The notes under the pieces: generated by a model
What the model was told of the DNA's origin: nothing
Database searches by the model: none
Seen by the model: only the letters and a program-made list of their open reading frames with translations
In this document: in pieces, positions 1 to 64,000 of the stretch
How positions within the stretch are numbered: position 1 is the stretch's first letter
How the letters are laid out: each line of letters opens with the position of its first letter
NCBI GenBank assembly: GCA_021404565.1
Contig: JAAWWF010000003.1
Location: 62,001-126,000, forward strand
Direction: 5' to 3'
From: Roseivirga sp.
GTDB lineage: Bacteria > Bacteroidota > Bacteroidia > Cytophagales > Cyclobacteriaceae
Length of the DNA stretch: 64,000 bases
Program-made: the position numbers and the translations under genes

Positions 1-534
1 ACGGTAAGGGCAAATATTCAGCAGTTGGTTGGTGGTGCCGGTGAAGACACGATTCTGGCCAGAGTTGGTGAGGGTATTGTTACTTCCATTGGTTCGGCCG
101 CCACACATAGTGAGGTGCTCGAAAACCCGGATAAGATTTCTAAACTGGTACTTCAGCGAGGTTTGGATGCCGGTACGGCTTTTGAAATACTCTCAATTGA
201 TATCGCTGATGTGGATGTGGGAGCAAACATTGGTGCTCAGCTTCAAACTGATCAGGCACAAGCTGACCTTAAGGTGGCTGAGGCAAAGGCAGAAGAGCGT
301 AGAGCCATGGCGGTAGCAGAGGAGCAGGAGATGAAAGCTAAATCTCAGGAAGCACGAGCCAAGGTGATTTTGGCCGAATCTGAGGTGCCACTGGCCATAG
401 CAGAATCCTTTCGTTCCGGCAACCTGGGGATTATGGACTTCTATAAGATGGAGAACATACAGGCAGATACCGATATGAGAGAATCTATTGCTAACCCGAA
501 ACAAAAAGGCTCTTCCAAGAAGGATAAGAAATAA
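1..534 (+). CDS. floA: Flotillin-like protein FloA, C-terminal part (5' end outside window)
   Basis: The frame is open from base 1, so the gene begins upstream of the window. The visible 177 residues match the conserved second half of FloA (UPF0365, a bacterial flotillin/SPFH relative). Seen are [29 protein letters not shown], the [20 protein letters not shown] segment, then an Ala/Glu-rich helical stretch ([20 protein letters not shown]) and a polar Lys/Ser-rich tail. FloA is known to be a membrane-anchored scaffold of functional membrane microdomains; the anchor lies in the missing N-terminus. Transcription ends at a hairpin just after the stop, facing a convergent gene. Confidence 0.93.
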
Positions 535-555
535 ATCTGAATCCAATTCAAATAA

Positions 556-598
556 GGCCCTTTCTCTGAACTTCAAGGCTCATGGAAAGGGTTTTTTA
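556..598 (+). terminator. Intrinsic terminator after floA
   Basis: Inverted repeat CCCTTTC (558-564) / GAAAGGG (585-591) followed directly by a run of six T. It lies 23 bases after the floA stop. The convergent WG-repeat gene ends at 596, so the structure sits between two converging genes. Confidence 0.7.
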
Positions 599-2812
599 TT
601 TAACTGGCAGGGTGATCCATTCTGAAGGTTCTCCGACAAGGTATAGCTGACCGAAAGCTTCAATGTTTTCGAATGCCACCGGTACTTTATCCTCACCCGA
701 AAGCGAAACAACTCCAAATCGACCTCCCTTGCTCACGATAAAATTCTGTCCGTCAGAAGTTTGAACGCTTTCATATTGGGGGCTTCGTATCAGGTTGCCA
801 CGTTTATCAGCAAGCCCTAATAGTCCTCCTGAATTGACTATTATATAGTTGTCAAATCTTTCAATTTTGTTGTACTGTAGCTCAAGTACTAAGTGACCTT
901 TCTTGTCTATCATGCCCGTAAAGTCATTCTGTTCAACCAGAGATAAGCCAGCATAAAAAGGAGCTATATGGCTGTATGAGGGTTGGATGATCAACTCTTC
1001 CTGTCGATTGATAATGCCCCATTTGCCAATAAGCTTTACCGCTGCCAGGCCTTCAGAAAAATGATCTACAGCCTCGTATCTATTGGCTATTCTTAGTCTG
1101 GCCTGTTCGCTTATAAAGCCCCATTGACCGTCAATTTTAGCGGCAATCCTATCTTCTGCATAAATGCCTAGTAATTCGGTATTAGGAGGTGTTCTAATCT
1201 TTTCCCCGGTTGAGGGGCGGAACAGCCAATGTGAGTCTGACTTTTTAAGCGCAAGCAAGTCATTATGTATGCTGTAAATAGAGTCGTAGTGATTTTTTGT
1301 CAGAGGTTGTCCCTGGTAATCCAGTACCTGATAACCGTCTTGGTCCTGGCTGATGAAGAGTCTGTTATTTAAGAGTCTTAACTTTTTCTGCGTATTAAAA
1401 ATGACCCGATCTGAGAAGTCAATGGTGCCTGACTGGGTGCCTTGTTGGTAATAAACAAAGCTGTCGTAGATAGCCAAAGAATCTTTATAGGGTGTTATGA
1501 TCCAGTGCCCACGGTCATTGATTACCCCTTGATTTCCCTGGTAATGAACCACCATTTTGTTTCCCACCATGGGTAAAAGGTCATCGTAAATAAAGGGGGT
1601 GACTTCATTTCCGTTTTGATCAAGAAGCCCGCTTTTACCATTTCTCACCGCCCCGATCCTGTGATCTGATACGGCAAAGAAGGATTCATAACGGTGGTTA
1701 CTTTGCAGTACCCCACGATGATTGAACGTTTGCCAGTCCTGCTTATCTCTTCGTCTGATCTGGCCGAAAATAACTTTCTCTCTGATTTCAACCTTGTCAT
1801 AGTTCATAGGTAGCACGAAGTTGCCCCTGGTGTCCATTATTCCCTGATATTCGCCATTGGAAACAATCAATAGCTTGTGTTTTACACTTACTAGTTGAAG
1901 ATTTTGCATATAAGTTTTGTACGCCTCTTCAATAGTGATTACCCCGACATTACCACTTGTTTGGATGGCGAAGTTATCGGCATCAATGGGAAGTACTTTG
2001 TCAAAGAAAAAGGCTTTGTCTCCGTTAAATTCCTGACCGAAAAGGGTCCATTTTTTAAAGGGTAATACCTTGGTTTTGCCTCCTTCGAGTCTTATGTCCT
2101 TATAAATGGGAGGAGTAGTCACCTTTCCCGTTTTGTCTACCAGGCCTTTTCGATTGTAGTAGGTGACCAGAAGGTTCTTTTCATCATAGGGGGCAATGTC
2201 TTCAAACTCAAAGGGTGATAGCTGCTGGCCTGTTGTACTGAAAATAGCGCTGAATCCTTCATCGTTTTTTACGCTGACTATTTCCTGCTCAACGGCATTT
2301 ATCGACAAATACTTTTGCTGAATTATACCTTTGCCATTTTTTGATAACAAACCAAATCTGTATTGTCCCTGGGTAAGTTTGCCTGCGATAAGCTGATCAG
2401 CTACAGGGGTCAACTGATCGTATTGAAGGCCAACTGCTACCTTACCTCGTACAGTGATAACACCGAATTTGTTAAGGATTGAAAACCTGCTTCTCAGGCC
2501 TGCGATAAGCAGGTTATCCCGGAAAGGATAGAGTATAGTATATTGATGTGCAGTGATTTTGCTTCCATCCATTGAGGCAAGCGCCCATTTCTCGTTTTGC
2601 TTAAGGCCTATGGTGTTGTTGAAAACACTGAAAGTAGCATCTGACCAGCCCACAGCATCGTATTCCGGTTTGACAACAACCTCCCTGGTTTCTTTGTTGA
2701 TGACGCCATATTTGCCATTTTCTCTAAAGGCTTCAAATTGGTCAAAAGCCAGTAGTCCCGAGTAGAGAAAAGTGAATAGGACAAAGGTGATAATACGGAC
2801 CGGCAATGACAT
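596..2812 (-). CDS. Secreted WG-repeat protein
   Basis: 738-aa protein with an N-terminal signal peptide (about residues 1-22, hydrophobic FVLFTFLYSGLLAF). The rest is made of degenerate WG/KWG repeats: KYGVINKE near residue 34, then FGLLSKNGKG, GIMDTRGNFV, GLLDQNGNEV, WGFISEQ, KWGIINRQ, GMIDKKGHLV, GLADKRGNL and FGVVSLSG. Each unit is about 40-60 residues of beta-strand type. WG-repeat proteins are common and mostly uncharacterised in Bacteroidota; the fold is thought to be a beta-propeller or solenoid. It is probably exported to the periplasm or surface. The substrate is unknown. It converges on floA and is separated from hemA upstream by 83 bases, so the two could be co-transcribed. Confidence 0.85.
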   Translation of the reverse strand: MSLPVRIITFVLFTFLYSGLLAFDQFEAFRENGKYGVINKETREVVVKPEYDAVGWSDATFSVFNNTIGLKQNEKWALASMDGSKITAHQYTILYPFRDNLLIAGLRSRFSILNKFGVITVRGKVAVGLQYDQLTPVADQLIAGKLTQGQYRFGLLSKNGKGIIQQKYLSINAVEQEIVSVKNDEGFSAIFSTTGQQLSPFEFEDIAPYDEKNLLVTYYNRKGLVDKTGKVTTPPIYKDIRLEGGKTKVLPFKKWTLFGQEFNGDKAFFFDKVLPIDADNFAIQTSGNVGVITIEEAYKTYMQNLQLVSVKHKLLIVSNGEYQGIMDTRGNFVLPMNYDKVEIREKVIFGQIRRRDKQDWQTFNHRGVLQSNHRYESFFAVSDHRIGAVRNGKSGLLDQNGNEVTPFIYDDLLPMVGNKMVVHYQGNQGVINDRGHWIITPYKDSLAIYDSFVYYQQGTQSGTIDFSDRVIFNTQKKLRLLNNRLFISQDQDGYQVLDYQGQPLTKNHYDSIYSIHNDLLALKKSDSHWLFRPSTGEKIRTPPNTELLGIYAEDRIAAKIDGQWGFISEQARLRIANRYEAVDHFSEGLAAVKLIGKWGIINRQEELIIQPSYSHIAPFYAGLSLVEQNDFTGMIDKKGHLVLELQYNKIERFDNYIIVNSGGLLGLADKRGNLIRSPQYESVQTSDGQNFIVSKGGRFGVVSLSGEDKVPVAFENIEAFGQLYLVGEPSEWITLPVK

Positions 2813-2895
2813 TAACTTCTAATACGTCAAATGTAATTGATAAGGCCGGAATTTCTTGCCTGCTATGAAAAAATGGGATTGACGGTAGTCAGAAG

Positions 2896-4158
2896 TTATT
2901 TCTGAACTTTATCTTTCTCAAGGTCAAAGAGGTCGTTCAAGACATCTATCAGGGTTTCTGCTTCACCTCTCTTACAGGCAGCCTTAAGCTGAAGAACAGG
3001 TAATTTCATGATCTTCTGGGTAATGCCTTTGGATAGCTTGTCTGCCAGAGCTTGTTGCTCCTTAGTAGCATTTTTCAGGTGTCTGGCAATCTCTTCCTGA
3101 CGAATCTGTTCAAGTGCGTTTTTTAGCTTCTTAATGGTGGGTGATACTTCCATATCCCTTGCCCAGCCATTAAATTCTCCCAGCGCTTCGTCAATGATCA
3201 ACTCCACCTCCGGAATAGCGGCTATCCTTTTCTCTACAGTCCTGGAGGCCTTAAGGTTGATCTCGTCAACATTGTAAACAGACACGCCTGCAATATTGGC
3301 TACCTCAGGGGCTATGCTTCGTGGTACGGAAAGGTCGATGAGGAACTTGTATCCATTTACAGGAACACCGGACATCCTCTCCATATTAACGAACGGACTA
3401 TCGGAGGCAATAGAGGAGATAATGATATCATAATTAGCCAGAGCCTCGTCAATACTGTCAAAGGGAATCGTGTTCAGCCCCAATTCAGCCCCAATGGTTT
3501 CTGCCTTGGACTGAGTGCGGTTGCAGATACTTACCTCAAGATGAGATTCAGTCATATGTTTACACACCTCCTGGCCTATTTCTCCCAAGCCAAGTACCAG
3601 TATTTTTGCACCTGCAATATTCTCTGCCAGGGTGTGTACTAACTCTGAAGCGGCATAAGAAACACTGGCCGCTCCATCTCTGAAGGCCGTCTCCTGAGCT
3701 ACTCTCTTGCTTGAAAAGAAGATGGTGTGCATAAGGCGGTGCAGAAATGCACCTGCAAGATTGGCGTCAGCCGACCATTGATAAGCTCTTTTTACCTGGT
3801 TGGCAATTTGCATATCGCCAACCACCTGCGCTTCAAGTCCCATTGACACTCTGAAAAGGTATCTCACAGCTTCAATCGAGCTCATCTTATCAAAGTAAGA
3901 TTCATATTGAAGTACATTGTCTATACCTCGGTTCAACCCTATAAGCTGAATAATTTCTTTGCTGAAATCCTGATTGGATGTGTAATAGACTTCTGTACGA
4001 TTGCAGGTTGATAGAATCAGGGTGTCCTGAAGTGGCAATATCTCAGAAATTCTTTCGAGAATAAGCTTCACGCTTTGCTCATCTAAGGCAATAATTTCCC
4101 GTATTGCTACAGGGGCACTTTTGAACGATAAACTTATTGCTTTAAAATCTGTCTGCAT
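2896..4158 (-). CDS. hemA: Glutamyl-tRNA reductase
   Basis: 420 aa, the usual length for the family. The enzyme reduces glutamyl-tRNA(Glu) to glutamate-1-semialdehyde with NADPH, the first committed step of C5-pathway tetrapyrrole synthesis. The signature LSTCNRTEVYY places the catalytic cysteine at residue 52. The substrate-binding domain is residues 1-155 and includes GLEAQVVGDMQIANQVKRAY. The NADPH-binding Rossmann segment is AKILVLGLGEIGQEVCKHM around residues 184-203. A helical dimerisation domain follows (about 310-420, FNGWARD and later). The start MQTDFKAI fits the family. No other heme genes are adjacent. The 220-base upstream region is AT-rich and divergent from the HhH gene. Confidence 0.95.
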   Translation of the reverse strand: MQTDFKAISLSFKSAPVAIREIIALDEQSVKLILERISEILPLQDTLILSTCNRTEVYYTSNQDFSKEIIQLIGLNRGIDNVLQYESYFDKMSSIEAVRYLFRVSMGLEAQVVGDMQIANQVKRAYQWSADANLAGAFLHRLMHTIFFSSKRVAQETAFRDGAASVSYAASELVHTLAENIAGAKILVLGLGEIGQEVCKHMTESHLEVSICNRTQSKAETIGAELGLNTIPFDSIDEALANYDIIISSIASDSPFVNMERMSGVPVNGYKFLIDLSVPRSIAPEVANIAGVSVYNVDEINLKASRTVEKRIAAIPEVELIIDEALGEFNGWARDMEVSPTIKKLKNALEQIRQEEIARHLKNATKEQQALADKLSKGITQKIMKLPVLQLKAACKRGEAETLIDVLNDLFDLEKDKVQK

Positions 4159-4381
4159 GATTAGTGTAATTGCTTACTTCTATTACGCGATTGCAAAATT
4201 AAACCCAACCCCCCTCTTAAAAAAGTGATTAAAATCATGTCTGTTTATTTAGAGTCTTTCTAAATAGTAAGGTTTGCTGAGGCTTTGGCGTTGCTGTTTT
4301 TTTTAATTTACTTTTAATAATCTAATAAATAAAATAAATTGTTATGGATAGCGTAATTTTTTCATTAACAATACGGCCCAT

Positions 4382-5332
4382 ATGCTAAACAGGCTGCGTC
4401 AGCTTATTCGTAATTACTTTGGTTTCTCCAGGGTGGAAACAAACGGCTTCCTTGTGTTGGTTCCCTTGATGGTGATAATCCTCTTTTTACCCGGAATCTA
4501 TGTCAGTCTTTTTTCTAAAGAATATGATCCTTATAAAGAGGATATAAAGATCATGGACAGCCTAATGGCGATCTGGGATGCTGGTGTAATTGCAGAGGTT
4601 AATTTGTTTAAGGAAGAACCTGAAATATTAATAGCTTTAAAACCATTCGACCCCAACCGGATCGGTAGGAATGAGATGCGTTCTTTGGGTATTCCTGATT
4701 TTCTGACAAGAAGAATCGATAATTACAGGAAGAAAGGAGGGAAGTTTAAGGTCAAGAACGACCTCGCGCGCATATATGATTTCCCTGACAGTTTGTTCAA
4801 TGTGCTGGAGTCATACATTGAGTTGCCGGATAAAATAGAGAGGCGGAAGTCTGAAATTTCTGCGAAGAGTAGCGGTCGTAACGATAGTAACTATTCGAAA
4901 TCATTTGTCAGGCATAAAAAGGAATCACCAAAGCTGTGGATTGATTTAAATGAGGCTGATACAATGGAACTCAGGAAATTGAAGGGGATTGGACCGTCCT
5001 TTTCCCGGAGAATAGTTAAATACAGGTCTCTACTCGGTGGTTTTATCACAAAGGATCAACTGACGGAAGTTTATGGGCTTTCTGATTCCCTATATACTGC
5101 CCTTTCCGATCAGATATATGTGGGTATTGCAGACAGCCTCGTCACCATTAATGTCAATCTCGCCAGCTATGAAACCTTAAAGAAACATCCCTACATCAGC
5201 TACAAAGTGGCTCGTGAGATCTTGAAGAGTCGTAGTAAAATAGGTAAATTCCGCAGCCTTCAGGACCTGAAGGTCGTACAGGGGTTAGATTCAGTCCAAA
5301 TGACAAGGCTGGATCCATATATTACCTATTGA
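4382..5332 (+). CDS. Membrane-anchored helix-hairpin-helix protein (ComEA-like repeats)
   Basis: 316 aa. A single N-terminal membrane segment (about residues 24-44, FLVLVPLMVIILFLPGIYVSL) is followed by three helix-hairpin-helix modules. The first is FDPNRIGRNEMRSLGI near residue 96, the second DLNEADTMELRKLKGIGPS near 188, and the third NVNLASYETLKKHPYISY near 258. The second carries the canonical KGIGPSFSRRIVKYR hairpin. Such modules bind DNA non-specifically in ComEA, which acts in competence. Bacteroidota have related membrane HhH proteins whose role has not been established. The stop codon lies 5 bases before the proposed nnr start, so the two form an operon. Confidence 0.85.
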   Translation: MLNRLRQLIRNYFGFSRVETNGFLVLVPLMVIILFLPGIYVSLFSKEYDPYKEDIKIMDSLMAIWDAGVIAEVNLFKEEPEILIALKPFDPNRIGRNEMRSLGIPDFLTRRIDNYRKKGGKFKVKNDLARIYDFPDSLFNVLESYIELPDKIERRKSEISAKSSGRNDSNYSKSFVRHKKESPKLWIDLNEADTMELRKLKGIGPSFSRRIVKYRSLLGGFITKDQLTEVYGLSDSLYTALSDQIYVGIADSLVTINVNLASYETLKKHPYISYKVAREILKSRSKIGKFRSLQDLKVVQGLDSVQMTRLDPYITY

Positions 5333-5337
5333 GCAGG

Positions 5338-6846
5338 ATGCAAAAAATACTAAGTGCTTCTGAGATTAGAGCAGCGGATCAGTTTACGATTGAGCATGAG
5401 CCAATAGCTTCTATCGATTTGATGGAAAGAGCTTCTCTGGCTTTCGTGGAAGAATTTTTGAGGTATATAAAACCGAATACCAGCGTAAATGTGATTTGCG
5501 GGCCAGGGAATAATGGAGGTGATGGTCTGGCAATTGCCCGTATGCTCTTAGCCAGGGGTTTTGAAGTCAGCTGCTTTTTAGTAAATGTCGCGGCTAAGCT
5601 TTCTGAGGATTGTTCGGTCAATCTGGAAAGGCTAAAGAAAGTGACAGAGGTAAAGTTGGTTGATAGCCTGTCTGATTTGGAACTGTTAAATGGTGTTATC
5701 ATTGATGCCATTTTCGGGTCAGGGCTTAATAGGTCTGTAACTGGTCTGGCGGCTGAAGTAATTGTAAAGGCCAATGATAGTGGCTTACCGATAGTGTCTG
5801 TTGATATGCCATCGGGTTTGATGGCGGATGAGGTCAGCCTGAAAGGAGTGATAATCAAGGCCTCTGGCACAATTACTTTTCAATTGCCAAAACTATCTTT
5901 CCTTGTTCCTGAGTCGGGGCGCTACGTAGGAGAGTGGTATGCTGTCGATATTGGTTTATCTACTGAGTTTATCAGGAGACAAACATCTCGCCATTCGCTC
6001 ATTGATACTGCCTATGTATCGGGAGTACTTCCGGTGAGAGGAAAGTTCGGGCATAAAGGCAGCTATGGTCGGGTGCAGCTTGTTGCTGGAAGTCTGGGTA
6101 AGATGGGTGCTGCCACTCTTTGTGGTGAGGCCTGTTTGAAATCTGGTGCCGGTTTGCTGACAATTCACGTACCGGGGGTAGGGTTGAACGTGGTACAAAC
6201 CGTATTAAGAGAAGCAATGGCTACTGTAGATGAGTGCGAAACACACATCTGCGATATTCCTGTGATGACAAATGCCGATGTAATCTGTGTAGGTCCGGGT
6301 TTGGGAACCAACAAAGAAACGGCTTTGGCGCTGGAGAAATTGCTTCAGGAAACCAAGGTGCCTATGGTAATTGATGCGGACGCCTTAAATATCATTGCAG
6401 AAACACCCGCTTTGCTAGAGCATATTCCAGAAGGGTCTGTGCTTACTCCACATGTTGGAGAACTTGAAAGACTGGTCGGTAAACAACCTGAGGGTTTGGC
6501 AAGAGTCAGAAAAATAATAGAAATCTCTGTAACGAATCGGTTGGTTGTTGTTCTAAAGGGTGCACACTCAGCAGTGTCTGATGAATCTGGGCAGGTGTTT
6601 TTTAACACTACCGGTAATTCAGGTATGGCTACTGCAGGCAGTGGCGATGTATTGGCAGGTGTAATTGCCGGTTTGATGGCTCAAGGATTGAGTGGGAAAG
6701 AAGCGGCTATCAGTGGAGTTTTCCTGCACGGAATGGCCGGGGATTTAGCTAAAAACAAAGTCGGTAAAACGTCTTTGATGGCATCAAATTTGCTTAATGA
6801 ATTACATCAGGCTTTTAGTAACGTAACGATAACGTCATTATTTTAA
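5338..6846 (+). CDS. nnr: Bifunctional NAD(P)H-hydrate epimerase / ADP-dependent dehydratase
   Basis: 502 aa from the ATG at 5338. A TTG at 5329 overlaps the previous stop and would add three residues, but MQKILSASEIRAADQF is the usual family start. The N-terminal half is the YjeF_N epimerase (CGPGNNGGDGLAIARML near residue 54, IIDAIFGSGL, VDMPSGL). The C-terminal half is the carbohydrate-kinase-like dehydratase (GAATLCGEACLKSGAGLL, VLTPHVGELERL, GNSGMATAGSGDVLAGVIAG). Together the domains repair damaged NAD(P)H hydrates, with ADP as phosphate donor in the dehydration. Both domains look complete. It is co-transcribed with the HhH gene. Confidence 0.95.
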   Translation: MQKILSASEIRAADQFTIEHEPIASIDLMERASLAFVEEFLRYIKPNTSVNVICGPGNNGGDGLAIARMLLARGFEVSCFLVNVAAKLSEDCSVNLERLKKVTEVKLVDSLSDLELLNGVIIDAIFGSGLNRSVTGLAAEVIVKANDSGLPIVSVDMPSGLMADEVSLKGVIIKASGTITFQLPKLSFLVPESGRYVGEWYAVDIGLSTEFIRRQTSRHSLIDTAYVSGVLPVRGKFGHKGSYGRVQLVAGSLGKMGAATLCGEACLKSGAGLLTIHVPGVGLNVVQTVLREAMATVDECETHICDIPVMTNADVICVGPGLGTNKETALALEKLLQETKVPMVIDADALNIIAETPALLEHIPEGSVLTPHVGELERLVGKQPEGLARVRKIIEISVTNRLVVVLKGAHSAVSDESGQVFFNTTGNSGMATAGSGDVLAGVIAGLMAQGLSGKEAAISGVFLHGMAGDLAKNKVGKTSLMASNLLNELHQAFSNVTITSLF

Positions 6847-6901
6847 AAAATAACTAACTTTAACTAAACCTTTAATCGAGATTAGGGGTCTATATAATCA
6901 G

Positions 6902-7282
6902 ATGAAAATCATCAACCATAAAATATCCTTCACCAAAACACTGTTCTTCAGCTTCTTGCTGATGATGGCATTTGCCTTCCAGTCTCAGGCCCAACAGGGG
7001 CAAGAGCTTGCGGCAAAGAACAATGGTGCTCAGGTAAAGGTTGAGGTTTTTCCAAATCCCGCGACTAACTATCTAACGGTGGATTTGTCGAAATTGTCTT
7101 TAGACGACCCGAAAATTGAAATAAGAAATATTATCGGTAGCAAAATGCGCTTCCGTTCTGAAGATTTGGGTGGTAAAAAGCAGCGGCTTGATGTTCAGGA
7201 TTATCCTCCGGGATACTATCTCGTTTTAGTACGGGACGACAAAACGAAATTTCAGCAGACCGTAAGGTTCTCCAAAAAATAA
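6902..7282 (+). CDS. Small secreted protein consisting mainly of a T9SS type A sorting domain
   Basis: 126 aa. A signal peptide (residues 1-30, cleavage likely after AFQSQAQ) leads to a short linker. The remaining 85 residues look like a complete type A C-terminal secretion domain: VKVEVFPNPATNYLTVDL, then KIEIRNIIGSKMR, LDVQDYPPGYYLVLV and KFQQTVRFSKK. In T9SS cargo this domain directs export across the outer membrane and is usually cleaved or modified. Here there is almost no passenger. It follows nnr by 55 bases and ends in a strong terminator, so it may be read as the last gene of that operon or separately. No function can be assigned. Confidence 0.85.
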   Translation: MKIINHKISFTKTLFFSFLLMMAFAFQSQAQQGQELAAKNNGAQVKVEVFPNPATNYLTVDLSKLSLDDPKIEIRNIIGSKMRFRSEDLGGKKQRLDVQDYPPGYYLVLVRDDKTKFQQTVRFSKK

Positions 7283-7288
7283 CAAAAG

Positions 7289-7316
7289 AAAAAGGCCGCT
7301 AAAAGCGGCCTTTTTC
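7289..7316. terminator. Bidirectional intrinsic terminator
   Basis: Perfect 7-bp GC-rich stem GGCCGCT (7294-7300) / AGCGGCC (7304-7310), extended by A-run/T-run pairing on both sides. The A-run before and T-run after let it serve both the plus-strand T9SS-domain gene and the minus-strand asnS. Confidence 0.85.
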
Positions 7317-7341
7317 TTTTGTGTCTGTTCTATTCCTTAAA

Positions 7342-8787
7342 TCAGAATGATGCACTTCCCGGAGTTCTTGGGAAAGGTATTACGTCTCTGATGTTGGTCA
7401 TTCCTGTTATAAAGAGAATCATTCGCTCAAAACCCAGTCCGAAACCACTATGCGGTGCTGACCCATATCTGCGGGTATCCAGGTACCAATCCAGTTCGTC
7501 CTGTGGTACTCCCATCTTATCCATAAGGCCAGTGAGCTTATCCAGGCGTTCCTCTCGTTGCGAACCTCCTACAATTTCTCCGATTCCCGGAAAAAGTATA
7601 TCCATGGCGGCCACTGTTTTGCCATCATCGTTTTGACGCATGTAGAAAGCCTTGATCTCCGTGGGATAATCCACAAGAATCACCGGCTTTTTAAAATGCT
7701 TTTCTACCAGATAGCGTTCGTGTTCCGACTGCAGGTCTGTGCCCCAACCTTCTATAGGGAATTGAAACTTCTTCTTTTTGTTAGGTTTAGAGTTTCTCAG
7801 AATATCGATAGCCTCTGTATAGGTCAATCGGACAAAATCATTCTCTAATACGAACTTCAATTTATCTGTGAGCGACATTTCACTTCGCTCAATGGCAGGT
7901 TTGGTTTTCTCCTCATCGAGCAGGCGTTTTTCAAGAAATGCCAGGTCATCCGCACAGTTTTCCAGTGCGTATTGGATGAGGTATTTCAGAAACTCCTCCG
8001 CCAGATCCATGTTGTCGTTCAGGTCGTAAAAAGCCATTTCAGGCTCAATCATCCAGAATTCTGCCAGGTGGCGGGTTGTGTTGGAGTTCTCAGCACGAAA
8101 AGTCGGCCCAAAGGTATAAATGTCCGACAGAGCCATGGCACCAAGTTCTCCTTCCAGCTGGCCTGATACGGTCAGGTTGGTCTCTTTTTCAAAGAAATCC
8201 TGTTTGTAGTCAACCTCACCATCTTCAGTAAGTGGTGGGTTTTTTGGGTCCAACGCTGATACTCTGAACATTTCACCCGCACCCTCGGCATCAGAGCCCG
8301 TAATAAACGGGGTGTGCCAGTAACAAAAGCCCTTTGAGTTGAAGAAATGATGTACAGCATAAGCCATGGCATGGCGAATACGGAAGACTGCCCCGAAGGT
8401 ATTGGTACGTGGGCGCAAGTGCGCAATCTCTCTTAAAAACTCAAAAGAATGTTTTTTGGGCTGAAGTGGATATTTTTCCGGATCAGCTATGCCCAAAACC
8501 TCGATACTATCAGCATGTATTTCTACACTTTGGCCCGCCCCCCGCGACTCAACCAACATTCCAGTGGCTGCGATGCTGGCCCCGGTAGTAACCTGTTTCA
8601 GGGTTTCTTCCGAAATAATGGTTGGGTCAGCTACGATCTGTAAGCTGTGAATAGTACTTCCGTCATTAAGAGCTATAAAATTGACATTTTTATTTCCGCG
8701 TTTTGTTCTTACCCATCCTTTTACCGTTACCTCTATGCCGGGTTTGGCACTTCGAAGCAATGCGTCAATTTTAGTTCTGCTTGTCAT
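7342..8787 (-). CDS. asnS: Asparaginyl-tRNA synthetase
   Basis: 481 aa, normal length. The enzyme charges tRNA(Asn) with asparagine. The N-terminal OB-fold anticodon-binding domain (residues 15-105, [19 protein letters not shown]) is followed by the class IIb catalytic core. That core shows motif 2-type [21 protein letters not shown] and motif 3 [20 protein letters not shown] near the C-terminus. The C-terminal [13 protein letters not shown] is characteristic of AsnRS/AspRS-like enzymes. The Asn assignment rests on overall resemblance to AsnRS. It is a monocistronic minus-strand gene, divergent from rpoN across 264 bases. Confidence 0.95.
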
Positions 8788-9051
8788 GACATTTTGTTCT
8801 AATTATTTCAAAATAAAAATGAACGCAAAGCAACTATATTTTGCATACATACACAACTATGTATCCTGAAAATCATGTAGTTAAAAGCAGGGGCTGATCC
8901 GTATTGAAATGATGTCAAAAAGGCCGATTAGTATGTGTGAGTGCCCTTTTTAATTTTTTGCATGATTTTTGTTAAAAAGTTGGCTTATCAGATCGATTGA
9001 TCAATTGTTTCTTTTAAATTTGACTTAGGTCAAAATAGTTTTTTTAGCTGC

Positions 9052-10512
9052 ATGCAAAAACTCAGTCTCAATCAGTCACTAAGCCAAAAGCTGTCTCCTC
9101 AACAGATTCAGTTCATTAAGCTGTTGCAAGTCCCTACGGCCGAATTGGATACGCGTGTGGAGGAGGAATTGGAAATTAACCCTGCTCTGGAGGAAGGGAG
9201 AGAAGAGTCTGAACCTCAATCTGACAGCGAAATCGATGATTTCGGTGATGATATGAAGGCTACAGAAGACCTGAATGTTCAGGATTACCTGGGAGATGAG
9301 GATTTCTCTGGCTATAAAATGCAGGGAGATGGGAACTACTCTGAAGATGAAGAGCGTGAGATGCCGGTGGCTATGCAGGCTTCTCTTAACGACCAGCTGG
9401 ATATGCAGTTGGGCTATTTGGGTCTGGATGAACGCTCTCTCGCCATTGCCCATCAGCTCATAGGGAGCATTGAAACTGACGGTTATATCCGCAGGGAACT
9501 GGATGCTATCGTTAATGACCTGGCCTTCTCACAAAATATTGAAACAGATGTGGAAGAGCTGGATGAAATGTTGAAGAATATCCAACAATTTGACCCGGCC
9601 GGCATTGGTGCCAGAAATTTGCAAGAGTGTTTACTGATTCAGCTTGAGCGTAAAAATGATAATGAGAATGAAGAAGATGAGGTAATTACTACTGCCATTG
9701 ATATTATCAGACTCTGCTTTGATGAGTTTACCAAAAAACACTACGATAAGATTATTCGCAAGTTGAATCTCGATGATGAGATTTTGTTGAAAGATGCTGT
9801 TACGGCCATTACCCGATTGAATCCCAAACCCGGGGGTGTGTCGGGAGGACTCGTAAAAACACAATACCTGATTCCTGACTTTTTGCTGACGAATGATAAT
9901 GGCAAGCTTGATTTGACATTGAGCTCCAGGAATGCTCCTGAATTAAGAGTGAGTCAGTCTTATACCGATATGTTCAGCGCCTATGACAAGAGTGATAAGA
10001 AAGACAAAAAACTTAAAGAGACAGTAAGCTTTGTCAAGCAAAAACTGGACGCTGCCAAATGGTTTATCGATGCGATTAAGCAGCGACAAAACACATTACT
10101 GCGCACCATGGACAGCATTATTCGGTTTCAGTATGACTTCTTTATGGAGGGTGATGAAACCAAATTACGTCCTATGATCCTGAAAGATATTGCCAATGAA
10201 ATAGGTATGGACATCTCTACCGTTTCCCGGGTTGCAAATTCAAAGTCCATTCAAACAGACTTTGGTATTTTTCCTTTGAAATATTTTTTCTCTGAGGGTA
10301 TTTCGACTGCCTCTGGCGAGGATGTGAGTAGTAGGGAGGTTAAGAATGTGCTGGCTCAGTTTATCAATGAAGAAGACAAGAAAAGACCGCTCTCTGATGA
10401 TAAGTTGGAAAAAATGCTCAAAGCCAAAGGGTATAATATTGCGAGAAGAACGGTAGCTAAATACCGCGAACAGCTCAATATTCCAGTTGCCAGACTGAGA
10501 AAAGAACTCTGA
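9052..10512 (+). CDS. rpoN: RNA polymerase sigma-54 factor
   Basis: 486 aa. Region I is the Gln/Leu-rich activator-interacting segment (LSQKLSPQQIQFIKLLQVP, residues 8-28), followed by an acidic linker (about 45-110). The core-binding domain holds LNDQLDMQLGYLGLDE and FDPAGIGARNLQECLL. Next comes the DNA-binding helix-turn-helix (KDIANEIGMDISTVSRVANS) and GIFPLKYFFSEGI. The RpoN box ARRTVAKYRE is at residues 464-473. It directs transcription from -24/-12 promoters in concert with enhancer-binding ATPases; no such activator is encoded in this window. The next gene starts two bases after its stop. Confidence 0.97.
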   Translation: MQKLSLNQSLSQKLSPQQIQFIKLLQVPTAELDTRVEEELEINPALEEGREESEPQSDSEIDDFGDDMKATEDLNVQDYLGDEDFSGYKMQGDGNYSEDEEREMPVAMQASLNDQLDMQLGYLGLDERSLAIAHQLIGSIETDGYIRRELDAIVNDLAFSQNIETDVEELDEMLKNIQQFDPAGIGARNLQECLLIQLERKNDNENEEDEVITTAIDIIRLCFDEFTKKHYDKIIRKLNLDDEILLKDAVTAITRLNPKPGGVSGGLVKTQYLIPDFLLTNDNGKLDLTLSSRNAPELRVSQSYTDMFSAYDKSDKKDKKLKETVSFVKQKLDAAKWFIDAIKQRQNTLLRTMDSIIRFQYDFFMEGDETKLRPMILKDIANEIGMDISTVSRVANSKSIQTDFGIFPLKYFFSEGISTASGEDVSSREVKNVLAQFINEEDKKRPLSDDKLEKMLKAKGYNIARRTVAKYREQLNIPVARLRKEL

Positions 10513-10513
10513 T

Positions 10514-11131
10514 TTGAGGTTAGTTGCACATATCATTTCCGCGATTTTCCAGCCATTGCTGATGCCTACTTTGGTGTTTTACACCATACTTTATCACATA
10601 GATAATAGTAGTAATCTGACGGAGGAAGGTGAGCGCACAGTGCTTTCGCTTATCTTTCTTACTACCTGCCTGATTCCGATTCTGGTCATACTGATGTTCA
10701 GGTTTACCAAGGTGATCAAGAACCTGCAGATGACTGACAGGAAAGATCGATTCTTCCCCTTTATCTTTATATCCCTGTTTTACATCATCACTACCTATCT
10801 GTTTCATCAGCAATTGCCTTTGAATCCGTTAATGTCCACTTCATTGATTGCCATTACGGTAGTAGTGGTGCTTACCAACATCATTACTTTTGTCTGGAAG
10901 ATTAGTGCACATGCTGCCGGTGTGGTGGGCTGGTTGGGTTTTATTGTTATTTATGCAACGATACACCAGGGTAATCATACGCTTTTAATGCCTTTGGTGG
11001 CAGCTATTTCATTGTCAGGTATAGTATTGTGGGCCCGTCTTTATCTGGATGCTCATAAACCCGCTGAAATCATTGGCGGCTCCTTAATGGGATTCTTGAT
11101 TTGTTACGGGTCAATTTATTTCTTTCTTTAA
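10514..11131 (+). CDS. PAP2-like integral membrane protein
   Basis: 205 aa with about six hydrophobic helices. Remnants of the PAP2 phosphatase signature are visible: DRKDRFFP in place of the first motif, KISAHAAG in place of PSGH, and ARLYLDAHKPAEIIGG matching the SRxxxxxHxxxD motif. This points to a lipid-phosphate phosphatase fold. The altered second motif leaves catalysis uncertain, although His of SAH and His of DAH remain. The TTG at 10514 is taken as start because an in-frame stop lies at 10496 and the first ATG would delete a membrane helix. It is tightly coupled to rpoN and to the hydratase downstream. Confidence 0.75.
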   Translation: MRLVAHIISAIFQPLLMPTLVFYTILYHIDNSSNLTEEGERTVLSLIFLTTCLIPILVILMFRFTKVIKNLQMTDRKDRFFPFIFISLFYIITTYLFHQQLPLNPLMSTSLIAITVVVVLTNIITFVWKISAHAAGVVGWLGFIVIYATIHQGNHTLLMPLVAAISLSGIVLWARLYLDAHKPAEIIGGSLMGFLICYGSIYFFL

Positions 11132-11134
11132 GTC

Positions 11135-11914
11135 ATGTACGAGTTTATCAAATACACAAAAGAGGCTGGTGTAGCTACCATTGCCCTTAACCGTCCTGAG
11201 GTATATAATGCATTAAATGATGAAATCACCTACGAACTGCAGGCGGCCCTTAAAGCTGTGAAAAAAGATGCTGAAGTGCGTGTAGTGGTGCTAACGGGAG
11301 AGGGAAAGGCTTTCTGTTCAGGGCAGGATTTAAAGGCAGCGGCAGCCACGCCTAACAGGTCTTTTTCAGATTCGATACATAAGCGTTATAATCCTATCAT
11401 TAAGGCGTTGAGAAATCTGCCCAAGCCGGTGATTTGCAGGCTAAACGGGGTAGCTGCTGGAGCAGGCTGTTCTTTTGCACTGGCCTGTGACCTCATTGTA
11501 GCTGCTGAAGAAGCAAAGCTCATCGAGGTTTTTGTGAATATCGGTCTGGTCCTTGATTCCGGCTCTTCTTACTTTTTGCCAAGATTGCTGGGCTCTTCGA
11601 AAGCTTTTGAGCTCGCGACTATGGGGACGAGAATCTCCGGTCAACAGGCGGTCGAATTAGGGATTGCCACCAGGGCCGTGCCACTGGCTGAGCTGGATGA
11701 AGCAGTGAAGGCGTATACCGACTACTATGCCCAGGCGCCAACTAAAGCCATTGGCCTGATGAAGAAAATGCTGAATAAGTCTCAGGGAGCTTCTCTGGAA
11801 GAAATGCTTGATTACGAGGCCTATTGTCAGGATATAGCAGGATCTACCTACGATTACAAAGAAGGAACCACGGCTTTCCTTGAGAAAAGAAAGCCTGCCT
11901 TTAAAGGAGAATAA
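11135..11914 (+). CDS. Enoyl-CoA hydratase/isomerase family protein, PaaG-like
   Basis: 259 aa crotonase-fold protein. Seen are IALNRPEVYNALND, the CoA-binding GKAFCSGQDLKA near residue 61, and the oxyanion-hole segment NGVAAGAGCSFALACDLIVA. GLVLDSGSSYFLPRLLG carries Asp141, equivalent to the catalytic aspartate of PaaG (2-(1,2-epoxy-1,2-dihydrophenyl)acetyl-CoA isomerase). That makes a phenylacetate-pathway isomerase the closest guess, but no other paa genes are present. A fatty-acid or aromatic-CoA isomerase is therefore equally possible. It starts 4 bases after the PAP2-like gene, the last member of the rpoN operon. Confidence 0.85.
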   Translation: MYEFIKYTKEAGVATIALNRPEVYNALNDEITYELQAALKAVKKDAEVRVVVLTGEGKAFCSGQDLKAAAATPNRSFSDSIHKRYNPIIKALRNLPKPVICRLNGVAAGAGCSFALACDLIVAAEEAKLIEVFVNIGLVLDSGSSYFLPRLLGSSKAFELATMGTRISGQQAVELGIATRAVPLAELDEAVKAYTDYYAQAPTKAIGLMKKMLNKSQGASLEEMLDYEAYCQDIAGSTYDYKEGTTAFLEKRKPAFKGE

Positions 11915-11929
11915 TTGCTTCGGGTTTGA

Positions 11930-12640
11930 TTAAAAGCCTGTTAGCGAAATACCGATAGTCAATGTTCTTGTATCAGCGGCTCCGTCAGGAGCTGTCTCAA
12001 ACGTATCAGACAGTGCATAATATCCGAAGAAGCTGAAGCCTCCAAATCCGAATCTTGCATTTACACCATATCTGAATCGATTTATGCCCAGCTGTTGACG
12101 ATCCTTGGTAAGACGGTTGTCGGTAGCTGCATCTTCATATTTGAGCTTTGTGAATGAAGAATAGAGAATACCTGCTTTCAAACCAAGAGCCACTCTGAAC
12201 CCTCTGTTGAAGTTATCTTTACGAGTGTAATATCTTAATTCAACCGGTACATCAAGGTAGTTAAGTCCCAACTTCGATTTGTCAAAAGAATTGGCAGTAG
12301 GGAGTAAGTTATTAAGGTCAGTGACTGATACGATCCTCTCGTTCTGATTGTTGACAACAGAAGTTAATGTGGTATTGTTATCAAAGGCATATCGTTCCAA
12401 ACCGAGTCCGAAACCGGGAGTAATGGTCCAGCCATTGTCGCCTATTGGCAGATCATAATAGTAGATCAGATTCACGGTTTTAGACTGCCATGTATTCAGC
12501 TCCGCACCGGTGGGTTTGTCGCTCCAACTGTTCAATCCAAGATCAATAACCAGGCTACCAGGTAGGTCGGGTCTCTGCGCCATGGCCAAAGATCCAAAAA
12601 ACATGATTCCAACAAGAGCTAGTCCTAATTTCCGCGTCAT
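11930..12640 (-). CDS. Outer-membrane beta-barrel protein
   Basis: 236 aa from the ATG at 12640. A further in-frame ATG at 12667 would add nine polar residues before the signal peptide and is less likely. The signal peptide MTRKLGLALVGIMFFGSLAMA is followed by alternating amphipathic strands ending in the aromatic LTIGISLTGF, typical of an outer-membrane barrel insertion signal. Strands such as GWTITPGFGLGLERYAF and RFRYGVNARFGFGGFSFFGYY resemble the PorT/OmpW-like barrels of Bacteroidota. No specific function is visible. It is convergent with the hydratase gene. Confidence 0.75.
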   Translation of the reverse strand: MTRKLGLALVGIMFFGSLAMAQRPDLPGSLVIDLGLNSWSDKPTGAELNTWQSKTVNLIYYYDLPIGDNGWTITPGFGLGLERYAFDNNTTLTSVVNNQNERIVSVTDLNNLLPTANSFDKSKLGLNYLDVPVELRYYTRKDNFNRGFRVALGLKAGILYSSFTKLKYEDAATDNRLTKDRQQLGINRFRYGVNARFGFGGFSFFGYYALSDTFETAPDGAADTRTLTIGISLTGF

Positions 12641-12771
12641 AGTTAATTCTGCTTTTGAGCGTGGCAAAGATAGTATTTTTTAAAAGTATTAATAGCGACC
12701 TTTTGCGAATATGGATAATTACTTACCTTTGCAGTCGCAATTTTAACGCGATTTAACAATCACGTAGTATT

Positions 12772-12845
12772 GGCCTCGTAGCATAACTGAATAGTGCACC
12801 TGATTACGGCTCAGGAGGTTACAGGTTTGAATCCTGTCGAGGTCA
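12772..12845 (+). tRNA. tRNA-Arg (anticodon ACG)
   Basis: Full cloverleaf. The acceptor stem is GGCCTCG (12772-12778) / CGAGGTC (12838-12844) with one G-T pair and discriminator A. The D arm is GCAT...GTGC. The anticodon stem CCTGA/TCAGG encloses TTACGGC with anticodon ACG at 12806-12808. The variable loop has five bases. The T stem ACAGG/CCTGT encloses TTTGAAT. CCA is not encoded. The D-loop has A where G19 is normally invariant, and the T-loop has T where C56 is invariant. It is followed by a hairpin terminator. Confidence 0.93.
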
Positions 12846-12856
12846 CTTAAAGCAGC

Positions 12857-12886
12857 AAAAGCCTTGTCGAAAGACAAGGCTTTTTT
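12857..12886 (+). terminator. Intrinsic terminator of tRNA-Arg
   Basis: Perfect stem GCCTTGTC (12861-12868) / GACAAGGC (12873-12880) with GAAA tetraloop, extended by A/T pairing, followed by six T. It starts 12 bases after the tRNA. Confidence 0.85.
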
Positions 12887-12935
12887 CGTTTGCCTGGAAC
12901 CGAAACTTGTTTCAGGTTCCAGGCAAACGAAAAAA
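12881..12935. repeat. 21-bp perfect inverted repeat (long hairpin)
   Basis: Arms at 12881-12901 and 12915-12935 are exact reverse complements (outer T6/A6, core CGTTTGCCTGGAACC). They are separated by 13 bases that can pair further as GAAAC/GTTTC. The left arm overlaps the T-run of the tRNA terminator. The right arm begins the tandem duplicated block that follows. Confidence 0.85.
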
Positions 12936-13253
12936 GGCCCGGTGCAGAGCACAGACTTTTGCTATTTTCAGGAGAGGCAAGTCAGGATCGCGTAAGCAAT
13001 CCTTTGGAATGTTGAATGGTGGATGTTGGATTTTGAATGACTGAAAGAAGAATGACCTCATCTGTCGTACCTGTTCCAGGTTCCAGGCAAACGAAAAAAG
13101 GCCCGGTGCAGAGCACAGGCTTTTGCTATTTTCAGGAGAGTCAAGTCAGGATCGCGTAAGCAATCCTTTGGAATGTTGAATGTTGAATGTTGAATGGTGG
13201 ATGGTGGATTTTGAATGACTGAAAGAAGAATGACCTCATAGGTCGTACCTGTT
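12913..13253. repeat. Tandem duplication of a 164-bp noncoding block
   Basis: Copy 1 begins at 12913 and copy 2 at 13077, both starting with CAGGTTCCAGGCAAACG. Long stretches are identical, for example GCCCGGTGCAGAGCACAG and TCAGGATCGCGTAAGCAATC. Copy 2 is about 12 bases longer because an internal GAATGTT/GGTGGAT-type microrepeat near 13180-13208 has expanded. No open frame is conserved between copies. The rest of the 450-base interval between the tRNA and the symporter shows nothing else. Confidence 0.85.
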
Positions 13254-13294
13254 CTAGATTGCTTCGAAGATCAAATGGTGCATAATTTTCCAAC

Positions 13295-14863
13295 TTACCA
13301 ATAAACAGCATAAAGCGCTCCTAGAATCAGTACGATCCCCATGGCTAAGGCATTGAAGGTGGCGGTAGTCCTAAAAAATCCGGGTTCAATTTCTATTGTT
13401 TTGGTAGTGTTATCCTCCTGAGTAGCTAAGGATACTATGGAGATTAATCCTGCTAATATCAGAAAAACCAGTCCTATTTGATCAAGGAATGGCATGCCGG
13501 GGAATAGCAAGTCGATGGCAATACTGACAGGTACAGAGGCGATTGCTGTCCAAAGAGCAGCGATGGCGGTGGTGCGTTTCCAGAACAGGCCGAATAAAAA
13601 CAGCACTACAATGCCAGGGCTTACATAGCCGGTATATTTTTGAATAAACTGAAAAACCTGCTCCTGTCCTCCAAGCAGCGGCTGCGCTACCAGAGCGGCA
13701 ATGGTTACTGAGCAAAGCCCGACAAGGCGGCCAACAGTAACCAGTTTGGTTTCAGAAGCCAGAGGATTGATAAAGGGTTTATACAGGTCCATGGTGAAAA
13801 TTGTGGCAGTACTGTTCATCATGGAGCTTAGGGAGGACAGCGCAGCAGCAATAAGGGCAGCAAAAGCCAGTCCCTTGATACCGGTGGGCACCAGATTTCC
13901 GAGGAGCCACGGATAGGCCTCATCATAGCGGGCTACATCGGCCTGTAGTACAAAGGCGGCAATTCCGGGTATGACCACGATCAATGGAAGTAGCAATTTG
14001 AGGTAGCCTGCAAAGGCGAGTCCTTTCTGTGCTTCCCCGATATTTTTGGCTGCAAGGGCTCTTTGAATAATGTATTGATTGCAGCCGAAATAGCTTAGGT
14101 TCGCTATCCACATCCCACCAATCAGCACGCTGATACCAGGCAGATCTTTGTGAAAAGGACTGTCTTTACTCAGGATCATGTCGAATTTTTCAGGCACCTT
14201 TTCCACCAATACCCTAAAACCTTCAATAGGGCCAGATCCTCCACTCACGGCATCCAGCGCCAGGTAGGTGGTGACCAGACCTCCAAATACAAGAAAGATC
14301 ACCTGAATTACGTCTGTCCATGCCACGGCTTTTAACCCTCCATAAATGGAGTAGGCTACAGCTACTAGTGCCAGGCCGATGGTGGATTGTGTGATGCTGA
14401 TGCCCAGTACAAGGCTAAGGGCCAGAGATGACAGGTAAAGCACTGTCGTGAGGTTAACGAAAGTATAGAGTAAAACCCAGAAAACAGCCAGTATGGTCCT
14501 GATACGGCTGTCGTATCGAATTTCAAGAAACTGCGGAAGCGTAAAAATGCCTTTCTTAATAAAAACCGGGAGTAGAAATTTGGCTACCAGAATCAGGGTA
14601 ATTCCACCCATCCATTCATAAGAGGCAATTCCCAGACCAATGGCGTACCCGGATCCGGACATGCCTATAAACTGTTCAGCGGAAATGTTAGCTGCGATCA
14701 AAGAGGCACCGATGGCCCACCAGGGAAGCGCTTTGCCTGCCAGAAAATAGTCTTTGGAATCTTTTTGATGACCTTTTTTTTCTTTAGACATCCAAAGGCC
14801 AAAGGAGATGATCAATATTCCGTAACCAATAAAAACAATGATGTCAATGTTCGAAAAATTCAT
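13295..14863 (-). CDS. Sodium/solute symporter (SSS family, SGLT-like)
   Basis: 522-aa polytopic membrane protein with about 14 hydrophobic helices. Family landmarks are DYFLAGKALPWWAIGASLIAANISAEQ (residues 38-65), SYEWMGGITLILVAKFLLPVF, YGGLKAVAWTDVIQ, and FAALIAAALSSLSSMMNSTATIFTMDLY. These match the Na+-driven sugar transporters (vSGLT type). The substrate cannot be read from the sequence. Its divergent neighbour is a NUDIX-type regulator of the kind that controls sugar catabolism in Bacteroidota, which suggests a monosaccharide. No catabolic enzyme is adjacent. Confidence 0.9.
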   Translation of the reverse strand: MNFSNIDIIVFIGYGILIISFGLWMSKEKKGHQKDSKDYFLAGKALPWWAIGASLIAANISAEQFIGMSGSGYAIGLGIASYEWMGGITLILVAKFLLPVFIKKGIFTLPQFLEIRYDSRIRTILAVFWVLLYTFVNLTTVLYLSSLALSLVLGISITQSTIGLALVAVAYSIYGGLKAVAWTDVIQVIFLVFGGLVTTYLALDAVSGGSGPIEGFRVLVEKVPEKFDMILSKDSPFHKDLPGISVLIGGMWIANLSYFGCNQYIIQRALAAKNIGEAQKGLAFAGYLKLLLPLIVVIPGIAAFVLQADVARYDEAYPWLLGNLVPTGIKGLAFAALIAAALSSLSSMMNSTATIFTMDLYKPFINPLASETKLVTVGRLVGLCSVTIAALVAQPLLGGQEQVFQFIQKYTGYVSPGIVVLFLFGLFWKRTTAIAALWTAIASVPVSIAIDLLFPGMPFLDQIGLVFLILAGLISIVSLATQEDNTTKTIEIEPGFFRTTATFNALAMGIVLILGALYAVYW

Positions 14864-15014
14864 CCGACAGTATTCATATCAAACGTAATAATAACGCTTG
14901 TAAGCTATAGAAAAAACACAAACGTCTTCTTATACTTGTTCCAGCGTATTGAACCCTGGTAAATTGACTTATTGCCTCAGGATGTAGTCGGATATAATGA
15001 AAGACTCAGATAAT

Positions 15015-15040
15015 CTAAACATTTGGAGGATTCATGTTTT
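15015..15040. promoter_or_regulatory. Imperfect palindrome in the symporter/NUDIX-regulator intergenic region
   Basis: TCTAAACAT and ATGTTTTAGA are inverted around an 11-base spacer, with one extra T in the right arm. It lies between the divergent symporter and regulator genes, 57 bases before the regulator start. It is a candidate operator for that regulator, by position only. Confidence 0.35.
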
Positions 15041-15096
15041 AGAGTGTGCCCCTTATTTGTTTACTTGACCAAATCTGACAACCATTTTTTGCTTCA

Positions 15097-15807
15097 ATGG
15101 CTGCAAGCCTTACTCCTTATAAAGACTATGATTCCAAGAGTAAATTCCTCTTTGCTGTGGATTGTACTGTCTTTGGTGTATCGGAGAATAGACTGAGACT
15201 TTTGATTTTTGAGCGCGAAGTAGAGCCTTTGGCGGGTGAATGGTCTTTACTCGGGTCGTTTATCAATCGGAATGAATCAACGCGAGATGCAGCTTCCCGT
15301 ATTCTTCTTGAGCTTACCGGATTAGACAACATCTATATGGAGCAGTTGCATTGTTTTGCCGAACCCAATCGAGATCCCGGAGGCCCTGTAATATCTGTGG
15401 CATATTGGAGCCTTATAAAGATAAACCAGAACGATCGGGAGTTTAATGTAGACAATCACAAGGCGCGGTGGGTATCGATTGACGAAATGCCTGAACTGAT
15501 TCTCGACCACGGAGAAATGGTCACTATGGCTATCAGGCGCTTACGCGAACGAGCCAAATTCTACCCAATCGGCTTTGAACTGGTTCCGAAAGAGTTTACG
15601 TTAAGGCAGCTTCTTAGTGTATATGAAGCGATTTTCGATCATAAAATCGATGATCGTAATTTCAGAAAGAAGATTTTGAAATCAGGATTGCTTACTATGC
15701 TAGACAAAAAGGATAAAACCACTTCTCGCAAGGGGTCCTATTTGTATGAATTCAACAAGGACACCTATCGCCAGCTTCAGGATAAGGGGTATAACTTTGA
15801 GTTCTAA
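15097..15807 (+). CDS. NUDIX-domain transcriptional regulator (NrtR/AraR-like)
   Basis: 236 aa. The N-terminal NUDIX fold (residues 15-145) has a degenerate NUDIX box: GSFINRNESTRDAASRILLE replaces GX5EX7REUXEEXGU, so hydrolase activity is unlikely. The C-terminal part (about 150-236: IGFELVPKEFTLRQLLSVYE, NFRKKILKSGLL, KGSYLYEF) is the winged-helix DNA-binding domain of the NrtR family. In Bacteroides such proteins act as arabinose-responsive repressors (AraR). It is divergent from the Na+/solute symporter, the probable target. A palindrome lies in the shared promoter region. Confidence 0.87.
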   Translation: MAASLTPYKDYDSKSKFLFAVDCTVFGVSENRLRLLIFEREVEPLAGEWSLLGSFINRNESTRDAASRILLELTGLDNIYMEQLHCFAEPNRDPGGPVISVAYWSLIKINQNDREFNVDNHKARWVSIDEMPELILDHGEMVTMAIRRLRERAKFYPIGFELVPKEFTLRQLLSVYEAIFDHKIDDRNFRKKILKSGLLTMLDKKDKTTSRKGSYLYEFNKDTYRQLQDKGYNFEF

Positions 15808-15924
15808 ACTGGTTCTGCTCCTATGTGCTGTGTCAATAACCAATGGCATTTAAAAAGGATTAAAGTATCTGGCAATGACTTGAGCTTTGTAAAGCGCTTC
15901 TTCCACTTTATCTTATGTTCTATT

Positions 15925-15950
15925 CCAGGGTTTTGAGAAGAATACCCTGG
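15925..15950 (+). terminator. Possible terminator after the NUDIX regulator
   Basis: Stem CCAGGGT (15925-15931) / ACCCTGG (15944-15950) with a 12-base loop, followed only by a weak T-rich stretch (GTGTTTC). It sits between the regulator and the hybrid sensor gene. Confidence 0.4.
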
Positions 15951-15983
15951 GTGTTTCACTAACTATTTTACGAGCCTCATCTT

Positions 15984-18900
15984 TTGCTAAGCAAGATCAA
16001 TACCTATTGTTTTTACTTGATGATTCTGTTTGGGATGAGCTTCCAACTCAGGGCTCAACGGGGTAATGTGAGCTTTGAGAGAATAGGTGTCGAACAAGGG
16101 TTGTCTCATGTCACTGTCAATGTCATGTCTCAGGACAGTTATGGGTTTATTTGGCTGGGAACGACAGACGGACTTAACAGATATGACGGATATGATTTCA
16201 CAATTTTCAAAAATGACCCGAATAACCCCGAGAGCTTAAGAAATAATAGTATTACCGGAATTTACGAAGCAAAAGACGGTGCCCTGTGGGTTGGTACTTT
16301 TGAAGGCTTACATCGCTATGATCGAGACAAACAAAGCTTTATTCACTTCAGCTTAGGGCTAGAGACTCTTAAGATAAACGAAATCATTGGAGATGGTAAG
16401 GACGGGTTGTGGGTAGCGAGTGCGGCAGGGCTGGTCAGGCTTAATATCTCCACCCAAGTCTACGAAAACATTGATCTCGGTGAAAAAGCAGGTCAGCTTC
16501 ATAGATTATTGAGGGCCAAAGATGGGCTTCTATGGATAGGCACCCTTGACAATGGCATCTTCCGCTATAACCCTGAATCTGGAGAATTCAGGCATTTTGA
16601 CGGCAATGGAGCAGAATATCCAATCTGGGACCTTTATGAGGACGATTCATCGGTGATCTGGGCAGCTTCCAATGGAGGAGGCTTAAAGTTCTACGATGCC
16701 GAAAATGATGTTTTTAAACGATTGGAAACACCACATTTTAGCAATGATAAGGTGCTTTCTGTATATGAAGATAGGTTAGGGTATCTCTGGGTAGGAACAG
16801 AAGGCGGAGGTTTGATAAAACTGACTCCGGACCGTAAACGTGTTTATCGCTACAATCACCGTTCGCAGGATCTCAACTCTCTAAGTAGTACAGATGTCCG
16901 TAGTATCTTTCAAGACAAATCAGGGATGCTATGGTTTGGTACCTGGGGTGGAGGGGTGAACCTGATGAACCCGGACCAGGCACGTTTTACCAACTACACT
17001 CCTGGAACTCCGGAAACCAGGCATGCCCTGAGTAATGAGTTTGTACAATCTGTTATTGAAGACAGGTCTGGTAATATCTGGGTAGGTACCAAAAAGGGGT
17101 TGAACAGGGTAGATGCCGGGACGCAATTAGTTGAGCAGTATTTTCATGGCCCTGATAAAGTCAATAGTCTTTCCAATGATTATATCAAAAGCCTCTATCA
17201 AGACTCCAGGGGGGATTTGTGGATTGGTACGCAAAATGGGTTGAACCTCTTTGATCCTGTTTCCAATAGTTTTCAAAGAATCTTTCAGACCGGGTCTTCG
17301 GATGGTATCTCACACAATGATCACACCTTTTTCTTCGAGGATTCTCAGAGTAACCTGTGGATTGGTACCTGGAATGGTTTGAACAAATATGATCTGCCAG
17401 CGGAAAAGTTTCAAAATAAATCTATTCCTGCGGCTTTAAGAGATAAGGCTATCTTGTCAATGACCGAAGACAGACGTGGTAATTTATGGCTCGGTACCTA
17501 CTATGATGGTTTATATCAATACCATCCCGAAAGTGGTAATCTAACCCAGTTCAAAAGAGAGGTAGATAATCCGTCAAGTTTATCTAATAACAGAATCTGG
17601 GCGCTGCATACAGACCCGGCAGGTATCGTTTGGGTGGGGACTTTTGGAGGAGGACTGAACAAAGTTATCAACCAAGGTGGGCAGGTTACTTTTGAAAGAA
17701 TTACAGAGCATGACGGCCTGGCGAACAATGCTGTAATCAGCATCCAATCTGACGATACAGGATGTCTTTGGGTGAGTGGAAATAAAGGGCTTTCTAAGTT
17801 TGATCCCCGACAGTTTGTTTTTGTGAATTATGACCAAAATGACGGACTGCAGGGTGACCATTTTAACGCAGCTTCATACAAAGGCGAGTCCGGTAAGCTT
17901 TACTTCGGGGGGAGCAAGGGCCTGACTGTTTTCGAACCGGAAAGCATCCTGGCGGATCGGCCTGAGATGAGAGTGATCATCAACAATTTTGAGCTTTTTA
18001 ATAAGACGTTAGAGCCCAAAGACAGCTCTGTGCTGGTAGCCAATATTCTGAATACATCTGAGGTCACCCTTAATCATGCTCAAAGTGTGTTTTCTTTTGG
18101 GTTTACCAGCGACAATTTCAACCAGCCTGAAAAGCATCTGTATGCTTATAAGCTTGAAGGTTTCGATGAGGAATGGATTTATACCAGCGCCACCAGGCGC
18201 TATGTCACCTATACCAGCATTCCGGCAGACACCTATACCTTTAGTGTTAAATCTGCCAACAAGCATGGCTTTTGGGGCGCTCCGACAACTATTAAGCTTA
18301 TTATTCTTCCTCCCTGGTGGAAAACATGGTGGTTTAGAGTCGCACTTGTTCTGGTTGTGATTGGTTCTATCTACCTGATTTACCTATCCAGAATTAGTGT
18401 GATAAAAAGACAAAAGGAGCAACTGGAAGGTGAGGTGGAAATTCGGACGGCTGAACTCAGGAAGAGTAAGGATAAGGCCGTAAAGGATAAAGAGCTGATA
18501 GAAAGACAGGCAGAAAAGCTCAGAGAACTGGATGAAGTCAAGTCTCGCTTTTTTGCCAATATTTCACATGAATTGAGAACCCCTCTTACTCTGATCAATG
18601 CTCCATTGGAGTCGCTGATCGAAAATGGGGAAATCAAAAATGAGGAAGTAAGAGCAATACTGGAGGTGGCCCGTAAAAATGGCGCGAGCTTATTGTCACT
18701 GGTTGAAGAAATACTGGATCTGGCCAAGCTCGATGCCGGTAAGCTCAAGCTGGTTGAAAACCCGGTGAGAGTGTATGACTGTCTCATTGATGTAGTTGAC
18801 AGTTATGCGGAGGGGTTTCGTCAAAAAGGGATCAACTTTGAGTTTGACTTTTTGCTGGAAAGAGAGCTAACCGTGTTGATGGATGCAAGCAAGTGTCATA

Positions 18901-19967
18901 AAATATTAAACAATCTGTTGTCAAACGCGCTGAAGTTTACAACTGAGAAGGGCAATATAGCATTATCAATTTGCAAAGTAGATGGCCCTGGGAATGATCT
19001 ACTAATCAGTGTTTCTGACTCTGGTAAGGGGATTCACCCAGATGATCTACCACATGTATTTGACCGTTATTACCAATCTGAGCAACCTGGAAAAAAAGCC
19101 GAAGGTGGAACAGGAATAGGGTTGGCACTGGCAAAAGAGCTTGCCGAACTACAGGGAGGGAGCCTTTCGGCTACCAGTGAAATTGGTAAGGGCAGTAACT
19201 TTACATTTCAGTTCCCTATGAAAAAGGTAGCTACTAATGAAGTTATCGCTCCGGCATTAGAACTGAATGAACCGCTGATTGAGGCATTAAGTGAAACCCT
19301 AGTCCAGTACAATCTCAAATTTGGAATTACTAAACCTGTACTGCTTGTTACGGAAGATCATCCTGAAATGAGAACTTTCATTGCGAGGACCTTAAGGCCT
19401 TATTTTGAAGTAAAGGAAGCTTCTCATGGCAAGGCGGCTCTTGAGGTGCTTAATACTATGCCCGTAGATATTGTGATTTCTGACGTGATGATGCCCGAAA
19501 TGGATGGCTTCGAACTGCTGAAAGCCATCAAGGCTAATAAGGATTTACGACAGGTATCTCTGGTAATGCTAACCGCCAGGGCCGATAGGGAAGACAAGCT
19601 AGAGGCCTTGACATTGGGCATAGACGATTACCTGACCAAGCCCTTTAGCGCAATAGAGTTCCTGGCACGAATTAAGAATATTCTGGAGAACCGAATCAAG
19701 GTAATCAAAGAACTTGGCCAGCTTGAAAAACAACCTAAGGAAGAGGTTACGAACGATATTCTGAATTGGGTCAGTGAATATGGTCTGTCAGAAAGAGAGG
19801 TGGATGTTATGAAGTTGTTGGCCAAAAGGTATACCAATGCAGAAATGGCAGATAAGCTTTGTGTCTCTCCGAACACCGTCAAGTTTCATCTAAAAAACCT
19901 CTATCTCAAACTGGGCCTTTCCAGCAGGGCAGAGGCTATGTCCAGGCTAGGGGTGCTTTCGCGTTAG
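15984..19967 (+). CDS. Hybrid two-component system regulator with LuxR-type output domain
   Basis: 1327 aa from a TTG start that retains a full signal peptide (KINTYCFYLMILFGMSFQLRAQ). About 13 Reg_prop blades follow (typical VQSVIEDRSGNIWVGTKKGL), forming two periplasmic propellers (residues 30-650). Next are a Y_Y_Y domain (about 690-760), a membrane helix (about 772-795) and HisKA with His862 (SHELRTPL). A HATPase domain (SDSGKGI, GGTGIGLALAKELA) and a receiver with Asp1167 (ISDVMMPEMDGFELL) follow. The output is a LuxR/GerE helix-turn-helix (LSEREVDVMKLL, PNTVKFHLKNLYLKL, about 1266-1325). Most such hybrid regulators end in an AraC domain and control polysaccharide loci; no such locus is adjacent. 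Confidence 0.93.
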   Translation: MLSKINTYCFYLMILFGMSFQLRAQRGNVSFERIGVEQGLSHVTVNVMSQDSYGFIWLGTTDGLNRYDGYDFTIFKNDPNNPESLRNNSITGIYEAKDGALWVGTFEGLHRYDRDKQSFIHFSLGLETLKINEIIGDGKDGLWVASAAGLVRLNISTQVYENIDLGEKAGQLHRLLRAKDGLLWIGTLDNGIFRYNPESGEFRHFDGNGAEYPIWDLYEDDSSVIWAASNGGGLKFYDAENDVFKRLETPHFSNDKVLSVYEDRLGYLWVGTEGGGLIKLTPDRKRVYRYNHRSQDLNSLSSTDVRSIFQDKSGMLWFGTWGGGVNLMNPDQARFTNYTPGTPETRHALSNEFVQSVIEDRSGNIWVGTKKGLNRVDAGTQLVEQYFHGPDKVNSLSNDYIKSLYQDSRGDLWIGTQNGLNLFDPVSNSFQRIFQTGSSDGISHNDHTFFFEDSQSNLWIGTWNGLNKYDLPAEKFQNKSIPAALRDKAILSMTEDRRGNLWLGTYYDGLYQYHPESGNLTQFKREVDNPSSLSNNRIWALHTDPAGIVWVGTFGGGLNKVINQGGQVTFERITEHDGLANNAVISIQSDDTGCLWVSGNKGLSKFDPRQFVFVNYDQNDGLQGDHFNAASYKGESGKLYFGGSKGLTVFEPESILADRPEMRVIINNFELFNKTLEPKDSSVLVANILNTSEVTLNHAQSVFSFGFTSDNFNQPEKHLYAYKLEGFDEEWIYTSATRRYVTYTSIPADTYTFSVKSANKHGFWGAPTTIKLIILPPWWKTWWFRVALVLVVIGSIYLIYLSRISVIKRQKEQLEGEVEIRTAELRKSKDKAVKDKELIERQAEKLRELDEVKSRFFANISHELRTPLTLINAPLESLIENGEIKNEEVRAILEVARKNGASLLSLVEEILDLAKLDAGKLKLVENPVRVYDCLIDVVDSYAEGFRQKGINFEFDFLLERELTVLMDASKCHKILNNLLSNALKFTTEKGNIALSICKVDGPGNDLLISVSDSGKGIHPDDLPHVFDRYYQSEQPGKKAEGGTGIGLALAKELAELQGGSLSATSEIGKGSNFTFQFPMKKVATNEVIAPALELNEPLIEALSETLVQYNLKFGITKPVLLVTEDHPEMRTFIARTLRPYFEVKEASHGKAALEVLNTMPVDIVISDVMMPEMDGFELLKAIKANKDLRQVSLVMLTARADREDKLEALTLGIDDYLTKPFSAIEFLARIKNILENRIKVIKELGQLEKQPKEEVTNDILNWVSEYGLSEREVDVMKLLAKRYTNAEMADKLCVSPNTVKFHLKNLYLKLGLSSRAEAMSRLGVLSR

Positions 19968-20047
19968 GGGTGCAACTCACCGTTGAATTACAGAAAATGG
20001 TATGTGTTAACCGGCTTTTTTGGCTCTGAGTAGCATTTTTTTAAAAA

Positions 20048-20064
20048 CTACCCGAAACGGGTAG
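20048..20064. promoter_or_regulatory. Palindromic site CTACCC-N5-GGGTAG
   Basis: CTACCCGAAACGGGTAG, a perfect 6-bp inverted repeat around GAAAC. The same arms and a similar spacer (AGAAC) recur upstream of the secreted-protein operon at 23481. Probable binding site of a LuxR/NarL-type regulator; both candidates are encoded nearby. Confidence 0.5.
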
Positions 20065-20303
20065 GTCCACATTCCCATATTTGAGCCACCTTGGACGAAC
20101 CTGAAAGAAGTGAGGAAAAGAGAGCCAAAGGATATTGTGTGAATTGACGGGAGCTTTAAGAACCACATCTGAAAGGGACACCAAATTATTAGAATCAAGA
20201 CTCTGATTTACCTCTGTAAGATATCACGTTTTGTTGTATATGGAATCTTAAGCTGAGAGGTAGACGTGGCCTGATACTTGGTTTATTTTGATTGATTGGT
20301 ATG

Positions 20304-20335
20304 GAAAGGAGCATATTGAAGAGTGTGCTCCTTTC
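20304..20335 (+). terminator. Hairpin downstream of hybrid regulator
   Basis: Perfect 10-bp stem GAAAGGAGCA (20304-20313) / TGCTCCTTTC (20326-20335) with a 12-base loop, without a clear T-run. A comparable hairpin with TCCTTTCTC on its 3' side follows the giant gene at 35005. Confidence 0.5.
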
Positions 20336-20362
20336 TCCTGTAATAGCTAACCAATACATAAA

Positions 20363-20461
20363 GTGAGAGTCAAAGAAAGGAACAAAAGAATAGATAGAGT
20401 ACTTCAGGTAATCATGTGGGTGCTTTTACTGGGTATCCTTTATTTTGGAAGTATAGGCTAA
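20363..20461 (+). CDS. Possible 32-aa single-span membrane peptide
   Basis: GTG-initiated frame of 32 residues: a strongly basic N-terminus (VKERNKRIDR) followed by one hydrophobic helix (VIMWVLLLGILYFGSIG). An in-frame TAA at 20348 limits upstream extension, and no ATG start gives a complete peptide. The composition is that of a small membrane protein, not random sequence. It ends 8 bases before copy 1 of the long direct repeat, whose terminator would end the transcript. Copy 2 has no matching frame. Function is unknown and it may be chance. Confidence 0.35.
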   Translation: MRVKERNKRIDRVLQVIMWVLLLGILYFGSIG

Positions 20462-20469
20462 TGGCCTCC

Positions 20470-20576
20470 AAAGAAATCTGAGCGGATATAGATCAAGACG
20501 TGGTCATTGTCACAGCGTTTAGGTGAATAGAAAGCAAGCCGCCCTTGGTAAGGGCGGCTTATTTTATTTTTTGCAC
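20470..20576 (+). repeat. Long direct repeat, copy 1
   Basis: Bases 20470-20565 are identical to 35136-35231 (96 of 96). After a 4-base length difference in the T-run, both copies continue with TTTGCAC. The block begins AAAGAAATCTGAGCGG and ends in an intrinsic terminator. It has no conserved open frame of useful length. It lies between the hybrid regulator and the convergent histidine kinase gene. Confidence 0.95.
20536..20572 (+). terminator. Terminator inside repeat copy 1
   Basis: Perfect 11-bp stem AAGCCGCCCTT (20536-20546) / AAGGGCGGCTT (20550-20560), loop GGT, followed by ATTTTATTTTTT. Confidence 0.85.
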
Positions 20577-20614
20577 TCTCCTGATTCATCCTGCTTTGAT
20601 TCAGACAAGATCTA

Positions 20615-22510
20615 TTACGCTGGCGGCAGTTCAATTAGGAAATACAGTCCATTCTCATCCCCTTTGTTAATCAGCTTACCTTTAAGTTGTTCCACCATTA
20701 AGCTTATCAGCATCATACCTAGCTTTTGCTTTGGGAGATCTTCTGTCTCCTCGGGCATACCAGGTCCGTTATCCCTATAGTGTATCCATCGCTTGTTATC
20801 CTTTGTCTGCGATCGTAACTCAATGGTTCCATGTTCCTGATCATTAAAGGCATACTTGAATGAATTGGTGATGAATTCATTGATGACCATAGCCAGTGGT
20901 ACGGCCTCATCCATATCTACGGTCAGGTCATCACATTGGATCTTTGTGTTGACCTGACTGTCACCGCCAAATGCTGAGGCGATTTCCGGTATTAGTTGAC
21001 GCAGATATTCCTGAAAATTGATGTTAAGAGCATCGTCCAACTGATATAGATTCTGGTGGACCAGCGCCATAGATTGTATACGTTGCCTGAGAATTTGATA
21101 TAATTCACGCTGAGCCTCTATTTGCTCATTGTCTTCCTGCAGATAGATCAGGCCCGAAAGGATTGTGAGGTTATTTTTTACCCGATGATTCAATTCCTTG
21201 TACAGGACATTTTTTTGCTCTACCACATTGTTCAATTCACGATTGGTTTTCCGCATAAGCTCTTCCTGTGTCCGTAGTAATTGATTAGCCCTCCTAAATC
21301 GCAAATAGAGTATTACACTGATTACAGCGACAATCAGGAAGATAAAGGAGACAATTACCGTTGTAATCAGTGCTTTTCTATTACTGTCCGCCTGTTGACG
21401 GGCTAAAGAAGTTTCAACCTGTTGCTCAAGTAGTTTTTGCTCTGCCAGGTTTTTATCGTAGCTGGCTGTGAGCTCCCCCAACTCTATTGAATGTGTCTGA
21501 GCTGCCGCATCTAATTTGGTCCATAATGCCTCATTCAGGTAGGTGGCACTCTGCTGATATTTCCCTGACTCAAAGTAAACTTCTCCGGCCAGACGATACA
21601 TATCCCCCAAAATGCTCGTCCATCCGTTTTTCTTACTCAAAGCGATGGCTTCTAAGGTCATATCAACGGCTAAATCTGGTCTGCTCCTCCTGGTATGATA
21701 AAGCGCAAGATTGTGCAATACGATGGTGTAGTTCCTGTATCGTTTGTTGGCAAGTATATTGTCTTTAGCCGATTCCAGATAAGAAACAACCTCCTCAGGT
21801 GCGGAATTAGGGTTGTGCATGAGTAAAAACCCCATACTGTTTTGGTTAAGCCCTATGAGATAGAGGTCACCCGATTCCTCGGCAAGCTTTAAGGCCTCCC
21901 GCGAGTGGGCAAGAATGTTCTCAAAATTATCCTTGATATCACTTACAAAGAACTCCATGTAGTAAGCAGCTTTACCTAATGACAGGTATGCCCTGGGGCT
22001 TATCTCTATGGCTGAGGAGTTCAACAAACGTTCGCCTTCCTCGATAAATTTAAGGCACAATTCCGCATTGCCGGTAGCCCTGTAAAATTCAGACAGGTAA
22101 CCATAAACCCATAGCTGTCCATTCACATCATTCCTTTCTTTATAAAAAGTCAGGGCAGACATGTATGTCTGGAGAGCCGTGGTAAACTTGCTCTGATCCT
22201 TCTGCATAGAAGCCTCAGATAGGTACATCTCAATAATTTTTGAAGAGTCGGGCTCGTGGTGGGATAGCTTTTTCGCTTTTATAAAAAGCGAATCTGCCTC
22301 TTTGTAATTCCCTCTTTCTACCAGGCGTTGAGCCGCCTGACTATAAAGGGTGAAAAGTTCGAGAGAATCCCATTCCGAAATGGAAAGCTGACTCCTAAGC
22401 TCAAATAAGACCTCTTTTGCATCCGGTACCTGTAGTACTGGTTCAGTTCTTTGCTTAAATGCAGAGAAGACAAGTAGTACAATAATCAGGAGGTACTGAG
22501 GAGGTTTCAT
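20615..22510 (-). CDS. Histidine kinase with TPR sensor region (HisKA_2 type)
   Basis: 631 aa from the ATG at 22510, which begins the signal segment MKPPQYLLIIVLLVFSAF; an ATG six codons upstream is less likely. Residues about 40-350 form TPR-like helical repeats (for example VYFESGKYQQSATYLNEALW). A membrane helix follows (ALITTVIVSFIFLIVAVISV, about 383-402), then a short coiled coil. The HisKA_2 phosphoacceptor is LYKELNHRVKNNLTILSGL. The ATPase domain has NEFITNSFKYAFND and DNGPGMPE. HisKA_2 kinases usually pair with stand-alone response regulators, and one is encoded divergently 231 bases away. The 3' end converges on repeat copy 1. Confidence 0.9.
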   Translation of the reverse strand: MKPPQYLLIIVLLVFSAFKQRTEPVLQVPDAKEVLFELRSQLSISEWDSLELFTLYSQAAQRLVERGNYKEADSLFIKAKKLSHHEPDSSKIIEMYLSEASMQKDQSKFTTALQTYMSALTFYKERNDVNGQLWVYGYLSEFYRATGNAELCLKFIEEGERLLNSSAIEISPRAYLSLGKAAYYMEFFVSDIKDNFENILAHSREALKLAEESGDLYLIGLNQNSMGFLLMHNPNSAPEEVVSYLESAKDNILANKRYRNYTIVLHNLALYHTRRSRPDLAVDMTLEAIALSKKNGWTSILGDMYRLAGEVYFESGKYQQSATYLNEALWTKLDAAAQTHSIELGELTASYDKNLAEQKLLEQQVETSLARQQADSNRKALITTVIVSFIFLIVAVISVILYLRFRRANQLLRTQEELMRKTNRELNNVVEQKNVLYKELNHRVKNNLTILSGLIYLQEDNEQIEAQRELYQILRQRIQSMALVHQNLYQLDDALNINFQEYLRQLIPEIASAFGGDSQVNTKIQCDDLTVDMDEAVPLAMVINEFITNSFKYAFNDQEHGTIELRSQTKDNKRWIHYRDNGPGMPEETEDLPKQKLGMMLISLMVEQLKGKLINKGDENGLYFLIELPPA

Positions 22511-22713
22511 GACTGGTTGATGCGCCAAAGGTATACGAATTATTTTCTTCTACTAATGCCATCCGGAGTGAACCAGTGGGGAAACAGTTGGTCTGTTTTA
22601 TTGAAAAAAAACCAGATTTTGTACTCAGGCCCTACAAGAGTTGAACAGTATTTAACAAATTGGTAAATGTGAATCAGATATCTCATATTGTGAGCTTGAT
22701 GCTAATTTTTTCC

Positions 22714-22724
22714 CTACCCGGTAG
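22714..22724. promoter_or_regulatory. Short palindrome CTACCCGGTAG before the response regulator
   Basis: CTACC-C-GGTAG lies 17 bases before the response regulator start and within the divergent promoter region of the kinase. It shares half-sites with the longer palindromes at 20048 and 23481 but lacks the spacer, so it may be a variant or half-occupied site. Confidence 0.35.
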
Positions 22725-22741
22725 GTTGATAGCTTGACTTT

Positions 22742-23353
22742 ATGCCCTCTTCAGAACCACTTGATATATTTATTGTAGAAGATGAACTCATCATCACAGA
22801 ATCACTCAAGCGAATCTTGAAGAATCTGGGGCACAATTGTGCAGGATCGGCCAGATCTGTTCTCAGAGCTGAGAATGCCATCCAGAAAGGGAGTTTCGAT
22901 TTGGTTTTATTGGACATTAATCTGAATGGTAATAATGAGGGAATTGGATTGGGTCAACTGTGCCACAAACAGAATCAGCCATTCTTATACATCAGCTCTT
23001 ATTCAGATTATGAGACCGTAATTGCCGCTAAAAAAACGAAACCCGGGGGCTACCTCAATAAACCCTTTACTCCCCGGGATCTCATGATTGGCATTGAAAT
23101 GGCAACAATCAACAGATCTGCAGAAAATTACGAACAACTTGAAAAAGCGGTCAGGCATCTCGATTTATCCGAGCGGGAAATGGATGTACTCAAGTGTGTG
23201 AAAAACAGGTTGTCCAATACAGAAATTTCTAATAATCTGTCTATTTCTACTAACACAGTGAAGTACCATTTGAAGAACCTTTACAGCAAGCTGGATGTAG
23301 TGAGTCGCGCGGATTTTCTGAAAAAGATTGAGCTGATGACTCAAAAAAACTGA
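22742..23353 (+). CDS. Response regulator, receiver plus LuxR-type DNA-binding domain
   Basis: 203 aa. The receiver (residues 8-125) has the acidic pocket E13/D14, phosphoacceptor Asp58 (DLVLLDINLNG), Ser/Thr switch (LYISSYSDYE) and the conserved Lys (GGYLNKPF). The LuxR/GerE helix-turn-helix follows (LDLSEREMDVLKCVKN, NTVKYHLKNLYSKL, about 143-200). Its recognition helix is almost the same as that of the hybrid regulator upstream (NTVKFHLKNLYLKL). It is divergent from the TPR histidine kinase, its probable partner, and upstream of the secreted-protein operon, its probable target. Confidence 0.92.
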   Translation: MPSSEPLDIFIVEDELIITESLKRILKNLGHNCAGSARSVLRAENAIQKGSFDLVLLDINLNGNNEGIGLGQLCHKQNQPFLYISSYSDYETVIAAKKTKPGGYLNKPFTPRDLMIGIEMATINRSAENYEQLEKAVRHLDLSEREMDVLKCVKNRLSNTEISNNLSISTNTVKYHLKNLYSKLDVVSRADFLKKIELMTQKN

Positions 23354-23480
23354 ACAGTCGGGCCCTGATTACTTTTTAGACTTTTCTTATATCTGATTTC
23401 TGTTGTATAATTTTGTGTTTATCTCCTTATTGCCATTCAGATACAATTTGATGCCATTCACATGTAAATTATTACCATAA

Positions 23481-23497
23481 CTACCCAGAACGGGTAG
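23481..23497. promoter_or_regulatory. Palindromic site CTACCC-N5-GGGTAG upstream of secreted operon
   Basis: CTACCCAGAACGGGTAG, followed within 4 bases by another GGGTAGG half-site. It is 94 bases before the start of the small secreted protein, a suitable distance for activation of the operon promoter. Confidence 0.55.
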
Positions 23498-23590
23498 GAG
23501 GGTAGGTCTGTTTTATTTGCACTTTGCAGCTAGTGATGCTAACCGGTTTTGGCCGGAATTTTTTAAGACAACCAAAACACTACTAGAACA

Positions 23591-24064
23591 ATGACCACCT
23601 CTCAACCTGAGAAGGCGCTGCAAAGTGCTTTCCAAAAGGCGATGCCATTTCTCACAGGCAAAGCTTTCCTTAGTCTATTTGCGGGGCTCCTGCTTCTGGC
23701 ATCAGCCAGTCCGGTCAGGGCCCAATCTCAAGGCGAAGTAATTCAAAACTGGACAATGCTGGAAGAAGCAGAATTCTATTTTGATGTCGCTTATTCCGTG
23801 GTACGCTGCCAACTCGGTTCCGAAGCCATGATCATGCTCGATGCCTTCAATGAAGGTGGTAACGTCAGTGCCGTTGGATTCAGTCTCAAAATCAAAGATG
23901 CAGACGGTAGAGAAGTCACTCATGAAATCGAGAAGTTCGAGATTGCCTTTGCTGCCTCACAGCGGGGCAAGTGTGAAACGGATGAGTTCAGTCATCTGAA
24001 ATTTCCTGTGCCTGACGGTATTGACCCGGCTACACTCTCAATAGAAATCACTTATAACAAGTAG
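23591..24064 (+). CDS. Small secreted protein of unknown function, coupled to the giant gene
   Basis: 157 aa. A long N-region (EKALQSAFQKAMPF) precedes a hydrophobic signal core ending SPVRAQ at about residue 45. The mature 112 residues are predicted beta-rich (EAEFYFDVAYSVVRC, AMIMLDAFNEGG, VGFSLKIKDADGREV, LSIEITYNK) with two cysteines (VVRCQLG, RGKCETDE) that could form a disulfide. No T9SS domain is visible. I do not recognise the family. The stop is two bases before the ATG of the 3634-aa protein, so the two are co-translated. It may be a chaperone, anchor or partner of the giant; that is inference. Confidence 0.8.
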   Translation: MTTSQPEKALQSAFQKAMPFLTGKAFLSLFAGLLLLASASPVRAQSQGEVIQNWTMLEEAEFYFDVAYSVVRCQLGSEAMIMLDAFNEGGNVSAVGFSLKIKDADGREVTHEIEKFEIAFAASQRGKCETDEFSHLKFPVPDGIDPATLSIEITYNK

Positions 24065-24066
24065 CC

Positions 24067-27000
24067 ATGAAAAGACTGATTCCAATTTTATTCATGATTG
24101 CCTGCCTGGGAGTGAGTATGCAATCAAGAGCACAAAGCTGTGGCGATGTGCCCGTAATCAATAGTTTTGAACCCAATACCGGGTTCATTGGTAGTTTGGT
24201 GACTGTTTATGGAGCCAATTTCGATGCCACTACATTGGAAAACAATGTTGTATATTTTGGTGCTACACAGGCTGAGGTAGTTTCGGCAACATTCGGAACC
24301 CTGGAAGTAATTGTGCCTGTAGGTGCATCTACTGCGCCAATTTCGGTAACCAATGCCTGTGACCTCACGGCCTATTCCAAGGTGGCCTTTAACGGAGTTT
24401 TTTGTCCCACACCACTCGATGCGCAGTCTTATGACAACAGAGCATTCGATCTTACCGGGGTATATGGTGCCTATAATATGATCTCACAAGACATGGATCT
24501 GGACGGGCGTCCTGAGGTTATTTCTTCAAGAAATGACGGAGGCGTTACCATCGCCCAAAACAATTCCACTCCGGGAAATCTGTCATTTACGGCCATAAAC
24601 GATGCCACTGGAGGTGGACAAAGTGTTTATGCAGCTGACTTTGATGGTGACGGATACAAAGATTTACTCTATACGTACAATGTTCAACGAAATACCAGTA
24701 CAGGTCCGGGTAATATTTCCCTGGCTCCGATCATTTCAAACAATAGCATTAGTAATTACCAGGTAGCTGCAGGCGACTTTAACAATGATGGTAAAATTGA
24801 TATCATCGGTGCAGTAGGCAATGATGTATACCTGGCTTTGAATACAAGTACCGGCCCGGGTGTAATCAGCTTCGCGCCAAGGCAGTTTATCGCCAATGTG
24901 GGTGCAACTCCAACCGGCCTGCAAATAGCAGACATAGATGGTGATGGCAAGGTTGACTATATCGCCTCTCAGAGATTTGGCAACCGTGCGGTAAGTATGA
25001 GAAATACTACACCCACCGGTAGCACTACTACCAGCTGGGAAGCACCGGAATACTGGGCTTCTGATTCAGATGCTTCCGATGGTTTGGGTACGGAGCCTTA
25101 TCGCTCACAGCTTGCAGATTTTGACAAGGATGGTAAGATTGATTTTACCTCATGTAACTATGCAGGTACTACCAATACAGCGATCTGGAGGAATATATCC
25201 ACCGTTGGGAATATCGAGTTTGCACCTACCGTGAACCTTCCGGCTCCTGCGAATAATTATCGTATTGGTGTTGGGGATGTAGATGGTGATGGCTATCCTG
25301 ATATTGTAACCAAATCGCTGGGACTTAATGTGTTCTCAGTATACAGAAATACCTCTTCTGCTCCGGGAGAGCCTACTTTCGCTCCAAGAATTGACTATAC
25401 ATCAAGCTGGCAGGCAGAAGTTTCCGGCATCGTAATTGGCGATTTGGATGGTGACTTTGTGCCCGATATCGCTACCTCTGGTATTAACTCAAACAGAATT
25501 CTCTTTCATAGAAATACCAGTGCTCAGGAAGATACCAGCCCACCAACGGCCATCGCGCAGGATATTGTTGTAGGGCTCGATCCCTCAGGTAATGTTACGG
25601 TTACAGCAGGCCAGGTAGATAATGGTTCAAGCGATGCTTGCGGTATTGATTCTATTGTGCTTTCACAAACCACTTTTACCTGTGACGACATTGGCGAAAA
25701 CAATGTGACTTTAACGGTTACGGATAATGCCGGTAATGTATCTACTGCCGATGCTATTGTCAATGTGCAGCCTGCTGCCATCATCGTTTCTGGCCAATCC
25801 ACCGTTTGTGCCGGTCAGACCATACCAATGACTGCCAACGCTGGTGATTCATATCAGTGGTTCAAAGATGAAGTAGCCATAGTGGGTGCTACTAACCAGA
25901 CCTACAATGCTGGCGAAACCGGAGCTTACACAGTAGCAGTTACCAATGCAGGTGGCTGTTCGGGTACTTCAGTGCCTACTGAAATTACCATTAGTGGTGG
26001 AGCCTCAGTGGTGGTGACAGCCACTAGCGACACTTACTGTGTCGGAGTGGCTTTAACCTCTGCTCAGGGGGCGCTTTATCAGTGGTCAAAAGATGGCGTT
26101 GAAATCCAGGATGCTACTTTACAGACCTATGTGGTTGATGGCCCGGGTGATTATTCTGTTGAAGTTGTCAATCTATTTGGGTGTACAGCTTCTGGTTCAT
26201 ATACCATTCTGCCAGACTCTCAGGTGCCAGTTGTTTCTCTGAATGGAGCGGCTGCCATGGTCATCAATCAAGGTGATCTATACAACGAGCAGGGGGTTAC
26301 AGTAGTAGACAATTGCGGCTATCAAGTGGTGACTACCGGAACCGTAAACCCTAATAATGTTGATGCATATACCCTTACTTACCAGGCATTTGATGATTCT
26401 GGTAACGCTTCAAATATTGTTACCAGAGAGGTTACCGTTGTACCAGCAAGCATATCTATCGAAGCAAATGGCGAAACAGAATTTTGCCCGGGTGGCAATG
26501 TAGAACTTTCATTCCTGCCTTTGGTATCAGCCAAATTGGTAGATGAGGCAAGTGTACAACCAGTTGCGGCCATAGGCATGCGCAAGTTGATTGGAACCTA
26601 TAATGGTCCTGCGATAAGAATCAGAAGGGCCTCCGACAATACTGCACAAGATTTTGGTTTCAGCGGAACGGATTTAGATACCGATGCCATCGATGCTTTC
26701 CTCGCAGGCAGTCAGGGTTATGTATTTGCCCTGTATGATCAATCAGGAAACGGCAACGATTTTATCCAGACCAATGAGGCTGCTCAGCCTTTCTATATAA
26801 AAGATGGGTTTAATGGTAAGCCTACTTTCAGTACCGCCTCCGGTACGAGAAGGATTACTAATAACATAAGCCTGGTACCAGAATTCACTGTGATTTACGG
26901 AGCCAGACAGACTGGCCCTTCAAGGGGAAGAATGCTGTCTGGCATTAACAATAACTGGCTACTAGGTTGGTGGGGTGGTTATAAAAACCAGTACTACAGT

Positions 27001-30000
27001 CAAGGTTGGGTTGGCGGACCCTACGGTGCAGCTGGCGACAACACCTCTTACGTATATACCGGAACAGGTGCTCAATCCACCGATAACTACCAGTTTTTTA
27101 TCAATAGTCAGCTAAGCGCCTCTAATACTGGCGGTAGCCAAGGGCCAGCAGGCCTCGCCTTAGGGGCAGGAGGTACTAACTCTTATGAGCAATCAGATGG
27201 GTTGTTTACTGACCTGGTGGCCTATAATACAGTATTGTCTACCGAAGACAGAACGCTGGTAGAAGAGATCATAGGTTCTTACTATGGTATCTTTGGCACA
27301 GCTCCTACCACTGCTTCAACCTATACGCCAGTATTACAATGGATGCGAGATGGCAGCACCATCGATGGTGCGACTAATGAAGTCTATGCCGCCACCGAGT
27401 CAGGTAGCTATAGCGTAGACCTGAATGTTAATGGAACGATAGTTTCTTCAAACACAATCCAGGTGATCGCAGAAGATGACGAGGCACCAGTGCTTACTAT
27501 GACTGGTACTGATTTAATCGTTGAATTGGGAGATACTTATACAGAGCAGGGAGCTACAGTCACTGATAATTGTGATAGCCCAACTGTTGAAGTAGGAGGG
27601 GATGCTGTCAATACAGCAGTTGCCGGTTTCTATACAGTGACCTACGATGCAACCGATGTTTCCGGAAATGTAGCTACTCAATTGATAAGAGTAGTGGAAG
27701 TTCAGGACAATGCAAATCCGGTTGCGATAGCACAGGATGTGACTGTTTATCTGGACGCAAATGGAAATGCATCGGTTACGCCAGAACAAGTCAATGATGG
27801 CTCTTCGGATGCATCAAATGACATCACCATAAGCCTGGATCAAACAGCGTTCGAGTGCAGCCAATTTGGCGTCTCCTGTTCAGGTTCATCTATTGCATTT
27901 AATGGTACAGGTATCGCTTCGGGTGCCAATGGAGATAATATTCAAAACCTAGGTTTGGATCAATTGACAATGGAAGCCTGGGTAAAACCCAATGGTGGCA
28001 CTGTCAATTCAATCATTAGAAAAGCAGGCGATTACGATTTATACATTGCCAATAATACTCTATATGCTGAAGTATGGTATGAAGGAAGGGCCAGCAGTGC
28101 ACAATATTGGTATACCGGACCAACCGTTTCAGACAATGTGTGGTCCCACCTGGCCTTTACTTTTGATAAGGCCAACAACGGCTCTGGCAAATTCTATGTT
28201 AATGGAGTTGAAACAGTAGCGTCAGGAGCATCTCGTTCTATTACTCCAGATATTACTTTGGGAATTGGCGGCTCGACTGAATACGGTCAGAGCTTCACAG
28301 GGCTAATTGATGATGTAAGAATATGGAGCGTTGAAAGAACAAATACTGAAATCAATGATTTTAAAGATTTTTGTATCGATGCTAATTCTGTAGGCCTTGA
28401 AGCTTATTATAAAATTGAGGCCAATGAAGGCACCACGCTAACAGATTATTCTGGTAACGGAAATCACCTCACAATCACCGGAACTTCATGGTCATTTGAG
28501 GGAGCACCGATTGGAAGTCAGGGGGTAGAAGTGACATTGACCGTTACTGACGCTTCAAATAACAGTGCTACTGCAACAGCCAGCATAACGGTATTAGATA
28601 ACATTGCACCAACTTTAGTTGGAGTTCCAGCTGATGTTACGGTTGAGTGCAGTGCTGTACCAATGGCAGCTGATGTCTCTGCGGCTGATAATTGTGCAAA
28701 CCCTTCAGTCACTTTTATTGAAGAAAGGATAGATGGTATTTCTAACAATGATTACACCCTAACCAGAACTTGGACTGCTACTGATGCAAGCGGTAACACG
28801 GCTTCCGCAACTCAGATGATTACGGTGGAAGACAACATTGCACCAACCTTAGTTGGAGTTCCTGCTGATGTAGTAGTTGAGTGCAACGCAGTACCAGGTA
28901 TAGCGGCTGTCACTGCATCTGATAATTGCAGTGCAAACCCTTTGGTCTCTTTTACGGAAGAAAGATTGGATGGTATTTCTAACAATAACTATACATTAAT
29001 AAGAACCTGGACTTCTGTGGATGAAAGTGGCAACAATGCTTCTGGAACTCAGGTCATAACCGTGGAAGACAATACCTCACCGGAAATAACGGTTCAGGAA
29101 GATATCAGTGTATTGGCTACGAGCCCTGCTGGAGCTGTGGTGAATTATCCAATTCCGGTGGCAACCGATAATTGTACAGATACTGCCGAGTTGGTACCCG
29201 AATTGACTACAGGATTGATAAGTGGAGATACCTTCCCATTGGGAATAACTACAGTTACCTATACAGTTATTGACCCTTCTGGTAATGTGGCAGAGAGTAC
29301 CTTTAACGTAACAGTCGAGGGGCTGGCTCCGGACGTTATTGTTCCTGCCAATATTACGGTAGATAACGATGGTGGAGAATGTGGGGCAATAGTGGATTTT
29401 GCTGCTACAGATGCAACAGGTATTCCGGCTTCAGTCATTACTTATGATATCCAGCCCGGAAGCTTCTTTGCGGTAGGCACTACAACAGTAACTGCCACAG
29501 CAACAAATGCTGTGGGGGCATCGACAAAAACTTTTACAGTAACTGTAATTGATGCTGAAGCACCCGTCATCAGACTAAATGGAAATGCACGGGTCTTTCA
29601 GGATGCTTATACACCTTATTTGGATTTGGGTGCCACAGCAAGAGACAACTGTTTCGCTACTCTGACAAGTTCAGATAATGTGAATGTAGATGTTCCGGGG
29701 GCCTACACGGTGACTTATATTGCCATTGATGAGCAGGGTAATAGAACTGATGCCTCCAGAACGGTTATTGTCAGGGATATCACTTCGCCCACCATAGCCA
29801 CGCAGGTTGCTATAGCATCTCTTGATGCGGCAGGTGAGACTGACATCACAAGCAATGATGTAGTCATGAACGCATCAGATGACTCAAACACGGTAAATCT
29901 GACAGTCAGCAATACCGATTTTGAATGTGCTGATCTCGGAGACCAAACAGTTCTTGTATCTGCCGAAGACGGTAATGGTAACAGCTTAGCTGTTTCTCAA

Positions 30001-33000
30001 AATGGTTTGATAGGCTATTGGAAATTTGGTGGAGCCAACCCACTCGTTGACCTGACGGGCAATTGGGGAGATATTGAGTTTGTAGGAAACGCTTCACTCA
30101 GCAATGGAGCATTGGAAGTGAATACCAATGGCTTTGCAAGAACATCAGGATACAGCGGACAAGCGATCACCAGTAAGACGCTTATCTCTTATGTTAGCTT
30201 AGATAATATTGACATAAGATCAGGCTCGGCCATGTCAATAGATGGTGTGACGAATGATAATTTCGATGCCATCGTTTATGCAGAAAGACAGGTGAGGAGA
30301 TGGATGAATGGAAGCTCTAGCTTTCGCAGAACTCAGGACTTAAACCCAGGCTTTGCGGAAACTGAGGCTAATCAATTGATTCAAATGGCCATCACCTATC
30401 AGAATACAGGTAGTCAGGTGCTGATCACAGCGTATCGCAATGGGGTGGCTATTGGTTCTTACCTGAGTGGTAATGCCTCAGGCTGGGCTCCCGGCAATGC
30501 TGAAATATTGTTTGGTGCCAGACATAGTTACGGAAACCGTCAAATTGGAGGTATTGATGCTACTATTACCAAAGCCTTACTCTATAACAGAGCCTTATCA
30601 GCTCAGGAAATCGCAGCCATGAATGGCATGCCTGCGACTGTGAGTGTGATTGATGAAATTGCACCGACAATTCCGGCCGTAGAGAACATCAGCGTATTTG
30701 CAACAAGTGCGGCAGGTGCCGTGGTCGACTATGATACTCCTGAGGGTATAGACAATTGTTCGGCTACTACGGCTTTGACTGCAGGGTTAGCCAGTGGAGC
30801 AACCTTCCCGATTGGCATAACAACTGTTACCTACACCGTTACAGATCTTTCAGGCAATGAGGCCACTAGCACATTTGATGTGGAAGTGGTAGGGATTGCC
30901 CCTGAAATTGTTGCACCGGCAGCTATTACTGTAAGTAATGATGCTGGAGTATGCGGAGCAATTGTAAGCTATGTCGCTACGGAAACCACGGGTATTCCTG
31001 AGTCAATTATTACTTATGACATCATACCAGGAAGTAGTTTCGCAGTAGGTACTACTACAGTAACTGCTACAGCAACCAATGCAGTAGGTACATCAACGCA
31101 AAGCTTTACGGTGACAGTTGAGGACAATGAACTGCCTGTGGTAACTACTCAAAACCTGGTCATCGATTTAGATGCCAACGGAAATGCGAATATTACCGCT
31201 GCGCAAATCGATGCAGGCTCTATGGATAATTGTGGTGTCGCTGGTGCGGTGCTAAGTCAAACATTCTTTGATTGCTCCAACGTTGGCGAAAACACAGTGA
31301 CCCTGACGGTGACAGACATCCATAACAACGTACAGACAGGAACAGCTACAGTGACTGTAAATGATGTGACTGCAGCAGCGATTGACGCTCATGACATTAC
31401 TGTCCAATTGGATGTGAATGGCAACTTTAGTTTAGATGGAGAGAACCTATTGAGTACTGGTGAAGTCGATCCAAGAGAATTATTAACTGCCAGAAGAGCT
31501 TTAGCCAGAGCATCTGCCATCAATAGAAGAAATCAAGCAAGAGAGGTGGCATATGAAAACCTACTGCAGCAACAGATCACTGAAGTAGAAGAGGCTGAGG
31601 CGGTTGTAGCTGAAGCGCAATTAGGTGTAGCAGAAGGGAATGCTAGATTATTAGCTGCTCAGGAAGAATTGGCGAACGCCACCACTGAGGCAGAAATATT
31701 AACAGCAACTCAAAATGTAGCCAGAGCGGAAGCCATACTTGAACGTCTTCAAGCCAGACTGAATGCCCTTGAAAGAAGGGTGGTTAGTTTACAGGGGTTA
31801 ACAGAAGAAACGCGTCAAAGAATTGATGTAGCGCAGACAGCTACACAAGAATCAACATTGGCTCTTGCAGACGCACAAGCTGCACTTGATGCTTTAGAGA
31901 ATCCGGAAGAAGGAATCTTTGGAACAACTTCAGACGCCTGTGGTGTTGAAACAATCATAGCTTCTCAACTCGATTTTGATTGCTCACATGTAGGTCCAAA
32001 CACAGTGACATTAACTGTCACCGATGTGAATGATAATGTGAGTACAATAGATGTAATTGTCAATGTAGAAGACAATGTGAAGCCAACAGTCGTCACGAAC
32101 GACATCATCATACAGCTAGATGAAAGTGGAAACGCCAGCATCACTGCAAGTGATATCAATAATGGTTCAAACGATGCCTGTGGTATCCTGAGCACAACCA
32201 TTGACATCAGCAGCTTCGACTGCTCAGACATCAATGAGGTAAACACAGTGACCCTGACGGTAACTGATAACAATGGCAATGCAGAAACTGGTACGGCAAT
32301 CGTAACTGTAGAAGACAATGTGAAGCCTACGGTAATTACTAAGGATATCACGATCGTGTTAGATGATTCTGGTAATGCCAGCATCACAGCAGCTGACATA
32401 AACGATGGCTCAAGTGATGCCTGTGGTACCCTAAGCACAACGATTGATGTAAGCACATTTACGTGTGCCGATGTCTTCGAGACTAATGTGGTGACCCTGA
32501 CTGTAACCGATAACAACGGCAATGTTGAGACCGGTACGGCCATTGTAACTGTAGAAGACAACACTGCTCCAGTAGTAATCACTCAACCCATCACGGTTGC
32601 GCTGGATGCTAACGGAGAATACACCATCCAGCCATCAGATGTAGACGGAGGCACAACAGATGCCTGTACGTTTACCTTGAGTCTGGACAATAATGCCTTC
32701 AACTGCAGCACGCTTGGCGAAAACACGGTGATGCTGACGGCAACAGATGCCAGTAACAACAGTACTACCATGGCGGCCACAGTAACGGTGATCGATAATG
32801 CCGCACCAACCATTGTAGCCAACAATATCGAGGTACAACTGGACGAAAACGGAGAGGCATCCATTACGGTGTCCGATGTTGATGGTGGTACCTATGATAA
32901 TTGTGCAGTGGCTACCGTGACCATAGATATCAACAGCTTTAGCTGTGATGACCTGGGGGAGAATACCGTAACGATTACTGCTACAGATGTAAATGGTAAT

Positions 33001-34971
33001 ACCAGCACCGGGCCTGCCATTGTTACGGTGGTGGATGTTATTGCACCAACGGTGGGTACCCGCAACATCTCGGTAGAGCTCAATGAAAACGGAGGAGTGA
33101 GCATTACTCCTGAAGAAGTACTGATCCTGAGCGAAGACGACCTGGAGACTGGCGAAGATTGCACCGTGAGTGCTGCTGAATACCATGCCATGTGGTTAAG
33201 CAAATACGTCAAGGACACCGGCTATGGCAAAAACAGAGGTAGCTATAGAGGTAAGGGCAAGAAGAGAGGTCATTATTACTCAAAGTATAAGGATACTCGT
33301 TTTGTCTTCGATGCCAATGGTGGATCAATAAGCCGAAATTTGGATGGTACAGCTACTGTAACAGGCATCCTGGTAAGCACGGTAGATCCTGATGATCAAT
33401 GGACAGTAAGCCTCAACCTGGAAAATGCGAGAAACTGGTCTGAATGGTCTGCTCTGGGGAGAAGCTATAAAGATGAGAAAGGACTGGCCGGTAAGCGATA
33501 CCTCGACTGGACCTATTATGAAATGGCTGCAGACAGCAAACTTATCGGAGCCGGAGACAATGCCGGGGAAGAAGTAGCGCTGACCCATGCACCATCGGAT
33601 TACAGATATGGCTTCCAGCTGGGTGATGCTGCCAACAGTAAAAATGGCAACTACGGCATGAGCGGCTGGTTCTTCTATACCAACAGAGGTGGTAAGCAGG
33701 TGCAAGGTGATTTCAATCTGGACATTGCCGACTGTGCCGATCAGCCATTGCCGGCTGGAAGTGTGATCACCAGCGATAACTGTAGCATTGTGAGCTACGA
33801 GCTGGACATGACTAGCTTTGATTGCAATAATCTGGGTGAGAATACGGTTCATGTAACGGTTACAGATCAAAGTGGCAATGCTACTACCGAAACAGCTACC
33901 GTAACCGTGAGCGATAACATTGCGCCCGTGGCGGTAGCTACGAACATTACAGTGAGCCTTGGAGCAGATGGAACGGTAACAGTAGACCCTTCCGAATTGG
34001 ATGGTGGTAGCACAGATAATACGGATTGCGACCTGACCTTCACACTGAGCAAAGATTTCTTTGACTGTGATGATATAGGTAAGGGTAGCTATTACCAGGA
34101 TAACCATAGCTGTGACGATGACCGACACCGACATAAAAAAGGTAAAGGACACTATAGCTATAAAGGCAAGGGCTATGGTCATAGAAAAGGCAGCAGAAAG
34201 AAAGGCCATAGAGTAACCCTGACGGTAACGGATGCTGCTGGTAACAGCTCATCTACCACAGCTTATATCACGGTGGTAGACGATCTTGCCCCGGTAATTT
34301 CCGCTGATCCTGTGACCGTGGTAGTGTACGATAGAAGAAAGGAGTACCTCAAGAAGTATGATGTTGAGCCAAGAGTTACGGATAACTGTGAGGTGTACAA
34401 AGTCTACTTCCCGCGAACTCGTTTTGATCGTACTGATGCCGGTATGAATACTGTGATGGTGACGGCTACTGACAAATCGGGTAACAGGGTCACCGGGCCT
34501 TTGAATGTCAATGTGATTGACATTTCGAGCTATGGCAGACGTGTGCAGATTTGCTACAGAGGTAGAACTTATCGCGTGAGCAAGTCCAGGGTGCAATACT
34601 ACCTGAGAAAAGGAGCCTCTTTGGGTACCTGCTCCAATGATATCACCATGGTAGTAGGCGGATCTGATCTTAACCAGACTATTGGCGAACGTGAAGTTGA
34701 CTGGGAGCCTCTGATTGAACTCGGAGCCTACCCTAATCCTACCAGGGGCATGACCACGATCACCTTTAGCAGTGAAGAAGCCGGTCCTGCACAAATGGCT
34801 GTGGTGAGTGCTGCCGGTGTTCGAATGGCCACCCTTTACGATGGCAATATAGAAGCAGAAGAAAATGTGAAAGTGACCTACAACACAGGTGAACTTCCTA
34901 ATGGCATGTATATCATCAGGCTTGTGACTGCAGGTAAAGTAAAGAACCTTAAGCTGATGGTTAAGAAGTAA
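24067..34971 (+). CDS. Giant multidomain T9SS-secreted surface protein (putative adhesin/matrix protein)
   Basis: 3634 aa. Signal peptide 1-23; IPT/TIG domain (about 29-110); six FG-GAP/VCBS repeats with DxDxDG Ca2+ motifs (139-485); Ig-like and HYR/DUF5011-like modules to about 1210. A segment at 818-1078 resembles the catalytic-type domain of arabinofuranosidase B (GPAIRIRRASDNTAQDFGF, YDQSGNGNDF). LamG-like segments lie at 1269-1486 and about 1977-2190. A coiled coil covers about 2456-2617. Four near-identical 81-residue modules follow. A Trp-rich segment covers about 3039-3230, and a basic K/G/Y/H stretch 3339-3382. A degenerate Cys motif (VQICYRGRTYRVS, LRKGASLGTC) and a type A T9SS domain (YPNPTRGMTTITF, final 80 residues) end the protein. 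Enzyme activity is not claimed. It is probably surface-bound and Ca2+-stabilised. Confidence 0.92.
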   Translation: MKRLIPILFMIACLGVSMQSRAQSCGDVPVINSFEPNTGFIGSLVTVYGANFDATTLENNVVYFGATQAEVVSATFGTLEVIVPVGASTAPISVTNACDLTAYSKVAFNGVFCPTPLDAQSYDNRAFDLTGVYGAYNMISQDMDLDGRPEVISSRNDGGVTIAQNNSTPGNLSFTAINDATGGGQSVYAADFDGDGYKDLLYTYNVQRNTSTGPGNISLAPIISNNSISNYQVAAGDFNNDGKIDIIGAVGNDVYLALNTSTGPGVISFAPRQFIANVGATPTGLQIADIDGDGKVDYIASQRFGNRAVSMRNTTPTGSTTTSWEAPEYWASDSDASDGLGTEPYRSQLADFDKDGKIDFTSCNYAGTTNTAIWRNISTVGNIEFAPTVNLPAPANNYRIGVGDVDGDGYPDIVTKSLGLNVFSVYRNTSSAPGEPTFAPRIDYTSSWQAEVSGIVIGDLDGDFVPDIATSGINSNRILFHRNTSAQEDTSPPTAIAQDIVVGLDPSGNVTVTAGQVDNGSSDACGIDSIVLSQTTFTCDDIGENNVTLTVTDNAGNVSTADAIVNVQPAAIIVSGQSTVCAGQTIPMTANAGDSYQWFKDEVAIVGATNQTYNAGETGAYTVAVTNAGGCSGTSVPTEITISGGASVVVTATSDTYCVGVALTSAQGALYQWSKDGVEIQDATLQTYVVDGPGDYSVEVVNLFGCTASGSYTILPDSQVPVVSLNGAAAMVINQGDLYNEQGVTVVDNCGYQVVTTGTVNPNNVDAYTLTYQAFDDSGNASNIVTREVTVVPASISIEANGETEFCPGGNVELSFLPLVSAKLVDEASVQPVAAIGMRKLIGTYNGPAIRIRRASDNTAQDFGFSGTDLDTDAIDAFLAGSQGYVFALYDQSGNGNDFIQTNEAAQPFYIKDGFNGKPTFSTASGTRRITNNISLVPEFTVIYGARQTGPSRGRMLSGINNNWLLGWWGGYKNQYYSQGWVGGPYGAAGDNTSYVYTGTGAQSTDNYQFFINSQLSASNTGGSQGPAGLALGAGGTNSYEQSDGLFTDLVAYNTVLSTEDRTLVEEIIGSYYGIFGTAPTTASTYTPVLQWMRDGSTIDGATNEVYAATESGSYSVDLNVNGTIVSSNTIQVIAEDDEAPVLTMTGTDLIVELGDTYTEQGATVTDNCDSPTVEVGGDAVNTAVAGFYTVTYDATDVSGNVATQLIRVVEVQDNANPVAIAQDVTVYLDANGNASVTPEQVNDGSSDASNDITISLDQTAFECSQFGVSCSGSSIAFNGTGIASGANGDNIQNLGLDQLTMEAWVKPNGGTVNSIIRKAGDYDLYIANNTLYAEVWYEGRASSAQYWYTGPTVSDNVWSHLAFTFDKANNGSGKFYVNGVETVASGASRSITPDITLGIGGSTEYGQSFTGLIDDVRIWSVERTNTEINDFKDFCIDANSVGLEAYYKIEANEGTTLTDYSGNGNHLTITGTSWSFEGAPIGSQGVEVTLTVTDASNNSATATASITVLDNIAPTLVGVPADVTVECSAVPMAADVSAADNCANPSVTFIEERIDGISNNDYTLTRTWTATDASGNTASATQMITVEDNIAPTLVGVPADVVVECNAVPGIAAVTASDNCSANPLVSFTEERLDGISNNNYTLIRTWTSVDESGNNASGTQVITVEDNTSPEITVQEDISVLATSPAGAVVNYPIPVATDNCTDTAELVPELTTGLISGDTFPLGITTVTYTVIDPSGNVAESTFNVTVEGLAPDVIVPANITVDNDGGECGAIVDFAATDATGIPASVITYDIQPGSFFAVGTTTVTATATNAVGASTKTFTVTVIDAEAPVIRLNGNARVFQDAYTPYLDLGATARDNCFATLTSSDNVNVDVPGAYTVTYIAIDEQGNRTDASRTVIVRDITSPTIATQVAIASLDAAGETDITSNDVVMNASDDSNTVNLTVSNTDFECADLGDQTVLVSAEDGNGNSLAVSQNGLIGYWKFGGANPLVDLTGNWGDIEFVGNASLSNGALEVNTNGFARTSGYSGQAITSKTLISYVSLDNIDIRSGSAMSIDGVTNDNFDAIVYAERQVRRWMNGSSSFRRTQDLNPGFAETEANQLIQMAITYQNTGSQVLITAYRNGVAIGSYLSGNASGWAPGNAEILFGARHSYGNRQIGGIDATITKALLYNRALSAQEIAAMNGMPATVSVIDEIAPTIPAVENISVFATSAAGAVVDYDTPEGIDNCSATTALTAGLASGATFPIGITTVTYTVTDLSGNEATSTFDVEVVGIAPEIVAPAAITVSNDAGVCGAIVSYVATETTGIPESIITYDIIPGSSFAVGTTTVTATATNAVGTSTQSFTVTVEDNELPVVTTQNLVIDLDANGNANITAAQIDAGSMDNCGVAGAVLSQTFFDCSNVGENTVTLTVTDIHNNVQTGTATVTVNDVTAAAIDAHDITVQLDVNGNFSLDGENLLSTGEVDPRELLTARRALARASAINRRNQAREVAYENLLQQQITEVEEAEAVVAEAQLGVAEGNARLLAAQEELANATTEAEILTATQNVARAEAILERLQARLNALERRVVSLQGLTEETRQRIDVAQTATQESTLALADAQAALDALENPEEGIFGTTSDACGVETIIASQLDFDCSHVGPNTVTLTVTDVNDNVSTIDVIVNVEDNVKPTVVTNDIIIQLDESGNASITASDINNGSNDACGILSTTIDISSFDCSDINEVNTVTLTVTDNNGNAETGTAIVTVEDNVKPTVITKDITIVLDDSGNASITAADINDGSSDACGTLSTTIDVSTFTCADVFETNVVTLTVTDNNGNVETGTAIVTVEDNTAPVVITQPITVALDANGEYTIQPSDVDGGTTDACTFTLSLDNNAFNCSTLGENTVMLTATDASNNSTTMAATVTVIDNAAPTIVANNIEVQLDENGEASITVSDVDGGTYDNCAVATVTIDINSFSCDDLGENTVTITATDVNGNTSTGPAIVTVVDVIAPTVGTRNISVELNENGGVSITPEEVLILSEDDLETGEDCTVSAAEYHAMWLSKYVKDTGYGKNRGSYRGKGKKRGHYYSKYKDTRFVFDANGGSISRNLDGTATVTGILVSTVDPDDQWTVSLNLENARNWSEWSALGRSYKDEKGLAGKRYLDWTYYEMAADSKLIGAGDNAGEEVALTHAPSDYRYGFQLGDAANSKNGNYGMSGWFFYTNRGGKQVQGDFNLDIADCADQPLPAGSVITSDNCSIVSYELDMTSFDCNNLGENTVHVTVTDQSGNATTETATVTVSDNIAPVAVATNITVSLGADGTVTVDPSELDGGSTDNTDCDLTFTLSKDFFDCDDIGKGSYYQDNHSCDDDRHRHKKGKGHYSYKGKGYGHRKGSRKKGHRVTLTVTDAAGNSSSTTAYITVVDDLAPVISADPVTVVVYDRRKEYLKKYDVEPRVTDNCEVYKVYFPRTRFDRTDAGMNTVMVTATDKSGNRVTGPLNVNVIDISSYGRRVQICYRGRTYRVSKSRVQYYLRKGASLGTCSNDITMVVGGSDLNQTIGEREVDWEPLIELGAYPNPTRGMTTITFSSEEAGPAQMAVVSAAGVRMATLYDGNIEAEENVKVTYNTGELPNGMYIIRLVTAGKVKNLKLMVKK
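32065..32793 (+). repeat. Tandem 243-bp modules inside the giant gene
   Basis: The block starting GTAGAAGACAATGTGAAGCC at 32065 recurs at 32308 and, more diverged, at 32551: a period of exactly 243 bases (81 codons). Each module encodes one beta-sandwich repeat with SDACG and FxC cysteines. The first two are close at the DNA level. An older pair with a 234-base period starts at 28621 and 28855 (GGAGTTCC-GCTGATGT). Confidence 0.8.
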
Positions 34972-35004
34972 CCGGTTATAAGGTAATTGATTGAAAGGTG
35001 AGTC

Positions 35005-35032
35005 AAGGGGTGTATTGAAAAATACACTCCTT
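35005..35032 (+). terminator. Terminator hairpin of the giant gene
   Basis: 12-bp stem AAGGGGTGTATT (35005-35016) / AATACACTCCTT (35021-35032) with one G-T pair and GAAA tetraloop, followed by TCTCTTGT. It lies 33 bases after the stop codon. Confidence 0.65.
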
Positions 35033-35135
35033 TCTCTTGTCTGAAGCGACAAAATCAGGATTGCTTAAAAAAACATAAAAGACAGTACCCGGGATGTGAG
35101 GTGGTAACACTTCACTCTTTGAAAGAGATCCGGAT

Positions 35136-35238
35136 AAAGAAATCTGAGCGGATATAGATCAAGACGTGGTCATTGTCACAGCGTTTAGGTGAATAGAAAG
35201 CAAGCCGCCCTTGGTAAGGGCGGCTTATTTTTTTGCAC
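35136..35238 (+). repeat. Long direct repeat, copy 2
   Basis: The first 96 bases (35136-35231) are identical to 20470-20565, in the same orientation, 14,666 bases away. It follows the giant gene and its own terminator hairpin. Sequence on either side differs from copy 1, apart from a hairpin with TCCTTTCTC on its 3' side about 135 bases upstream in both places. Confidence 0.95.
35202..35234 (+). terminator. Terminator inside repeat copy 2
   Basis: Same AAGCCGCCCTT/AAGGGCGGCTT stem as copy 1, followed by A and seven T. Confidence 0.85.
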
Positions 35239-35328
35239 CCGGTCAATGGGCAGGGGTCAGGTTTCTCCCGCGATAAATCATTGCGACACCAAATTGATTG
35301 TCAAAACAAACAATCTTACTCTTTTTTC

Positions 35329-35402
35329 GTAACCGGTTACATAATGGCTGTCCGATATTGCAAATCGTACGGAAACCGTACAGTTACGATTATTATCGTA
35401 AC
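35329..35402. promoter_or_regulatory. Cluster of three palindromes upstream of AraC regulator
   Basis: GTAACCGGTTAC (35329-35340), GTACGGAAACCGTAC (35367-35381) and GTTACGATTATTATCGTAAC (35383-35402) are each perfect inverted repeats, the last two almost abutting. They lie 149-222 bases before the chosen start of the regulator. All begin with GT and end with AC, so they could be sites for one dimeric protein or for several. No partner is identified. Confidence 0.5.
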
Positions 35403-35550
35403 TATGGATTGATCAGCGGTTACAAAGGGTGATAAGCTGTAGGTACATCATTAGAGTGTGGTCAACCTCCGGATGACAAATTGCCGCTGGCATAAATTCA
35501 ATGTTCGGCTAACTCTCCGGGATGTTAATATTATTACAAAGGTCAAAAAA

Positions 35551-36504
35551 ATGATAGCATACGAAGGTCAGCATACTATCCATAAAATGGGTGGCCAGCT
35601 TTACTGGCGCAATGGTGAAGGTACCATGGAAGGTATCAATAATGGATTCGCACTCTTCTCATCGGAGAACCTGGAAGCGGAAAATCAGGAAACCCGTTTC
35701 TCGGTCAGATTCGGGATTAACGGGGTTCAACGTTATAAGGTAAACGGAGAACTTCTGAAGGTTACTGACGATCAGTTTCTGGTGATGAACAAGGGGACCC
35801 TCTATGATGTGAAAGGGGAGGATCGTGCGGATACTACCATGCTCGCCTTTTGCTTCAATGAGCAGTTTGTCAGCGATTTTGTTACTTCGGTTTCTCGTAC
35901 GGATGAGCAGCTCCTCGACAGTTTCGATTTATATCGATCTGACTTAAAATCGCTGGAATTTCCGCTGCATACCCTATTGGTTGATGAGAAAATCAAGCCC
36001 ATGATCTGCGACATAGTACAAGCCAAATTAAGGCTTGAAACAGATGAGGTAGATGATTATAGCATCTTCAACAGAGTGCTGCAAATGGTGGTTCAGAACA
36101 ATAAGTCTTCCATTGACTCATTTAAGGGTCAGGACATTGTTAAGAACTCTACCAAAGTGGAGCTCTACAAGAGGTTATCGATTGCCCGTGATTACATTCA
36201 GGCACATTTCAGTGAAGACCTGAATCTCTCGGAGCTGTCAAGAGTAGCCTGTCTGTCTCCATATCATTTCCATCGGGCTTTTAAGAATACGTTTAAGATA
36301 ACACCCAAAAAGCTTGTGACGCATTTGAGAATTGAGCGAGCCAAATGGCTTCTCGAAAACCGAAGTTATTCTGTACAAATGATCTGTCAGGAAGTTGGGT
36401 TCAGAGATGTCAGTTCTTTTACAAGGTTGTTTGCCAGCTATACCGGTGTAACTCCTTCAGTCTACCGTTCAATGTTTAGCGGCTCTCTCAGGAGCATTGC
36501 CTGA
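35551..36504 (+). CDS. AraC-family transcriptional regulator
   Basis: 317 aa from the ATG at 35551; an upstream GTG at 35458 would add 31 non-conserved residues. The N-terminal 200 residues form a cupin-like sensor (NKGTLYDVKGEDRADTTMLAFCFNEQFV). The C-terminal tandem helix-turn-helix is complete: FSEDLNLSELSRVACLSPYHFHRAFKNTF with ITPKKLVTHLRIERAKWLLE, then VQMICQEVGFRDVSSFTRLF and TGVTPSVYR. The ligand is unknown. It stands alone between repeat copy 2 and a convergent gene. Three palindromes in its promoter suggest autoregulation or control by another factor. Confidence 0.9.
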   Translation: MIAYEGQHTIHKMGGQLYWRNGEGTMEGINNGFALFSSENLEAENQETRFSVRFGINGVQRYKVNGELLKVTDDQFLVMNKGTLYDVKGEDRADTTMLAFCFNEQFVSDFVTSVSRTDEQLLDSFDLYRSDLKSLEFPLHTLLVDEKIKPMICDIVQAKLRLETDEVDDYSIFNRVLQMVVQNNKSSIDSFKGQDIVKNSTKVELYKRLSIARDYIQAHFSEDLNLSELSRVACLSPYHFHRAFKNTFKITPKKLVTHLRIERAKWLLENRSYSVQMICQEVGFRDVSSFTRLFASYTGVTPSVYRSMFSGSLRSIA

Positions 36505-36534
36505 GACTGACTGGTCTGGGGAGATATCGTTGAC

Positions 36535-37140
36535 CTATCTGCGATTTTTCACAAACTTAAAACCCACGTAGATTCCATTGCCATCGTAAGCCGGGTTGGT
36601 GGGTACAAACCCTGTACCGTTGGAGATATGCATCCATCGCCAACCAAAAAGAAGGTACTGTCCGCTATTTAGTCTGACATTATAACCCATCCCATAACGC
36701 ACTGTGAAGTTCCAATGAGTACCACCATATGGGAATGGAGCCGCTGTAAAGAGCATGCCATAGCCTGTTTCGAGGTAGAAGTTATGGTGGTGAAAGTTGA
36801 GCAGCTCATATCTTGCAAAACCGGTAACTCCAAGCCCAATGGTATTACTTTCGAATTCTTCAAAAATTATATAACGATTACCTCTTGGAATGGACAACGA
36901 CAAGCTACCTCCAATGGACAGTTTGTCCAGTATGTAGCCAGAGACCTCTGTATTCAGTTGTGTTATGCTGATGGGCTTGTCGTTTTCTTCGCTGAGGTAA
37001 TGTTCCAGGGTGGTTAGAAAATGAACATTCCCGCGACCATGGTGCATGGCCGTGTCTGTTCCGGTAAAACTGAATTTTTGGGCATAGCCAGTTTGCATGC
37101 CGCTTGCGAGGAGCAGTATGATAAAAACCTTCCAATACAT
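36535..37140 (-). CDS. Acyloxyacyl hydrolase / PagL-like lipid A deacylase family protein
   Basis: 201 aa from the ATG at 37140, which begins a clear signal peptide (MYWKVFIILLLASGMQTGYAQ); the frame is open further upstream but overlaps the previous gene. The body is an eight-stranded type outer-membrane barrel. Near the C-terminus FGWRWMHISNGTGF and NPAYDGNGIYVGFKF match the PagL signature, with catalytic His and Ser in HxSN followed by the NPxxxxxG strand. PagL removes a 3-O-linked acyl chain from lipid A. The neighbour upstream (8 bases away) is a fatty acid hydroxylase, consistent with a lipid-modification pair. Confidence 0.8.
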   Translation of the reverse strand: MYWKVFIILLLASGMQTGYAQKFSFTGTDTAMHHGRGNVHFLTTLEHYLSEENDKPISITQLNTEVSGYILDKLSIGGSLSLSIPRGNRYIIFEEFESNTIGLGVTGFARYELLNFHHHNFYLETGYGMLFTAAPFPYGGTHWNFTVRYGMGYNVRLNSGQYLLFGWRWMHISNGTGFVPTNPAYDGNGIYVGFKFVKNRR

Positions 37141-37148
37141 AATGATGA

Positions 37149-37961
37149 TTATTTGCTGGTTGCCGGTGTGCTGTTTCTTTTGTGCTGGTAACTCTTTCGT
37201 GCTTTCACGTCCATAAATTCTTCGGCATACTTCGGGTGCTCGGTTTTCATCCACTTGTCCCACCAGGTAAAGTACAGCCCATAGTTATGGTTGAAGTAAT
37301 GATGATGCTGATCGTGATGAGTCGTGGTGGTAATCCAGTTGAGCCACTTACTGGTAATGAAAGCATTGTGAAAAAGCTCATAGCCCAGGTGACCAACCAC
37401 ATTTCTTGCGATCTGATAGACCATGAAGATAAACAAGGCCAGCCCGTGGATGGGGAATACAAAGAGGAATATGGGTATAAAGAGGGCCTGAATAATGGCC
37501 TCAAAGGGATGGAAAGAATAGGCGGTCCAGGGTGATGGGCTTACACTCTTGTGATGCACCTTATGGATGTGCCTGTATAGTTTAGGGTGATGCATCCACT
37601 TGTGTGTCCAGTAGAAGTATAGGTCGTGCCATAGAATCAGCCCGATCAGTCCGGCAACCGATATCCACCAGGGGTAGGTTGCGGTATCACGATAAATATT
37701 AAAAGCTCCGGAGCGTACACCGATAAATATGCCCACTCCCACAATGGCATAAATGGCCACACTACTGACGGAGTAGCGTAGCTCGTGCCAGTGCTGCTTC
37801 AGTCCCGGCCTTTTTTTCTGGATATAGCGATGCTGCAGAAGCTTACCAAAGAGCTGCCATATGATAAAATAGGAGAGTGATGCGGCAATTATATAACGTG
37901 TAATGTCAAGTGTAAACACATATTTATAGTGCCACCATAGGTCGGTCCAGGTCCATTCCAT
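37149..37961 (-). CDS. Sterol desaturase / fatty acid hydroxylase family membrane protein
   Basis: 270 aa with about four membrane helices. The diiron histidine boxes are present: HDLYFYWTHKWMHH, HIHKVHHKS, then LNWITTTTHHDQHHHYFNHN and NYGLYFTWWDKWM. Members use O2 and a diiron centre to hydroxylate or desaturate lipid chains; the exact substrate is not readable. It probably forms an operon with the PagL-like gene downstream, with 8 bases between them. The gene 38047-39054 upstream may belong too (85-base gap). Confidence 0.9.
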   Translation of the reverse strand: MEWTWTDLWWHYKYVFTLDITRYIIAASLSYFIIWQLFGKLLQHRYIQKKRPGLKQHWHELRYSVSSVAIYAIVGVGIFIGVRSGAFNIYRDTATYPWWISVAGLIGLILWHDLYFYWTHKWMHHPKLYRHIHKVHHKSVSPSPWTAYSFHPFEAIIQALFIPIFLFVFPIHGLALFIFMVYQIARNVVGHLGYELFHNAFITSKWLNWITTTTHHDQHHHYFNHNYGLYFTWWDKWMKTEHPKYAEEFMDVKARKSYQHKRNSTPATSK

Positions 37962-38046
37962 TTTCTAATTCTTTTTCCAAAAGACGCTCAAAACACCCAT
38001 ACAGGATGATCTGATTCCTGAAAAACATAACCGTTTTTAAAATCGG

Positions 38047-39054
38047 CTATGATTGAAGACTGCTTTGATCGCGGAAAGCCTTAGGCGTCATGTTGGTTTC
38101 TGCCTTAAAAGCCCGGTTGAAAGGACCAATGGAATTGAATCCGGTTTCGAAGGCAATTTCCTGGATTGTCAGTTTCTCTTTGCCATTTATGAGCAAAAGT
38201 TCTTTGGCTTCTTCAATTCTGAAAGAGTTGACAAAAGCCGGAAAATTGCGATAGCCCATTTCCTGATTGATTACCGACCTTAGCTTGTATTCCTGCTCGT
38301 TCAGTTTTTCTGCCAGCTGACCAATGGTCAGGCCTTCCTGCTTATAGAATTTCTGATCCAGCATCAACTCTTGAATCGCATTGATCAGGTCCTGGTGTAA
38401 AACTTTCGCTGCTTTCACTTTCTTGCCGAGGAAGCCCTCTTTCCAGGCAGAATTGACAATCAGAAAATAGGAACTGAACAAAAGTATAGCGATACGCTGT
38501 ACCATTTTTAGTGTAACCATTTCGGTGGTTGCCAGGGACGTCTCCGTAAGAATGGTAATAAGCCCGGTAATGGCGATAAAGTAAACGAAGGTTTTTCGTA
38601 GTTTAAGTCTGCTTTTCACCAGGTCATCCTTTTTTCCCCGCTGGCTTTCCACAATACTCAGAGCTAAAAAGCTGATACTCGTAATTTTCATGGTAACTAT
38701 GGCGTAGGGAAGTATTATCTGGTTCCAGCCCAACTGGATTAGGCCATGGTAGAAAATCAGCACAATGATCGCTTCAATTCCGAGCCTGGTAAGGGGTTGT
38801 TCTTCATCGGAAAAAATCATTTTCGAGAGCTTCCAGAACGAAAAAGGCAAAAGGAAAGCACCGGAGACGAGGACTTCGAAGAGATAAGGGTGGAATTTCT
38901 GATCCATCAGCAGGTAGCTGATTAGCGAAATAATGAACAACCCCATTACGCCAGCCTGATTTTTAACCAGTCCGTTTCTGAAAATGAGGATAGCTGTGAC
39001 GGCTATCGCGTAAACAGAAAGCAGGGTGGTGATAAAAGTAACTTGTTCGGTCAA
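38047..39054 (-). CDS. Membrane-anchored AraC-family regulator
   Basis: 335 aa. The first 210 residues contain six to seven hydrophobic helices (FITTLLSVYAIAVTAILIF, GVMGLFIISLISYLL, ILLFSSYFLIV). The C-terminal 100 residues are an AraC helix-turn-helix (LTIGQLAEKLNEQEYKLRSV, FPAFVNSFRIEEAKELL, LTIQEIAFETGFNSIGPFNR, TNMTPKAFR). This 7TM-like plus AraC arrangement is common in Bacteroidota; the signal sensed at the membrane is unknown. It is upstream of the lipid-modifying pair on the same strand and could control it. Confidence 0.88.
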   Translation of the reverse strand: MTEQVTFITTLLSVYAIAVTAILIFRNGLVKNQAGVMGLFIISLISYLLMDQKFHPYLFEVLVSGAFLLPFSFWKLSKMIFSDEEQPLTRLGIEAIIVLIFYHGLIQLGWNQIILPYAIVTMKITSISFLALSIVESQRGKKDDLVKSRLKLRKTFVYFIAITGLITILTETSLATTEMVTLKMVQRIAILLFSSYFLIVNSAWKEGFLGKKVKAAKVLHQDLINAIQELMLDQKFYKQEGLTIGQLAEKLNEQEYKLRSVINQEMGYRNFPAFVNSFRIEEAKELLLINGKEKLTIQEIAFETGFNSIGPFNRAFKAETNMTPKAFRDQSSLQS

Positions 39055-39105
39055 TGCCCTTTAATTTCGGAGCTAAAATAGGGCCTGTGATTTAAAACAA
39101 AGACT

Positions 39106-39882
39106 TTACTTCATTTTGATTTGAACTTTCTCATTAATGATCTCTGAAAGTACTTTCAGTTCACCTGCCTCGTAGAGTTCATCAATGGTCATAATGTCAA
39201 TGTCCTCATTTTCGGGCCTGAGGTTGACGTAATCCTGTACCAGCACGCCATTTAAACGCTGTGGGTTAATGGCCTCCCGGAAGCGCATGCCACCACCATC
39301 TGTATGGTAGAGATAAGCAAAGTAGTCCATGCTATAATCCTCCTTATCAAACCAGTAGAGGAAAACATCATCAAAGTCTTCTCCGCCTCCTTCTTGTTCA
39401 AAGGTGACTTTAACTTCGTGATAGATTTTGCCTTTGATGTCTGTTTCGCCAATATATTCCTTGACCACTGCAGCATCATTCAGTCCAAAAGGTAGCCTGA
39501 AGAAATAAACCACAGAGTTGATAGAGCGCGTAAACGCTGCTCTTCGCTCTTCTGTGATTTCCGCTTCTTTGTTATTGATATATCGAATCAGTCCTTCATT
39601 GTTCATTACATCATATATCATCGCTCCTGTGCTATCGGTATGTGTACGCGTATACTCATACATGCCATTGGCATTGCTGTAGGTATAATCTCTCTCTCGA
39701 AAGGTCAGCGAAAAATCTGCATTGCCAAGCCCTGCCATACCATGAAATGCAATGGCCTTATCTATAACCTCCTGCTCCTTGCTTTTAGGAGGAGTTACCT
39801 CAGTAGCTTCCTCTTTGGCAGGACCAGAACAGGCGGCTAGTAGAAGGGTCAATGTGGCAACAATCGTGAAGGTCTTTTTCAT
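39106..39882 (-). CDS. Lipoprotein of unknown function
   Basis: 258 aa from the ATG at 39882, chosen because it gives a standard lipoprotein signal with lipobox LLAAC (Cys18). A longer frame adds five residues. The mature protein starts with an acidic linker (AKEEATEVTPPK), then a mixed alpha/beta domain (FHGMAGLGNADFSLTFRERD, VYFFRLPFGLND, VTFEQEGGGEDFDDVFLYWF). It resembles the Bacteroidota family of secreted LolA-like/DUF6503-type proteins, but that is tentative. It lies 51 bases upstream of the membrane-anchored AraC gene on the same strand. A long 8-bp tandem repeat array lies in its upstream region. Confidence 0.75.
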   Translation of the reverse strand: MKKTFTIVATLTLLLAACSGPAKEEATEVTPPKSKEQEVIDKAIAFHGMAGLGNADFSLTFRERDYTYSNANGMYEYTRTHTDSTGAMIYDVMNNEGLIRYINNKEAEITEERRAAFTRSINSVVYFFRLPFGLNDAAVVKEYIGETDIKGKIYHEVKVTFEQEGGGEDFDDVFLYWFDKEDYSMDYFAYLYHTDGGGMRFREAINPQRLNGVLVQDYVNLRPENEDIDIMTIDELYEAGELKVLSEIINEKVQIKMK

Positions 39883-40054
39883 AAGGTTTTGATACAATAC
39901 TCATCGAAATACGCGAAAGATAATAATTAGTTTGGTCATGTCGGCCCTCTGCTATGTGCAGTGTATGCTGGCCGACAGTGTAGGAACTGATCTTCTCTAA
40001 ACCCTAAACTGTTAAGTCCATACCAGAACCGCTGATTATTCAGTCCGTTTCGTC

Positions 40055-40173
40055 TTTACCAGTTTACCAGTTTACCAGTTTACCAGTTTACCAGTTTACC
40101 AGTTTACCAGTTTACCAGTTTACCAGTTTACCAGTTTACCAGTTTACCAGTTTACCAGTTTACCAGTTTACCA
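40055..40173. repeat. 8-bp tandem repeat array (TTTACCAG x ~15)
   Basis: Fourteen perfect consecutive copies of TTTACCAG (40055-40166) plus seven bases of a fifteenth. It ends one base before the stop codon of the outer-membrane protein gene on the minus strand and starts 172 bases upstream of the lipoprotein gene start. There are no spacers, so it is not CRISPR. Confidence 0.97.
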
Positions 40174-40174
40174 A

Positions 40175-40987
40175 TCAAAGCATATATTTCAGCCGGATAT
40201 GATAAAGACTTTGCGTGAACCTGTCTATATCTCCCTGTATCTCCGTTTGTAGTGCCATCTCTATTCTGTAGGTATTGTCGATGGTAAATTGAAGCCCACC
40301 CAGGAGGTCTGTATAGCTTCCTGCATCGAAAAAGGGCCCCTGACTGGTGCCGATCTCTGTATTACGCTGGCCTATAACTTCGTATATGATACTGACATCA
40401 AAGTTCGTCTGGTTCGGGAAGATATTGAGCCGTTTGTTGGTTGATAGCTGGTAGAGTATGCCATGACCATCGAGGAAACCATCAACGAATCGGGGCACAT
40501 TGATTTTTGCATATGATACCGTTATCCCTATGGTGGTTGATGGTGAGTTGAGGTTGGCCACAAGCCCCAGACCAAAACCGGAATTATTACCTTCAAAATT
40601 GATGTCAGCGGCTACCTGGGCAGTACGACTGATTACGGAAGCCTGGGCAAATGAAGCGATAGACCATTGCATCCCCCTTGTATAAATGTCGATGATGCGA
40701 TACAGGGCTGTAAGAGTGCCTGTTTCAAACTCCAGACCCGGGGCGGTAAAGTCAGAAAGGCTGCCTCTCAGGAAGAGGCTGAACCTGTCTGTTACCCCAT
40801 AAGAAATATCCAAGCCAGCCCGCCTCGCCTTGATATTATCAAAGGCGAAGGCGTTGTACTCAGCAGAGATAATGGTAAAACCTTTATTCAGGCTATTAGC
40901 ACTTTTACCTACAATAAACTCTTCCTGTGCGGAGAGGTCAAAGGCAATGAGCACACTTACCAATGACAGAAGCACGCGGTATTTCAT
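40175..40987 (-). CDS. Outer-membrane beta-barrel protein next to TonB receptor
   Basis: 270 aa. Signal peptide MKYRVLLSLVSVLIAFDLSAQ, then alternating strands with aromatic girdles (AGLDISYGVTDRFSLFLRGS, GFGLGLVANLNSPSTTIGIT, FDVSIIYEVIG). It finishes LYHIRLKYML, a plausible barrel terminus. I do not recognise a functional family. It is 73 bases downstream of the TonB-dependent receptor on the same strand and probably part of its operon. The stop codon abuts the 8-bp repeat array. Confidence 0.75.
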   Translation of the reverse strand: MKYRVLLSLVSVLIAFDLSAQEEFIVGKSANSLNKGFTIISAEYNAFAFDNIKARRAGLDISYGVTDRFSLFLRGSLSDFTAPGLEFETGTLTALYRIIDIYTRGMQWSIASFAQASVISRTAQVAADINFEGNNSGFGLGLVANLNSPSTTIGITVSYAKINVPRFVDGFLDGHGILYQLSTNKRLNIFPNQTNFDVSIIYEVIGQRNTEIGTSQGPFFDAGSYTDLLGGLQFTIDNTYRIEMALQTEIQGDIDRFTQSLYHIRLKYML

Positions 40988-41060
40988 CAGGCGGGTTGGT
41001 TGGTTTTGTTAAAAACGGGAACTCCACAAGGGGTATTGTCTCGGGGAGGAAGAGCCGTAA

Positions 41061-43259
41061 TTAATGATCATCGTGATGAGCCCCACCAAGCTCCAGGATA
41101 ATGCCGGCATTTAAGATGAAACCATCTAAAGGAGCCCATACATCCAGTGCCTCAGGGTTCATGCTCGTACCCAGGTTGATTGATTCAAAACGAGACTGAC
41201 GGGTATCATTGAAGTTTTCAAAGTTGGCATAGAGACTGATTTTTTCAAATTTTCTTAGCATCATAAAACCTACAATCCAATAGTCGTCCGTTTGGCTGAG
41301 GTCGTTACGGTACTGTTTGCCGGTATAATAAGACTCAAGTCCGATTCGCCATTTGCCATGCTGCTCATAAACCAGGACTGCACCAATGTTATGCTTAGGT
41401 GTCAGTGGCTTTTGTAGTCCACCATAGTTGTATTTCAATTGAGTATCGATCAGGGCATAGTTAAGAAAGAACTTGAAGTCTTTGTAGGTGAGCTTCAAGT
41501 TGGTTTCCATACCCTGGGTACGCACCGGGCGGCTGGCATTTACAAAAAAGAAGCTGCCTGAACCCAAATCTTGCTGCAATACCACTGGTTTGTTAAGCCT
41601 GGTATAATAAAAGAGCTGATTGAGGCTAAAGGTCCATTCGCTGCCCAGTGCCGTTTTATAATTAATATCAAAATTCCCTCCATAAGAACGCTCGGCATCC
41701 AGATCGTTAAGGTTGAAAGCAGAGAGGTTTCTGAAAGCCAGTCGCTCCGTATCTTCAGTGAATATCGAAGGGGTTTTGTAGCCGAGGCCACCACCCAGAC
41801 GATAGGAAACCTTAGGTGTGGCTTTATAAAGCAATGCTACCCTTGGTAGGGCAAACCAGCCATAATCGTCATTATAGTCCAACCTGAAACCTGACTCCAG
41901 TCCCCATTGATCATTCAGACTCAAATCCTGCTGAACGAACATACCAAAGGTGTTTTGCTCGTAACTCCGATCAGCTGTGCGCAGGTCGCCTTCTTTAAAT
42001 CGATCTGAGTAAAAATTAGCGCCAATCAGCCAATTGCTTCTTTCTGTTCCAAAAGAATAGTTGGCTTCGCTAAAGGATGCCAACTGTTCTCCATTGAATG
42101 TATAATTGAACTGGTTGATATCACGATCGAAATGAAGCAGGCTTCCCTTAATATTGAGAGAGCGATTGTTCTCCCAGTTTTTTTCATAGCTGAGCTGATA
42201 GGAGTACCGCCTGGTGATATTCTCCTGTAAAAACTCATTAGCACTTCCCTCTTCACGTTCAACGGCATCGAGATTACCCCCAAGGCGATTTTCAAATGTG
42301 GTGTTGATGGCAAACCTGAGCTTGCTATCAGTGGTAGGATACCAGAATAGCACCGGGCTTAGGGTCAAGGCTTTGGTGTCCGGAATGTCTGAGAAATTGT
42401 CACCGTTTGGGTCATACGACTGCTGCCTGCTACCAGAGGCGAAAAGCGTCAAACCGAACTGGTCGTTTCTCTTGGCATAAAAGCTGTTCAGGGTAGTGCC
42501 GGAAGCATTTGTCTGATCCAGCATCAGCTTAAACTGTGATTCATCTTTAGGTTGAATACTCACGAGGTTGACGATGCCGGCAATGGCGCCACCTCCATAG
42601 AGGGTTGAGTTACTACCTTTGATTACCTCTACCTGCTGTAAGTCTAAGGGTGGAATCTGCATAATGCTAAGTCCACCGGAAAAGCCACTGTAAAGAGGAA
42701 ACCCGTCCTTCATCAGCTGTGTATAGCGCCCGTCCAGACCCTGAATACGAATGCTCTGATTGGCCGAGCTGGGGGAGGTTACCTGCATTTGTATACCCGT
42801 ACTCTCTCTCAGCAACATGGCAATGTTTGCGGAACGCATTACTGCTTTTTCCTCCAATTCCTCCTGACCCAGGAACTCGATTCTCGTAGGGATGTTTTCA
42901 ATACTCCTCGTGGAACGCGTAGCGGTTACGGTCACCTCTTCAAACTCCTCATGATCTGTTTCCATAAGAATGATGACAGGCTGAGCCTCAGTCCATGGGA
43001 GATTAAAAACCCGGTTTTGCGTTTCGTATCCCACAAAAGAGAAGCGAATGCTTACTTCCCCGTCTGGTAGGTCTGTTAAGATGACGTTGCCATCAGCGTC
43101 TGCAATGGCTCCCTGGGTGGCGCTTACATAAGCAGTGGCACCCGCCATGGGTTCATTAGTTTCTTTTTCCAGTATTTGGAGCCTCAGTGTATTTTGACCC
43201 AGGGCTATATTAGTTATCAGCATCAGACATACCGATGCGATGGTTATTTTGATTTTCAT
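41061..43259 (-). CDS. TonB-dependent outer-membrane receptor
   Basis: 732 aa. Signal peptide (1-21); CarboxypepD_reg-like domain (about 24-90: LQILEKETNEPMAGATAYV, IRFSFVGYETQNRVF); plug domain (about 118-235: NIAMLLRESTGIQMQVTSPS, VEVIKGSNSTLYGGGAIAG); then the 22-strand barrel. The extreme C-terminus is GGAHHDDH, an acidic/His tail that could bind metal, unlike the usual terminal Phe. Together with the Cys-rich small protein upstream this suggests a metal (Cu or Zn) receptor; that is inference. Confidence 0.93.
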   Translation of the reverse strand: MKIKITIASVCLMLITNIALGQNTLRLQILEKETNEPMAGATAYVSATQGAIADADGNVILTDLPDGEVSIRFSFVGYETQNRVFNLPWTEAQPVIILMETDHEEFEEVTVTATRSTRSIENIPTRIEFLGQEELEEKAVMRSANIAMLLRESTGIQMQVTSPSSANQSIRIQGLDGRYTQLMKDGFPLYSGFSGGLSIMQIPPLDLQQVEVIKGSNSTLYGGGAIAGIVNLVSIQPKDESQFKLMLDQTNASGTTLNSFYAKRNDQFGLTLFASGSRQQSYDPNGDNFSDIPDTKALTLSPVLFWYPTTDSKLRFAINTTFENRLGGNLDAVEREEGSANEFLQENITRRYSYQLSYEKNWENNRSLNIKGSLLHFDRDINQFNYTFNGEQLASFSEANYSFGTERSNWLIGANFYSDRFKEGDLRTADRSYEQNTFGMFVQQDLSLNDQWGLESGFRLDYNDDYGWFALPRVALLYKATPKVSYRLGGGLGYKTPSIFTEDTERLAFRNLSAFNLNDLDAERSYGGNFDINYKTALGSEWTFSLNQLFYYTRLNKPVVLQQDLGSGSFFFVNASRPVRTQGMETNLKLTYKDFKFFLNYALIDTQLKYNYGGLQKPLTPKHNIGAVLVYEQHGKWRIGLESYYTGKQYRNDLSQTDDYWIVGFMMLRKFEKISLYANFENFNDTRQSRFESINLGTSMNPEALDVWAPLDGFILNAGIILELGGAHHDDH

Positions 43260-43303
43260 TTATAGGCAATTAAAATTTTAAACTGATTTACACAAAGGGT
43301 AAA

Positions 43304-43609
43304 TCAGGCCCTGGGAGGCTGCCAAATCTTGAAAGGTGGGTTGGTGATACGCCCCAAGTCGTTTGTCGGGCGATGGCTATTGCGTACAATGTCTTTGGGT
43401 TCACTTATGTCATCGACTTGCTGAACAGAAACCCGGCAGCAGGCACAAGAGCAAAAAGGAGTACAGGTATCCCCTTCGGGATGTTCTCCATCAGTACTTT
43501 GCGTTATATGCGTGTGCTCCTGACAATCGTCATCGCTCCAGGCATCCGCACAGGGCGACATGCTCAATAGCAGAATAACAATGGCAAATATGGCATTCAG
43601 TTTTTGCAC
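43304..43609 (-). CDS. Small Cys-rich secreted protein (DUF6660-like)
   Basis: 101 aa. A signal peptide (MQKLNAIFAIVILLLSMSPC) is followed by an acidic/His segment and the cluster CTPFCSCACC (residues about 52-61). The C-terminal tail is basic and proline-rich (NPPFKIWQPP). The PFCSCxCC cluster is seen in small proteins placed before metal-type TonB receptors in Bacteroidota. It is 44 bases upstream of the receptor and probably co-transcribed. A metal-binding role is inferred from the cysteines. Confidence 0.75.
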   Translation of the reverse strand: MQKLNAIFAIVILLLSMSPCADAWSDDDCQEHTHITQSTDGEHPEGDTCTPFCSCACCRVSVQQVDDISEPKDIVRNSHRPTNDLGRITNPPFKIWQPPRA

Positions 43610-43734
43610 AGGGCAAAGCTAATCAGTGAAATCGTGCAACAGTGCTTCAATGACATATAAAATTGATCTTGAGGCAAAAGAATCCATGATTTTCGCAAGA
43701 TTGGGAATACTTTAAGGCAGGGTCTCACAAGCCA

Positions 43735-44232
43735 TCAGTAGTTCAGCGGCTCACCTTGCTGAAAATCAGTTTCCGAAATGCTGTTGTTCTCATTGGTGTC
43801 TGAATCGATGAAAATTTTCCAGATACCGCTAACTTTTTTCAGAGTTACATGGAATTTACCGTAGTATGATTGCGATTGGGTTCCTGAGTGGCGGGTGAGC
43901 TTAAAAATACCGACTTCATAGGCCCAGTCTCTTTTCTGACTACGGCTGAGGAAGCTGAATTCTATTTTCTGTTTGACTTTTCGGTCGTTCCAGCGATTGA
44001 AGGTTTCCAGATTTCTGTCCTTATACTCCTGGCCTATATGTATGGTGTTTCTGTCAGGACTTATTCTGAGCACATCATCGGTATGGATTTGATTAAAGAG
44101 GCTGGCATCTTTATTTTCATAAGCCTCCATAAAGTTCAACCACACATCTTTGTTAATGGCTTCCTGTTCGCTTTGTGCATATACCAGCTGGCCAATGATG
44201 ACAACCAGCAGGCTAAGAATAGTTTTTCGCAT
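43735..44232 (-). CDS. Secreted SnoaL/DUF4440-like protein
   Basis: 165 aa. Signal peptide MRKTILSLLVVIIGQLVYAQ, then an NTF2-like cone fold: DVWLNFMEAYENKDASLFNQIHTDDVLRISPDRN, then strands ending in VTLKKVSGIWKIFIDSDTNEN. The pattern matches the DUF4440/SnoaL superfamily, in which activity varies (ketosteroid isomerase-like or non-enzymatic). It is the last gene of a minus-strand series of small secreted proteins downstream of hmgA. Confidence 0.75.
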   Translation of the reverse strand: MRKTILSLLVVIIGQLVYAQSEQEAINKDVWLNFMEAYENKDASLFNQIHTDDVLRISPDRNTIHIGQEYKDRNLETFNRWNDRKVKQKIEFSFLSRSQKRDWAYEVGIFKLTRHSGTQSQSYYGKFHVTLKKVSGIWKIFIDSDTNENNSISETDFQQGEPLNY

Positions 44233-44307
44233 GATAATGACCCTTTGATCACTGAACGTAGTTTGGAGGCAATTGGTATACGCGGGAATCAGGTAAAGGT
44301 AGCTTGG

Positions 44308-44913
44308 CTAATTGTTAAGAGCTATTTCATAGGGAGTCGTCTTGATATCCTTGTCCCAGGTTATTACCACACGGTTTCCGTCAACTTTCACTTCCTGAAA
44401 ACAATCTATAGGAATGCCGTAGTCGCAACTTACCCCTGTATTGTAGATCTTCTCCTTGTAGGTCGTTAACTCCATGATTTTGATATGCATTGATTGATTT
44501 GGAAAGTCATAGTCCATACTGACAATAACGTTCATATCAAGATCGTAGGTCAACCAGTGAGGCAATGCTTTAATCTCGAGGTCGGCATCCATGGGCAGTA
44601 TATGACCTATTCGACAGGCATAACCACATCTATGTGAAAGAAGAATAAACTGCTCATTTTCAGCTTCCAAGTGTGGTTTGGTCAATACCGGTGCCGTACA
44701 ATGAAAATCCCCGGGAACCCTCCTTAAGCTACCCTCCCGGCCATAGTGGATATGGTAAATGCTATCGTTTACCCTTCGGTAGTCAATTGTTTTGCCCTGA
44801 GGGGTGGTTTCCTTTTTGAGGTCATGGAAATGGCATGGGGCCTGAACCTGATCATTCTGGGCCAGGGAGGTGAATGGAAAAATGGTAAAAACAAGGATGA
44901 TCGCTTTGCGCAT
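44308..44913 (-). CDS. Secreted protein of unknown function
   Basis: 201 aa with signal peptide (MRKAIILVFTIFPFTSLAQ). The mature part has five cysteines (APCHFHD, DFHCTAP, HRCGYACRIG, GVSCDYGIPIDCF give pairs) and is beta-rich (SIYHIHYGREGSL, NRVVITWDKDIKT). I do not recognise a family. It sits between the frameshifted small gene (29 bases upstream if that gene is read to its natural end) and the SnoaL-like gene, on the same strand. Confidence 0.65.
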   Translation of the reverse strand: MRKAIILVFTIFPFTSLAQNDQVQAPCHFHDLKKETTPQGKTIDYRRVNDSIYHIHYGREGSLRRVPGDFHCTAPVLTKPHLEAENEQFILLSHRCGYACRIGHILPMDADLEIKALPHWLTYDLDMNVIVSMDYDFPNQSMHIKIMELTTYKEKIYNTGVSCDYGIPIDCFQEVKVDGNRVVITWDKDIKTTPYEIALNN

Positions 44914-45033
44914 AACCTGTAGTAAGGAAGGTACCTTATACTTTAATTGATCAGGCTAACCTTGATCTTCTCTTTATCAAGATGGGTAAGCCTGTAGGTT
45001 TTTTCATAGATCTTAATATCACAGCTGTTGGAG

Positions 45034-45390
45034 TCAATCCATTGGTGAAAAACTACCGGAGATTTCCCCGGTCAAGCCGAATTTTTCAAAAACCTGAAAT
45101 AAATCCAGCTCTCTCGATTCAACTATGGCCTTGCAACAGCCTTCTCGTCCCAGGGTTACCTGTTCTATGTAGAGACCGTTGTATATCTCCGAGTTGGCAA
45201 TGCAAATACGCCTGGCGACACCTTTAGTTTTTCTCCTGGGTTCATCGAGCCAATGCACAGGTCCCTCGGTAAGCAAGGTAAGCCAGGCATAATAGTCTTT
45301 TTCTACCTTCTTGGGTGTGAATTCAAAAGTCTGTCCATATACACTTAAAGTGAAGCTTAATAAGACAAAAATGAAGGTCAGTTGCTTCAT
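45034..45390 (-). CDS. Secreted protein of unknown function, probably frameshifted near its 3' end
   Basis: 118 aa as read. Signal peptide MKQLTFIFVLLSFTLSVYGQ; mature part FEFTPKKVEKDYYAWLTLL, ARRICIANSEIYNGLYIEQ, GREGCCKAIVESRELDLFQV. After EKFGLTGE the frame gives ISGSFSPMD and stops. In the +1 frame the same DNA continues as SPVVFHQWIDSNSCDIK and IYEKTYRLTHLDKEKIKVS, to a stop at 44943. Loss of one C from the CCCC run at 45066-45069 would join the frames into 148 residues and leave 29 bases to the next gene. It starts 12 bases after hmgA. Function is unknown. Confidence 0.65.
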   Translation of the reverse strand: MKQLTFIFVLLSFTLSVYGQTFEFTPKKVEKDYYAWLTLLTEGPVHWLDEPRRKTKGVARRICIANSEIYNGLYIEQVTLGREGCCKAIVESRELDLFQVFEKFGLTGEISGSFSPMD

Positions 45391-45402
45391 TGTTCTGTAG
45401 GC

Positions 45403-46563
45403 TTACTCCGTCCAGCTCATAGGATAGTTCTCATCCAGGTATTCCAGTGCTTCTTCAGTAAGGAACAAAGGCTTAAAGGTGTCGATCATCACAGCGAGCT
45501 CTTCCGTTTCTTTAGCGCCTATGCTCTTTTCAACCGTACCGGGATGAGGCCCGTGTGGCAATCCTCCGGGATGAAGTGTAAACGATCCGCGATCAATACC
45601 TTTACGGCTCATAAAGTCACCTTCTACATAGTAGAGCACCTCATCAGAATCAATATTCGAGTGATTATAAGGGGCAGGAATGGCCTGCGGATGATAGTCA
45701 AACAACCTGGGCACGAAAGAGCAAATTACGTAACCCCAGGCCTGGAAGGTCTGGTGAACTGGCGGTGGCTGATGGATACGACCCGTAATCGGCTCAAAAT
45801 CATGAATGGACAAGGCATAGGGGAAGAGAAAACCATCCCAGCCTACAATGTCGAAGGGGCTGTGCTCATAGATATACTGATGCAAGTAGCCTTGTTTTTT
45901 GATCTGTACCAGGTATTCACCCTTTTCAGTTTCAGGTTCCAGAGTCGATGGTGGCCTGATATCTCTCTCACAATAGGGGCTGTGCTCTAAGAGCTGCCCG
46001 AGATCGTTGCGGTATCGTTGAACTGTTTCAACCGGAGCATTCGATTCTATCACCAGAATTTTGGCCGGCTCATCATCCCATTCCAGCTTGTATATGGTGG
46101 TACGGGGTATCACTACATAGTCGCCCTGCTTTACCCTGAGGGTGCCAAACTGTGAGTGTAGATGACCGTTTCCATCGTGGATAAACAGTACCTCGTCAGC
46201 TTCAGCATTTTTATAGTAATAATCCATGCTCAGCTTTTCAGCATTGAGCAAACCAAAGGTTACATCAGCATTGGTAAAGAGCATTTTGCGGCCCTTCAAA
46301 AAGTCATTCCCTGTCATCCCGATTTTGGAGGTGTTCAGGTGAGTCTGCTTGAGCGCGTAGTCTTTGGCTATTGTTGTTTTGAATGGAATGGGCTCGCCCA
46401 CAGATTGAATGCTGGTGGGAGAGTAGATATGATAGAGGTTGGAATAAATTCCCGAAAACCCTCTCGAGCTTACTAACTCTTCCTTATAAAGTGACCCGTC
46501 TTCCTGGCGAAATTGAATATGTCGCTTTGGCGGGATTTTACCGAGTTTGTAATAGTATGCCAT
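45403..46563 (-). CDS. hmgA: Homogentisate 1,2-dioxygenase
   Basis: 386 aa, the shorter bacterial form. It opens the ring of homogentisate to maleylacetoacetate with Fe(II) and O2 in tyrosine/phenylalanine degradation. The cupin core contains ADEVLFIHDGNGHLHSQFG, VKQGDYVVIPRTTIYKLEW, then the metal-binding region HQPPPVHQTFQ, APYNHSNIDSDEVLYYVEGD and LHPGGLPHGPHPGTVE. The first 26 bases overlap the 3' end of the protease gene upstream, so the pair is translationally linked. Other tyrosine-degradation genes are not in the window. Confidence 0.93.
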   Translation of the reverse strand: MAYYYKLGKIPPKRHIQFRQEDGSLYKEELVSSRGFSGIYSNLYHIYSPTSIQSVGEPIPFKTTIAKDYALKQTHLNTSKIGMTGNDFLKGRKMLFTNADVTFGLLNAEKLSMDYYYKNAEADEVLFIHDGNGHLHSQFGTLRVKQGDYVVIPRTTIYKLEWDDEPAKILVIESNAPVETVQRYRNDLGQLLEHSPYCERDIRPPSTLEPETEKGEYLVQIKKQGYLHQYIYEHSPFDIVGWDGFLFPYALSIHDFEPITGRIHQPPPVHQTFQAWGYVICSFVPRLFDYHPQAIPAPYNHSNIDSDEVLYYVEGDFMSRKGIDRGSFTLHPGGLPHGPHPGTVEKSIGAKETEELAVMIDTFKPLFLTEEALEYLDENYPMSWTE

Positions 46564-48265
46564 TCGATTTGTTTAAAAGTTGGTCAGGGTTGTCTAAAAG
46601 TTCCAGTGCCTTGAGGTAGATCTCATTGGTCTGGTTAAATACCTTGTAAAAGTCATCTTCCGTGTAGAAATCACGGGCTATCTGGGCCTTGATAAGGAAG
46701 GCGAGTAGCTTTTTGGATTTTTGGAACTGTCTTTCTCTAAAACGTGCTCCATGTTCATTACCGATATCAATCACCTCGTGTAGCATGGCATCAGTAATCT
46801 CAAAACTCTCATCAAATTCTTTGAAAGACCAGTCTTTGAGCCAGTCATTGTCTTCTCTGAACTCAATGGTGTATTCACGTACCGCATTGCTGGCTACCAG
46901 GCGATTGACATAAGCCGTATTGTCGCTGGTATCAAGAGGTACGAAGTAATCGGGCATGATACCTCCACCGCCATATACGGTTCTGCCCTGCTCTGTTTTA
47001 TAGGCCAGGCTTTCGTCAAATTTCACACTGTCTTCAGAAAAAAGCTCACCTGAGATATAACGGTTGTAATAATCTGAGGAGTAGTTTTCCTCTCCTTCAT
47101 CATAAGGTTTTTGAATAGACCGACCGCTGGGGGTATAGTATCGCGCTATGGTCATTCTAAGCTCTGAACCGTCTTTCAGATCGAAGGGAAGCTGCACGAG
47201 ACCTTTACCAAAAGACCTGCGACCAATGATCAAAGCGCGGTCATTATCCTGTAGTGCGCCTGCTACTATTTCAGAGGCAGAAGCACTGTTTTCATTCATT
47301 AAAACCACCACAGGGCCTTGTTCAAATATACCTGTACGCTCGGCCCTGGCCTCGCTGTCGTACTTTCTGCCCTGACCTTTTTGCGAAACGATAACCTGAT
47401 CTCCGGAAAGCAGCTCATCACAAATACTGATAGCGGCACTCATATAACCACCACCATTGTTCTGCAGGTCAAGAATCAGCTTGGTCATGCCATCATCAAT
47501 CAATGATTGCAAAGACTCCCTGAACTCAGTATAAGTATTTTCCGCAAACTTGTTGATTTTGATATATCCGGTCTGGTCATCTACCATATAGCCCGCATCT
47601 ACCGAGTATTGAGGAATGGCTCCTCTTTTGATATCAAAATCCAAAAGATCATCTTCACCCTTGCGCTTGACTCCGATTGTTACTTTGGAGCCTCGGGGAC
47701 CGCGAAGCATATCAAAGATTTTTCGATTCGAAAGACCAATACCGGCAATATTCTGTCCGTCTACACTCACAATACGGTCACCGCCTACAATGCCAGCGGC
47801 TTCAGATGGCCCGCCAGGTAGTTCTCGAACTACGTAGATGGTGTCTCTGAGCAGATTGAATTCTACCCCGATACCGTCAAAGGTGGCTCTCAGCTGGGAT
47901 TGGGCCAGCTCACGGTCTCTTGGTGGAATGTATACCGTATGCGGGTCCAGCTTATCAAGCATGTTTTCGATCGATTCTTCCAGCAATGCTTCAGTATCTA
48001 CAGTATCTACATAGTCTTTTTCAATGTATTCTATGAGCTGTCTTACCTTTTGCAGAGAGCTGAGGTATTTGGTGTCGCCCTTCGGCTCCGAAAAATTTGA
48101 ACCAATTAAGACACCTGCCACCAGAGCAATTGATAATAGAATTGGTAACCTTATCTGAAATGAAGTGTTTTTATGTTCATCCTGAGAATGGCTGATTTTG
48201 TGCTCGTTTTGTGGAACATCGCTATCATGCTCATTATCTGGAGAGGTATTTGGGTTCTCGCTCAC
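46538..48265 (-). CDS. S41-family C-terminal processing peptidase (CtpA-like)
   Basis: 575 aa. A polar acidic N-tail of 37 residues (MSENPNTSPDNEHDSDVPQN) precedes one membrane helix (PILLSIALVAGVLIGSNF). Then come an N-terminal domain, a PDZ domain (FDGIGVEFNLLRDTIYVV, GIVGGDRIVSVDGQNI) and the S41 catalytic domain. That domain shows LILDLQNNGGGYMSAAI, the Ser-containing NENSASASEIVAGALQD and the Lys-containing RRSFGKGLVQ. A C-terminal helical region of about 120 residues follows. It cleaves the C-termini of periplasmic or membrane proteins. It is the first gene of the hmgA operon, with a 26-base overlap. Confidence 0.93.
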   Translation of the reverse strand: MSENPNTSPDNEHDSDVPQNEHKISHSQDEHKNTSFQIRLPILLSIALVAGVLIGSNFSEPKGDTKYLSSLQKVRQLIEYIEKDYVDTVDTEALLEESIENMLDKLDPHTVYIPPRDRELAQSQLRATFDGIGVEFNLLRDTIYVVRELPGGPSEAAGIVGGDRIVSVDGQNIAGIGLSNRKIFDMLRGPRGSKVTIGVKRKGEDDLLDFDIKRGAIPQYSVDAGYMVDDQTGYIKINKFAENTYTEFRESLQSLIDDGMTKLILDLQNNGGGYMSAAISICDELLSGDQVIVSQKGQGRKYDSEARAERTGIFEQGPVVVLMNENSASASEIVAGALQDNDRALIIGRRSFGKGLVQLPFDLKDGSELRMTIARYYTPSGRSIQKPYDEGEENYSSDYYNRYISGELFSEDSVKFDESLAYKTEQGRTVYGGGGIMPDYFVPLDTSDNTAYVNRLVASNAVREYTIEFREDNDWLKDWSFKEFDESFEITDAMLHEVIDIGNEHGARFRERQFQKSKKLLAFLIKAQIARDFYTEDDFYKVFNQTNEIYLKALELLDNPDQLLNKSNGILLQTR

Positions 48266-48536
48266 TGTCCTTCTGAATTAATCGGGTAAAAATAAGTATT
48301 TCAGCGCAATGAAATGCGCCTAAATTGCTAATCCTGTCTATGACCTAAATCTTGTGCGACTTTGCTCTAAACCTTTCGATTGCACGCTTCGTCATACATT
48401 TAATTATAAAACATGGGTAAATGTCATAGTATGATAGTAACGAAATGCCTTCGTTTGTGTTTAGCTTTTAATAACAGTGAATTTTCATCCACAACCCGGG
48501 TGACAATTTTCAATTTATACCGTAACTTGAGGGGAT

Positions 48537-49289
48537 ATGCCTGAAATACAGCATCGGACAATATCGGAACTGGTAGCACAAAACTATGTGCATGCTTCAG
48601 TCCTATACCATTTTGGGGTAAAGTTTTACAATTATCAAGGTAACACCCTTAAAGAGGTATGCTTAAAACACGGGCTTAGCCTGAGTGCTGTGGTGAAAGG
48701 GCTGGAGTCGGTAGATGAAACGGTAGTGAAAAATGAGCTACAGCTCGTTACTTACCCAATCGACCTGGTGTTAGAGTATCTTACCCATACCCACCATCTT
48801 TTCGTTAAAAAAAGGCTGCCGTATATAGCTCAGCTGATTGATGGTCTGGAAGAAGTGAATTTTCGTTATAAGAGTCTTTCCAGTGATCTGAAGCAAGTTT
48901 TTCCGCTCTTTGTGGAAGATTTCATTCATCACATTTACGAAGAGGAAGATACCCTTTTCTCTTACATCCGAATGCTTACTCAGTTTCTGGCAGGAGAATC
49001 GACTGGAAGTCGCTTGTACTACTTGATGGAACGGAACGCTATCCGAGAGTTTGCCCTGGAGCATGAGGTGCACGAAAACGAGATGGAAGGGTTGAAAAAG
49101 ATTACCAATGGCTTTAAGTATTGTGATGAAGCCGACTTGCATATCAAAGTGCTGTTTGATGAACTGGCCAGGTTTGAGGCAGACCTGCTGACCCATGCCA
49201 GAATAGAGGACGAAATACTGTTCCCTAAAGCACTGCACCTTGAAAGACAGGTGAAATTCAAATTCTTCGAAATTATCAAGCAAAACTGA
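48537..49289 (+). CDS. Hemerythrin-domain protein (ScdA/YtfE-like)
   Basis: 250 aa. The N-terminal 70 residues resemble the ScdA_N (DUF542) module (SELVAQNYVHASVLYHFGVKF, TLKEVCLKHGLSLSAVVKGL), but the usual CC pair is replaced by FYNYQG. The hemerythrin four-helix bundle follows with ligand residues in YLTHTHHLFVKKRLP, FVEDFIHHIYEEEDTLFSYI, LEHEVHENEM and LTHARIEDEILFPK. Such proteins hold a di-iron centre and act in Fe-S repair or NO/O2 response. It starts an operon and its stop overlaps the ruvX ATG by one base. Confidence 0.9.
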   Translation: MPEIQHRTISELVAQNYVHASVLYHFGVKFYNYQGNTLKEVCLKHGLSLSAVVKGLESVDETVVKNELQLVTYPIDLVLEYLTHTHHLFVKKRLPYIAQLIDGLEEVNFRYKSLSSDLKQVFPLFVEDFIHHIYEEEDTLFSYIRMLTQFLAGESTGSRLYYLMERNAIREFALEHEVHENEMEGLKKITNGFKYCDEADLHIKVLFDELARFEADLLTHARIEDEILFPKALHLERQVKFKFFEIIKQN

Positions 49290-49702
49290 TGGGCAGAATA
49301 CTAGCCATTGATTATGGCAGTAAAAGGGTAGGCCTCGCGGTAACAGACCCCTTACAAATCATAGCCTCTCCACTGGATACGGTACATTCCAAAGACGTTA
49401 TCAGCTTTTTACAGGACTACGATCGTCAGGAGGGTATAGAATCCATTGTGCTGGGGATGCCTAAAAAGCTGGATAATACCGATACCAATGCTACCCAACA
49501 GGTACGGCAATTTCATAATCTGCTCAGGAAGAAATTTCCCGAAAAAGCCGTTTATTTGCAAGACGAAAGATTTACCTCCAAAATGGCATTGAACGCCATG
49601 ATTACCGGAGGTGTTAAAAAGAAAGATCGCAGAGAGAAGGGCAACATTGATAAAGTAAGTGCGGCCATCATTTTGCAGTCTTATCTGGAAAGCAAGCAGT
49701 AG
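49289..49702 (+). CDS. ruvX: Putative Holliday junction resolvase / pre-16S rRNA nuclease (YqgF)
   Basis: 137 aa RNase H-fold protein, full length. The first catalytic acidic residue is in LAIDYGSKRVGLAVTDPL (residues 4-21). A second is in the IESIVLGMPKKLDN strand. VYLQDERFTSKMA and the closing NIDKVSAAIILQSYL are also conserved. The family processes the 5' end of 16S rRNA in several bacteria and has been proposed as a Holliday junction resolvase. It overlaps the hemerythrin gene by one base and precedes def by one base. Confidence 0.95.
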   Translation: MGRILAIDYGSKRVGLAVTDPLQIIASPLDTVHSKDVISFLQDYDRQEGIESIVLGMPKKLDNTDTNATQQVRQFHNLLRKKFPEKAVYLQDERFTSKMALNAMITGGVKKKDRREKGNIDKVSAAIILQSYLESKQ

Positions 49703-49703
49703 T

Positions 49704-50258
49704 ATGATATACCCCATAGTCGCCTACGGTGACAGTGTTTTAAGAAAAGAGGCTGAGGATTACCCACGAGATTCTGAAGACCTGACCAGCCTGGTTGAGA
49801 ACATGTTTGAGACCATGTATAAAGCCAATGGTGTAGGCCTGGCCGCACCGCAGATTGGTAAGTCGCACAGGATTTTTGTTATTGACTCTACTCGTATGGG
49901 AGATGATGAGACTACGGGGGTAAAGCGTGCTTTTATCAATCCTGAAATTCTGGATGAATATGGTGATGAGTGGACCTTTGAAGAGGGCTGCCTGAGCATT
50001 CCTGATGTACATGGTGATGTGCTGCGTCCTGAAAAGCTGACCATTCGCTATTTTGACGAGCTCTGGAATGAACACGAAGAGGAGTTCGATGATATGACTG
50101 CCCGTGTGATTCAGCATGAGTATGACCACCTGGATGGCGTGCTTTTTACAGATTACCTTAAAGGCCTTAAGAAGCAAATGCTCAGGGCAAAACTTGTCAA
50201 TATCTCCAAAGGTATTGTGAAGGTGGATTATCGCATGCGTTTCCCGGTAAAGAGGTAA
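49704..50258 (+). CDS. def: Peptide deformylase
   Basis: 184 aa from the ATG at 49704 (MIYPIVAYGDSVLRK); an upstream in-frame start would overlap ruvX by 44 bases and is not needed. All three motifs are intact: GVGLAAPQIG (motif 1), EGCLSIPDVHG with the metal-binding Cys (motif 2), and IQHEYDHLDGVLF with the HExxH metal ligands and catalytic Glu (motif 3). It removes the formyl group from nascent N-terminal Met. It is the third gene of the hemerythrin-ruvX-def-Dabb operon. Confidence 0.97.
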   Translation: MIYPIVAYGDSVLRKEAEDYPRDSEDLTSLVENMFETMYKANGVGLAAPQIGKSHRIFVIDSTRMGDDETTGVKRAFINPEILDEYGDEWTFEEGCLSIPDVHGDVLRPEKLTIRYFDELWNEHEEEFDDMTARVIQHEYDHLDGVLFTDYLKGLKKQMLRAKLVNISKGIVKVDYRMRFPVKR

Positions 50259-50261
50259 CTC

Positions 50262-50672
50262 ATGAGGCGAATACTCCCGTTTATAGCCCTGGTTTTAGTA
50301 TTGGCAGCCTGCCATGGTTCCGGAGATATAAAAGTAAGCAATGCCGAACACGAGGCGCCTGCACTCGAAAATCCCTTCGTTCATACGGTTTATGTCTGGT
50401 TCAAAGAAGATGTGACTGAAGAGCAGCGTGCTCAGATGTATACTGATACGGAAGCCTTGAGGAGCATTGAAGTGGTGAAAGCCCTGTACACCGGCAAACC
50501 AGCTGCTACAGACCGACCTATAGTAGAGAGAAGCTACGACTATGCCATTATCGTGCATTTCGAAGACCTGGCCGGTCATGATGCTTATCAGCAACATCCC
50601 GTGCATCTCGCATTACTGGAAAATCACTCATCTCTGTGGGAGAAGGTGATGATAACGGATGTGGAGAAGTAA
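50262..50672 (+). CDS. Dabb-family lipoprotein
   Basis: 136 aa. Lipoprotein signal MRRILPFIALVLVLAAC with lipobox Cys17, a 25-residue linker, then a stress-responsive A/B barrel (Dabb) domain: FVHTVYVWFKEDVTEEQRAQ, YDYAIIVHFEDLAGHDAYQQ, HPVHLALLENHSSLWEKV. Dabb domains are dimeric ferredoxin-like folds with varied roles. It starts 3 bases after def and is the last gene of that operon. Confidence 0.88.
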   Translation: MRRILPFIALVLVLAACHGSGDIKVSNAEHEAPALENPFVHTVYVWFKEDVTEEQRAQMYTDTEALRSIEVVKALYTGKPAATDRPIVERSYDYAIIVHFEDLAGHDAYQQHPVHLALLENHSSLWEKVMITDVEK

Positions 50673-51407
50673 AGTAGTTGATCTGGCACTTTGGATTTTG
50701 ACCAGCTTTTCTCAATCTCCCTGGTGGTTGTTTGTGTCCCGCAAACAAGAGACTAACCTCCGTTCAATGCCATTAGGTGTCGTTTACATTCTTTGTGACA
50801 GATTGGACTATCGACTCTTATTCCGTACCTTTTGTCTAATCATCAAGTGGCTTGAATCGATGGTTTCAGATTCGACTTCATCTTTTGTAACAATGTGAGC
50901 AATTCCTCTGATCTGGTTTTCCTTTTTGCGGCCAAAAAGAAAGAACCGTGCCGGCCGTACTTAGGTACTAAGGCAGGCGGGAAACCCTTTCCGAAAACAC
51001 CAAATCCAAGCTCGGTTTTTACCGCACGAGGCCAACGCGTACCAAATCCAACCACCTTGTATTTCGCACTGTTTTCGGGTTTTCGGCCCTCCTGAGTGTT
51101 TATTGAACAATGTATGGGTAGGGTGAGTCACGCAGATCGTTAATGGTTGAAGAACAATCTGTTTTTGGTGGTTGTTTGTGTCCCACAAACAACGAATTAG
51201 CCTCCATTCATTACCACTAAATTTCGCCTTACATTCATGTTGACTAATCAGACGGTAAAGCGTTGTTCCGTATCTTTTGTCTATCATCTAAAGTCTAAAA
51301 TCTCCTTGTTGTATCCCGCTTAAAGCTAAAACTTCCGTCCCTCTTTCATGACTGTTGACATCTAAGACTCAACTAAATTTGTAACCTTTTCCAAAATCAG
51401 GTGTATA
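50673..51407. other. 735-base noncoding interval with degenerate direct repeats
   Basis: Two diverged copies of a 123-base segment lie at 50722-50844 and 51166-51288. Both begin TGGTGGTTGTTTGTGTCCC, contain a TTGTTTG/CAAACAA hairpin and end TTCCGTA-CTTTTGTCTA. Between them is an imperfect hairpin (50915-50947, TTTTTG...CAAAAA core) and G+C-rich sequence unlike the flanks. Short frames on both strands here show no coding features. It may be a decayed intergenic repeat element. Confidence 0.6.
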
Positions 51408-51432
51408 TTAGTTTGACAAATAAGAGTGAAAT
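51408..51432 (+). promoter_or_regulatory. 25-bp leader repeat before PadR gene
   Basis: TTAGTTTGACAAATAAGAGT plus GAAAT, ending at the ATG of the PadR gene. It matches 51760-51784, before the permease gene, at 23 of 25 positions. It could hold a promoter -7-like element, a PadR operator or a shared translation leader. Confidence 0.5.
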
Positions 51433-51756
51433 ATGAAAGGCACACACTTAGGAGAGTTTGAAGAACTGGTTTTGCTTACTTCAGCCCTGCTTATCAATAC
51501 TGCTTATAGCGTCACCATTGCTGATGAAATAGAAAAGCAAACCAACCGCAGTGTGACCCTGTCTACCGTTCATACCGCCCTTTACAGGCTGGAAAAGAAG
51601 GGTTACGTGGAGTCTTACATGGGAGGAACCACACAAGACAGGGGAGGAAGAAGAAAGCGACTTTACCGGATTACCGCCAATGGGTTTGATGTTTTAAATC
51701 AGGCAAAAGACATCAGGAACCGTATGTGGAGCATGATGCCTGACTATAAATTTTAA
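51433..51756 (+). CDS. PadR-family transcriptional regulator
   Basis: 107 aa, a short PadR-type winged helix. GEFEELVLLTSALLINTAYS opens the fold, VTLSTVHTALYRLEKKGYVE is the recognition helix and first wing strand, and GGRRKRLYRITANGFDVL the wing. PadR repressors often control an adjacent transporter gene. In Bacteroidota this small form is regularly followed by an FtsX-type permease with an N-terminal prefix, as here, 26 bases downstream. Confidence 0.92.
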   Translation: MKGTHLGEFEELVLLTSALLINTAYSVTIADEIEKQTNRSVTLSTVHTALYRLEKKGYVESYMGGTTQDRGGRRKRLYRITANGFDVLNQAKDIRNRMWSMMPDYKF

Positions 51757-51759
51757 GCA

Positions 51760-51784
51760 TTAGTTCGACAATTAAGAGTGAAAT
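51760..51784 (+). promoter_or_regulatory. 25-bp leader repeat before FtsX-type permease gene
   Basis: TTAGTTCGACAATTAAGAGT plus GAAAT, two mismatches from the copy at 51408. It overlaps the permease start codon by two bases. Confidence 0.5.
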
Positions 51785-54401
51785 GAAAAACACGAAGCCA
51801 CCTGGCTGGATTGACAAACTATTGGAATGGTACTGCTCAGATCAGTACCTGGAAGAGGTGCAGGGGGACCTGCATGAATGGTTTCATCGCAGAGAGCGAA
51901 AATCAGGGAGGGTCAAAGCCCGGCTTTTTTACCTCTACGATGTGATTGCCTACTTCCGACTATTCAGAATCAAAAAACTCGACAACATGGAAAATGGAAA
52001 CAATCTGCTGCTGATCAGTTATCTGAAGATGACCGTGAGGCAATTCAAAAGAAACCTGCGCTATAGTATCATGAACACTATGGGACTGGCCGTGGGTATC
52101 CTCAGTACCCTGCTTATCTCTCTCTATATTTTAGATGAGCTCAGCTATGATCGCTTTCATGACGATTACCATGAGATTTACCGACTGGTAAGGCATAACC
52201 CTTCCAATGGTGGTATGTCGGATTCGAATCCATCGGCCTGGAAAGCACCGATGATGCCTTTCTTTCCTGAAATTACCGATCATACACGCCTTGGTCAGGA
52301 TGTGGTGGTGATCAAAGAAGGGGACAACAATTATCTGGAAAATGGATTCAATTGGGCTGATGAGAACTTCATGAGCTTCTTCAGCTTTGAGGTCTTGTCT
52401 GGAGAAAGAGAAACCATGCTGTTGGCTCCCAATAGCATTGTACTTACCCGATCGAAAGCCATACGCTACTTTGGCAAGACTGATGTGGTCGGGGAACTTT
52501 TACCTATCAAGGTGTATGATGGCAATAAAGACTTTGTGATGCAGGTGACTGGTGTGATAGAGGATATCCCGGGTAATTCGCATCTTCAGTTTGACCTGCT
52601 CGGATCAATTTCCACTACTACTGAGATGTATAGCCAGTTTGACCAGTATTGGAATTTTAACTGGGTGCAGTCTTATGTACGGATTCCTTCAGAGGTGAAC
52701 ATGGAGGAAGTAGAAGCGAAAGTCCCGGCTTTCTTTCAGGAGAATATGACCGCTGATGCGGCCGCAGCGCAGGGTATCATCTTTCAGCCCTTGTCAAGAG
52801 TGCGGCTGTTTTCAAAGGAGATTACGGGTAGAATGGCGAAGGGAGACATCAACTACATCTACCTTTTCAGCTTTGTGGCCATGTTGATTGTGCTGGCAGC
52901 ATCTATCAACTATGTAAACCTTACCACCGCCAAATCTACTAAACGGGGTAAGGAAGTGGGCATGCGCAAGGTTTTCGGAGCAGCACGAGGGCAGGTTGTT
53001 GCGCAGTTTTATATGGAATGTGGGCTTCAATTGTTGCTGGCCTTTGTCCTGGCCATTTCTGCCGCTTTGTTATTGCTACCATCCTTTAGCTATGTAGTGG
53101 AAAAGCAAATGGTAATAACTGATTTTTTACAATGGCCGGTCCTGGCTGTTATGGGAGGTCTCTTCGCGTTGGTTTTCCTGCTCTCGGGGATTTACCCGGC
53201 AGCGGTAATGAACCGGTTCAGGCCTATTCAGGTGCTTAAGGGCAATTTGTCGGTATTGACGAAAGGTTCTTCCTGGCTCAGAAAAGCGCAAGTATTGGTA
53301 CAGTTTGCCATAGCCACTTTCCTGATTTCCAGTACCCTGATTGTGCTAAAGCAGATGGAGTTGTTCAATAGCCATGATGTGGGGTTCAGGGCTGAGCAAC
53401 TCATCAATATCCCGGTGGATGACCGAGACATGCAAAACCAGCTGATGGTGATTAAGGATCGCATGCAGCGGGTGCCGGGTGTCAGGGCTATTACGGCCTC
53501 AGGAGAAGCCCTGCCCAGTGCTATGAACAATACCTTAGGCTTTACCTGGCCAGGAAAGAGTGATAACAATCCGGTGTCGATTCTGGCGGTAGCTGTCGAC
53601 TATGATTTTTTCGAAACCCTCGAAACGGAAGTGATCATGGGACGCAACTATACCCCTGATCTGGCTACCGATTCCTCCAATTCAGTCTTGATCAATGAGG
53701 CGGCATTTCGTCTTACGGGCTGGACTGATTTAACCAATAGAAAAATAAATATCGATGACAGCGAACGATTGGTAGTGGGTGTGGTGGAAAACTACAATTA
53801 CAACTCTCTGCACAGCGATGTGGCTCCGGTGGCTTACAGTCTGACAGCGCCAGGGTACAGGATGAGTCCTGATAATCTGATTTTAAGAATGGAGCCTTCG
53901 GCCTTAAGTGCCGCTTTAGACAACCTGGATGAAATCTGGGGAGAATTTTCTGAACAGCCCTTTGACTTTACTTTTGTCGATCAGGCTTTTGCCCGGCTGT
54001 ATGGCAGTGAGCAGAGATTTACTCGGGTGGTGGTAGGCTTTGCCCTGGTAGGGGTGTTTCTGGCCGTACTCGGTCTCGTGAGCCTCGTCTCCTTTACAGC
54101 CGAAAGAAGATCAAAGGAAATCAGTATCCACAAGGTACTGGGCGCTAGCAAAGCTGTAATTCTTACGAAAGTTGGGAAGCAATTTGTACAGATTTTTCTG
54201 GTCTCTGTGGTGATTGGCCTGCCTTTAAGCAGGTTGGTTATGGAGCGCTGGCTGGAGGGCTTTGCCTATCGGACAGACATCAACTGGGTAGTTTTTCTGG
54301 TATCGGCACTCATAGCCATCAGTATTGTTCTCGGCAGTATTGGCATACAGGCACTAAGAGTAGCAAAGTCCAATCCAGTTCGATACTTGTCGGATCATTA
54401 A
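51783..54401 (+). CDS. FtsX/MacB-type ABC transporter permease with N-terminal prefix domain
   Basis: 872 aa. Residues 1-75 are the permease prefix (GWIDKLLEWYCSDQYLEEVQ, FYLYDVIAYFRLFRI). Membrane helix 1 (MNTMGLAVGILSTLLISLYIL) is followed by a MacB-like periplasmic domain, then a three-helix FtsX unit around residue 355-480 (INYVNLTTAKSTKRGKEVGM, RKVFGAARGQV). A second periplasmic domain and second FtsX unit close the protein (LAVLGLVSLVSFTAERRSKE, KVLGASKAVILTKV). No ATPase is adjacent. Probable role: export or stress sensing under PadR control. Confidence 0.92.
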   Translation: MKNTKPPGWIDKLLEWYCSDQYLEEVQGDLHEWFHRRERKSGRVKARLFYLYDVIAYFRLFRIKKLDNMENGNNLLLISYLKMTVRQFKRNLRYSIMNTMGLAVGILSTLLISLYILDELSYDRFHDDYHEIYRLVRHNPSNGGMSDSNPSAWKAPMMPFFPEITDHTRLGQDVVVIKEGDNNYLENGFNWADENFMSFFSFEVLSGERETMLLAPNSIVLTRSKAIRYFGKTDVVGELLPIKVYDGNKDFVMQVTGVIEDIPGNSHLQFDLLGSISTTTEMYSQFDQYWNFNWVQSYVRIPSEVNMEEVEAKVPAFFQENMTADAAAAQGIIFQPLSRVRLFSKEITGRMAKGDINYIYLFSFVAMLIVLAASINYVNLTTAKSTKRGKEVGMRKVFGAARGQVVAQFYMECGLQLLLAFVLAISAALLLLPSFSYVVEKQMVITDFLQWPVLAVMGGLFALVFLLSGIYPAAVMNRFRPIQVLKGNLSVLTKGSSWLRKAQVLVQFAIATFLISSTLIVLKQMELFNSHDVGFRAEQLINIPVDDRDMQNQLMVIKDRMQRVPGVRAITASGEALPSAMNNTLGFTWPGKSDNNPVSILAVAVDYDFFETLETEVIMGRNYTPDLATDSSNSVLINEAAFRLTGWTDLTNRKINIDDSERLVVGVVENYNYNSLHSDVAPVAYSLTAPGYRMSPDNLILRMEPSALSAALDNLDEIWGEFSEQPFDFTFVDQAFARLYGSEQRFTRVVVGFALVGVFLAVLGLVSLVSFTAERRSKEISIHKVLGASKAVILTKVGKQFVQIFLVSVVIGLPLSRLVMERWLEGFAYRTDINWVVFLVSALIAISIVLGSIGIQALRVAKSNPVRYLSDH

Positions 54402-54410
54402 AGAAGATTT

Positions 54411-54455
54411 AAACAACAAAGGCAGGAAGTGACCGCTTCCTGCCTTTGTTGTTTT
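54411..54455. terminator. Strong bidirectional terminator
   Basis: Perfect 19-bp stem from 54411-54429 and 54436-54454 (core GGCAGGAAG/CTTCCTGCC) with a 6-base loop, A-rich before and T-rich after. It separates the permease from the convergent SUMF1-like gene. Confidence 0.9.
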
Positions 54456-54467
54456 GAATATAAGCGC

Positions 54468-55307
54468 CTACTCTTCTATCACTTCCATCACATAGCGGAA
54501 GCCTACATAGGGAGAATAGTCAAAACCTTCAAATTCGTCTTCAGCGTTAATTCGCAGGTAGTAGCCTGAACTGCCCCAACTACCACCTTTAGTGCTACCT
54601 TTCTCAGCCAGCATTTCAGCAGCATTGCCACTCAGGTTATGCAAGCCTGCACCGGTAGCCATATAAGCATCTACTTTGGTAGTAAAGACCATACCATGGT
54701 GAGCATTTCCATGTTCGTCAAGCTGCGGTTCAATGGCTATGCTCGACTTGGTCTTATCATTGATGTCAAGTTTTACATCCTGATTGCCTATGCGAAAAAA
54801 CTGAGCCAGATAATGCCCTTGCTTGTTTTTAAGGTATGGACCACCCCAGGGATAGTATTGAGCATTATGACGACCGTTCAGTGCCATGCTTATCCACTCG
54901 TCTTTGGTAGGGAGTCTGAACTTGACTTCCTGAAACTTCTTCTTTTTTGATTGATTATAACGATCGGTAAGCCAGGTGCAAAAAGCTTCAGCTCCTTTGT
55001 GGGTGACATTTACTACCGGGTAGTTGTCAAATCGTTCGTGATTGAAGTAATTTTTAGCATAGGCAAGGCCCATTACTTTCGACCAGCCTTCTTCATGAAC
55101 CCGTGCCTCGTTCAGCAGATTCTTGTCATGCTCTTCAACCCATTCCAGGAACTCCCTGTACTCAGCATTAGAGGTTTCGTATTTATTGGCGTAAAGATCT
55201 GTGGAAACTTTGACCATTCGGTTTTCGATGGCCTTTGATGAAAAAATGTCCCTGTCTTTAGAAACAAAGACTGACAGAAATGCGAGGAGGTAGATTGCAG
55301 GCTTCAT
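54468..55307 (-). CDS. Formylglycine-generating enzyme/SUMF1-like secreted protein
   Basis: 279 aa. A short hydrophobic N-terminus (AIYLLAFLSVFVS) suggests export. The FGE-sulfatase fold is seen in YANKYETSNAEYREFLEWVE, YPVVNVTHKGAEAFCTWLTD, VKFRLPTKDEWISMALNGRH, HNLSGNAAEMLAEKG, KGGSWGSSGYYLRI and YVGFRYV. The catalytic Cys pair of true FGE is not apparent, and no sulfatase is nearby. A structural or other EgtB/PvdO-type role is more likely; the related GldJ/GldK proteins act in gliding and T9SS. Confidence 0.82.
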   Translation of the reverse strand: MKPAIYLLAFLSVFVSKDRDIFSSKAIENRMVKVSTDLYANKYETSNAEYREFLEWVEEHDKNLLNEARVHEEGWSKVMGLAYAKNYFNHERFDNYPVVNVTHKGAEAFCTWLTDRYNQSKKKKFQEVKFRLPTKDEWISMALNGRHNAQYYPWGGPYLKNKQGHYLAQFFRIGNQDVKLDINDKTKSSIAIEPQLDEHGNAHHGMVFTTKVDAYMATGAGLHNLSGNAAEMLAEKGSTKGGSWGSSGYYLRINAEDEFEGFDYSPYVGFRYVMEVIEE

Positions 55308-55419
55308 GGGAGGTTGGTTGGTTGCAGTGATTACGAAATCTCAGAGATTTTATTGCATTTGTAAGGCAATATAACATCAACTCTGATTTCAGCGACCTGC
55401 CACTTATCAATCCCCGCTC

Positions 55420-55941
55420 TTATATCACTTGTTTTATCCTGGTTGTGCCAGTGCTCTCCCAGGTTTTCCCACCATCATAAGACCTTTGCAATGTGACTGT
55501 GTACTCCTTGTTGAGCATAGGAGAATACTGAAGCCGGTAGATATGGTCGCTGCTTCGGGAAGCTGCAATGCGCAGGGTATACAGATTTTCTCCTTCAGTA
55601 ACCCATTGGAAGGTTGCCGTACCTCCATTGCTGAAAACATAGTTTTCGTGCCAGAGGCCGGAAGAGGGATTGACATAACCCAGAGATTGATAGGTAAAGG
55701 AAGAGTCCTGCCGCGCAAAGCTTTGACGGATGGCACATCCTTTGACCTGAAGCTCAGTGATGAGCGTACCCAGAAATACCTCAGTTGAATCTGTGACCCG
55801 GTATTCATGCCAGGTTCCGAGGTAGGGGGTGACAAGATCATAACTTCCTCCGGTACAAGGAGGCTTTTCAGTTTGAGCTATGAGGGAGGCAGAAAAGAAT
55901 AGAAGAAGCCAGATAGAAAGAAAGGTTGATTTTAAAAGCAT
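55420..55941 (-). CDS. Secreted protein, DUF1579-like
   Basis: 173 aa. Signal peptide (LLKSTFLSIWLLLFFSASLIAQ), then a lipocalin-like beta pattern: YLGTWHEYRVTDSTEVFLGT, LQVKGCAIRQSFARQD, YVNPSSGLWHENYVFSNGG, YTVTLQRSYDGGKTWEST. This resembles the DUF1579 family, whose function is unknown. Two cysteines (PPCTGGSY, VKGCAIR) could pair. It is separated from its neighbours by 112 and 296 bases, so it is probably monocistronic. Confidence 0.7.
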   Translation of the reverse strand: MLLKSTFLSIWLLLFFSASLIAQTEKPPCTGGSYDLVTPYLGTWHEYRVTDSTEVFLGTLITELQVKGCAIRQSFARQDSSFTYQSLGYVNPSSGLWHENYVFSNGGTATFQWVTEGENLYTLRIAASRSSDHIYRLQYSPMLNKEYTVTLQRSYDGGKTWESTGTTRIKQVI

Positions 55942-56237
55942 CGGTTGTTAAGTCGTGTTTAGTTGAAAGACGAGGCTGCTATATCCAGGTTCAGGCTCAT
56001 CGACAGAAACAAACAGATGATGTACAAATGTGCTCATTCCTACTCTTATTCATGACGAACGACCCCGGAATTGAGGTCGGCTGCAACGGGCCAGAGCCAA
56101 ACATGCATCACTTTTACTCACTATTTGTCCGCATGTCTACGAAAAATCCCTTATTCGTTCAATAGACATGGTTTTAAGCCTTGGTGGTGAAGGGTTATTC
56201 CCTATTTTTGTGGCTTTTGTCAAACGTAACAGTCTAG

Positions 56238-57923
56238 ATGCAGCAACTCAACAATATCCTTTCAACCATTGATAGCTACATAGGTAGTGCCGCCTGGTTT
56301 CCTTATGTACTGATAGGAGTAGGATTGTTTTTCACAATCTACCTCAAATTCCCACAGGTAAGGTATTTTCGATTTGCCCTCAGGGTTGTAAAGGGTAAGT
56401 ATGACAAAAAAGAAGATGAAGGGGATACTTCTCACTTTCAGGCCCTGACCACGGCTTTGTCGGGTACTGTGGGTACGGGGAACATTGCTGGTGTGGCACT
56501 GGCCATTCATATTGGTGGACCTGCGGCCCTTTTCTGGATGCTGGTAACGGCAGCAGTGGGTATGTGTACTAAGTTTGTAGAGGTAACGCTTTCGCACAAG
56601 TACAGAGAAAAAACAGCAGATGGTACGATGGCCGGAGGGCCTATGTATTATATGAAAAATAAGATGAACATGGGGTGGCTTGCCGCCTTATTTGCCTTCG
56701 CTACAGTGCTTTCTGCTTTTGGAACGGGAAGTTTGCCTCAGATTAACAGTATTTCCACCTCTCTCGAATCTACTTTTGGAATAGAGCTCTGGCATACTGG
56801 CCTGGTACTTTCCATCTTGTTAGGCATTGTTATCATTGGAGGGATCAAGCGGATTGCTGCAGTAACCGAGAAGCTGGTACCTACGATGGCCGTTATCTAC
56901 TTTATCGGGGCATTCTCAGTGATTTTGGCCAATGCCAGTAACATTGTTCCTTCCCTTGCCTCAATATTCGGAGATCTCTTCAGTGGCTCGGCTGCCGGTG
57001 GCGGTTTTCTCGGAGCATCAATTGCATTTGCTTTTAATAAAGGAGTAGGCAGAGGACTTTTCTCGAATGAGGCTGGTCAGGGTAGTGCACCCATCGCGCA
57101 TGCTTCAGCGAAAGCACACGAACCTGTATCTGAGGGCGTTGTCGCCATTCTCGAGCCTTTTATCGATACCATCATCATTTGTACAATTACGGGACTGGTA
57201 CTGCTCTCTTCCGGTGTTTGGAATGAGAAACACCTGAACGACTTTGATAATACCGATATGACGATCCTCGCGGGTAGCAGCTATTCTGATAAATCAGATG
57301 AAGGAGTTGCTCAGCTATATGGTCATATCTCATCAGAGACACCTTTACCACTTTACGAAGGAAGCCTGGAAGTAGAAAACGGTGTAATTACTAGTGCTGC
57401 CTCCATCATTAATGCCCGTTCTTTGGCAGAAGAGGTGAAAATCTATAACGCTGAAGATGAAAGCTTGTTCACGGGTTCACTGCAGGTAACGTCTGGAAAG
57501 CCGGTTTCTCCTGATGATTACGCATTCAAAGGAAAATCACTGGTGCATAGTGCACCTCTTACGGCCATTGCTTTCACCAGAGGCTTCTTCGGTGATTCTG
57601 GAAAGTACATCGTATCTATCGGGCTCTTGTTATTCGCCTTTAGTACAGCCATCTCCTGGTCCTACTATGGGGACAGGGCAATGACCTTCCTCTGGGGAAC
57701 CAAGTCCGTTGTGTATTTCCGAATCATCTATGTAGTTGCCTTTTTCTTCGCCTCATTTCAGGATACTACCATAATCTGGACACTTTCGGGCATTACCATT
57801 GCCTTGATGACACTGCCCAACCTGTTTGGGCTGGTTTATTGTCGAAAGGATATAAAAGACACCATTGCTGATTTCTGGAAAGGATTTAAGGAAGAATACC
57901 CGAATGAGAAAGCTCCTAAGTAA
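56238..57923 (+). CDS. Sodium:alanine symporter (AGCS family)
   Basis: 561 aa against about 450-480 for typical members. The signature [20 protein letters not shown] (residues 73-92) is followed by [33 protein letters not shown] and [15 protein letters not shown], then [20 protein letters not shown]. About 105 hydrophilic residues (about 332-436; [20 protein letters not shown] is part) are inserted in one loop between helices. The protein imports Ala, Gly or similar amino acids with Na+. It stands alone between two terminated units. Confidence 0.93.
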
Positions 57924-57945
57924 CGTTCGAAAAGCTAAGAAATAG

Positions 57946-57981
57946 AAGCGGCATCCGAAGTTATTCGGGTGCCGCTTTTTT
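57946..57981. terminator. Intrinsic terminator after the alanine symporter
   Basis: 14-bp stem AAGCGGCATCCGAA (57946-57959) / TTCGGGTGCCGCTT (57964-57977) with one G-T pair and loop GTTA, followed by T. It is shared with the convergent BlaR1 gene. Confidence 0.88.
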
Positions 57982-58005
57982 ATGTGTGTGTATTACTTCT
58001 TATGG

Positions 58006-59397
58006 TTATTTCTTGTATCTGAACACCCTGGTAGTAGCAAAACTATCGTAGACAGGGAAATAGCGGTTGAGTATCCCTTTGTACTTCTCGTATTGACTTC
58101 CCAAAGAGGCCTCTCCGTTAAGCACATCTGAGTATTGAAACATCAGGGTAATCTTTTGTTTGTCCTCATTGAGAATACCATCTTTGACCAGCTCTTGCTG
58201 AATCTCTTCCATCATTTTATCGGCTTTTTTCAATGCGTTGTTCTTGCCTTCTATAAAGCGTACCCTATTCCCATTAAGCATCACCACCTTGCCTTTCAGG
58301 TATTTAAAGCCAAATTCTTTTAGTTTTCCATCGAGCTCTGCTCTTGTCTTGACTTTGATAGTGTCTTGTCTCGTTTCCTGAAATGAAACTACCGGCACTT
58401 CTGTAACCAACTCCGGTTCCGGTTGCGGCTCCGGGCTGGTGCCTACGAAGGCACTACTGATTAACAGGGTGGCGAATAGTATGACCAGGATTCCTGTTTT
58501 TGAGCCTGCTTTGGGCTTGTTGGGATTAATCATGCGTTCTACCCTGTTTTTAAATTCTGATTTGTTGTTTTGTGCGGCCAGAGCGACCTGATATGATATT
58601 GAGTTTTCCTGTAGTTTTAAAAGGGCGCGAGTATAGGCAAGCTCATCGTATTCTTTGAGTACTTCATCATCACAGACATACTCCATTTCTCTGCGGAGAT
58701 CTCTTACCAGCAACAACACAATAGGGTTAAAGAAAAAGAGCGTTTCCAGCAGTACCAGAAACAGATTGATCAGATAATCGTGTCGTTTGATATGTGCCAG
58801 CTCATGTCGTAGGATAGTCTCCAATTCGGCTGAAGAAAAACCACTGATCAGTCCTATAGGAAAGTATATCACGGGTTTGATGAAACCCACGGTCATCGGA
58901 GAATCAACCAGGGCACTTACTTTGACACTGACCTTACGGCCGATATCAAGAGCTGCCCTGATACGATTGAGCTGTCGTCTGATCTGACTGTCTGAGCAAT
59001 GAATAGCAGTGGTTTCACACTTCACCAGGGCCTTGCGGTTATAGAAGTAACGAGTAGTGCCAATGACAATACCCACTATCCAGATACTACTGATAATACC
59101 ACTATACTGACCCACCCAGTACTTTGCCTGATCGAGCCAGCTAAGCGAACCATACAGGGTGAGTGATTCGGCATCCAGGTACCACAAACTACTGACCTCG
59201 GATGGAGAGCTGAATTCCCGAAACAGAGCCGTGATGACAACTGCAAAAAACAGAAGTAAACTGCCGATCTTGATGAGTCTTCGGCTGCTTGCCTTAGCGA
59301 AAAAAGCACTGAATATGTTCACCAGCACCCAGGTGCCCAGTGCTATCCAGAATGAATGAATCAGCGTCCAGGCCAATGCTGTATTGAGTGCCGTCAT
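58006..59397 (-). CDS. BlaR1-type M56 family membrane metallopeptidase
   Basis: 463 aa. Four membrane helices frame the M56 peptidase with zinc motif HELAH (His198, Glu199, His202), preceded by GFSSAELETILR and followed by FFNPIVLLLVRDLRREMEYV. A C-terminal periplasmic tail (about 330-463) follows the last helix and has no penicillin-binding domain. On stimulation such proteins cleave the partner BlaI-type repressor. The start overlaps the blaI-like stop by 4 bases, so the two genes are coupled. The inducing signal in Bacteroidota homologues is unknown. Confidence 0.92.
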   Translation of the reverse strand: MTALNTALAWTLIHSFWIALGTWVLVNIFSAFFAKASSRRLIKIGSLLLFFAVVITALFREFSSPSEVSSLWYLDAESLTLYGSLSWLDQAKYWVGQYSGIISSIWIVGIVIGTTRYFYNRKALVKCETTAIHCSDSQIRRQLNRIRAALDIGRKVSVKVSALVDSPMTVGFIKPVIYFPIGLISGFSSAELETILRHELAHIKRHDYLINLFLVLLETLFFFNPIVLLLVRDLRREMEYVCDDEVLKEYDELAYTRALLKLQENSISYQVALAAQNNKSEFKNRVERMINPNKPKAGSKTGILVILFATLLISSAFVGTSPEPQPEPELVTEVPVVSFQETRQDTIKVKTRAELDGKLKEFGFKYLKGKVVMLNGNRVRFIEGKNNALKKADKMMEEIQQELVKDGILNEDKQKITLMFQYSDVLNGEASLGSQYEKYKGILNRYFPVYDSFATTRVFRYKK

Positions 59398-59783
59398 GAC
59401 TGGCCTCCTTTTTCAAGCTGATCGAGCATAGCTCTGATCTCATCAAGCTCACTCTTTTCAGGTTTTTTATTACCCAGGGCCTGCAGGATCAGATTTTTCG
59501 AAGAGCCCATAAATACCTTGTTTACAAAACCACCAAGCATTTGCTTTTGTACCTCTGCCTGCTTCAGCACAGGACTGTAAATATGCGTCTGACCTTTGGG
59601 CTCACGGGTGAGCATCTTTTTGTCATACATGTTCTGTATGATCTTCAACGTGGTCGTGTAACCGGTGCTTTTGGTCTTTACCAATTCATCATGTACCTGT
59701 CGGGCGGTAGCCATACCCAATGTCCACAGAATGGTCAGAATTTCAAGCTCACTGTTGGTTGGGGTGCTTTTTGATTTTTGCAT
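59394..59783 (-). CDS. BlaI/MecI/CopY-family transcriptional repressor
   Basis: 129 aa. The winged-helix DNA-binding domain is NSELEILTILWTLGMATARQ with TGYTTTLKIIQNMYDKKML and a dimerisation tail (VFMGSSKNLILQAL). It represses its own operon and is inactivated by the BlaR1-type peptidase encoded next. The secreted-protein gene upstream (127 bases away, same strand) may be outside the operon. Confidence 0.93.
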   Translation of the reverse strand: MQKSKSTPTNSELEILTILWTLGMATARQVHDELVKTKSTGYTTTLKIIQNMYDKKMLTREPKGQTHIYSPVLKQAEVQKQMLGGFVNKVFMGSSKNLILQALGNKKPEKSELDEIRAMLDQLEKGGQS

Positions 59784-59910
59784 AGTTAGTTAAGCTACGA
59801 TTGCTGTCGTAGTAAAGGAACGAAAACGAACCGAAGATTCAAAGTGATGATACGACTATCCTCGTAGGAGGCTGTGCGAAACTTGCAGAATCAGGAAAGA
59901 CCTCTTTACC

Positions 59911-60717
59911 TCATTTTACCATCACCAGTTCAATGGTGGTTTCCTGGCTGATGGTAGCCATGCCGATGGTGCTGCTGGCATTTTCTATTGCGGTTAGTTT
60001 GACGACCTGACCATTGATCGGGTCAAAGAACCATATGAGTCTAGCGGCACCAGTACCCTCATAGTCGAAAGGGGTGGGGTGCTGCGGAATCTTCACCTCA
60101 GTTTCATGGGTGAAATTCGTGTTAGTTTCTATCCTATAACATTCAATGCCCATAACTTGCTCCATGCCGGTAATCTTATGATTCAGACTTAATTCAGGGG
60201 TGATTGTAGCCACACCTACAATCTGACCTCTGACCAGGCTTGTTTTCCATTCGAGGCCAATCTTCAACGCGGCATCCGGCAGCTCTGGAAACTGGTAGCT
60301 GAATAAATCATCCAGTTTCATAATGCCTCCTGCGTTGGTACCCAATACGACACCGGGATTCTTGCCCTGTGTCTTAATGGATCCTCCTTTCAGGGGTACT
60401 GAAAATCTGAAGCTCTTGTTGTTGAGGTTCCTGGTGTCAACTTTTTGTAGCCCCATTTGAAGCTTTTGCCTGGCATCGCTTTTTGTAAAGTGCAGATTAC
60501 CAACCAGGCTGTCTTGTTCAGTTTTGCCATCTACAGAGAATCCCAGATGTACACTGCGGTTTGATTTTTTAGGTTCACCATTTCCTACGGTCATTGCCGA
60601 TTCCTGTAGGTAATCCAAACTGTATTTAACGGGAGTCTGAGTGGCCTTGTAGCTTGCCTTTTGGGCAATAACTGTATGGCTTGCAATAATGGAAATGAGT
60701 ATACACAGGTATTTCAT
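59911..60717 (-). CDS. Secreted protein of unknown function (DUF6263-like)
   Basis: 268 aa. Signal peptide MKYLCILISIIASHTVIAQ. The mature part is beta-rich with YSLDYLQESAMTVGNGEPKK, FRFSVPLKGGSIKT, KIGLEWKTSLVRGQIVGVAT and ECYRIETNTNFTHETEVKIP, a pattern like DUF6263 secreted proteins. That assignment is from memory of the family and weak. It lies between the two-component operon and blaI on the same strand. Confidence 0.65.
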   Translation of the reverse strand: MKYLCILISIIASHTVIAQKASYKATQTPVKYSLDYLQESAMTVGNGEPKKSNRSVHLGFSVDGKTEQDSLVGNLHFTKSDARQKLQMGLQKVDTRNLNNKSFRFSVPLKGGSIKTQGKNPGVVLGTNAGGIMKLDDLFSYQFPELPDAALKIGLEWKTSLVRGQIVGVATITPELSLNHKITGMEQVMGIECYRIETNTNFTHETEVKIPQHPTPFDYEGTGAARLIWFFDPINGQVVKLTAIENASSTIGMATISQETTIELVMVK

Positions 60718-60800
60718 CTTGTTGTTTTTTTAAGTTTCAACCAAGATGAATCTCAGATAAGAATGAGTGTTTTCGGAAATGTAACAATGTGTTACTTATC

Positions 60801-61808
60801 CTATGCCAGAGGCAGCTCTACATTGGCGATGATGCCACCGGACTCAGCGTTTTTCAGAGATATTTTACCCTGATGTGCCTCTACCACTTTGTGGGCAATG
60901 CTGAGTCCCAAGCCATAGCCTCCGGTGTTTTTCGATCGGGACTGTTCTACACGATAAAAGGGCTCAAAAATCTGCGGCAAGTCTTTTTCAGGAATACCCA
61001 TACCCTTGTCGACAATGCTGATCATGACTTCACCCGACCTTTCGATCAACTCAATCACTATGGGTTCTTCCTGATGTGCGGAGTACTTAAGCCCGTTGTT
61101 GATCAGGTTTCTGAAAAGCATTTTAATCAGTGACAGATCCGCACTGATAACCACAGCCCCGCGAGGCTGAAATTGAATTCCGGGAATGGTGTCAGATTGC
61201 TCTGCGACAAGAGAGCTCAGTAAATCGGTCAGATCGAAGGATTCTTTGTTGAGGGAGCTTAGTCCATAGTTCAGGCGATTAGATTCCAGCAGGGTTTCAA
61301 CGAGGTGACTCATGTCTTTCAAGTCCGAAATCATGGAATCTTTCTCCTTACCTTCTTCCATCATTTCGGCCGCCAGTCTCATACGGGTAATGGGGGTGCG
61401 GAGCTCATGACTCACATCCGAGAGGAGCTGATCCTTGTACTTTAACATAGACTGAATCTCATTGGCCATCTTATTGAAGCTCTCAGCCAATTCACCGAAT
61501 TCATCTGAGGTTTTGACGGGTATTTGTAAATCGAAGTTGCCATCGGCCACGGTTTCAACAGCCTTTTTAATTTCCTGCATGGGCCTGAAGAGTCGCTTGA
61601 TATGAAAATAAACGAGAATATAAAGCCCGACCAAGAGGGCAATACTGGTGCCCAAAAAGACATTGTGAAGCAAGGCAGCATTATCTGTAGATGCTCTGAT
61701 AGAATTTACCAGTACAGCAAACAATGTAAGGATGAGTGCAATGGTAGCTGTGCAAAGCAGGCTAATAGTTAGCACCATACGTTTGTAGAGTGATCTCTTC
61801 TTAGTCAT
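60801..61808 (-). CDS. Sensor histidine kinase (HAMP, HisKA, HATPase)
   Basis: 335 aa. Two membrane helices (about 11-35 and 49-69) leave an external loop of only some 13 residues, so there is no periplasmic sensor domain. HAMP (KRLFRPMQEIKKAVETVADG) is followed by HisKA with His134 (DVSHELRTPITRMRLA), then N box (LINNGLKYSAHQ), G1 (VDKGMGIPEKDL) and G2 (GGYGLGLSIAHKVV). The gene overlaps the response regulator upstream by 8 bases. It probably senses the state of the neighbouring ABC permeases or the membrane. Confidence 0.93.
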   Translation of the reverse strand: MTKKRSLYKRMVLTISLLCTATIALILTLFAVLVNSIRASTDNAALLHNVFLGTSIALLVGLYILVYFHIKRLFRPMQEIKKAVETVADGNFDLQIPVKTSDEFGELAESFNKMANEIQSMLKYKDQLLSDVSHELRTPITRMRLAAEMMEEGKEKDSMISDLKDMSHLVETLLESNRLNYGLSSLNKESFDLTDLLSSLVAEQSDTIPGIQFQPRGAVVISADLSLIKMLFRNLINNGLKYSAHQEEPIVIELIERSGEVMISIVDKGMGIPEKDLPQIFEPFYRVEQSRSKNTGGYGLGLSIAHKVVEAHQGKISLKNAESGGIIANVELPLA

Positions 61809-62484
61809 AGCCTATAAATTTATAGCCCGATCCCCAGACGGTACGGATGTATTGAGGCTGCTTCGGGTCGTCTTTAAGCTTGTGGCGCAACCTGCTTACC
61901 AGAACATCAATACTTCTGTTAAAAGCATCCCAGTCCAACCCCCTGATAGACTCCATCAGGTCATCACGGCTGAATACTCTGTTGGGATTGTTAATGAGTA
62001 ACATCAGTATTTCGAATTCTTTGGTGGTGAGTTCTAATACTTCACCCTCCAGCCGCGCGGTTTGCGATTTGGGTGTGACTTCGAGCTCTCCTATGCGAAT
62101 AATATCTTTCTGGTAGCTGGCTGCTCCTCTTCTCAAGATGGTTTCTATTCTGGCCACCAGTTCTCTGGGTTCAAAAGGTTTGGGTAGGTAGTCATCTGCA
62201 CCAATTTCGAGCCCCACGATGCGATCGCTGACATCGCCCCGGGCGGTAAGCATGATGATGGGCACATTGAACTCCCTGCGCACTTCTTTGCAAAGGTCCA
62301 GACCATTTTTACCTGGCATCATGATGTCCAGTACGATGAGTTCAGGGTTACCTTTTCGAATCACGTTCATCAGGTCAGCCCCATCAGGAAGGGTATCAAC
62401 CGCGTAGTCGTACCGAGATAAGTATTCAGCAAGCAGGTCTCTAAGCCTGTCATCATCATCTACTACCAGAATTTTTCTTTGCAT
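61801..62484 (-). CDS. OmpR-family response regulator
   Basis: 227 aa. The receiver has D9-D12, phosphoacceptor Asp53 (PELIVLDIMMPGKNGLD), Thr switch (IIMLTARGD) and Lys (GADDYLPKPFEPREL). The winged-helix effector is EVLELTTKEFEILMLLINNP with FSRDDLMESIRGLD, RSIDVLVSRLRHKLKDDPKQ and YIRTVWGSGYKFIG. It sits between the permease (3 bases upstream) and its kinase. This four-gene minus-strand operon therefore carries its own regulator. Confidence 0.95.
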   Translation of the reverse strand: MQRKILVVDDDDRLRDLLAEYLSRYDYAVDTLPDGADLMNVIRKGNPELIVLDIMMPGKNGLDLCKEVRREFNVPIIMLTARGDVSDRIVGLEIGADDYLPKPFEPRELVARIETILRRGAASYQKDIIRIGELEVTPKSQTARLEGEVLELTTKEFEILMLLINNPNRVFSRDDLMESIRGLDWDAFNRSIDVLVSRLRHKLKDDPKQPQYIRTVWGSGYKFIGYD

Positions 62485-62487
62485 GAC

Positions 62488-63714
62488 CTAATTTCTTTGA
62501 TTTAAACAGACGACAGGGTCTTGCTTTGAAGCCTGGTATGCCGGGTAGCTGCCAAAAATCAACCCCAGTATCAGCGAGAATAAAAAGGAATACCCAATTA
62601 TGTCGGGGGGAATGATAGGGGACCAGTCTGTAAATCTTTCAACAAGATAAGTAGAAAGATAGCCCATGCCAATACCGATGATTGTGCCTGTAAGCGAGAG
62701 TATGGTAGATTCAGCCAGGAACTGAAATACGATATCTCCACGGCCGGCACCGAGTGCCATGCGAAGGCCAATCTCAGGAAGGCGTTCTTTTACAGAAAGC
62801 AGCATCACGGCCAGTATGCCGGTGCCTCCCACCACAAGAGACAACGCGGCAACCGACAGTGTCAAAGAGTTGAAAGTTTCCGAGGCCTCCTGTTCTGCCT
62901 CTATCGCTTTGATCTGGTTGAAAACCTTAAAATCGTTTTTCTTCCCGTACCGGTCGAGTCGATGAGAGGCCCTCATGACCTCCTTGATGTCAGTGTCCGC
63001 CTGATCGATAAGACTTTGACTTGATATTTGTACCAGGATGTCCTGCAGGTAATTGACATTGAACACTCTTCTCAGAGCCGTTTGCAGGGGGATCACAATC
63101 CTGTCATCTTCATTGGCCCCATTGCCGGTAATGCCTCTTTTTTTCAATACCCCCACAATCTCAAAAGGTATTCGGCCAATTTGCAGGCGTTCGCCAACCG
63201 GATCTATTCCCTGAAAGAGCTGCTCTTTAATCTGGTCACCGATCACAGCGACCCGGGCTCTCACTTTATTTTCATCAGCGGTAAAGAAGCGCCCTGAGGC
63301 GAGTACAAAATTTTTCAACTCGAAGTATTCGGGCGTACTTCCATCCACGGTTACGCTGGTGATCCGATTATCATACTTTACCTGCGCACCTCGTGCCTGA
63401 TGGGGAGCGATTTGCCTGATTCCAGCAACTTCCTGACCCAGTTTTTGTGCATCTTTCAGACTGAGAGTAGTCACATCCCGGGTCAGTTCCTTTTGACCTA
63501 TATTTGCCTCCTGCTTTCCGGCACTGACAAGTAATACATTAGTGCCGTAGTTTTCGAGTTTTTTGGAAATCTCTTCTTTCGCTCCCTGCCCTACGGAGAT
63601 AAAGGACATGACAGCGGCAATGCCAATGGAAACCCCAAGTGCTGCGAGCAATGTTCTCAGCTTTTGGTCTGTCATCGTCTTCAATGAAAGCTTGAGGTTT
63701 CTTGGGTAGTTCAT
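62488..63714 (-). CDS. MacB-like ABC transporter permease
   Basis: 408 aa, the usual single-FtsX-unit length. N-terminal helix (LAALGVSIGIAAVMSFISVG), MacB_PCD periplasmic domain (KLENYGTNVLLVSAG, VAVIGDQIKEQLFQGIDPVG), then three C-terminal helices with RLPEIGLRMALGAGRGDIVF. It is a partner of a MacB/LolD-type ATPase, which must lie to the right of the window. The start is 22 bases after the stop of a second permease. Probable efflux of a peptide, lipid or antibiotic. Confidence 0.92.
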   Translation of the reverse strand: MNYPRNLKLSLKTMTDQKLRTLLAALGVSIGIAAVMSFISVGQGAKEEISKKLENYGTNVLLVSAGKQEANIGQKELTRDVTTLSLKDAQKLGQEVAGIRQIAPHQARGAQVKYDNRITSVTVDGSTPEYFELKNFVLASGRFFTADENKVRARVAVIGDQIKEQLFQGIDPVGERLQIGRIPFEIVGVLKKRGITGNGANEDDRIVIPLQTALRRVFNVNYLQDILVQISSQSLIDQADTDIKEVMRASHRLDRYGKKNDFKVFNQIKAIEAEQEASETFNSLTLSVAALSLVVGGTGILAVMLLSVKERLPEIGLRMALGAGRGDIVFQFLAESTILSLTGTIIGIGMGYLSTYLVERFTDWSPIIPPDIIGYSFLFSLILGLIFGSYPAYQASKQDPVVCLNQRN

Positions 63715-63735
63715 AAGATAACTGTGAGTTTCCTT

Positions 63736-64000
63736 TTAGGCTTGCAAAGTGACAATAGGGTCGAGCTTGGCTGCCTTGTTAGCAGGTAAGATGCCCGCCA
63801 GAACTCCGATAACCAAAGGCAGAATAAAAGACAGCAAGATAGTTTCGGGTGCGGCCACCATGGCCTGGCCATGCATGGTAAACACCTGGAGCATAAAGAA
63901 ACCAATCCCCAGGCCGGTAACGGCTCCAACCAATGATACACTGCTCGTTTCGATCAAAAACTGAACAAACACATCTTTGTTTCTGGCGCCAAGGGCCTTT
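63736..64000 (-). CDS. MacB-like ABC transporter permease, C-terminal part (cut by window edge)
   Basis: The frame is open to base 64000, so the start lies outside. The visible 87 residues begin KALGARNKDVFVQFLIE, the loop-helix junction of FtsX permeases. Two membrane helices follow (SLVGAVTGLGIGFFMLQVF and LLSFILPLVIGVLAGILPAN), then the typical ending KAAKLDPIVTLQA. It is the second permease of the same operon. Confidence 0.88.
   Translation of the reverse strand, partial: KALGARNKDVFVQFLIETSSVSLVGAVTGLGIGFFMLQVFTMHGQAMVAAPETILLSFILPLVIGVLAGILPANKAAKLDPIVTLQA

Follow-up and report, generated by a model that had tools for sequence, protein, structure and literature searches.

Near-identical noncoding elements around a giant type IX secretion gene module in Roseivirga sp. 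as probable members of a 3′-UTR-type small RNA family

Why two nearly identical pieces of noncoding DNA should stand on either side of a segment of 14.7 kb is the question raised by a 64,000-nt stretch of the genome of Roseivirga sp., the whole of which is referred to here as the window. The initial annotation had described two blocks of 96 nt, identical and in the same orientation, and a direct-repeat search confirmed their identity, orientation and spacing: the repeat was 99 nt long (20470-20568 and 35136-35234, both on the plus strand, 14,666 nt from start to start) and 99% identical, with a single mismatch in the T-run. This identity is far beyond chance. Neither copy lies within a likely gene, in agreement with the earlier description of the repeats as noncoding. 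The proposed check, a wider search with the block, gave a divided answer, as the own genome (8.57 Mb, 81 contigs) contained the two copies only (192 and 175 bits) and no third one was found there, while related elements were present in eight other genomes of the genus. The other seven rows of the own-genome search were reverse-read terminators of both copies (32.8 bits) and short matches, 15-17 nt long, that scored 30.1 bits at most.

In each copy, a 5′ stem strand is followed by a hairpin and then by a seed (AGCGUUUAGGUGAAUAGAA), and the element closes with an intrinsic terminator. The seed occupies positions 20514-20532 (AGCGTTTAGGTGAATAGAA) in copy 1 and 35180-35198 in copy 2, and terminator stem-loops were predicted at 20536-20560 and 35202-35226, so that the common intrinsic terminator claimed for the ends of both copies was found; the minus strand of the first stem-loop is also terminator-like and faces the kinase gene. 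Besides the repeat and own-genome searches, which define both copies, copy 1 is delineated by folding and by comparison with a relative, G009; its fold was better than those of 200 out of 200 shuffled sequences (z -3.65), much of the score coming from the terminator. It should be added that hairpins are also present upstream of copy 1 (20303-20336, plus strand, -22.0 kcal/mol) and copy 2 (35005-35032, plus strand, -16.6 kcal/mol). They were thought to lie about 135 nt before each copy; their common 3′ side, CTCCTT followed by TCTC, is real, and the distances are unequal (about 133 and 103 nt). The first of these hairpins is possibly a weak terminator or a processing site.

Copy 1 follows an annotated gene for a hybrid two-component regulator (15984-19967, plus strand) and a small hydrophobic ORF of 32 aa with a GTG start (20363-20461, plus strand), which ends 8 nt before the copy. 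The small ORF had no match in the NCBIfam search; it is conserved in G009 (78% over 32 aa; 74% in the element-wise comparison) and recognisable in G005. Hydrophobic ORFs of 32-33 aa are conserved immediately upstream of elements of the copy 1 type (the window ORF, L037 and L042). Within the bracketed segment, annotation and family searches identified a histidine kinase with TPR repeats (20615-22528, minus strand) and a giant cargo protein of the type IX secretion system (T9SS) of 3634 aa with HYR, Ig-like, laminin-G and Por_Secre_tail domains (24067-34971, plus strand). Between them are an annotated response regulator with LuxR-type output (22742-23353, plus strand) and a leader protein of 157 aa and of no known family (23591-24064, plus strand), whose homologues occupy the same place in G005, G007 and G011. 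Copy 2 starts 165 nt after the stop codon of the giant gene. The module of minus-strand kinase, response regulator, leader and giant gene recurs in the same order near the motif in G007 (L184), G011 (L043) and G005 (L185), with a partly similar gene set near the motif in L042 and L181. We infer that the segment is flanked by the repeats mainly because the RNA element forms the end of each of the adjoining units.

As a separate observation, ACCAAAACA or CAACCAAAA stands directly before the start codon in those operons of the giant module that encode leader proteins and regulators, with six of the eight leader start regions for each; the sites are 23566-23578 in the window and those in L040, L041, L181, L184, L185 and L186. 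This element matches the seed with one mismatch and may perhaps be the target of another RNA.

The segment was suggested to be a module with its boundaries at the repeats, removable by recombination between them. The one relative compared at this locus, G009 (contig name Roseivirga sp. UBA6061), aligns to positions 18507-20568 and 35321-39983 of the window and lacks the DNA between (20569-35320), where it has about 2.4 kb of other DNA, including a gene that is AraC-like by appearance. The left alignment ends at the end of copy 1, although the edges are ends of local alignments and not exact breakpoints. On this alignment, the bracketed segment is best described as a presence/absence module between two relatives, which upholds that part of the suggestion. 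A single copy with the outer flanks directly joined was not found, the order in G009 being one copy, about 2.4 kb and the right flank. Since the other DNA lies where the right flank of copy 2 would be, G009 is no clean excision product, and the proposed excision by recombination between the copies gains no support from it. A reading of the repeats as a recombination scar or exchange site, in which they edge a mobile or exchangeable module, owe their identity to arrival or gene conversion and have an RNA role only secondarily, draws on the missing segment and on the left alignment edge in G009, as well as on the near identity of some copies within a genome; the 2.4 kb of other DNA speaks against it, as do the conservation of body and seed across species while flanks diverged and the uneven identity of copies within genomes (both below). 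It would furthermore leave a stand-alone gene and complementary sites at start regions unexplained. We consider this reading improbable as the main account, but it is compatible with the one favoured here, and both may be true.

The favoured reading, i.e. that the repeats are small RNA genes, gains from the conservation of the element. A search of 147 relatives with the block returned one copy of 88% identity, that of G009, and elsewhere short matches to one part, AGYGTTTAGGTGAATAGAA. In the comparison with G009, body plus seed were identical at 58 of 61 positions (95%) with no gaps, against 69% for the terminator and 69% for the upstream intergenic DNA; the strong functional constraint proposed earlier therefore holds for the body and seed and not for the terminator sequence. 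The 15-mer TTTAGGTGAATAGAA, present in the seeds of both copies, occurred 13 times in six of the 19 genomes of the genus and never in its reversed form, each time just 5′ of a hairpin-terminator, and these terminators differ between most species. The seed 16-mer was found in seven of 390 genomes of the family, six of them belonging to this genus; a single case from another genus, G158 (L059), has the 16-mer before a terminator. Scanning of GTDB genomes with the 19-mer seed gave 14 stretches. Five genomes of the genus contributed 11 of these, a single MAG contig that bears the label Flavobacteriaceae and is nearly identical to the G015 locus contributed two, and Hymenobacter (L047) one; the last, located at the end of a coding sequence, was treated as a chance match and not as a family member.

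The 12-mer seed core GTGTTTAGGTGA was counted 64 times in the 19 genomes, compared to nine times for the reversed control. Seed searches with up to three mismatches were left out of the counts, being too loose, as their reversed control was of the same order. Among the 59 distinct 12-mer sites classified, none was counted by the terminator rule, since it missed some evident terminators. A 5′ block, AAGAWANCTG, is present in the window-type elements and in the stand-alone genes described below; it pairs with CAGYGUUU of the seed in many folds and in the consensus structure of the stand-alone RNA, which would leave AGGUGAA as the open part. Further sites with seed plus hairpin, neither a stand-alone gene nor behind a giant gene, were L118 (G000), L127, L121 and L133; a gene start follows the first three at a distance of about 90-100 nt, and these may be leaders.

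Altogether, 20 window-type elements were collected from nine of the 19 genomes, two of them with small changes in the 3′ part of the seed; these are the sites fetched and not an exhaustive list, and four G015 sites among them may be three, because contig ends overlap. A giant T9SS gene, or what is left of its tail, immediately precedes 13 of the 20, and another element is an additional copy behind one of these genes. The small hydrophobic ORF precedes three (window copy 1, G009 and G005), and the remaining three have a contig end on their upstream side. Identity between copies within a genome ranged from 0.62 to 0.99, so that not all copies are homogenised, and had a mean of 0.69 between genomes, a pattern suggestive of recent duplication or gene conversion in part of them. 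Such near-perfect duplicates, together with the two to four copies carried by G015, G007, G011 and others, would also be expected from a functionless dispersed repeat such as an insertion-sequence remnant or MITE; with only two copies in 8.57 Mb, a constant orientation between a preceding gene and a following terminator, conservation against G009 and no match in plasmid and phage collections, this explanation is highly improbable, and it was rejected on copy number. A plasmid or phage origin was likewise rejected, as these collections gave no match.

It should also be noted that in G015, G016 and G007 (L184) the block AAGAAATCTGAAG is similar to the final codons of the T9SS tail, and that it is made up of those very codons in G015 and G016. 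On the minus strand of L044, a stretch of about 210 nt, which stops 111 nt short of the second motif, encodes a 71-aa ORF resembling the leftover T9SS tail of a giant gene, and this remnant followed by a motif copy looks like the trace of giant-gene loss.

Bacterial small RNAs derived from 3′ UTRs form the 3′ end of an mRNA, share its terminator and have no promoter of their own. The window elements lie at the 3′ end of presumed mRNA units, a position that would fit this class, from which they differ in general in that their seed core also occurs in a stand-alone gene. One such gene is present in each of the 19 genomes and accounts for 19 of the 64 sites of the 12-mer; its layout is that of the window copies, with the 5′ strand AAAGATAAGTCTGGGT, hairpin, ACCCAG, seed core and terminator. 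Upstream of it, the motif TAnnTTTG, which we take to be the Bacteroidota-type promoter element, was found within 170 nt in 19 of 19 genomes (control: five in 19 × 600 nt). The motif was seen at none of 16 window-type sites, where about 1.5 would be expected by chance and four upstream stretches were shortened by contig ends, so this contrast is weak if taken alone.

A model built from the stand-alone RNA alone matched 19 of 22 motif sites in the 17 sources given to it, with one other match, and recognised the window copies with E values of 0.019 and 0.031 in 274 kb; these matches are partly due to the 12-mer and the terminator, which are common to both classes. Covariation in the stand-alone RNA is modest: three of 35 pairs are changed on both sides, which seven of 500 shuffles reach, and the covariation score exceeds 500 of 500 shuffles, an excess that related sequences alone can produce. 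The rival possibility that the elements act only in cis, terminating or protecting long mRNAs, perhaps bound by a protein, and never in trans, accords with their frequent place directly behind T9SS genes and with the missing promoter motif. We regard it as unlikely, considering that the same seed core and layout make up a stand-alone gene throughout the genus, that a terminator does not require an invariant 15-mer, and that complements of the seed recur at start regions.

The RNA family appears to be recognisable with confidence only in this Roseivirga-like genus. At E ≤ 0.1, model R1 matched 25 of 147 genomes, i.e. the 19 of the genus and six outside it (G024, G039, G083, G103, G132 and G136), and the exact seed core was present in none of these six outer stretches, all of which were read. 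Those of G136 (L226) and G024 (L229) have GTTTAAGTGAATAA and AGGTGAAAA, respectively, before a terminator-like hairpin, and are possible distant relatives of the family.

The small RNA reading calls for targets, and several complements of the seed were located shortly before genes for long secreted proteins: L173, L174, L175 and L176 have them at one syntenic locus, and L177 is a further case. The complement site of L180 is separated from the first ATG by 165 nt. For avoidance of bias, the region after a conserved AIRS-domain gene was taken in all 19 genomes, and the 13 with a long ORF there were analysed. A T9SS giant is encoded in this place; in G003 it has 2345 aa and a Por_Secre_tail. The seed complement CACCTAAAC was the most shared 9-mer of the giant gene start regions, occurring in six of the 13, the own genome included, compared to three of 13 for the best unrelated 9-mer in regions that otherwise share little sequence. 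The start region reads ATACACCTAAACACTTGAATG in the own genome, CACCTAAACGCTG in G011 and CGCCTAGACAC in G009, with pairing in the last kept through G-U. G018 fell outside the count by the ORF-length filter, though the 9-mer is present there, and G007, G008, G014, G015 and G017 had no usable region for it; the complement was absent from the start region of this giant gene in G001, G002, G004, G006, G010 and G013, all of which have the stand-alone RNA. A second candidate target is a gene of 213/214 aa of no known family, with a full or partial complement before its start in four of four genomes and another 10-15 nt after its stop, also in four of four, the latter being the basis of its discovery. 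This gene adjoins a DUF3667 gene in L182, L134, L145 and L146.

The own genome showed no enrichment of the 10-mer TTCACCTAAA (20 sites, compared with 27 for the reversed form), which counts against a large regulon; three of the 20 sites are the small RNA genes themselves and two precede a start by no more than 30 nt. The window copies, which have AGCG, pair less strongly with the giant target of the own genome (-16.4 kcal/mol) than the stand-alone seed does (-22.6 kcal/mol), and shuffled seeds reached about -23 to -24 kcal/mol at the best of 439 start regions. These duplex energies are only suggestive as support for targets, the set being biased by the use of the motif to fetch many of its loci; L197, L201 and L202 are the only top-ranking rows obtained without it. 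A target within the operon of the window itself was rejected for want of a good site. The seed complement was also seen in the middle of one conserved, FtsZ-like gene in five orthologues (L104, L110, L117, L125 and L139), where it may reflect conserved coding only.

Taken together, the two repeats are probably paralogous members of a 3′-UTR-type small RNA family that would pair with mRNAs of giant proteins. Among the options offered by the initial annotation, that of a duplicated small RNA with its terminator appears the best supported, given the conserved seed, the stand-alone gene and the complements at start regions. The DNA shows directly that the element exists, how it is built, where and on which strand it lies, how far it is conserved, how the two classes differ in the promoter motif and where complementary sites occur; from these we infer that it is transcribed, is processed from the 3′ UTR, pairs in the cell and has repression as its outcome. 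Copy 1 would most likely be transcribed as the 3′ end of the unit of hybrid regulator and small ORF, and copy 2 most likely as that of the giant T9SS gene unit, each transcript stopping at the intrinsic terminator of the element. The seed, situated between hairpin and terminator, would then base-pair with the translation-start regions of certain mRNAs, a notable one being that of another giant T9SS gene, which would be repressed; the stand-alone RNA with the same seed core may act likewise in every genome of the genus. One may go further and propose a circuit of mutual exclusion, in which the 3′-UTR small RNA of each giant T9SS operon silences the other giants through the shared seed, the housekeeping RNA sets the baseline and the small RNA moves with gain, stacking and loss of operons; this extension is tentative, and we hold it to be doubtful in its entirety.

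The repeat and six loci, three of them of the stand-alone RNA, were searched against Rfam 15 and the family was not found there, so a known Rfam family was rejected. The nearest described family is FopS, a paralogous small RNA family of Bacteroides (Rfam RF04319; PMC11697453), whose seed, according to that source, pairs at susC translation-start regions, whose members are in some cases 3′-UTR-derived, and which is bound by RbpB (PMC11697453). The likeness to FopS is one of outline, with several paralogous RNAs per genome and a common seed that directly precedes an intrinsic terminator; in the own genome, the two window copies and the stand-alone gene, as well as the seed-and-hairpin site L118, share a seed 5′ of a terminator or hairpin. 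Membership fails, since the FopS model scored 21.8 bits (E 0.33) at window positions 20500-20571, below the Rfam gathering cut-off of 56 bits. Compared with FopS, the hairpin here precedes the seed, the seed sequence is different, the predicted targets are giant T9SS genes in place of susC, and no RRM protein as a counterpart to RbpB was found in the own genome. The latter search (PF00076, E ≤ 1e-5) gave no match in the own genome and was positive in two of 14 genomes of the control, including Bacteroides ihuae; Hfq was not found in the own genome by search either.

Within the open-access literature searched, we found no paper joining type IX secretion, small RNA and Cytophagales, none joining Roseivirga with small RNA, and none joining type IX secretion with UTR-derived small RNA. 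If the proposed reading is true, it would add, beyond gut Bacteroides, a concrete small RNA family for which a seed, predicted targets and a housekeeping member driven by a promoter can be named, and which links giant surface-protein operons in a genome where neither Hfq nor an RRM protein was found. Such an RNA may adjust the choice of giant surface proteins that are produced, and how a cell with several giant secreted proteins makes this choice would become a testable question.

Two other repetitive features of the window should be mentioned. At positions 40055-40174, an array of about 15 units of the 8-nt TTTACCAG lies upstream of the ORF at 40175-40987, on the 3′ side of the minus strand, and two to three noncoding repeats spaced by 164-178 nt are located at 12905-13260, just downstream of a tRNA gene (12772-12845).
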